Positions 1-27,373 of a stretch of 27,373 bases of DNA are shown in pieces; positions within the stretch are counted from its first letter, which is position 1; every line of letters begins with the position of its first letter. The DNA lies in the IMG/VR virus record IMGVR_UViG_3300009509_000697, positions 1-27,373 of that record, one strand, 5' to 3'. The position numbers and the translations under genes are program-made. This stretch comes from a virus. The notes under the pieces were generated by a model, which was not told the origin of the DNA, ran no database searches, and saw only the letters and a program-made list of their open reading frames with translations.

Positions 1-991
1 CTTCTTCGCTCCATAAATCAAGGCAGTGAACTACGGATGATGTAAAGTAACTGGTTGAGTCCATCAATGCTTCATCAACCGATAAGAGTATGTCGTCCTC
101 GGCTCTATCTATAATATCAGCCCTCTGGAATTGTCCTGTAAGATGCACCATACCGTTAGGTGCAATCCTGGCATGAGCAAGCTTGAATGTAGATATATCA
201 GCAGGAATAGCTTCCCAAATGTCTCCCCATGTTCCATCGTTGGATATGACACATCCATAAACAGCACCATTGTACATCGAGAAGTAGTAGAGCCATTCAT
301 AGACTCCTTCCTCTATTTCTCTCTTCACTGCGGCACTAAAGTTTAGCCTAGCAGTATCTTCAAGGGTTGAATATACATGAGTAGGATAATAGAAGTTCCT
401 AACACAAGTAGAGGACTGCCAAGAGCCACTATAGTAGTGCCTTGACATCTCTACCCCTCCATCAGAGACAATCTGAAATACCGCCAAGTCGTCAATGTCC
501 ACAGCGTGTACAGCACCATGAGACCCGCTTGTAAGAACAATGTCTTCAACATTAGATATACAAGCTGCGGTTCCAGCTGCTATAGCTACAGCATCAGCTG
601 TTGCCTTCTTAATGTAATTGTCTTCACCAAAGAAGTAGATATAAGCGTCCGAGCCACTGGTAATAATAGTCGGTCTGCTACTGCCACTTGTGGCTAATGG
701 AGAACCGCTATAGGTAGGCGTGAAGTCTGCCTGAGCACTGGCACTTAGCTTGATTGTGCCGTTATGATTATAGACAGTGAACAGCTGCTGAAGGCTCTCA
801 TTGAAGTCCAAGTCTTGTGGTAGTGGATTGTCCTGAATACCAGACCCTTGAGAGAAACTGACTTCATAAGCATCCTCAATGTCTGTGGACTCAAAGAAGT
901 TACGGCTCTTATAGACTGTAGCTTTTAGTGCTGGCTTTATGCCATCATCATTAGCTATAGCATTGGCTAAATCATTAGACAGTGTTCTCAT
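1..991 (-). CDS. Tail-tip / receptor-region structural protein, 3' end outside window
   Basis: An open frame of 330 codons runs leftward off the window edge without a stop, so the C terminus is missing. The ATG (991-989) overlaps the TGA of the preceding gene as ATGA, which suggests translational coupling; a GGAG lies about 14 bases upstream. The protein begins MRTLSNDLANAIANDDG and is rich in Gly, Ser, Thr and aromatic residues with alternating hydrophobic stretches, typical of beta-rich virion proteins. One segment (ISNDGTWGDIW) resembles a degenerate Asp-box as found in beta-propellers. Its place directly after the tape measure and one small gene is where siphophages keep distal-tail, tail-associated lysin or receptor-binding proteins. 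I do not recognise a specific family. The virion-structural role is inferred from position and composition. Confidence 0.75.
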   Translation of the reverse strand, partial: MRTLSNDLANAIANDDGIKPALKATVYKSRNFFESTDIEDAYEVSFSQGSGIQDNPLPQDLDFNESLQQLFTVYNHNGTIKLSASAQADFTPTYSGSPLATSGSSRPTIITSGSDAYIYFFGEDNYIKKATADAVAIAAGTAACISNVEDIVLTSGSHGAVHAVDIDDLAVFQIVSDGGVEMSRHYYSGSWQSSTCVRNFYYPTHVYSTLEDTARLNFSAAVKREIEEGVYEWLYYFSMYNGAVYGCVISNDGTWGDIWEAIPADISTFKLAHARIAPNGMVHLTGQFQRADIIDRAEDDILLSVDEALMDSTSYFTSSVVHCLDLWSEE

Positions 992-1410
992 ACTGTTGGC
1001 TTTATCTCCAATCTAAGTCTGACAGTCCACCATGCGTTCTGTCCTTCAATGTCACATCCCAGGAGGTCATCCTGAAAGTCACCTGTGATATAGGCATCAT
1101 GTAGAGTGCCATAGTGGTCTGTAAACTTTATGACATTAGATGGACTGCCATTTGGATTATTGAGTCTATATAGATATTCGAGTATAGCGTAGTTGCCATA
1201 ACCAGCATCAGGGTCATCATAGCCGACACGGATAATGTAGTCGTGTGTCTCGTAGACACCACCCATAGTAATATCAAGACCGCCACCTATTGTGGTGCTT
1301 TTGGTTTGAGACTTCTCAAGAGTTCTCTTACGACCAGTCTGTATTACTCTAAAGTAGCCACCAGAACCGCTTGTGCTATCCCATAACTGAATGTAAGCAT
1401 AGGAAGCCAT
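988..1410 (-). CDS. Small beta-rich tail protein downstream of tape measure
   Basis: This 140-residue protein starts MASYAYIQLWDSTSGSGG. Its ATG shares the last A of the tape-measure stop (TAATG), and its own TGA overlaps the next start (ATGA), so it sits in a coupled tail operon. The sequence is Gly/Tyr-rich with alternating polar and hydrophobic residues and no membrane segment, which predicts mostly beta structure. It is much shorter than a usual distal tail protein. Position suggests a tail-tip or baseplate component, but the family is not recognised. Its ribosome binding site must lie within the 3' end of the tape-measure gene. Confidence 0.75.
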   Translation of the reverse strand: MASYAYIQLWDSTSGSGGYFRVIQTGRKRTLEKSQTKSTTIGGGLDITMGGVYETHDYIIRVGYDDPDAGYGNYAILEYLYRLNNPNGSPSNVIKFTDHYGTLHDAYITGDFQDDLLGCDIEGQNAWWTVRLRLEIKPTV

Positions 1411-4400
1411 TAGACATCAATCTCCTTATCGACTATATCAGTTACAAGCTCTGCAAGCTGATAGCCACCGACATTTAGTATCATGTGCACGGTCTTGGAG
1501 CCACCATCACTACCAAAGAATGTTTGCTCCTTCTCCCACGGATTGAGCCTATAAGAAGGTATGACATAGCCATCAGAGCTTGGGATAATCTTCTCTGGCC
1601 CCATCTCGCCAACCCATACCTCTTGACCACCACGCACTCTTCCACCGCGCTGTGCCGTACTTGTAGCTCTATCATAACCACAGTTTTTGCAAACACGGCT
1701 TGTTATAGAGTTTACAGTAGAACATCTTGGACAACGCCAAGTTCCTTCCTCTGGACTACCCTTGTCTCCAGGAATAGTATTGGGGTCACTATAATCAGGA
1801 GCAAGACCTTCCTCTAGCTTAGTTTTTCCCTCTATAAGGTCTTCTATAATAGCCGCTAGTACAGGGTCAAGGTTCTCAAGAGCATCTATAAACTCAGCCA
1901 TTCCTAAAGTAGCTGCATCTTGTAAATCTTGATTTAGCTGAGTGGCATATTCCTGGAACTCCTGCATACGTTCTGCGACATCCTGTTGAGCTGCGGCATA
2001 GGCAGCTGAAGCTCTAGCAGCTTCTTCTGAAAGCTGCATATTCTCTTCCCAATACTTGCGTTGTAGTTGTACAGACTCTTCTTCAAGAGCTTTGCGTTGT
2101 TCGTAGAACTCTCTAGACTTAGCGAGCTGCTCTTCCTGCATCGCAACAGTCTCTTCATGTTGTTGACGCTGAATGTCGAACCGCTTGTCTTCCATCTGCC
2201 AGATTTCTTCCTGACGAGCACGTTGTCTATCAATCTGGTCTCCTTCAAGACCGTGCATGATAACATCACGCCGCATCTGGCGTTCTGCTAATCTGCGGTC
2301 ACGCCCTGTCATGAAGCGAACTTGTTCACCAAAGTCCTCTACACGCCAACCCCACTGTAGATTTCTAATCTGGTCTTGATAGCTATAATCTTCTCTAGTC
2401 CAACCACGTTGCTTCTGAGCCTGTTCCTGCTGAAGTGCAAAGTTTTGCTCCCAAAAACGGTTCTGCATTTCCATCTGCCGCTCTTGGAAACCGAATTGCC
2501 ACTCCTGTTGTGCATAACCAAGCTGTCGTTGACGGTCTTCAATAGACCAGAATTGAGGTTGGTACTCACGCTGTAGTGCTAATCTCTGAAACTGTATACC
2601 AGCCTGAGTAGCCTGATAACCAGCTTGTAGCTGTAACTGGTATCTCTGAAGACCCCACTGACCACCCTCTATCATCGCTTGAGCTGCTGGAGTTCCAGCG
2701 TTTGCACCGAATATTTGAGCACCCATCGCCGTGGATGACATCAGTCCCGTAGCCAATGATGTAGTACCCCATGGCAATCCTGTCATTTCTCCAGTTGGAG
2801 ATATATCGGTGTGGAACATGGTTGACCATGGGATATTTCGCATACCTCCCATGAGATTCATCGTTATTCCAAACCCACCAAACGCACTTGTTGTGAGAGC
2901 TTGAGCCGTTGCGGGGCGTTGTCGTGCCCATTGAACCCATCTTCTTGGGTCACCTTGTAACATTCCTTGATACATCATATACTGCTGTGGTGCATTTTCT
3001 GCAAGGTCACCAATATAGTTACCCCATGCTTCCGCTCGCAGAGGCGCGACGCCTTGACCTATCAAAGTTTGAGAAACTCCAAGACCAGCTTGCATACCAG
3101 ATGTCGCAAATAACATCTCTCCCGTAGTAGCCCCTCCTAGAGGGCCAAATCCTGCTGGCACTTGGGTCACACCTAGTTGCCCAGCTGCCTGACGGTATTG
3201 TGCCAGAGCTGCCGCCCTTATCTCCATTGGGTATACCTGTTGATACTGCTGTGCATATTGCTCTGGAGTTATTGGTTCTGTATAGTCCTCAAGTCTTGGG
3301 AACTGGTACTCAAAACCAGCAGTTGTGAACTGTTCTGCTATTCTAGCTTGTTGAGCCATAAGCTGGAACTGCAATTCTGGAATATCGCCAAGCTCTCTCA
3401 TGTATTGTTCTGCCGTAAAGAACTGTTGTCTTCCTCTTAGAGCTTGCTGTATTCCAGGCGCATACCGTAGTGCGCCAAGTCCTTCTTCTGTTGGATAAGT
3501 TGGAACAAGAGGCCCAAGCTGCTGATAGCGTGTTCCTCCACGTTGTATCCTAGTCATATCAGCCGCAGTAAGACCGCCCTGACGTAACCATTGTTCAATG
3601 GTTGACCCAGCTCTCTGTTCAATCTGTGTCGTCGTGAGACCAGGGGCATACCCTACTGTAAGAGCCATTTGCTCATAAGGAATATTCTGAGCAAGACCCA
3701 TAGATAATTGTTCGTAAGTACCTCCTGCACCCTGTGTTAGTCCTAGTCCATAATATGTCTCAAGTGCTGTTGCCTCAGCAAGACCAGCTACAGGAACGGT
3801 TGGATGTTCTTGAACCCTCCAGTTTTGATAAAGTGTAGTGTAATATCTAATTTCCTCTTCAGTTCTACCAGTAGAGCGAAGGTACTCTGATATATTTTGT
3901 CCTTGGTCTTGAGCCGCGCGTATTTCTAACATCACATCTCTAGTTTCTTGCATCAGCTCAAACTGTGGTTTATTGAAAAGACCTGCCCAAGCCTGACCGA
4001 GGCTTCCTGGACTAATCATTCCACCTATCATTTGACCAGCAAACTGTCTCACTTGACCCAGGTTTGTAGGCGGTCTACCACCCCATCTTGATTGAATATC
4101 ATAATAAGTTTGTGCAAGTTGAACGCCTGATAATTCTGGTACCTGAGCTGCGCCATAAGCTGTCATTCCTACAGTACCAAGAGCTGCAATACCACCAATA
4201 ATAGGTGCTAGAAGTGGATTGGCCAATGCGCTTCCTGCTGGAGCCATCATCCCTAACCAGCCAGCAAGTGCGGCACCACCTAGAGCTGCACCACCAGCTG
4301 CTAATGCCGTGCCATAACCGCCTCTTATCAACCCTGCCTGTGTTCGTCTAACGGCAGACCAACCAAGGCCACCATAACCAGCCTCTGCTCTAGTAACCTC

Positions 4401-7400
4401 TTCCTCTGGATTTAGTACTGGCATCATGCCACCAAAGCGAGCACCCATAGCAGTTTCTATAGCAGCTCTTTGCTGGATACCTTCGGCGTATCCCATCTGA
4501 GTGCCACCAGTGATAATTCCTGCGAGGGAACGCATATACATGAGACCAAAACCGCCGAGCATACGTCTGGTCATACGCCCAAATTGCTTGTATGCTCCCA
4601 TACCACCATCATCTTCACCAGTAGCAGCGGCTAATAGCTGTCGGTTATAGTCCTGTTCGGCTTTTGTATAATTGTCAACAATAGCAAGTTGGTCTATAGA
4701 TGCGTTGTCATAGGCTTGCTGTCGTAATTGCTTTATCTTTTCTGGAGATATTCTGCCGCCCTCAGTAGGAGCACCAAAGGCATCTGATACTGCTTTTGCA
4801 GCTGTCTCCATAGTGGCATATTTCATATTCAGTCTATCAACTGCTGATAGAATTCCTGGCTTGCCTGTTTTTCTAAATTCAGCACCAAGCTCAGACTTGA
4901 TAGACTCAGCAAATGCAGTAAGCTTCTCTTCAGAGCTTTTAGCTTCAATGCCAGCGTCTTTGATAACCTTGTGAAATGGCTTCATATTTTCAATGAAGTC
5001 ACGCATGGCTTTATTAGAAGAGTCAACGGCAGAAGCAAATGTCTTATGTATCTGAATACCTTCTGCCGTTAGTGTTTCTCCTGGAGATGGCATCCCTGCT
5101 ATACTAGACAGCACCTCAAACGTTCCAGCCATTTGTCCATACTTCTCACCGCCACCAGGAGCAAATCCCTCAATCTGTTGTTCGTATCCAGTTCTTGCAA
5201 TAGATTGTATAAGAGCGTTCTCGTGAGCACTAACACCAGGAATATAGCCCATCGCTGGCGCAAGCTCATTAGACCACTTCTGTATTCTTGCAAATCTGCC
5301 TAATAGATTCCCTAAAGGAGACTGTTTTATTGTTTTACCAACATCAACGCCTTTTTCCTGCATAGCCATAAGCACTTGAGAAAGACCACTAATAGGTGTT
5401 TTGCTTAGGACATCTGCATATTCTGGAAACAGATTAGCTAATGTTTCGGGAAGGTTCTCATAAGCCTCCATCATAGTACCACCAGCTAATTCTCCCCAAT
5501 TTCTACCCTCGCCTATTGGAGTAGCTACTTCAGCCAGAGCACCTTGAAGCTGCTTGAATATTCCTTCAAGTCTTGGTGCGTTCTTTGGAGGACGCCTATT
5601 TCTATATTGAATATTGTCGCCTCCACCGCCTCCACCACCCGAAAACTCCTCCCATGCGGCCATTATGAAGTTCATGAAATCGCCAAAATCGCCTCCACCA
5701 CCAGTAGATGCGGCTCGTCCACCACCAGTGGGAGTTTGAGCACCACCAGTAGATGGAAGAGCGTTTGCTGGAAATCGCTCTTCTCGTGATATTGGTATTG
5801 GCGGTATATTTGGCTCTTGAATTTGTATTCCTTTTGCCTGAGCAAGTGCTCTAAGAGACTCTTCCACACGACTTGGATTTGCCATAGCAGCTGGATATGT
5901 CGTAAGACCAGCTGTTGTTGCTTCCTGCCAGACACGTCCACCAAGATTGTTGAGATAGAATTGGTAACCGCTCACGCCAGTTGGTAAGGTTCCTGCTAAC
6001 TCCGATGCTCTTGCACGAAGAAGTTCTTCCTGTCTCATTCGCATGAGTGTTTCCCGTGGCACCTGACCAATACTTACAATATCCCCAATTAACGCTCGGT
6101 TGTAGGAAGCCATCTGAGGTAGGTGTACCGTGGGGTCGCCACTACTAATCTTTATGTCAAGAGGCCCGACTTTATCTCCTACTTGAAAATATGGCACGTC
6201 AACTCTACCAGTGGTCATACCAGGAAAAGCACCAATCTCCATTTCAGCCTCAATACCTTGAGATTTCAGAAATGCTTCAACCGCTCTGTGTCCTAATTTC
6301 CCTGCTCGTAGGATTTCTCTTGGCGGCAGTTCTTTACCAGGATATGCCAGCTCTGAAGGACGGACACCTCTACCCATAGCCTCTTTTAGCTGTAGTGCAA
6401 TATCGTCTACTCTAGCCCATGGTCGTAGTGCTTCCTGTTCCATAATCTCGGCACTTCTTCTCCAGCTTGTTACCTCTTCAGATGCTACTCCTGGAGGGCC
6501 AGCCCATGGTGGATTGAACGCCTGACCCCATGATGCGTGAAAGTGTCTGGCAAGATACTGGTTTTGTGAACCACTCTCCCTGAACCAATTCAACATTCTC
6601 CATGCTTGAGGAAGTGACCGTGCTAGTCCCTTAGACTTATCTCCTAGCAGGAAGTCATATAGCATAGATGCTGGCTCAAAACGCTGTACTGTCTGTTGCC
6701 AGTTTAGATTACCGTAAGCACCAAGACGTAATGGGAATTGTTGTGTGGCACCTATAAGAGCTTCGCCGTGTTCCCTTTGACCATATTCCATGGCTCTTGT
6801 GAGGAGAGCATTGATACCAAGAGAGCGTTCACTAAATCTACCAGACTCTACAAGCTCATTTATAGTTTTAGTAAGCGTGGTACCACCAGCCTTCATAGCT
6901 GGCTCAAGTATTCCAGCAATAGACTTTTGCTCTTTGTATAGCTCAAAGGCATAATCTAGGTCATTCATTCCCCCTGGTTTCCATTCTGGAATATCCATCA
7001 TCATCGCGGCAAAGCCCATAGGGGATAGACCTTCTTGGGTGCCTAGCCACTTAGCCACATTTCCAGTAAGCACACTTATGTCAGTACCAGCAGGTTCCCA
7101 AATCCTCCCTGTAGTGTAATCTCCTGGTTGATGTTCTCCTGGTGTCTTGTAAGCACCAAAGATTGGTTTGCCTTCAGACCCAACAAGGAAACCAGCACTA
7201 CCCATGATGGTATCCCAAAACTTTTGGATATAGCGCATATCGACAGCTTCTGAGTACTCACTGGTTTTTGTGACATCCAATGCCCCTGCTGTCCATATAT
7301 CGGGAGCACCAAGGTCTGCGGCAGCTACCCATCCTCTGCGCCCATAGACATTGTAGACAGTACCCATGCCCCTCTCTTTACTGAGGGTTATCTTCTCTAA

Positions 7401-10400
7401 AGCTTCAGGGAGTTTACTGGCTTGTGTTGTAGCAGTAGATGATGGGCCTAGACCCCATCTACCTTCTGCACCGAGAAAGAATCCTTGAATCTGCTCGAAT
7501 AGTGGCATCTGTTGCATGAATGTGCCACCAGCGTAGAAACCTCTCATAGCTGCTATCTGAGCCATTGGAGCATTTTGAGCAGCAACGCGCCTCATGAAAT
7601 CCTCATATTCTCCCTTTGGAGCATTATTAGGTATGAACCTGTTCCAGCGCATCTTCCCGCCCACTTGCTCTCCATACATGAGAGATAACCACATACGGGG
7701 GTCTTTGTCAGCATCTATCTGTGAGGCACCTTCAAGAGCGGAAGCTATCAGTTCTGGCATTGGTAGCCCATGCTGTCGATAAGTTTCTGCCAAGTCAGCT
7801 ACAATTCCACCACCTCTCTTTCCAAACGGTGTCAAGATTTGTTTTGCCTGAATAGCCCCAGGCACTCCCTCTGAGCCAGAGGCTGTGTATGGCGGTCTTG
7901 AGGCGGTGCCAAAAGAACCATGAAATGTTCTCACAAAGTTCCAGTAATCTTTAGAGCCTATATCGGCAGTTCCACCCATAATGCGATACATACGCTCAAC
8001 GCCTTCTTCTGACATGTACTCTTTCCCTGGCATCAGTAAATTGGAAAGAGTAGCGTGTGCAAATATACCGCCACCTCTGGATTTATATATAAGTTCACTA
8101 CCAAGGAATTGTTCTTGAAGACCAAGTACTCTCGCTCTAAGTTTTTGGTTTGGTCTTCCAGTACCTTCGGCATTAGCAAGCTCAAAGTAACTCGGCAACA
8201 TCTTGGTGCTCAAGTAAGAACCTGTGGTCATACCAAAACCAAGACTCTTCAAGAGTTCAAGTTCATCCGTTTCAAGTCTAGCAAATGACAATGGGTGTGC
8301 AATAGTAGTCCCTTGAGACAGGAAGTGAATAGGAAGGTTGGGTTGTCCTTCCTTTCTACCAGCTAGCTTATTTATAGTTTCCCCAAGAGAGCGCAACCTT
8401 TGCCAATCGTTCATATCCTTGAACCCTTGTTGGGCATTGATAATATCTTGGGGGTCAATACCACCTTCTCCTACAAGGATTGTTTCACTCAAGTCTGGCA
8501 TCTTTCCAGCTTGTGTATATTGCCAAGACCTCTGTATTTGGCGTATTGCATCGGCAGATGGAGTCTGTCTAAATATTCTTTCCTTATTACGTGTCAGGTA
8601 ATCAGCTGCATCAAAGAAGCCTTGACTACGTAGTGACATAGCCTCTAAACCCTGAGTAGAACCAACACCTACCATCTCTGGCACAAATTGAGCATGGACA
8701 GGAGCATAAATAGCCTCTGGAACATTTACAGATAGTCTATAAATACCCTTGCCCTCATGTCTCCATTGATATTGCTGTTTTACAAGAGCTTCAGCCTCCT
8801 TTCTTGATATTCCAGGTTGACCTTCTACGGTCTCACTCATAAGAGCTTGAATACTGGTCTCTATAAACTCTTGCTTTGCCTCTTTAGTATATTGCTCTAC
8901 TGGTACTACTCCACCTACACGACCAATACTAAATCTATTCAATAATTCAACGTTTCTCTGTATATCAATATCTGCCATTGGAGAAGTATATTGGAATGTT
9001 CTCAAGGCAGCTTCCTTGAGCATCCCTGCTGGAGTGCCAGACTTATCAGCACCTACAGCACCAGCAAGACCAGTAGCTGTTGGTCTTTCGCCAGCCAGCC
9101 CCTGTTCATAAGCTGATATTCCCTTAGCAGACTCTGGAAAGATATAGCGCAGATAATCATATAGATTATTCTCGCCAGCAGTTGGCATGGACTTCATTGA
9201 AGACCACAATAGAGACTCATAACTCTTAGACTCCGCTAGAATATTGTATGGAAGATAACCACCTGATGTCTTCATTCTGTAGTATTCTTCGGGGTCAGCA
9301 TAAAGAGCTGGAGCATTGATTTGTACCTTGAATGGGTCAACCTTCAATGCTGGCTCTGATAAGAGTTGAGTCTCGGCGGCAATATATGGCTTTTCTGTAG
9401 CTTCAAGACTTGGGCTTATCCTTATTCCAAGCTTTTCAGCGTATTGCTCTATCGCAGCTTGTCTTCCCTCATCTAGCATCTCTTCTGGATTTATGTGGAG
9501 TGTATAACCAGTGATAATCGACCGTTGCTGACTGGCAGTAAAACCAAGCTCCATTGGCTCCATGCCAGCACCAGTACCAATACTTCCAAAAGCAATCCTT
9601 TTTCCTGGCTCTAAAGGTTTTCCAATAAGACTCTTATCAACGGTCAAACCCGACTCAAGTATGGTTTTGATGTCTCCCCCACCAAGCATAACTGTCTCAC
9701 GACCAGTAGAGGCTACTCGTAATGTTTGTCCCTGCGAAGAGAGCTGTTCTTTTAGCTGTTTACCAAGCCAAAATTGTCCCATACCAGACTGTGCTGGCAT
9801 CATGGTCATAGGTACTATTGCTTGCATCCTAAGACCGCGTACGGATGGCTCAGTGGTTACCTCATTAGTGATGGACGGAAGCTCATATATACCAGGAGCT
9901 TCTAATGGTGCCGCTCCTTCTTTGCCGTAAGCATATAGTTGATGAGAAGGACGAAGACCGCCAATATGTTTGTGTTTTAGCCATGTCTCTGTCATGGCAC
10001 TACCAGCTAATTCTCCGCTAGGAGTTACCCAAGTCGGGCCACCAGCACCAACGCCAACCATATACATGGTTCCTGCTTCACCAAGTGTGCCACCACCAGC
10101 CCACTTCCACCAACCTTCAGCGTCAGCTCCTACTGGCACTTGTCTTGGTAGATAAGGCAATCTTAGCTGCTCACGAATACCAGCAGCTATTTCTTCTGGT
10201 CTTCCAGCTTTCTGAGCAACTACATACCTCCACGCCATATTGGTGAGCCTCTGTTCCGTAAGCTCTTCTGGAGCAAGCCATACTGGTTGCCCTGGCATAA
10301 TATCCAGGTTCTGACCACCAAGTCCCGTACGCTCAACTAATGCCTTGCCTGGACGTGGTTGGTTTAGCCCTGTTAGAATTTGATTGACTGTACGATTGCT

Positions 10401-10823
10401 CAAATCCCCCTCAGGTTGTTGCTGGTATCTATAAAAAGCAGCTGAAAGTCTTCTAGAAAAACTCTCTATACCGCTATAATATGGTACAACGTCTTCTATC
10501 TTTTGCCCTTGTAATTGTATCCCCTTTGGGCCTGCTGGTTTCGTCTCACCAATATAATGACGATAACCAATTCCTTCTTGAACAAGCATTGTGCGGTTAG
10601 GCGCAGCTGTCATTATGCCACGCCAATAGCCACCCTCAACATCAGGGTGCCTAATCGTGGTCATCCAGCGTCCTGGAACATCCCTCCAGCCCTCTCCAGG
10701 AACATACTCTCTAAGTGGTACTGTCTTTACATCGTAATCGCCACCAAACTGTCTTAAGCTAGCTTTTAGAGTACTTGCAAAAGTAGGCTCATCACGATAA
10801 GGATTCAAGTAGCCATTAGCCAT
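1410..10823 (-). CDS. Giant tape measure protein with embedded RecB-like nuclease motifs and zinc finger
   Basis: I start this at the ATG at 10823 (MANGYLNPYRDE), giving 3137 residues, because AGGAG lies about ten bases upstream; an ATG 12 codons earlier lacks such a site. The start overlaps the preceding stop by 8 bases. Layout: residues 1 to about 1500 are unrecognised. Residues 1510-1575 hold PD-(D/E)XK motifs (H1512, D1542, D1556-I-K1558, Q1570-xxx-Y1574). About 1685-1740 is a Gly-rich linker. About 2168-2225 is an Ala/Gly hydrophobic pair of segments. About 2740-2975 is a Trp/Phe/Gln-rich coiled coil. Residues 3029-3048 form a CxxC/CxxC zinc finger. About 3070-3090 reads GEMGPEKIIPS, a sequence common near tape-measure C termini. 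The C-terminal half sets tail length and is ejected on infection. Position after tail tube and G/G-T chaperones supports the call. The N-terminal half may be a virion-delivered module (inference). Confidence 0.9.
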   Translation of the reverse strand: MANGYLNPYRDEPTFASTLKASLRQFGGDYDVKTVPLREYVPGEGWRDVPGRWMTTIRHPDVEGGYWRGIMTAAPNRTMLVQEGIGYRHYIGETKPAGPKGIQLQGQKIEDVVPYYSGIESFSRRLSAAFYRYQQQPEGDLSNRTVNQILTGLNQPRPGKALVERTGLGGQNLDIMPGQPVWLAPEELTEQRLTNMAWRYVVAQKAGRPEEIAAGIREQLRLPYLPRQVPVGADAEGWWKWAGGGTLGEAGTMYMVGVGAGGPTWVTPSGELAGSAMTETWLKHKHIGGLRPSHQLYAYGKEGAAPLEAPGIYELPSITNEVTTEPSVRGLRMQAIVPMTMMPAQSGMGQFWLGKQLKEQLSSQGQTLRVASTGRETVMLGGGDIKTILESGLTVDKSLIGKPLEPGKRIAFGSIGTGAGMEPMELGFTASQQRSIITGYTLHINPEEMLDEGRQAAIEQYAEKLGIRISPSLEATEKPYIAAETQLLSEPALKVDPFKVQINAPALYADPEEYYRMKTSGGYLPYNILAESKSYESLLWSSMKSMPTAGENNLYDYLRYIFPESAKGISAYEQGLAGERPTATGLAGAVGADKSGTPAGMLKEAALRTFQYTSPMADIDIQRNVELLNRFSIGRVGGVVPVEQYTKEAKQEFIETSIQALMSETVEGQPGISRKEAEALVKQQYQWRHEGKGIYRLSVNVPEAIYAPVHAQFVPEMVGVGSTQGLEAMSLRSQGFFDAADYLTRNKERIFRQTPSADAIRQIQRSWQYTQAGKMPDLSETILVGEGGIDPQDIINAQQGFKDMNDWQRLRSLGETINKLAGRKEGQPNLPIHFLSQGTTIAHPLSFARLETDELELLKSLGFGMTTGSYLSTKMLPSYFELANAEGTGRPNQKLRARVLGLQEQFLGSELIYKSRGGGIFAHATLSNLLMPGKEYMSEEGVERMYRIMGGTADIGSKDYWNFVRTFHGSFGTASRPPYTASGSEGVPGAIQAKQILTPFGKRGGGIVADLAETYRQHGLPMPELIASALEGASQIDADKDPRMWLSLMYGEQVGGKMRWNRFIPNNAPKGEYEDFMRRVAAQNAPMAQIAAMRGFYAGGTFMQQMPLFEQIQGFFLGAEGRWGLGPSSTATTQASKLPEALEKITLSKERGMGTVYNVYGRRGWVAAADLGAPDIWTAGALDVTKTSEYSEAVDMRYIQKFWDTIMGSAGFLVGSEGKPIFGAYKTPGEHQPGDYTTGRIWEPAGTDISVLTGNVAKWLGTQEGLSPMGFAAMMMDIPEWKPGGMNDLDYAFELYKEQKSIAGILEPAMKAGGTTLTKTINELVESGRFSERSLGINALLTRAMEYGQREHGEALIGATQQFPLRLGAYGNLNWQQTVQRFEPASMLYDFLLGDKSKGLARSLPQAWRMLNWFRESGSQNQYLARHFHASWGQAFNPPWAGPPGVASEEVTSWRRSAEIMEQEALRPWARVDDIALQLKEAMGRGVRPSELAYPGKELPPREILRAGKLGHRAVEAFLKSQGIEAEMEIGAFPGMTTGRVDVPYFQVGDKVGPLDIKISSGDPTVHLPQMASYNRALIGDIVSIGQVPRETLMRMRQEELLRARASELAGTLPTGVSGYQFYLNNLGGRVWQEATTAGLTTYPAAMANPSRVEESLRALAQAKGIQIQEPNIPPIPISREERFPANALPSTGGAQTPTGGGRAASTGGGGDFGDFMNFIMAAWEEFSGGGGGGGDNIQYRNRRPPKNAPRLEGIFKQLQGALAEVATPIGEGRNWGELAGGTMMEAYENLPETLANLFPEYADVLSKTPISGLSQVLMAMQEKGVDVGKTIKQSPLGNLLGRFARIQKWSNELAPAMGYIPGVSAHENALIQSIARTGYEQQIEGFAPGGGEKYGQMAGTFEVLSSIAGMPSPGETLTAEGIQIHKTFASAVDSSNKAMRDFIENMKPFHKVIKDAGIEAKSSEEKLTAFAESIKSELGAEFRKTGKPGILSAVDRLNMKYATMETAAKAVSDAFGAPTEGGRISPEKIKQLRQQAYDNASIDQLAIVDNYTKAEQDYNRQLLAAATGEDDGGMGAYKQFGRMTRRMLGGFGLMYMRSLAGIITGGTQMGYAEGIQQRAAIETAMGARFGGMMPVLNPEEEVTRAEAGYGGLGWSAVRRTQAGLIRGGYGTALAAGGAALGGAALAGWLGMMAPAGSALANPLLAPIIGGIAALGTVGMTAYGAAQVPELSGVQLAQTYYDIQSRWGGRPPTNLGQVRQFAGQMIGGMISPGSLGQAWAGLFNKPQFELMQETRDVMLEIRAAQDQGQNISEYLRSTGRTEEEIRYYTTLYQNWRVQEHPTVPVAGLAEATALETYYGLGLTQGAGGTYEQLSMGLAQNIPYEQMALTVGYAPGLTTTQIEQRAGSTIEQWLRQGGLTAADMTRIQRGGTRYQQLGPLVPTYPTEEGLGALRYAPGIQQALRGRQQFFTAEQYMRELGDIPELQFQLMAQQARIAEQFTTAGFEYQFPRLEDYTEPITPEQYAQQYQQVYPMEIRAAALAQYRQAAGQLGVTQVPAGFGPLGGATTGEMLFATSGMQAGLGVSQTLIGQGVAPLRAEAWGNYIGDLAENAPQQYMMYQGMLQGDPRRWVQWARQRPATAQALTTSAFGGFGITMNLMGGMRNIPWSTMFHTDISPTGEMTGLPWGTTSLATGLMSSTAMGAQIFGANAGTPAAQAMIEGGQWGLQRYQLQLQAGYQATQAGIQFQRLALQREYQPQFWSIEDRQRQLGYAQQEWQFGFQERQMEMQNRFWEQNFALQQEQAQKQRGWTREDYSYQDQIRNLQWGWRVEDFGEQVRFMTGRDRRLAERQMRRDVIMHGLEGDQIDRQRARQEEIWQMEDKRFDIQRQQHEETVAMQEEQLAKSREFYEQRKALEEESVQLQRKYWEENMQLSEEAARASAAYAAAQQDVAERMQEFQEYATQLNQDLQDAATLGMAEFIDALENLDPVLAAIIEDLIEGKTKLEEGLAPDYSDPNTIPGDKGSPEEGTWRCPRCSTVNSITSRVCKNCGYDRATSTAQRGGRVRGGQEVWVGEMGPEKIIPSSDGYVIPSYRLNPWEKEQTFFGSDGGSKTVHMILNVGGYQLAELVTDIVDKEIDV

Positions 10824-11112
10824 CTTTGTTTTTCTCCTGCGCTTTGTTGATGGCTTCAAAGAGAGCCTTGGTCTGAACGCAAATAGCGTACTCTTTCATC
10901 CAAATATAAGGCTGGTCTTCTATACCGCCCTGCACCAAAGGCAGTCCCAAATCCTTACACTGTTCCGTGAGAATAAGGGCTTCTGGCTTGTCAGGTATTA
11001 TTGTCCTAAGTCCTAAGCGCACCTCCGCAATAGAACCAAAATAATTCTGTAATGCCTCATCTAGTTCGCTCAGCTTCTCAGCAAGGGCTAAGTCGCCAAA
11101 GGGCCACCCCAA
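10816..11112 (-). CDS. Tail assembly chaperone T domain, expressed by -1 frameshift from G
   Basis: This frame has no convincing start of its own: its 5' boundary is a TTG inside the end of the upstream gene, with no ribosome binding site. It lies in the -1 frame relative to that gene, and a CCCTTTG heptamer sits in the overlap. Slippage there would join 147 residues of G to 93 residues of this frame, giving a G-T protein of about 240 residues. The T part (GDLALAEKLSELDEAL onward) ends in a Lys-rich tail. Its TAA falls 8 bases inside the tape-measure start. In lambda and relatives, G and G-T chaperone the tape measure while the tail tube polymerises, and the gene order here fits exactly. The sequence family itself was not recognised; the call rests on architecture. 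Confidence 0.8.
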   Translation of the reverse strand: MGWPFGDLALAEKLSELDEALQNYFGSIAEVRLGLRTIIPDKPEALILTEQCKDLGLPLVQGGIEDQPYIWMKEYAICVQTKALFEAINKAQEKNKDG

Positions 11113-11537
11113 GTGAGGTTCACCTCCACAACTTTCTCGTGAATCTCATTTGCGATAACTGGTGGCAATTTACCCCATGCTTCTGCAAACTCATAATTGC
11201 TCATATCGAGGTATTGCTTGCCCGATTTATCTTTCTTGAATTTGAACAACGATTTGTCGTTCTCGTCCAGAAGATTGCAATCAACAAGAGTAAGAAATGC
11301 CTCGGTTCTCTTTAGCTCCTCATTAGACCAGTTCGATTGTAGCGTGAAAGAGTCGTCTTCAGTTCTAGCCTTCATAACTCTTTGCACTTCAGAGAATACT
11401 CTTGAGCGTTTCTCGTTTTGCGCCTGAGTAGCTTGCCTAACTGTGATGCGAGTAGGCTCACCATCAGTACCATAAAGCTCGTCTGACCTATCAAGGGTAA
11501 ACTCTTGCTCAATAGGAGCGGCTAATTTCAGTGGCAT
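11088..11537 (-). CDS. Tail assembly chaperone G
   Basis: A 149-residue soluble protein (MPLKLAAPIEQEFTLDRSDE), charged and mostly helical in appearance. The ATG at 11537 is preceded by AAGGAG at about 8 bases. It lies between the decoration-like/tail-tube genes and the tape measure, the fixed position of G-type chaperones in siphophages. Its last codons contain the slippery heptamer used to make the longer G-T form (see 11097-11103); normal termination at 11088 gives G. The 77-base gap upstream carries a GC-rich hairpin and a perfect palindrome, so its expression may be set separately from the capsid and tube genes. Confidence 0.8.
   Translation of the reverse strand: MPLKLAAPIEQEFTLDRSDELYGTDGEPTRITVRQATQAQNEKRSRVFSEVQRVMKARTEDDSFTLQSNWSNEELKRTEAFLTLVDCNLLDENDKSLFKFKKDKSGKQYLDMSNYEFAEAWGKLPPVIANEIHEKVVEVNLTWGGPLAT
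11097..11103 (-). other. Programmed -1 ribosomal frameshift site (CCCTTTG)
   Basis: In the zero frame the codons are GGC CCT TTG, a canonical X_XXY_YYZ heptamer (C CCT TTG). Slippage of both tRNAs by one base gives CCC TTT and continues into the open T frame. The zero frame stops six bases later (GCG ACT TAG), so the overlap is only 25 bases. This is the expected layout for tail chaperone genes. Confidence 0.8.
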
Positions 11538-11550
11538 AATGTGTCTCCTT

Positions 11551-11566
11551 GTTCCTGTGCAGGAAC
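11551..11566. repeat. Perfect 16-base palindrome GTTCCTGTGCAGGAAC
   Basis: Seven base pairs of perfect dyad symmetry around a 2-base centre, located in the gap upstream of chaperone gene G, just before its ribosome binding site on the minus strand. A close relative lies at 18161-18176 and another at 26323-26338. It could be a protein operator or an RNA hairpin near the G start codon. Confidence 0.5.
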
Positions 11567-11579
11567 TTTGTTAGATATA

Positions 11580-11605
11580 GGGGAGGGAGCATCCCCTCCC
11601 TCCCC
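11580..11605 (-). terminator. GC-rich hairpin after decoration-like gene (partial terminator or mRNA stabiliser)
   Basis: On the minus strand GGGGAGGGA pairs perfectly with TCCCTCCCC (9 bp) around an 8-base loop, starting 9 bases after the stop codon of the gene ending at 11615. It is not followed by a T run, so it is not a textbook intrinsic terminator. It may reduce read-through from the highly expressed capsid and tube genes into the chaperone and tape-measure genes, or protect a 3' end. Confidence 0.5.
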
Positions 11606-11614
11606 CATCAGCTA

Positions 11615-12067
11615 TTATACTTCAGCTTCTAGGTGGAAGCCATAGTCAGCTTCCATTAAGTCAAGATTTACGTAGAACAGTAGGATGCGAACTACGCCTT
11701 GAGCTGGTGTACCACCAACTGTAACGCGCACATACTCGCCATCAGGAAGGTACAAACCGTTAGGGGCTGTAGTCTCCAGAGAGCTAGCGTATTCGTCAGC
11801 CGTGGTCTCAGTCCACTCAGTATTGTCGATGAGTGCATCATCGTCTTCGGACACACCGATGTCAACCGTGCCAGAACCATCCAGCTCGGTCTCAATCTGT
11901 GCGAATACTCTGGTAATCAGAGTACCAGCAGGAAGATAGCACAGGTCAACAGTACCAGCACCAGTTACAGTAACCTGATAGAAGGCACCGTTTTCCTGAA
12001 ATGCTAATCCCTTCACATCGCTGTCAACATGAGTGGGCGCAACTCTGATAGTAGCTTGTTTCGTCAT
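11615..12067 (-). CDS. Beta-rich virion protein, likely head decoration or tail accessory
   Basis: I choose the ATG at 12067 (MTKQATIRVAPTHVDSD, 150 residues): AAGGAG lies ten bases upstream and the preceding gene ends 17 bases before. A TTG further up lies within that gene. The protein is acidic, rich in Val, Thr and Gly, and built of short hydrophobic beta strands; it ends LMEADYGFHLEAEV. It has no membrane or signal sequence. Location directly after the tail tube gene suggests an abundant structural protein such as a capsid decoration or tube-decorating protein. That role is inferred from composition and place; no motif identifies it. Confidence 0.75.
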   Translation of the reverse strand: MTKQATIRVAPTHVDSDVKGLAFQENGAFYQVTVTGAGTVDLCYLPAGTLITRVFAQIETELDGSGTVDIGVSEDDDALIDNTEWTETTADEYASSLETTAPNGLYLPDGEYVRVTVGGTPAQGVVRILLFYVNLDLMEADYGFHLEAEV

Positions 12068-12084
12068 GGTTGCTTTACTCCTTC

Positions 12085-13179
12085 TTATGAGGGCCAAGCG
12101 TAGCTTGCAAACTGGTTGGTCAGCTCGAAGGTAACGTAGTCTGAGCCTGGAACATCAAGAGCCGTTCCAGTAAAGCGCATCATAACTGCATTGTTACCAG
12201 CTAACTGAATACCACCAGCAAGAGCCAGCATAGCCTTAGTAACGCTAACTTTTAGACTGTATGGGTTCAGCTCTCCAGGCATCACATCAGGAGACAGAGT
12301 ATAGAAGTCAATAGCCGAAGTAAACGGCACTGAACTCCAAGTCGTCCCACTTACTGAGCCTGTGAGAATCTGACGGTACAGGTCTGGATTAGTCCACTTG
12401 ACGGTCAGGTCAAGTGTTATTGCTCTACTTACGATGGTGACATCCTGTAAGTATGGGGAGCCGTACACCTTTTCCATTCTGACATCGAGAGGCATGTTTT
12501 GCATACCAACGGTGCAGAGCACAACAGGCAGATTACCAAACGTTGGAGTATTGATATATCCACCAGGGGTTGTACCGATAGGAATTGAGTCGTACTCTTC
12601 AAACTCACCATAGGGGTCATTCCATCCACCAGTTGAGCCAGCAGTGATACCCCATGAAGGGTCTTCCTCAAGCGAGAAGGTGCGCCCTACGGCGTCCACT
12701 CTTGCGCTGACTAGACCATCATTAGGCAGTGTCAGCAAGAAGTTAGTGACCTTACAGTCTACAAAGGTCTCACCGAGACCATAATCTCCTGCGTCACCGC
12801 CAGAGGGGATGAACTTCCTGAATCCCATCCATGGAATCACGGATGGTGCATTGTCATCCAGTCTAAACGTGTGGTTATAAATTGAACCACTACCTGAAGT
12901 GCTGGTCGAGTCACCGAGCGCAGCACCTAACAGCCAGCCTACGCTAGCTTCCAGGCGTGGATTGATAGTAGCACCACCGCCAGCCATAACCCCTGCTTTA
13001 TAGGGGATGGTTGGGAGTGGACGGCCACCGACTTCGGGAGGCCCAAGTCTCTGGTCATCAAGCACAGCCAAGTCTATGAGAGTAGCCTTGTGTCTATACC
13101 AATTACCAGCTGCGACACCCTGGCCTTTCCCTGCCGATGGCCCAAAACCTAGAATACCGCCTTGTGCAACAGTAGTCAT
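12085..13179 (-). CDS. Major tail tube protein
   Basis: This 364-residue protein starts MTTVAQGGILGFGPSAGKG at an ATG with AGGAG six bases upstream. It is Gly/Thr/Val-rich and beta-dominated with repeated short strands, as expected of a tail tube subunit that stacks in rings around the tape measure. It is longer than the minimal tube protein (about 150-250 residues in many siphophages), which suggests an extra surface domain. It lies between the putative tail terminator and the chaperones, the usual place for the tube gene. Assignment is from order, length and composition. Confidence 0.75.
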   Translation of the reverse strand: MTTVAQGGILGFGPSAGKGQGVAAGNWYRHKATLIDLAVLDDQRLGPPEVGGRPLPTIPYKAGVMAGGGATINPRLEASVGWLLGAALGDSTSTSGSGSIYNHTFRLDDNAPSVIPWMGFRKFIPSGGDAGDYGLGETFVDCKVTNFLLTLPNDGLVSARVDAVGRTFSLEEDPSWGITAGSTGGWNDPYGEFEEYDSIPIGTTPGGYINTPTFGNLPVVLCTVGMQNMPLDVRMEKVYGSPYLQDVTIVSRAITLDLTVKWTNPDLYRQILTGSVSGTTWSSVPFTSAIDFYTLSPDVMPGELNPYSLKVSVTKAMLALAGGIQLAGNNAVMMRFTGTALDVPGSDYVTFELTNQFASYAWPS

Positions 13180-13188
13180 TTCAAACTC

Positions 13189-13737
13189 CTAGTAAGGTCT
13201 TTGGGTTAATACTTGCCAATGGATTTCTCCTCGCCAGATATAAGATGTATCTGGCCCTCCACCTTCAAATAGATTGGAGGCAAAGACTTGGACATTTCCA
13301 TGAGCACGTTCTCCAAAATCATCAACTAAACCTGTAACATTGACACGTTCTGTGTAGTACTCGATTCTTCCAAGAAGGACATGAGCATAATCAGCTGCAA
13401 TCTCCTCCTTGTAGCCCTTGTCCACAAAGAAGCATCCAACTTTTATCCTGCCTCTTCTCCACCATAGATGACCGCCTCCTACTTCTCCAGCAGGGATATT
13501 CAATCCTAGCTTTTCAAAGCCCTCACCGATGTCAATACGTCCATGCACTGTGTCTGGTTTGTTCGGGTCGCCTGGGACAACGGATACATTGAGTGCGTAT
13601 GTTTTAGGGGAGTCCTGGAACCGATATGCCTTCACCAAATCAGCCCTAGCCTTATCAGACCGAGGGATGTTTGTTATCAAGGCATCATCCAATTCACTTG
13701 TAATCTTGTTTACGACCATGTATACGATGTGGCTCAT
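13189..13737 (-). CDS. Tail terminator or head-tail joining protein
   Basis: A 182-residue protein (MSHIVYMVVNKITSELDDAL) whose ATG overlaps the upstream TGA as ATGA; only a weak AGG-type site is present, so translation is probably coupled. An N-terminal helix of about 20 residues is followed by a beta-rich body. Between a connector and the tail tube gene, the usual candidates are the tail terminator that caps the tube and the neck protein that joins head to tail. I cannot tell these apart from sequence alone. Confidence 0.65.
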   Translation of the reverse strand: MSHIVYMVVNKITSELDDALITNIPRSDKARADLVKAYRFQDSPKTYALNVSVVPGDPNKPDTVHGRIDIGEGFEKLGLNIPAGEVGGGHLWWRRGRIKVGCFFVDKGYKEEIAADYAHVLLGRIEYYTERVNVTGLVDDFGERAHGNVQVFASNLFEGGGPDTSYIWRGEIHWQVLTQRPY

Positions 13738-14381
13738 GAGGTTGCCTTTATATAGGGTGGCATCATCTTCATTTCATGATGGAACCTTCTCAAGAAGACA
13801 TCCGACATAAGTTCGAGAGGATTATCTTCTGGTGTTCCACTATCTACTCTGAGATTCCACTGCCTAATCGTGGCAGTACTCGTTCCCGTTGGCAACAGCA
13901 TCTGTGAAGCTGCATACAATACCATACCCTGATGGGCGTATGATGGAACGGTGACGACAAAGGTAAAGTCAGAAGCGGTAGATGGCTTAGGCCATTCTGC
14001 TAGGTAGTAAACCTTGAGTTCACTACCCTCATCTAGTGCGGCTTGAAGAGACAGGTATCTAGATGGATATTCTATCCAGTTGTTTTCAATGTCGAGGCTT
14101 ACATTACGCTGAGTGTTCGGAGCGATGGTAGCACGGGAAAGGAAATAACCGTCCTCCACCCGTTGCACCGCCTGTACGCTATATACATCATCAGGTAACT
14201 GAAATACATCACCAATGGAGCCAGCAGTTAAGACAGCTTCATTGAACATCGGAACCCACGGCAGTATCGCATCGAAAGCGGCAGTGAAACTATCATAGAC
14301 TATATCGTCATCATAGTCCGTGCCAGCGGGGTCGTCTAGTATTCTCAATGCCCTGTCATGTAAATTAGCGTAAGTAGTCAT
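13734..14381 (-). CDS. Head-tail connector (adaptor) protein
   Basis: This 215-residue protein (MTTYANLHDRALRILDDPAG) starts 3 bases after the capsid gene stop. The N terminus is an acidic helical region and the C-terminal part (residues about 150-200) is again helical. The centre is beta-rich with a YYLAEWPKP stretch. Helical adaptors of this size immediately after the major capsid gene dock onto the portal ring and complete the head. I infer that role; no catalytic motif is present. Confidence 0.65.
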   Translation of the reverse strand: MTTYANLHDRALRILDDPAGTDYDDDIVYDSFTAAFDAILPWVPMFNEAVLTAGSIGDVFQLPDDVYSVQAVQRVEDGYFLSRATIAPNTQRNVSLDIENNWIEYPSRYLSLQAALDEGSELKVYYLAEWPKPSTASDFTFVVTVPSYAHQGMVLYAASQMLLPTGTSTATIRQWNLRVDSGTPEDNPLELMSDVFLRRFHHEMKMMPPYIKATS

Positions 14382-14384
14382 CGC

Positions 14385-15755
14385 TTATTGCACCGTGCGT
14401 GTGCCTTTGATTCTGGTAGAGCCAGCAGAGAATAGAACCTCGAAGACTTCTGGCTGATAAGGCTGATAGCCCATATACTGGTCAAAGCTAAAGCGATAAA
14501 TCGCCTTGAAGTCATCAATCGGGTCTAACTCATAAAACAGTGGTTGCTGAGAGACACCAGCCACAATAGCTTGTGGGCCTCCAACAAAGATACTGGCGTG
14601 AACATGACGCCCTAAAGTTACGTAACCATAGAAGCCGCCCAGGTCAGTGTTGAAGTCAACCAATACTGGTTTGTCAAGCACCAGCCTGTTATTAACGGAG
14701 TCAATAGCTACGACACGGCGATTGGTCAGTTTGCCTTCCTGGAAGTCAACGCCATCGGTAACACCATAAGTACTTGTGACAGTCTGGTGGATTGAGATAA
14801 CGTCATTGACCTCAATCTGTGCAAGACTGCCTGAAGTGAAGGTGCCGAGTTGGATATAGTTGACAATGCCAGATGAAGATTGACCAACCTTATAAGTGCC
14901 ATCTACCTTGGTGACGCCAGGAACAGGCGCGCCATCGCCAGCATTGATAGCGGCAGTGATGGGCGCACGGGCAATTACGGCACCGCAGTTCCATAGAGTG
15001 CACTTGGGGGTCTGGACGTAACGAACATTCTTGTGAGCACCGACTTCGTAGTTCAACAGCATCCTATCTTGTAGGTATTCACGAGTTGAAGTCCAATCGT
15101 CATCTTGCTGAATGTCGTATATTACGCCAGGGCTTGTGAAGCACACGATAGAGCCTTCTGCACCAGTTGGCCCCTGTGCGCCAGGAACATCACGGTAGGT
15201 CATTCCCAACCAGATGTCTGCGCCAATAGCGGGGTCATACAGGTCGTCAGTGGCAATATCGCCAAAATTAGTAGCACCACCAGCCCACAGGGTATAGCCT
15301 GTGGTCAGTGCACCACCAATCAGGGCGTTGCGAGCGAGAATATCATTCATATCGACTTCAGCAACACCTAGCGCACCACGAGCGATTCTACGAAGACCAG
15401 CCTGGGAGTTTTGCTTCCAGTAGGTAATCATGTCATCATATTTGTGGTATGCAATTTTGTTGCCGTTGTGCTGGAATGTAATCTCAACTTCACGACTATC
15501 AATGTGCATAGATGGCATCCAGATTTGTCGCATCGCCAAAGGCGTTGTGTCTGGATGTGGGTCTAGTAACTGTGTAACGGACATTGAGGTTGCCCTAACA
15601 TCAAGTAAACTTTTAGTGAACGTGATGAGAGGACGAAAAACTGAGCGTTGTCGCCAAATATCAATCAAATCAGGGTCTAACCAAGTCCTCTGATTCTTAT
15701 CCATGATACTAAATGGCTCATCGCTATAATACAGGTCGAAATCTCCTGCGGCCAT
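14385..15755 (-). CDS. Major capsid protein
   Basis: A 456-residue protein (MAAGDFDLYYSDEPFSIMDK) with GAGGTG just upstream of its ATG. It follows the scaffold gene directly, as major capsid genes usually do. The N-terminal 140 residues contain a stretch typical of capsid N-arm and E-loop regions (ITFQHNGNKIAYHKYDDM). Residues about 265-350 are a Gly/Ser/Val-rich, beta-type insertion (GTYKVGQSSSG through VLDKPVLVDF), probably an extra surface domain, before the fold resumes with GRHVHASIFVGGPQAI. The overall pattern recalls the N4 gp56-like branch of HK97-fold capsids; this is recognition by eye. No N-terminal protease-cleaved delta domain is obvious. Confidence 0.85.
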   Translation of the reverse strand: MAAGDFDLYYSDEPFSIMDKNQRTWLDPDLIDIWRQRSVFRPLITFTKSLLDVRATSMSVTQLLDPHPDTTPLAMRQIWMPSMHIDSREVEITFQHNGNKIAYHKYDDMITYWKQNSQAGLRRIARGALGVAEVDMNDILARNALIGGALTTGYTLWAGGATNFGDIATDDLYDPAIGADIWLGMTYRDVPGAQGPTGAEGSIVCFTSPGVIYDIQQDDDWTSTREYLQDRMLLNYEVGAHKNVRYVQTPKCTLWNCGAVIARAPITAAINAGDGAPVPGVTKVDGTYKVGQSSSGIVNYIQLGTFTSGSLAQIEVNDVISIHQTVTSTYGVTDGVDFQEGKLTNRRVVAIDSVNNRLVLDKPVLVDFNTDLGGFYGYVTLGRHVHASIFVGGPQAIVAGVSQQPLFYELDPIDDFKAIYRFSFDQYMGYQPYQPEVFEVLFSAGSTRIKGTRTVQ

Positions 15756-15775
15756 AGTACACCTCTTAGATTAGT

Positions 15776-16441
15776 CTATTTATTTAGTTCCAGCCACTCT
15801 TTCATAAGAGCGTCATACTGTGCTCTCTCTGCTGGTAGTGTTGCGCCAGCGAGTCTAGTAAGCTCAGCGTAGACGGTTTCAGCAGTTCTAGCTGCTGGTG
15901 GAGTGTTGCTTGAAGGAGCAGCGGACATACCGACCATACGAGTTTTCATAGTTTGGTCAACCGTAGTGTTGAAGGCTTTTCTGAAATTATCAAATCGTTC
16001 CTTCATCTCCTCAACGGTACTCGCAGGAGGTAGTAACCCCTGTGCCTCAAAAGCAGCTAAGTCCATATAATTCTCCATAATTAGCTTAGAACGTTGCTCC
16101 TGTATTGAGTGGGCATTAATTTGAGATTCCAGGGTTTCCTTCATTGTAGATAGCTCATTGACTTGTTCCAGGATACCCTTCTTCTCTCCTTCAAGGTTCT
16201 TCATAGTAGCTCTAAGCTCTTCGACCTCACCAAGCATCTTCTCGTATTCAGAACTCTGCTCGGCATGTTGGGTCTGAAGCTTGTTGTAAGCTGACTGCAT
16301 ACCCTTGAAGCGTTTTTCCCAATCCTCGTGCGGCTGGACGTTTACGGTCGTACCGTCAGTCTTGGTTTCTGTTATTTCTTCTTCCAAGGTGACCTCATCC
16401 GTAGTCGTCTCAGGGTCTTCGGTATTGGATTTCTTAGCCAT
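15776..16441 (-). CDS. Capsid scaffolding protein
   Basis: This 221-residue acidic protein (MAKKSNTEDPETTTDEVTLE) has an unstructured Thr/Glu-rich N terminus, a long coiled coil at about residues 40-120 (heptads in YNKLQTQHAEQSSEYEKML and onward) and a helical C-terminal segment after a Pro/Ala linker. AAGGAG lies 8 bases before the ATG. The composition and position between portal and major capsid genes are those of a scaffold that guides procapsid assembly and is then lost. No protease signature is present. Confidence 0.85.
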   Translation of the reverse strand: MAKKSNTEDPETTTDEVTLEEEITETKTDGTTVNVQPHEDWEKRFKGMQSAYNKLQTQHAEQSSEYEKMLGEVEELRATMKNLEGEKKGILEQVNELSTMKETLESQINAHSIQEQRSKLIMENYMDLAAFEAQGLLPPASTVEEMKERFDNFRKAFNTTVDQTMKTRMVGMSAAPSSNTPPAARTAETVYAELTRLAGATLPAERAQYDALMKEWLELNK

Positions 16442-16453
16442 GTTTCGTGCTCC

Positions 16454-18082
16454 TTATTCTGTGGATTGATTTGCGGTTGCTTTAGTGGATGCTGAAGATG
16501 CGCTCGAACTCGATGAGCTTGGTTTACCACCAAACGGTTGTTGCAACTGAGGGCCATATTCAGCTTGCACTTTCGCAAGTCGCTTTTCTAACTCTTCCCA
16601 AAACGACAGTATCAATTCTCTTTCTTCATTGATGTCATCAACGCCTTGCATTTCTACTGCCCGTTCTATGGAGAGAGACTTCGCCGCTACTAATGTGGCA
16701 ATCTCATTCACAAGCATTTCCTGGTCTCGTGGTAGTACAGGAGACCATTCCTGCTTGATACGCAACATGGATTGCTCTATCGTAATTCCTGCCTCCTTCT
16801 TGATAGCACATATCTTGAGAACCATTCTATTCAACAGGTTCATACCTGTAGTCCAGAAGACTCTCTCGATACAAGTGTGCCATACCAGAGGCAACATTCT
16901 CATGGCGAGTGTCAGACCAGACCTCTGCGAACCCTCGTCCTCTCCATCAGCGACTTTGGGGATGAAAGCATCACGGCGATATTGGTCATATAACTCGACA
17001 ACAAGTGCACCCATTGGTGCGCTTGCCAAGGGTTTTCTCAGCTCAAATATGTCTGGTACTGGCTCTTGTCCAGAGATGTTTGGAGTACTCTGAAGGTTTA
17101 CAACATTCAAGCCTGGAGCAAGCTGCTGAATTGTTGGTGCACCTTGTACGTTTCGCATACCAAGATATGAGTGAGAGTCAACACTGACAGCATCACCATA
17201 ATCGGCAATACGAAGATTTAGCTCTTTTACGATACCCTTCACATTGTCAAATAAGTTTTCCCCATAAAAGCCATAAGACCTAGTGTGAGGGATATAAACG
17301 ATTGGAATGAAACCCCACGGGTTCGGGCCAGTTACAGTCTTCCATGTACCATCAGCGAGCTGTCTTTTCGCAGGGACATTGTTAACTGTCACTTCTATCT
17401 TTGTAAGTGTCCAGTGTTCAACTAACCATGCAGTTTGGTTCGGGTAATCTTCTTTGATTGCAACGCCATGCTCTGTAAGAGCTTCTTCATAACTGATTGG
17501 TTTTACAATCCATGCTTCACGAAGCTTGAAGTAGTCTGTAGCATCTGGTCTTCCAACGAAATACTTTGGATGGATAGACTCAATCCTGACCTTATTACTA
17601 CGAAGTCCATCAAGTGGGTCGTAGTTCACTTTGAAGACACAGCCACCATAAATCTGAGAACAGGCACCATTCTCGTACTGTATGCCTCTTCCACTACTCT
17701 CGTACCAGATTTCATATAGAACGTCTTCTGCTTTCTTGGCGGCTTCTTTCTCTGCGTCATCATCCCCCTTTGGTACTACCCGTGGTATCACTAATGGTCT
17801 ATCGTCTTCTTCTACTTCGCTAATCCCGAACAATGAGGCAACATGCTTTTGTACTGCGCCTGGAAGTGGGTTAGCTCTAACAGGATACGTCTCAATCGCC
17901 TCTCCAGCCCTCATTACAGTCTCTTCTAGCACCTGACCTGTATACCAGTATTCACATTCAGTATACACTTGTTGTCTGTGATAGTATTCAGTAGATGGAA
18001 AACCTGAAAGGTCTTTGAAGGAGAATGGAGATGAAGTTGGAGCGTTGATTATGTCAAGAAAACCAGATAAATAATCCGTCAT
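16454..18082 (-). CDS. Portal protein
   Basis: A 542-residue protein (MTDYLSGFLDIINAPTSSPF) placed after terL and before the scaffold, the canonical portal position. It forms the twelve-subunit ring through which DNA is packaged and to which the terminase docks. The middle contains the long helical stretch expected of portal stem/wing regions (ENLFDNVKGIVKELNLRIAD). The C terminus ends in a Ser-rich, probably disordered tail. The start has GGTGG three bases upstream. Expression is likely governed by the promoter and terminator immediately upstream (18100-18214). Confidence 0.88.
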   Translation of the reverse strand: MTDYLSGFLDIINAPTSSPFSFKDLSGFPSTEYYHRQQVYTECEYWYTGQVLEETVMRAGEAIETYPVRANPLPGAVQKHVASLFGISEVEEDDRPLVIPRVVPKGDDDAEKEAAKKAEDVLYEIWYESSGRGIQYENGACSQIYGGCVFKVNYDPLDGLRSNKVRIESIHPKYFVGRPDATDYFKLREAWIVKPISYEEALTEHGVAIKEDYPNQTAWLVEHWTLTKIEVTVNNVPAKRQLADGTWKTVTGPNPWGFIPIVYIPHTRSYGFYGENLFDNVKGIVKELNLRIADYGDAVSVDSHSYLGMRNVQGAPTIQQLAPGLNVVNLQSTPNISGQEPVPDIFELRKPLASAPMGALVVELYDQYRRDAFIPKVADGEDEGSQRSGLTLAMRMLPLVWHTCIERVFWTTGMNLLNRMVLKICAIKKEAGITIEQSMLRIKQEWSPVLPRDQEMLVNEIATLVAAKSLSIERAVEMQGVDDINEERELILSFWEELEKRLAKVQAEYGPQLQQPFGGKPSSSSSSASSASTKATANQSTE

Positions 18083-18099
18083 ATTCCACCAGGGATAAG

Positions 18100-18143
18100 A
18101 AAAACCGCAGTTCTTTGAGCGTTGTTAGTGCTCAAAACTACGG
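18100..18143 (-). terminator. Intrinsic terminator in the leader before the portal gene
   Basis: On the minus strand CCGTAGTTTTGAGC pairs with GCTCAAAGAACTGCGG (12 or more pairs with two small bulges) around a 9-base loop, and the stem is followed at once by TTTTTC. It sits 18 bases before the portal ATG and downstream of a perfect promoter. It would stop transcripts arriving from terL and also those starting at that promoter, unless overridden. Confidence 0.75.
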
Positions 18144-18160
18144 CTCTATAGCGAAAAATA

Positions 18161-18176
18161 TTTCCCGTGCAGGAAA
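18161..18176. promoter_or_regulatory. Palindromic operator-like site at the portal promoter
   Basis: TTTCCCGTGCAGGAAA resembles the perfect palindrome at 11551-11566. On the minus strand it covers roughly +4 to +19 relative to the start expected for the promoter at 18187-18214, a position where a bound repressor would block transcription. As RNA it is a weak 5-bp hairpin. Operator function is inference. Confidence 0.45.
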
Positions 18177-18186
18177 CCTATCTCAG

Positions 18187-18214
18187 ATTATACACACAAA
18201 GTTCCCCGTGTCAA
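18187..18214 (-). promoter_or_regulatory. Perfect sigma70-type promoter for the structural operon
   Basis: The minus strand reads TTGACA (18214-18209), 16 bases, then TATAAT (18192-18187). Both boxes match the bacterial consensus exactly and spacing is near optimal. Transcription should start near 18180 and run through the palindrome and terminator into portal. It lies in the 178-base gap after terL. Confidence 0.85.
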
Positions 18215-18260
18215 TACGAATTAATCAAAAATCGTCTTACTTCTTCTTGTATTCGCCCTA

Positions 18261-19958
18261 TTACTTGAGCGGTTCCCTAACCTCATCTGCCTGTGCCATG
18301 CGTGGTCTCGTGCCAACTCTTGCATTTCCAGGGAGTCTCTGCGTTCTTGCATCTTCTGGATTGAACGGTTCAGAAGGTTCACCTGTTTGCGCCTGATAGT
18401 ATTCTTCAGGGTCGAAAGCAAACCAGACACGGATAGCGTAAGATGACATACAGTACGTCGCCACCAAGTCTTGAGCGATTTTAGGATTGTGGATACGGTC
18501 TTTCTCAGGGTCATAATTGGTTAGTTGGCTCCTCATCCCTATTACGAATTTAGGCCATATCATAAGATTGGCTTCAATCAACATTCTACCAGCTATTAGA
18601 TAAGCTGCCTTCCTTCCAGTACTGAAGTCCAACCCCTCAACGTTCAGATTGGTAATCCTAGTCCTGTCAGCAGCTCCTAGCCACTCTTGCATCTTAGCTT
18701 CATCTGTTCTCTCTGAAGTGAGCACCAAGTTCAGTATCTCGTTGGTGTTCTTCTGAGGGCCAGTCGCATCCACACCAGTAAAGATAGGGTCATAGTCTGA
18801 CATGAAGTACAGTAGCCTGTTTATAAATGGAGTGATACTACCAAAACCAGCACCCCACCAGAAGGCAACCATATTCGCTTTCTTCTTCGGGAAGTCAGTT
18901 ACGTCCCACACCATAATACAGGGGGAGTTCCTATTGGGAGCATTGTCAATACCAGGGTCTCCAAGAACCATATATGAGTGACCTTTGACAGCAGGAGTCT
19001 GGAAATAAACAACACCAGCACCACGTAGTGTCTCGATAGCATATCCTGGCTCATGCGATGTAAACCTATCAAGGATATAGTCTGCATAATATTGGTCTTC
19101 ACACCTATACACTTTGGGTTTAGAGAAGTACCTACCACGTCCTTCTGGTCTGGCACCATCAATAAATCTCTCGTGCTCATCTTTAGGAATGTCCTGAAGC
19201 ATGAACTTCAGTTGTTCCTCTGTGACGTTGTGATTATGGCGTGAAGATACCGTAATAGATAGGTAGTCTTCAGGTTGCGACATCGCAAGCTCATATCTCT
19301 CCCACATGGTAGGATTATCCCATGAGTTTGAGACCATTGACATTCTTCCTAGACGCTCTCTACCGTTGATTGTTCCCCTAAGACGAGAACCAAGGTTGCG
19401 GATTGTACCTTCTAGGTCATCAATCTGACCAGCCTCGTCAATATTCACCCAATCTCCTTCCCATGACAGAATTGCACTGGCGTTCTCATCTACTGACATG
19501 AACTCCTGACTGGAGACAACCAGCATATCCTTGAAGTAGAACCGCAATTCAATCTGCGGATACGGTCTCATTGGACTTCTGTAAATCAGTTTCTCGAAAG
19601 GGGTGTCTCTTGACAGGTTTATGATGAACTTATACATCAACTCCGTCTGCCATGAGAATGGAGCACAATTCATAAAGGCAAAATCAAGTGTAGTCATGCT
19701 CCAGACACACGCACTCACACCAATCCCCCTTGTCTTTCCACATCCAAATCCACCAATTACAATGATACGCTTCTGAGCAGCTAGGTGCACATCCCTCTGC
19801 CAAGCCCCCTCAGGGTCAAAATTGTCGTCAAATATCCAACCTTTCTCCCTCCCAGGTTTTCGGAAGAAATAGTCGGTAATATAGTCAGGCTCATAGATAC
19901 CTCGCTCCACTATCTCTATCTCGGCATCTGTGAGCCTGTATGGTTCTTTTCTAGCCAT
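18261..19958 (-). CDS. terL: Terminase large subunit (packaging ATPase and nuclease)
   Basis: A 565-residue protein with the two-domain layout of large terminases. ATPase domain: Walker A GGFGCGKT at residues 69-76, Walker B VNIDEA at 171-176 (D174, E175), motif III SMVSNS at 207-212. Nuclease domain (RNase H-like): acidic residues in GDPG (D334), VDATG (D397) and QDLVATY (D497). It translocates DNA into the procapsid at the portal and cuts concatemers. The start shares an A with the previous stop (TAATG). The C terminus after residue 515 is a Pro/Arg-rich tail. A small subunit partner is not evident among the three short upstream genes. Confidence 0.95.
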   Translation of the reverse strand: MARKEPYRLTDAEIEIVERGIYEPDYITDYFFRKPGREKGWIFDDNFDPEGAWQRDVHLAAQKRIIVIGGFGCGKTRGIGVSACVWSMTTLDFAFMNCAPFSWQTELMYKFIINLSRDTPFEKLIYRSPMRPYPQIELRFYFKDMLVVSSQEFMSVDENASAILSWEGDWVNIDEAGQIDDLEGTIRNLGSRLRGTINGRERLGRMSMVSNSWDNPTMWERYELAMSQPEDYLSITVSSRHNHNVTEEQLKFMLQDIPKDEHERFIDGARPEGRGRYFSKPKVYRCEDQYYADYILDRFTSHEPGYAIETLRGAGVVYFQTPAVKGHSYMVLGDPGIDNAPNRNSPCIMVWDVTDFPKKKANMVAFWWGAGFGSITPFINRLLYFMSDYDPIFTGVDATGPQKNTNEILNLVLTSERTDEAKMQEWLGAADRTRITNLNVEGLDFSTGRKAAYLIAGRMLIEANLMIWPKFVIGMRSQLTNYDPEKDRIHNPKIAQDLVATYCMSSYAIRVWFAFDPEEYYQAQTGEPSEPFNPEDARTQRLPGNARVGTRPRMAQADEVREPLK

Positions 19959-20155
19959 TAGTCTTCTTGTGGGTCAGTGAACGAATAGGCACTAATACTG
20001 TATCCCTTTCTGTACTGGTCAAATTTATCAATAAAGGGCTGAAAGTTACCATCTACATAGCCCTCTTCCTCTAGCCTCATAAACTCTTCCCTGAGTTCGG
20101 CAGGAATTAGATAGACATGACCATCATCGTCTTGCATAAATCTATATCTCATCAT
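19958..20155 (-). CDS. Small acidic protein upstream of terL, function unknown
   Basis: A 65-residue protein (MMRYRFMQDDDGHVYLIPAE) with two adjacent ATGs; the first overlaps the upstream gene by 14 bases and has GGTG nearby. It is acidic, with a helical ELREEFMRLEEEGYVDG segment. Its stop overlaps the terL start. It may belong to the packaging module, but I recognise no small-terminase helix-turn-helix. Confidence 0.6.
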   Translation of the reverse strand: MMRYRFMQDDDGHVYLIPAELREEFMRLEEEGYVDGNFQPFIDKFDQYRKGYSISAYSFTDPQED

Positions 20156-20402
20156 GTATCACCGAATTGAAGGTAATCTCTGCTTGCATAACAGCTCTGA
20201 AATCTACTGGCAGGGGTTCTCCTGATTGCCACATCTTCAAATAAGGCTTTATCTCTTCCTTATTGAAATAAAATATGGTCTTCCCAACAGACCTCTTCGT
20301 CCTTACATGCTTCTCAACCTTCACACCATTTACCATAAACCATAGCACCAGAGGTCTATCTTGCGTATCCCACAACTCAACCTCAGAAGCTTGTTGACTC
20401 AT
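20142..20402 (-). CDS. Small protein in packaging operon, function unknown
   Basis: An 86-residue protein (MSQQASEVELWDTQDRPLVL). GAGG lies 7 bases upstream of the ATG and the start overlaps the end of the upstream gene by 20 bases. The N-terminal half looks beta-rich (WFMVNGVKVEKHVRTKRS), the C-terminal half mixed. No family was recognised. Overlaps on both sides place it in one transcript with terL. Confidence 0.65.
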   Translation of the reverse strand: MSQQASEVELWDTQDRPLVLWFMVNGVKVEKHVRTKRSVGKTIFYFNKEEIKPYLKMWQSGEPLPVDFRAVMQAEITFNSVIHDEI

Positions 20403-20571
20403 AGAGTTCCCTCATCGTTGTCTCCTCGAAAACTAACACATCACCAGGGAGCTTCAACACCTGATACGTCTTCTTGGAGTCCACCACCCATCCAGGTTGC
20501 TTCTCTTGCAACCAAATGCGCCTCAGTGCTTCCCATCGTCCTGGGTCACTCTCTTGCGTTATCCTCGCCAT
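20383..20571 (-). CDS. First small gene of the leftward operon, function unknown
   Basis: A 62-residue protein (MARITQESDPGRWEALRRIW) with AAGGAG 8 bases before its ATG. It is the first gene after the divergent region and probably the first read from the promoter at 20639-20668. It is rich in Trp and charged residues with a predicted N-terminal helix. A small terminase subunit would be expected near here, but this protein is shorter than usual and has no clear DNA-binding motif. Confidence 0.65.
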   Translation of the reverse strand: MARITQESDPGRWEALRRIWLQEKQPGWVVDSKKTYQVLKLPGDVLVFEETTMRELYESTSF

Positions 20572-20638
20572 CTTCTTTGCTCCTTATTTCTAGTACTGAA
20601 AATACTTTTAGTATATAGAGAACCCTCTAACACATGAA

Positions 20639-20668
20639 ATATTAGCACATCATACCCCCTAACGTCAA
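20639..20668 (-). promoter_or_regulatory. Probable promoter for the leftward packaging operon
   Basis: The minus strand reads TTGACG, 18 bases, TAATAT. The -35 box is five of six to consensus and the -10 box four of six. It lies about 68 bases upstream of the first leftward gene. An inverted pair of TACTGAAAA motifs (about 20594 and 20732) flanks it and could bind a regulator. Confidence 0.45.
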
Positions 20669-20789
20669 TATTACCCATATCCTATCATATACCATTAACG
20701 TATTCCCCCTATTATTAGCATCGAAACTGTTTTCAGTATGCCCAATACCCCTCGGATGTGTAGCGTGGTAATAGTAATGGTGGTGACAC

Positions 20790-21157
20790 CGATAAAGTGA
20801 ACACGGGGGTGTTCATCTTTATTCTGGTGGGGTACCACATCTTCCCCTCCCTCCCCCGAGGGGGGTAGGAGGATGCCCTCCAGACCTAGTGGGACAGGCT
20901 AGGCGGTAAGTCCACCTTGGTTTCCTGTCCGATATTCACCACTCACGCACGGCCATAAGGTGCAAATCCGAGCGTGAGAGCGTACAGCGGCAAGTCCGTT
21001 TGCGCTTCAGGTTGCTCCTGAAGTGGGACTTGTGTCCAAGCACGTAACAGAACCCGTAGGTACAGATAGGGACAACCCTAAAAGGTATCAGAGACCTATG
21101 GCCCTATCCCTAAGCCCATAGCAGATACTGACTGTACCGAAAGGTCACATCGACGCT
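20790..21157 (+). ncRNA. Candidate large structured RNA in the divergent region
   Basis: No coding frame with a ribosome binding site is visible in 20572-21241, yet perfect stems are dense: TGAACAC-gggg-GTGTTCA (about 20809-20826), GGACAGG with CCTGTCC, CTCACGC with GCGTGAG, CAAGTCC with GGACTTG enclosing CTTCAGG-ttgct-CCTGAAG (20991-21032), AGGG-acaa-CCCT, GGTACAG with CTGTACC, and GGCCATAAGG (20951) with CCTATGGCC (21095). A GAAA tetraloop (ACC-GAAA-GGT, about 21135-21144) is read on the plus strand and favours that orientation. Such size, density and phage context recall large ornate phage RNAs (ROOL and GOLLD), but I cannot assign a family. Ends are approximate and no clear promoter was found for it. 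Confidence 0.5.
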
Positions 21158-21197
21158 AAGAGACACAACACTCCTACATGGGAGGTTGGTGGCTCTT
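21158..21197 (+). repeat. Hairpin repeat A before first rightward gene
   Basis: AAGAG-CAC-AAC-CTCC pairs with GGAG-GTT-GTG-CTCTT (15 pairs with small bulges) around a TACATG loop, followed by CTCTCCTAGG. The right arm (GGTTGGTGGCTCTT) recurs at 21622-21635 and its complement at 21982-22001. It lies 44 bases before the start codon at 21242 and could be a processing site, attenuator or regulator target. Confidence 0.55.
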
Positions 21198-21241
21198 CTC
21201 TCCTAGGCATATACACATATACACAAAAAGGAGAGTATACA

Positions 21242-21571
21242 ATGAAAAACAAAATCTGGCGATATGGTGTACATCTTGGAAGATTGTGGATTAGTTGGTA
21301 TGTCCACTTCCAAGTATGCTTCTATAGTACAAAGCATGATGCTTATGTAATGTATTGTAGAGTGCGTATTCCATCATTACCACGTGTGCGTCCAGGCATG
21401 ACATTGGGTCGCTATCACTGGGCCTTTTGGATTTGGATAAATGCGTGGCAGATTCAAGTAACTAATTGGGATAAGCATCCCTGTTGGGGCATAGAGCATA
21501 GAAGACTCTATGCCTATAACAGGCGACATTTGTTTCTAAAGAAAGCTGTAATTTCTTGGGGAAACGTTTAG
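21242..21571 (+). CDS. Tryptophan-rich small protein, function unknown
   Basis: A 109-residue basic protein (MKNKIWRYGVHLGRLWISWY) with AAAAGGAGAG upstream of the ATG. It has many Trp, Tyr, His and Arg residues, including a segment FWIWINAWQIQVTNW, and no standard transmembrane helix. It is the first gene of the rightward cluster and may be an early-expressed host-interaction protein. That is inference; the family is unknown. Confidence 0.65.
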   Translation: MKNKIWRYGVHLGRLWISWYVHFQVCFYSTKHDAYVMYCRVRIPSLPRVRPGMTLGRYHWAFWIWINAWQIQVTNWDKHPCWGIEHRRLYAYNRRHLFLKKAVISWGNV

Positions 21572-21583
21572 ATATATTCAATG

Positions 21584-21644
21584 CCTAGGAGAAAAGAGCT
21601 ACTGACCTTTCCTATAGGATGGGTTGGTAGCTCTTGTCTCCTGG
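21584..21644 (+). repeat. Hairpin repeat B between early genes
   Basis: AAGAGCTAC (21594-21602) pairs perfectly with GTAGCTCTT (21627-21635), and flanking CCTAGGAGA and TCTCCTGG extend the stem. Sequence on both arms matches hairpin A, so this is a repeated element. It sits between the genes ending at 21571 and starting at 21685. Confidence 0.6.
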
Positions 21645-21684
21645 ATACTAAATATATTTCTATATTTATAAACAGGAGGCTGAC

Positions 21685-21963
21685 ATGATTGGAGAAGCAA
21701 GGTATAACAAGATAACAACTCTAATTACCTTTCTGCGTCTTTTGAAAGGTGTAGATTGGGGAAGGTCACGATATAGTGGTGCTTTCAAGACCGACCTATA
21801 CTTTCTTGATATATTCATCTCTCATTATGGCGTATTCAAGGCACTCATAGATTTGCTAGTCAATAGTGCCGCTTTCAATTACGTCACGACACACAATGAG
21901 AATGAGTGTTATGTAATCCACATCCAAATCACAGAACAAGACTATAACAAGTTCTTTGGATAA
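21685..21963 (+). CDS. Small protein, function unknown
   Basis: A 92-residue protein (MIGEARYNKITTLITFLRLL) with CAGGAGG just upstream. It has a helical N terminus, a hydrophobic middle (YFLDIFISHYGVFKALIDLL) that is amphipathic rather than clearly membrane-spanning, and a C terminus reading YVIHIQITEQDYNKFFG. Hairpin repeats flank the gene on both sides. The gene at 22529 also combines a hydrophobic start with an NNxx-type polar middle, but relatedness is unproven. Confidence 0.65.
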   Translation: MIGEARYNKITTLITFLRLLKGVDWGRSRYSGAFKTDLYFLDIFISHYGVFKALIDLLVNSAAFNYVTTHNENECYVIHIQITEQDYNKFFG

Positions 21964-21975
21964 GATTGACAGTAT

Positions 21976-22020
21976 CCAGGAGATGAGAGTTACCAACCTC
22001 CCACGCAGACGTTCACTGCG
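21976..22020 (+). repeat. Repeat C: inverted copy of the hairpin arm
   Basis: CCAGGAGATGAGAGTTACC followed by AACCTCCC is close to the reverse complement of the right arm of hairpin A. It is followed by its own stem ACGCAG-acgttca-CTGCGT (22002-22020). The region precedes a very short frame with a strong ribosome binding site. Confidence 0.5.
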
Positions 22021-22057
22021 TTAACAAAGGGTTACTTGCCTAATAAGGAGGATAATT

Positions 22058-22093
22058 GTGTCTTGTGCAAAACAACATGTGTATCATATATGA
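22058..22093 (+). CDS. Possible 11-residue leader peptide
   Basis: A GTG preceded by AAGGAGG at good spacing opens a frame of 11 codons (MSCAKQHVYHI) ending in TGA. One base later begins the stem TGAGGT-cttt-ACCTCA. A short peptide with a strong site directly before a hairpin suggests a leader or attenuation arrangement. Equally it could be a chance or decayed start. Confidence 0.3.
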   Translation: MSCAKQHVYHI

Positions 22094-22528
22094 CTGAGGT
22101 CTTTACCTCATATAGCATGTATTATCCAATGCTATTAGTCATTGATTATATACACTAACAGTATTGCACTATCATCGCTGTCTGTATGCCTATACTGTAA
22201 AGGGGATAGTCTCCCCTAGACCCAAAAATTTTTCCCGCTCCTGTTACTTAGGTCATAGTATATACCTACTATAAAAGGGAAGAACATATAGTAAGGCGAT
22301 GTGCTGTGCTGTCATAAGACACAATGTCCGTCTCGTGCAGCCGTAAAACCTTCCAACAAACCAGCCTAGGGCGAAGGAAACTGGTTGGCTGAACACGTAT
22401 AGATTGTCGCCCACTAAACCTAGTACTGGAAGGAGGAGACTCATACTCTCCTCCTTCTGCTAGTAGATTTTAGCCGAGGCTCGTTAGAAGCCAGTCAACT
22501 ATGGAATCTTATAAACAGGAGGAATAAA
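22094..22528 (+). other. Non-coding stretch with strong hairpins (second candidate structured RNA)
   Basis: No plausible gene is seen here. It holds TGAGGT/ACCTCA (22095-22110), GGGGA/TCCCC followed by an AAAAATTTTT run (about 22202-22233), AACCAG with CTGGTT and GGGCGA with TCGCCC (about 22345-22412), and a perfect 10-bp stem GAAGGAGGAG / CTCCTCCTTC (22429-22457). A minus-strand frame of 63 codons overlaps these stems, and its apparent ribosome binding site is part of the last stem, so I do not call it. The 22250-22470 part may be a separate structured RNA or a leader of the gene at 22529. Confidence 0.45.
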
Positions 22529-22723
22529 ATGCCTAAGAAATTACTTGGGTATCTTGGGCTGTTATCAGCCATTGTCAGTATTGAATATTATTACAATGCT
22601 GACAATGATTTGGTTGTCCACTGCGACAACCAAACAGATTGCGATGAGTTGTACTCGTTGCTGGTAGAGAACGAATACAACGTTGTTGATAGGGAAGACC
22701 TGAGACTCTGTATTCGTTTTTAG
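22529..22723 (+). CDS. Small protein, function unknown
   Basis: A 64-residue protein (MPKKLLGYLGLLSAIVSIEY) with CAGGAGG about 8 bases upstream. The first 20 residues are hydrophobic, but the rest is acidic with NNxx, CDNQTDCDELYSLLVENEY and a final LRLCIRF. It could be a small alpha/beta domain. No family was recognised. Confidence 0.65.
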   Translation: MPKKLLGYLGLLSAIVSIEYYYNADNDLVVHCDNQTDCDELYSLLVENEYNVVDREDLRLCIRF

Positions 22724-22733
22724 TAACGCCCTT

Positions 22734-22764
22734 CAGCCTAGCATGAGGGAGGGAGGCTAGGCTG
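22734..22764 (+). terminator. Perfect 9-bp hairpin after 64-residue gene
   Basis: CAGCCTAGC and GCTAGGCTG form a perfect stem around a 13-base purine-rich loop, 10 bases after the stop. There is no T run, so it may be a processing or stabilising hairpin rather than a terminator. A second stem, CCTGTGC/GCACAGG (22811-22837), precedes the next ribosome binding site. Confidence 0.4.
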
Positions 22765-22850
22765 TGTGGCTCTTACTAATAAACTCCTTTCAATACCCGT
22801 TAGGGCATTACCTGTGCCAACCTATATTATGCACAGGGAAGGAGAACAAA

Positions 22851-23057
22851 ATGATTAGTATGAAGAGTGTAAGTGCCAGTTGTGGCGTATCCCTGCCTCC
22901 AGATAGGCAGGGGTGTTATCTATACCGTGTCGAAATACATGGCGCGGTGAAATATATCCACCACGATACAGAGGGTGCAGTTCCCCTCCAATTAGGTGGT
23001 GATGGTCGGGTATTGGCATGTGGCCAATGCCCTATTCATAATAGTAAGGAGGTGTAA
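22851..23057 (+). CDS. Small Cys/His-containing protein, function unknown
   Basis: I start at the ATG at 22851 (MISMKSVSASCGVSLPPDRQ, 68 residues), which has AAGGAG six bases upstream; the longer open frame has no such site. The C-terminal CGQC and scattered Cys/His residues could bind a metal, but spacing does not match a known finger that I recognise. The stop is 2 bases before the next start, so the two genes are probably cotranslated. Confidence 0.65.
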   Translation: MISMKSVSASCGVSLPPDRQGCYLYRVEIHGAVKYIHHDTEGAVPLQLGGDGRVLACGQCPIHNSKEV

Positions 23058-23059
23058 AA

Positions 23060-23242
23060 GTGGAGTTCATTATCTCGAATGACGAATGGCCCTGTTTCTT
23101 CGTCATGTTCCCATCTGGCTTCTACTTCATGGTCAGTGGTGGATGGTGCCGCAACGAGCACATTGTCTGGAAGGAGAAATCCTACAAGAGACATGGGTTC
23201 CGTGTTGGCGTTGGTCATTATGCCATCGAGGTTGGATGGTAA
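23060..23242 (+). CDS. Small aromatic-rich protein, function unknown
   Basis: A GTG start with AAGGAGGTG at good spacing gives 60 residues (MEFIISNDEWPCFFVMFPSG). It is rich in Phe, Trp and Gly and looks like a small beta domain. The next gene begins 9 bases after its stop, with its ribosome binding site directly after the TAA. No family was recognised. Confidence 0.65.
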   Translation: MEFIISNDEWPCFFVMFPSGFYFMVSGGWCRNEHIVWKEKSYKRHGFRVGVGHYAIEVGW

Positions 23243-23251
23243 GGAGAAAAC

Positions 23252-23554
23252 ATGATGTCTGAAGATGCTGTAAATTTTTTACTCTTGTGGTTGTGCCAGT
23301 TGATTGAAAACAATCGTGGTGATTGGAAACAGGGCATTGTTTCCCTGATAAATCTCGCCAACGATGTGATTGACAACCACAACGCTGCCGTTGAAGAATG
23401 GGGTGGCGGTGGATTGTACTGGCATGAGACATCCAAATACTCGGATAATCAATGCGTATTCAGTGGTTTCCTGCGAAGGGATACTAAATACGGAAAGATT
23501 GCTTTTCCGTGGCCTCATGTCAATCCACACAGAATCGTGTGGCATACCAACTAG
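23252..23554 (+). CDS. Small protein, function unknown
   Basis: A 100-residue protein (MMSEDAVNFLLLWLCQLIEN) with AAGGAG 6 bases upstream; two ATGs in a row. The N-terminal half is helical (VSLINLANDVIDNHNAAVEEW), then a GGGG turn, then a C-terminal part with several Trp, His and Pro residues. It is the third of three closely spaced genes starting at 22851. Function is not recognised. Confidence 0.65.
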   Translation: MMSEDAVNFLLLWLCQLIENNRGDWKQGIVSLINLANDVIDNHNAAVEEWGGGGLYWHETSKYSDNQCVFSGFLRRDTKYGKIAFPWPHVNPHRIVWHTN

Positions 23555-23585
23555 AGAGCTTGCTCTTACTAGAAAAGGAGAGCCT

Positions 23586-23594
23586 ATGATTTAG
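23586..23594 (+). CDS. Dipeptide minigene Met-Ile-stop
   Basis: AAAAGGAG is followed after five bases by ATG ATT TAG. This is the layout of a functional minigene; lambda's bar minigenes encode a two-codon Met-Ile product (ATG ATA stop) and act by sequestering peptidyl-tRNA. Reading through the amber codon would add about 29 residues to the TGA ending just inside the next gene. A decayed gene start is the alternative. Confidence 0.4.
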   Translation: MI

Positions 23595-23604
23595 AGAATA
23601 TGCG

Positions 23605-23635
23605 TATGGCAGAGCTGGATAAGCCCTCTGCCATA
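23605..23635 (+). terminator. Perfect 10-bp hairpin after minigene
   Basis: TATGGCAGAG pairs with CTCTGCCATA around an 11-base loop, starting 10 bases after the minigene stop. No T run follows. It resembles the other intergenic stems in this cluster. Confidence 0.4.
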
Positions 23636-23680
23636 TCAATATGCTCTCAATCAGAGCAAATACTATAAAGGAGGTGTACC

Positions 23681-23791
23681 GTGAACTTCGTCAAGGTTTG
23701 TTTTTGGACGATGGTGGCGGCTCTTGTGGCTGGCATATATTACATATGCTTACAGCTACAATGGGCGGCATCCAACTTCAATCCATTCTAA
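23681..23791 (+). CDS. 36-residue single-span membrane peptide
   Basis: A GTG with AAAGGAGGTG upstream opens MNFVKVCFWTMVAALVAGIY, continuing through a hydrophobic stretch to residue about 26 and ending in a polar tail (AASNFNPF). This is one transmembrane segment. The TAA overlaps the AAGGAG of the next gene. A longer frame overlapping here in another register lacks a ribosome binding site and is rejected. Small phage membrane peptides often act in host takeover or exclusion, but its role is unknown. Confidence 0.6.
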   Translation: MNFVKVCFWTMVAALVAGIYYICLQLQWAASNFNPF

Positions 23792-23803
23792 AGGAGAAAT
23801 GTC

Positions 23804-24040
23804 ATGGCAAATGTTCCAGCAGCTTCATCACAGACCATTTTCAACCGTGGGAAGCACTCCTACGGGAAAGTCGTTCATTCGAGCGACGAAAAGGGTCGCT
23901 CTGTATGTCACACACGTGTAGGGAGAGTGATATACAAGAGCACTGGCGACAAGACAGGCTTGGTCAATTCAACGAATATGGAATTTCCAACAGTTCGTGC
24001 GGCGAAGTTCTATATGGATTGCCTGACTCAGCCACACTAG
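23804..24040 (+). CDS. Small basic protein, function unknown
   Basis: A 78-residue protein (MANVPAASSQTIFNRGKHSY) with AAGGAG 7 bases before the ATG. It is Ser/Lys/Arg-rich in the first 50 residues and ends in a helix (AAKFYMDCLTQPH). No membrane segment or known motif. It follows the membrane peptide directly and probably shares its mRNA. Confidence 0.65.
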   Translation: MANVPAASSQTIFNRGKHSYGKVVHSSDEKGRSVCHTRVGRVIYKSTGDKTGLVNSTNMEFPTVRAAKFYMDCLTQPH

Positions 24041-24087
24041 CCGTTACAATCGAATAGTCATGTGTGACAGCATGACACACCACAACA

Positions 24088-24126
24088 AAGACCCTCCCTT
24101 TTCACTACATGTGAATAAAGGGTCTT
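24088..24126 (+). terminator. Probable terminator after the 78-residue gene
   Basis: AAGACCCT (24088-24095) pairs with AGGGTCTT (24119-24126), and TTCAC/GTGAA extends the stem inside around TACAT. The 3' side continues TCTTCCTTACTTTC, a moderately U-rich tail. Two more stems follow before the next gene (AGCACATCA/TGATGTGCT and CTACAC/GTGTAG). Confidence 0.5.
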
Positions 24127-24272
24127 CCTTACTTTCACACATTGTGGAAGTTGGTGGCCTGAGAAGCCTTGAAATGCCTAGAGTATAGGTCTAGCACATC
24201 AGTCGGGGGATTCAATGATTGATGTGCTGACACCTACACTTTATGTGTAGAGATTAGAAGAAAGGAGGCAAC

Positions 24273-24503
24273 ATGTGGAGAATTTTCTTTGAGTGCAATT
24301 TATCAGAAAATGTCCTTGGGTTTATTGCTATGTTTGACGAGCAATATGGTCTCTGGCAGATAGAGGCCACTTATCAACCTGATGAAGATGATTACCCACT
24401 AGGGACAAAGTGGCGCATCGAGGCAGATTTTGCTGTATTCCCTGCCAGAGTTATCGAGCACCTTGCGAAAAAGAAGTATGTGCCCACGGTGCGCTATTGG
24501 TAG
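24273..24503 (+). CDS. Small acidic protein, function unknown
   Basis: A 76-residue protein (MWRIFFECNLSENVLGFIAM) with AAAGGAGG six bases before the ATG. It has a central acidic stretch (QPDEDDYPLG) and ends with a basic helix (ARVIEHLAKKKYVPTVRYW). No family was recognised. It begins a new segment after a hairpin-rich gap of about 230 bases. Confidence 0.65.
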   Translation: MWRIFFECNLSENVLGFIAMFDEQYGLWQIEATYQPDEDDYPLGTKWRIEADFAVFPARVIEHLAKKKYVPTVRYW

Positions 24504-24540
24504 AACACGCTATTTACCTTATGAAAGGAGGTGATGCCAA

Positions 24541-24735
24541 GTGACAGATAAGGTAGACCGTTATAGCAAGCGGCGTGTCGACCGCCCCTCTCCTATGGGA
24601 GGCGTGGAGATACGCCGTGACTCTCCTGTCTTCTTCCCGTATTGGGTAGACCAGTACGGGCAAGTACAGGGTATGCCGCCTGTCGTCAAGCACGATAGGA
24701 AGGGCAAGGTAACGGGGGAAAAGAATGGGCAGTAG
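24541..24735 (+). CDS. Small basic protein, function unknown
   Basis: A GTG start with AAAGGAGGTG upstream gives 64 residues (MTDKVDRYSKRRVDRPSPMG), strongly basic and Pro-rich, probably largely unstructured, with no membrane segment. An ATG eight bases upstream of the GTG opens only a five-codon frame and lies too close to the ribosome binding site. From here the codons become richer in G and C. Nucleic-acid binding is possible but not shown. Confidence 0.6.
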   Translation: MTDKVDRYSKRRVDRPSPMGGVEIRRDSPVFFPYWVDQYGQVQGMPPVVKHDRKGKVTGEKNGQ

Positions 24736-24740
24736 GGAGA

Positions 24741-24762
24741 AGGGTGTCCTTCGGGACACCCT
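24741..24762 (+). terminator. UUCG-capped hairpin between small genes
   Basis: AGGGTGTCC-TTCG-GGACACCCT is a perfect 9-bp stem with the very stable TTCG loop, starting six bases after the stop codon. It is followed by AATTAG rather than a T run, so it may stabilise or process the message as well as slow RNA polymerase. Confidence 0.5.
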
Positions 24763-24789
24763 AATTAGTTGCACCAGAGGAGGTGCCTA

Positions 24790-25005
24790 TTGAGACGTAA
24801 ACATCCTAGTTTAGCGGAACTCGAAGAGACCGCAATCCGTAACTGGTTCGGTGTCATCGGGTTGCCGCTGGAGAATCCGTATCCACATAACGCTCAGTAC
24901 ACCGAGGGTTATGAGATTCTCTCTAAGTTGGCCCTACGCAAGGCTAAGGACATAGCTAAGCGTAGATATTCTATTTATCAAGCCCTATGGGGCGAAGGAG
25001 TGTAA
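24790..25005 (+). CDS. Small basic helical protein, function unknown
   Basis: I choose the TTG at 24790 because AGAGGAGGTG lies immediately upstream; a TTG 21 bases earlier has no site. The 71-residue product (MRRKHPSLAELEETAIRNWF) is helical and basic toward its end (RKAKDIAKRRYSIYQALWGE). The next gene starts 1 base after its TAA and its ribosome binding site lies inside this gene, so the pair is probably coupled. Function unknown. Confidence 0.6.
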   Translation: MRRKHPSLAELEETAIRNWFGVIGLPLENPYPHNAQYTEGYEILSKLALRKAKDIAKRRYSIYQALWGEGV

Positions 25006-25006
25006 A

Positions 25007-26020
25007 ATGTCCGAGATATTGGAACTCAACGGTAACCGCTATCAGTTCAAGTCTCAAACAAAATATGGCAGACCATCCGAGGAAACTTGGATGTCGTTTC
25101 GCTTTATTCCCGTGAACCATACGGGTGAGCTGACTAGCTTGCAGTTCGGCAAGGACAACTTCTATGTAATGCGCTCATACCTGAACGCTATCCTTGACGG
25201 ATTCGTGCGAAACATGTACGACTTCGGTCAGGATGGTGCGGTTGCGCTTTACAAGGAAGGTGCCGACAAGCCCCGCTCCAATGGTAGCATTGGCTACGCT
25301 CGTTCAACTGTGTTCGCTGGCCCCACTGAAGGTGTTTGGGGTACACAGCAACTCAAGGGACGCGTCTATCGCGTGAGGTATCCATCCCTCTTGAACGCTA
25401 AGAACGTCCGAGTCGCTGTTCCCATGACCACCTGGGTCAGCATCTACAAGCGGAACGAGTCCAAGCTCGTGCTGAACAATACGTGGGTGGATGCCTACAC
25501 AGGGGAATGTAACGCAGAGTTGAAGCATGACGCTCTGCTGGAACTTCTCCAGGGTAAAAGCGTCAACGTCCCATGTACCATTGGCGAGAGCAAGGACGGT
25601 AAGGTTCTTGATGGGTTGCAGAACGCTGTCAAGCGTATCTATCAGGAACTGAGCCTACTTCTGAATGGCGAGACCACCCAGGACGCCCTCAGGATTGCCG
25701 AACTCGCTCGGTTGGCTGAGTACAACCAGGAAGATACCGCTAGTAACCGTGAGGCTCGTGAAGAGGAACTGCGTGAGCAGAACAATGACCCCAAACCTGA
25801 ACCTACCAAGGAGGAGAAATCCAAGTTGGAGATTCGTGTGAATGGGAAAGTCATTCCCTTCAATGAGCTTAAGAAGGATTACTACCGTGTGTGGCCATTG
25901 ACCGTTGATGGCAAACGGCTGGCTTCTCCTGAGTATTTTATGCTCAGCATTATCCCAGGTTCTAGTCGGGCATTGGACTTCGCTGCTCCCAATGCTTACG
26001 ATTTAGAAACCATTCAATAG
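25007..26020 (+). CDS. 337-residue protein of unknown function, largest rightward gene
   Basis: The ATG (MSEILELNGNRYQFKSQTKY) has AAGGAG six bases upstream. Two parts are visible. The first, to about residue 230, is mixed alpha/beta with Trp/Tyr-rich strands and basic patches (LKGRVYRVRYPSLLNAKNVR). A Glu/Lys/Pro-rich, probably flexible linker at about 240-275 follows (REEELREQNNDPKPEPTKEE). A short C-terminal domain follows (IRVNGKVIPFNELKKDYYRV). No catalytic motif was seen. Third codon positions are C/G-rich compared with its neighbours, suggesting strong translation or different ancestry. A large UUCG hairpin follows the stop. Confidence 0.8.
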   Translation: MSEILELNGNRYQFKSQTKYGRPSEETWMSFRFIPVNHTGELTSLQFGKDNFYVMRSYLNAILDGFVRNMYDFGQDGAVALYKEGADKPRSNGSIGYARSTVFAGPTEGVWGTQQLKGRVYRVRYPSLLNAKNVRVAVPMTTWVSIYKRNESKLVLNNTWVDAYTGECNAELKHDALLELLQGKSVNVPCTIGESKDGKVLDGLQNAVKRIYQELSLLLNGETTQDALRIAELARLAEYNQEDTASNREAREEELREQNNDPKPEPTKEEKSKLEIRVNGKVIPFNELKKDYYRVWPLTVDGKRLASPEYFMLSIIPGSSRALDFAAPNAYDLETIQ

Positions 26021-26028
26021 TAGGACAC

Positions 26029-26054
26029 GGGGGAGGGGCTTCGGCTCCTCCCCC
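26029..26054 (+). terminator. Strong UUCG hairpin after the 337-residue gene
   Basis: GGGGGAGGGGC-TTCG-GCTCCTCCCCC is an 11-bp stem (one G-T pair) with a TTCG loop, nine bases after the stop. No T run follows. A second stem GTCTGC/GCAGAC lies just downstream. This is probably the 3' boundary of the transcript unit. Confidence 0.6.
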
Positions 26055-26134
26055 CACTCTGTCTGCTATTCATGGATGGCAGACACGGTGATTGTGTTAT
26101 CATCACCTAGTGTTCATCCCGTGTAGTAATTCAT

Positions 26135-26166
26135 ACACTGGATTCGGTTATTACACTGGAGTAATA
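26135..26166. promoter_or_regulatory. Direct repeat and dyad upstream of 82-residue gene
   Basis: ACACTGGA occurs twice 18 bases apart (26135, 26153). The second copy sits in a dyad TATTAC-actgga-GTAATA (26149-26166). It lies 36-67 bases before the start at 26202. An operator or promoter element is possible. I see no convincing -35/-10 pair. Confidence 0.3.
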
Positions 26167-26201
26167 CAAATTGTGGCGTACTACTCCATGGGAGGTGTGT
26201 A

Positions 26202-26450
26202 ATGTTATATTTCTTCATGGAAGTCCAGAAAGGGCACAAGATGTATGCTCCTACCCTGGAGTCCTTCATCATGTCATGGCAGAACGTGTTGAGAGTTGCC
26301 ATGACTATTTATTTCCTACAGTGTTCCCTCGCAGGAACGGATAGTGTGTTCTACGATGCCTGGGATGACACTGGTACTCTCATCACAGACCAATTATCAG
26401 AACTGGTGTCACAATTACACCAGAAAGGAGGAAGCACTACATGGAGATGA
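26202..26450 (+). CDS. Small protein, function unknown
   Basis: An 82-residue protein (MLYFFMEVQKGHKMYAPTLE) with GGGAGGTG before the ATG. It contains a hydrophobic central stretch (VLRVAMTIYFLQCSLAG) too short and mixed to call a membrane helix with certainty, then an acidic part (DAWDDTGTLITDQLSEL). It overlaps the next gene by 10 bases. A palindrome related to those at 11551 and 18161 lies inside it. Confidence 0.6.
   Translation: MLYFFMEVQKGHKMYAPTLESFIMSWQNVLRVAMTIYFLQCSLAGTDSVFYDAWDDTGTLITDQLSELVSQLHQKGGSTTWR
26323..26338. repeat. Third copy of the GTTCC-N6-GGAAC palindrome
   Basis: GTTCCCTCGCAGGAAC shares TTCC and GCAGGAA with the sites at 11551-11566 and 18161-18176. It lies inside a coding region, so coincidence is more likely here than for the other two. 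Confidence 0.3.
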
Positions 26451-26515
26451 CATGCGTCGATATTATTATATTTGTCGCCCTTATCATCGTCCTGTGGGTC
26501 TATAAGGATGATTGA
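26441..26515 (+). CDS. 24-residue membrane peptide
   Basis: AAAGGAGG precedes, by about ten bases, an ATG that opens MEMTCVDIIIFVALIIVLWV followed by YKDD. This is a single hydrophobic helix with a charged end. The start overlaps the end of the upstream gene by 10 bases. It is too short for standard gene callers. Function unknown; position among other tiny membrane peptides supports a real gene. Confidence 0.55.
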   Translation: MEMTCVDIIIFVALIIVLWVYKDD

Positions 26516-26555
26516 GAGAGGGAAGGCTATACCCCCGTAAAAGCGATTACAGTGA

Positions 26556-26609
26556 TGTGATATAGTGTGATATGGTGTGATGTAGTATCACGTGTATTAT
26601 GTGATATAG
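26556..26609 (+). repeat. Ten-base tandem repeats TGTGATATAG
   Basis: Three head-to-tail units (TGTGATATAG, TGTGATATGG, TGTGATGTAG) cover 26556-26585, and a fourth, identical to the first, is at 26600-26609. The 10-base step equals about one DNA turn. They lie 20-73 bases before the start codon at 26629 and may be binding sites for a regulator or replication protein. Confidence 0.6.
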
Positions 26610-26628
26610 GGAAGAAGGAGCGTTTAGC

Positions 26629-26835
26629 ATGATATACATATTAGGGATGATGAAGAGGGTCTTACCGATGGTAGGTAGGATAGCCAAGGTATATGATGGG
26701 ATAATCATAATATGTTCCTTAGGGATATATGACCCCAATACATATACATGGTCATTGGAGTTCATCCTGATGTCTCAGTTCAAGATATATGAATGGACGT
26801 GTCAATGGTTACTTAGACAAGAAGGAGGCATATGA
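26629..26835 (+). CDS. Small hydrophobic protein, likely membrane-associated
   Basis: A 68-residue protein (MIYILGMMKRVLPMVGRIAK) with AAGGAG 8 bases before the ATG. Residues about 20-35 (VYDGIIIICSLGIY) are hydrophobic; the ends are basic and aromatic. The gene overlaps the next by four bases (ATGA at 26832). It follows the tandem repeats directly. Function unknown. Confidence 0.55.
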   Translation: MIYILGMMKRVLPMVGRIAKVYDGIIIICSLGIYDPNTYTWSLEFILMSQFKIYEWTCQWLLRQEGGI

Positions 26836-26954
26836 TGATATGTCCTATAGAGATGAGTCATATCTATGCGTTATTATTGAGCATTGGGATATGGTTCTGT
26901 GTAGTGGGAATGATAGAGTGCTTGAAGTGTATGTTCAAGGACAAAGGAGAGTGA
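26832..26954 (+). CDS. 40-residue membrane peptide
   Basis: AAGGAGG lies 4 bases before the first of two adjacent ATGs (26832, 26835); the second may be the better spaced start. The product (MMICPIEMSHIYALLLSIGI) has one hydrophobic span to residue about 28 followed by a Cys/Lys-rich tail (ECLKCMFKDKGE). Its TGA is one base before the next start. A longer frame in another register lacks a matching site. Confidence 0.55.
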   Translation: MMICPIEMSHIYALLLSIGIWFCVVGMIECLKCMFKDKGE

Positions 26955-26955
26955 C

Positions 26956-27264
26956 ATGCCTGAATATAGTGAGTTGCCCAAGAATGTACAATGGTTTCTG
27001 TGTTCCTTGGGTGAGGAGCTGGTAAATCAAATAATAGAGTCTCCTATAGAGGGGATTGAAGTGAGGCTCTACATCAACGATGTTCTCGTTGACAACCCTA
27101 TCGAGGTGCTGGATGAGTGGATAGGTGTTGCTGATAAAGAAGTCAGTGAGTATGTATCAGCAACTGTCAAGAAACTGGTAGAGGATAAGTACGGGGAATT
27201 TATAGAGTCCCTTATATACTCAGCCAGGAATATACTCAACACATTTGAAGAAGGAGAACAATGA
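26956..27264 (+). CDS. Small acidic helical protein, function unknown
   Basis: A 102-residue protein (MPEYSELPKNVQWFLCSLGE) with AAAGGAG about 6 bases before the ATG. It is acidic, alpha/beta at the start (EVRLYINDVLVDNP) and helical toward the end (KLVEDKYGEFIESLIYSARN). The stop overlaps the next start as ATGA. No family was recognised. Confidence 0.7.
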   Translation: MPEYSELPKNVQWFLCSLGEELVNQIIESPIEGIEVRLYINDVLVDNPIEVLDEWIGVADKEVSEYVSATVKKLVEDKYGEFIESLIYSARNILNTFEEGEQ

Positions 27265-27373
27265 AAATATTACCGCAAGTGACACTACGGAAGCTCCATG
27301 TGTACACAAGCACATGGGCATTTAGGGTATTCAATGACAGACTCTGCTTCGAGGTCTACGTATGTAGCCCCTG
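27261..27373 (+). CDS. Partial gene at right window edge
   Basis: An ATG overlapping the previous TGA, with AAGGAG upstream, opens a frame of 37 visible codons (MKILPQVTLRKLHVYTSTWA) that continues beyond the window. Basic and aromatic residues dominate the visible part. Nothing more can be said of its role. Confidence 0.6.
   Translation, partial: MKILPQVTLRKLHVYTSTWAFRVFNDRLCFEVYVCSP

Follow-up and report, generated by a model that had tools for sequence, protein, structure and literature searches.

A viral tape measure protein with a predicted two-barrel RNA polymerase and a predicted RecB-type nuclease domain

Protein gp96 of Thermus phage P23-45 is a tape-measure-fused virion RNA polymerase for which activity and crystal structures are available, and its authors proposed that transcription takes place while the DNA passes through the tape measure pore (Chaban et al., 2024; PMC10770324). 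RNA polymerase families share little sequence similarity outside the DxDxD motif, and the text of the P23-45 paper never uses the word nuclease (PMC10770324). A second described system is Tme, the tape-measure-related effector of the contractile injection system of Streptomyces davawensis, in which a nuclease domain with demonstrated activity is carried on a tape-measure-related protein of a tail-like particle (Nagakubo et al., 2024; PMC11126660). In addition, the nuclease SNIPE of the host membrane binds to tape measures and cuts incoming DNA, which locates the tape measure where DNA enters (PMC13190303).

The window (the whole stretch of viral DNA that was analysed, a record of 27,373 bases) has as its largest open reading frame (ORF) a tape measure gene encoding 3149 amino acids. 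This is the longest ORF of the tail operon and is located after the tail tube and chaperones, the size and position by which a tape measure is recognized: ahead of it are a gene that resembles those of tail tubes and a pair of overlapping ORFs of chaperone type, a 140-aa tail gene follows, and giant homologous ORFs occupy the equivalent position in relatives. Residue numbers given here count from the TTG start of the 3149-aa ORF; those of the preliminary description of this DNA were based on the ATG and are 12 lower. The features of the locus outside the two enzymatic regions are as follows.

1410-10859, minus strand: tape measure protein, ORF of 3149 aa from TTG at 10859 (the alternative ATG at 10823 is residue 13)
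10816-11112, minus strand: candidate frameshift-type tail chaperone, a 98-aa ORF overlapping the neighbouring ORF (from position and overlap)
11088-11537, minus strand: candidate tail assembly chaperone, 149 aa (from position)
12085-13179, minus strand: tail tube-like protein, used as a query for relatives (PHROG 290, minor tail protein)
14385-15755, minus strand: major capsid protein, used as a query for relatives (PHROG 1357; 19 relatives)
5613-5768, minus strand: linker rich in Gly, Thr, and Pro that connects the enzymatic part with the ruler part, aa 1698-1749 (from sequence)
4158-4214, minus strand: the sole strongly hydrophobic segment, aa 2216-2234, a possible membrane helix (hydropathy scan)
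1947-2618, minus strand: Gln/Glu/Arg-rich rod, apparently a coiled coil, aa 2748-2971 (from sequence alone)

The order of domains along the protein is RNA polymerase, nuclease, glycine-rich linker, hydrophobic segment, and Gln/Glu-rich rod. The presence of a linker points to an enzymatic half that the ruler carries as cargo. The tape measure very probably carries N-terminal enzymatic cargo, namely a two-barrel RNA polymerase (aa ~381-1289) and a RecB-type nuclease (aa ~1495-1620), which the glycine-rich linker connects to the ruler half. Close to the C-terminus of the tape measure are two CxxC pairs (WRCPRCSTVN...CKNCGYD; window 1671-1739, minus strand), which are likely to form a zinc ribbon, with Pfam scores below the cut-off. 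Elsewhere in the window, positions 20400-25000, beyond the switch in GC skew, contain only small ORFs on both strands, and long genes are still absent from this region when TAG is read as Gln.

The closest counterpart of the enzymatic half is P23-45 gp96, which likewise has an N-terminal two-barrel RNA polymerase with RxP and DxDxD motifs (RNP at 741, DFDGD at 779-783) and a tape-measure gene position. In the window the polymerase region and the tape measure share a single ORF, with the polymerase region in its N-terminal half, as they do in the homologous giant ORFs. The two proteins differ in that gp96 has 5002 amino acids and a metallopeptidase, whereas the window tape measure is without one by Pfam. 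Comparison by hhalign of the window polymerase region with gp96 gave no sequence similarity (probability 0.05%), and the nuclease motif series was not found in the gp96 sequence. The crAss-like phage gp66 and N4 virion RNA polymerases are not tape measures and belong to podoviruses, and we know of no such nuclease with either of them. The likeness in those cases is that an RNA polymerase fused to a giant protein is carried in the virion (PMC10770324). Tme shares with the window protein a nuclease on a tape-measure-related protein; its domain, however, is a C-terminal, EndA-type DNA/RNA non-specific nuclease that belongs to a cellular injection system and not to a phage, and the available part of that report mentions no RNA polymerase (PMC11126660).

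The region upstream of the nuclease was overlooked in the preliminary description, and the polymerase changes what the whole protein is. The lysine pair, RxP and GDhDxD were first seen by aligning the N-terminal halves of tape measures, and the features of this region in the window are listed below.

6993-9719, minus strand: two-barrel RNA-polymerase-like region, aa ~381-1289 (alignments A6 and A8 of 17 tape measures; AlphaFold2 model of the homologue L030)
9327-9344, minus strand: K506...K511, candidate lysines of the beta-type double-psi beta-barrel (DPBB; K511 invariant in A6)
7890-7898, minus strand: R988-P-P990, corresponding to RxP in the beta'-type DPBB (no variation among the 17 tape measures)
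7701-7715, minus strand: D1049-A-D-K-D1053, the DxDxD motif with which RNA polymerases bind metal (likewise constant in all 17)

The 17 aligned tape measures share 12-34% identity, and the only invariant positions in the alignment of their segments are K511, P788, R988, P990, D1049, D1051, D1053, and G1340; G1048 (Ile in the window), Y1169, Y1202, and D1207 are near-invariant. In the trimmed alignment A8, the invariant residues are exactly R, P, D, D, and D, and the lysine is near-invariant. When 50 further loci were fetched by means of the tail-tube alignment, GDhDxD was present in the tape measures of nearly all the further contigs, and RxP was located upstream of it in most. The lysine, RxP and DxDxD motifs conserved across the 17 tape measures are, as predicted from their sequences, the catalytic set of two-barrel RNA polymerases. 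The DxDxD context in the window, QIDADKDP (7701-7718, minus strand), has Ile where other tape measures have Gly, which possibly represents drift or reduced activity. A canonical DVDGD polymerase motif (within GDVDGD) occurs at residue 1135 of the distant tape measure of L065.

The polymerase regions gave no family match in Pfam or PHROG in the members scanned. An AlphaFold2 model of the region from L030 (917 aa, 17 sequences) was of moderate quality, with a pLDDT of 61 and a pTM of 0.37. When the PDB was searched with this model by Foldseek, almost every one of the first 45 matches was an RNA polymerase large subunit, the P23-45-group phage polymerases 8f72 and 8f5m among them (best E-value, 4e-3). 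In a VIA comparison with 350,542 PDB chains, all 50 listed rows were RNA polymerase large subunits, almost exclusively beta' (best match, Z 9.1, rmsd 3.4 over 132 residues), and in several rows residues 556-728 of the model aligned on E. coli beta' from 340 to ~498. In BFVD, viral RNA polymerases took ranks 2, 5, and 7; further down the list came a P23-45 protein as large as gp64. The match in the L030 model is between a double-psi beta-barrel and RNA polymerase beta', and the beta-type barrel is a candidate taken from sequence. A calcium-binding loop was considered as an explanation of DxDxD and rejected because RxP and the lysine are invariant as well and RNA polymerases are what the fold search retrieves. 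A weak Pfam Ntox27 match at aa 995-1033 was disregarded, being below the cut-off and inside the polymerase region.

Directly behind the polymerase and ahead of the linker, in all seven homologous tape measures of the near clade (the window and six relatives), is the domain in which the preliminary description had read four RecB-type nuclease motifs. All four are present in the tape measure at the positions it gave, each exactly once in the ORF (GKLGHRAVEAF, GRVD, LDIK, and QMASY), and a further element upstream, which had been overlooked, belongs to the domain as well.

6000-6377, minus strand: PD-(D/E)XK nuclease domain core, aa ~1495-1620 (motifs, conservation, Pfam, hhalign, model)
6339-6362, minus strand: RPSELAYP, the N-terminal 'ASEL' element of the nuclease domain (kept in 7/7 homologues)
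6270-6302, minus strand: GKLGHRAVEAF (single occurrence)
6288-6290, minus strand: H1524, the RecB-type motif His (kept in 4/7 homologues)
6198-6200, minus strand: D1554, first catalytic Asp, in GRVD at 6198-6209 (invariant column D77 of alignment A2)
6150-6158, minus strand: D1568-I-K1570, catalytic [D/E]xK, in LDIK at 6150-6161 ([DE]xK in 7/7 homologues)
6102-6116, minus strand: Q1582-M-A-S-Y1586, QxxxY motif (QxxxY in 7/7 homologues)

The D, [DE]xK, and QxxxY elements are co-located in the six distant homologues, which have ~20-33% whole-protein identity to the window protein and carry the series GHTDF..VDLKT..QMAAY, GQTDF..MDLKT..QMGIY, GTPDF..EDTKS..QQLSY, GTPDF..TDTKS..QQLSY, ANPDF..TEAKS..QAEVY, and GNPDF..TEVKS..QTQGY. 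These three elements are retained in all seven divergent tape measures although most other residues vary, so that the residues do not vary freely, the behaviour by which the RecB-type reading was to be judged. The set of RecB signatures as originally described holds for these elements but only in part for the His, which is present in the window, L030, L031, and L032 and absent in L029, L033, and L034. The 'ASEL' element ([PA]-S-[ES]-[LIV]) lies ~50-110 residues ahead of the first Asp in all seven, and it resembles the 'SaSrL/SDL' start of RecB/Cas4 nucleases. Shuffling the window protein 2000 times reproduced the strict motif pattern of the preliminary description twice; two homologues contain this pattern as well (0 of 2000 shuffles of those proteins). 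The loose pattern GxxD / [DE]xK / QxxxY occurred in 2-10% of the shuffles of one protein, and is found at the same aligned site in 7/7 close homologues. In the L029 and L032 tape measures, a VGE(A/G)GPEE motif directly follows the nuclease domain; its usual place is near the tape-measure C-terminus (window 1593-1613), and its place here points to an ancient duplication or to a joint left by a fusion.

At the nuclease site, Pfam PF12705 (PDDEXK_1; curated cut-off, 22) was matched by L030 (22.3 bits, E 1.4e-4), L031 (24.0 bits, E 4.3e-5), and L032 (25.9 bits, E 1.2e-5), and the same three homologues matched PHROG exonucleases. The window domain alone gave no Pfam or PHROG family match, and nothing useful came from searching the window sequence by itself with Pfam, PHROGs, phmmer on the PDB, and tblastn on phages; the membership of its domain in the PDDEXK group rests on alignment to L030 and L031 (A1; 32% and 25% identity, respectively). 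By hhalign, the A1 profile of window, L030, and L031 aligned with two phage Cas4-family exonucleases (E 6.8e-5, probability 63.5%) with the catalytic residues in register (GRVD/GSVD, LDIK/ADLK, QMASY/QLAAY). Among the 20 records listed by tblastn with the L031 domain, the named phage records were nearly all annotated as exonucleases, none of them significant singly. The hhalign comparisons between the three nuclease subfamilies were weak, and their short alignments nonetheless land on the motifs. Profile searches of alignments A1 and A6 against PDB sequences gave no match. The seven-homologue conservation, the Pfam matches in three members, the PHROG exonucleases, and the profile comparison support the RecB-type reading.

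An AlphaFold model of the window nuclease domain (three sequences) was poor, with a pLDDT of 54. It has the element order alpha-beta-beta-beta-alpha-beta, so that the model, weak as it is, shows the order of the nuclease core whose absence from a confident structure would have spoken against the reading. With this model, Foldseek gave no significant match (first match, a SPARDA nuclease, E 0.03), whereas the VIA rows were mostly of the restriction-endonuclease-like fold, with Z at most 4.3; the top rows were Hjc resolvase, a restriction-endonuclease-domain protein, a tRNA splicing endonuclease, SPARDA nuclease chains, and XisH-type proteins. The structural evidence from model and VIA is supporting, short of decisive. 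It is supported that a RecB-type PD-(D/E)XK domain, presumably active, sits inside the tape measure.

The domain shares with RecB/Cas4-type nucleases (PF12705, PHROG exonucleases) the catalytic D, [DE]xK, QxxxY, 'ASEL', and G..H elements, but is embedded in a tape measure, with no helicase or CRISPR context. Cas4 and AddB have an iron-sulphur cluster, whereas the window-type domains have no cysteines in any of the seven homologues and have lost the His in 3/7; the absence of cysteines indicates that the Cas4 iron-sulphur cluster is absent, and the domain is not a Cas4 in the strict sense. The preliminary description knew of no standard RecB-type nuclease in tape measures, and a search of open-access journal papers for RecB, Cas4, PDDEXK, or a nuclease domain in a phage tape measure likewise found no case.

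Scanning of viral contigs with the major capsid protein yielded 19 relatives, six of which are records with full or nearly full tape measures. The nuclease is present in 7/7 near-clade tape measures, and no PD-(D/E)XK domain was detected in 14 distant or partial ones, where a very divergent copy is possible. Because distant tape measures have the polymerase motif and lack the nuclease, the polymerase can work without it, and the nuclease is an accessory to the polymerase, not a requirement. Scans for close relatives with the nuclease domains of the window, L031, and L032 returned, at most, the query contigs themselves. The search of cellular genomes yielded no relative, and for neither the tape measure nor the terminase did an isolate relative turn up, the related contigs being metagenomic; the capsid protein had one weak match, an unannotated faecal phage record. 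Several relatives have features of their own. The L063 tape measure has an extra N-terminal segment (L063:6565-7500, plus strand) with DEDDh/DnaQ-like motifs that were spotted by eye (VDFET at residue 87, GHKAGTFD, and a later H...D) and no Pfam match, and a nuclease of a different type may therein be fused to a related tape measure. In L066, a HINT sequence (intein or pretoxin-HINT-like) was located by pattern near the tape-measure C-terminus, at residue ~2775, and Pfam PT-HINT was matched with E 1e-12 in 1 of 13 members. L036 (250-8683, plus strand) encodes, just upstream of the capsid genes, several proteins of many short PAYLxG-type repeats, which were not seen in the window.

That the motifs are a chance resemblance with no nuclease fold is very improbable: the window domain alone has no database match and the loose motif turns up in ~5% of shuffles, but in this stretch three independent homologues score above the Pfam cut-off, and the co-located conservation in seven homologues and the fold search point the same way. 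Many PD-(D/E)XK proteins have lost activity, and the present domain is highly divergent, as would suit a fold kept as a catalytically silent structural or DNA-binding piece; with D, [DE]xK, and QxxxY kept in 7/7 while most other residues change, such a piece is nevertheless improbable.

For an active nuclease, the favoured order of targets is host DNA, then the end of the entering genome itself, then competing DNA. The tail tube would hold the whole tape measure, which would be ejected along with the DNA in the manner of other tape measures and P23-45 gp96; the polymerase would then transcribe the first genes during DNA entry, and the nuclease, tethered beside it, would cut nucleic acid inside the cell. 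Host DNA is tentatively taken as the likeliest target, its cleavage shutting down host transcription and freeing nucleotides, although a nuclease tethered where DNA enters would need to spare the DNA of the virus. It is possible, if doubtful, that polymerase and nuclease form one tail-delivered machine, in which the nuclease makes ends, nicks, or primers for the polymerase or clears host DNA. RecB/Cas4-type enzymes act at DNA ends, which, like the place of the nuclease right after the polymerase and ahead of the linker in 7/7 homologues, agrees with processing of the virus's own entering DNA, by trimming or nicking at the pore for polymerase start or by removal of blocked ends; the nuclease would then be part of an entry and early-transcription machine and not a weapon. 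A domain like a DNA-entry endonuclease is also known on a tape-measure-related effector (PMC11126660), but distant tape measures keep the polymerase motif without the nuclease, and processing of the virus's own DNA is rather unlikely. Slightly less likely still is early cargo that attacks competing mobile DNA, whether of plasmids, prophages, or superinfecting phages, or that works as a counter-defence enzyme: a patchy, clade-limited distribution suits an accessory arms-race module, and the L063 tape measure bears a different nuclease-like N-terminus instead, but the domain has no recognizable specificity determinant. The rest of the functional probability falls to RNA or primer processing for the polymerase, or to a structural role.

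Tape measures are usually viewed mainly as rulers, pore formers, and wall hydrolases. The present family, from an uncultivated lineage, points to a tail tube loaded with a transcription enzyme and a nuclease as well, and it widens the range of the tape-measure-fused RNA polymerase beyond the P23-45 group to a broad set of viruses from metagenomes. The fusion of polymerase and tape measure was itself already known (PMC10770324); the architecture of polymerase, nuclease, glycine-rich linker, and tape-measure rod appears to be new. Enzymes can be concealed in a tape measure that is annotated as featureless, and only motif conservation across divergent relatives brings them to light. The family is a possible source of new single-chain RNA polymerases and offers testable predictions on siphovirus injection. 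If polymerase and nuclease do act as one machine, viral transcription would start as the genome arrives, and the tail ruler would hold a polymerase-nuclease ejection complex.
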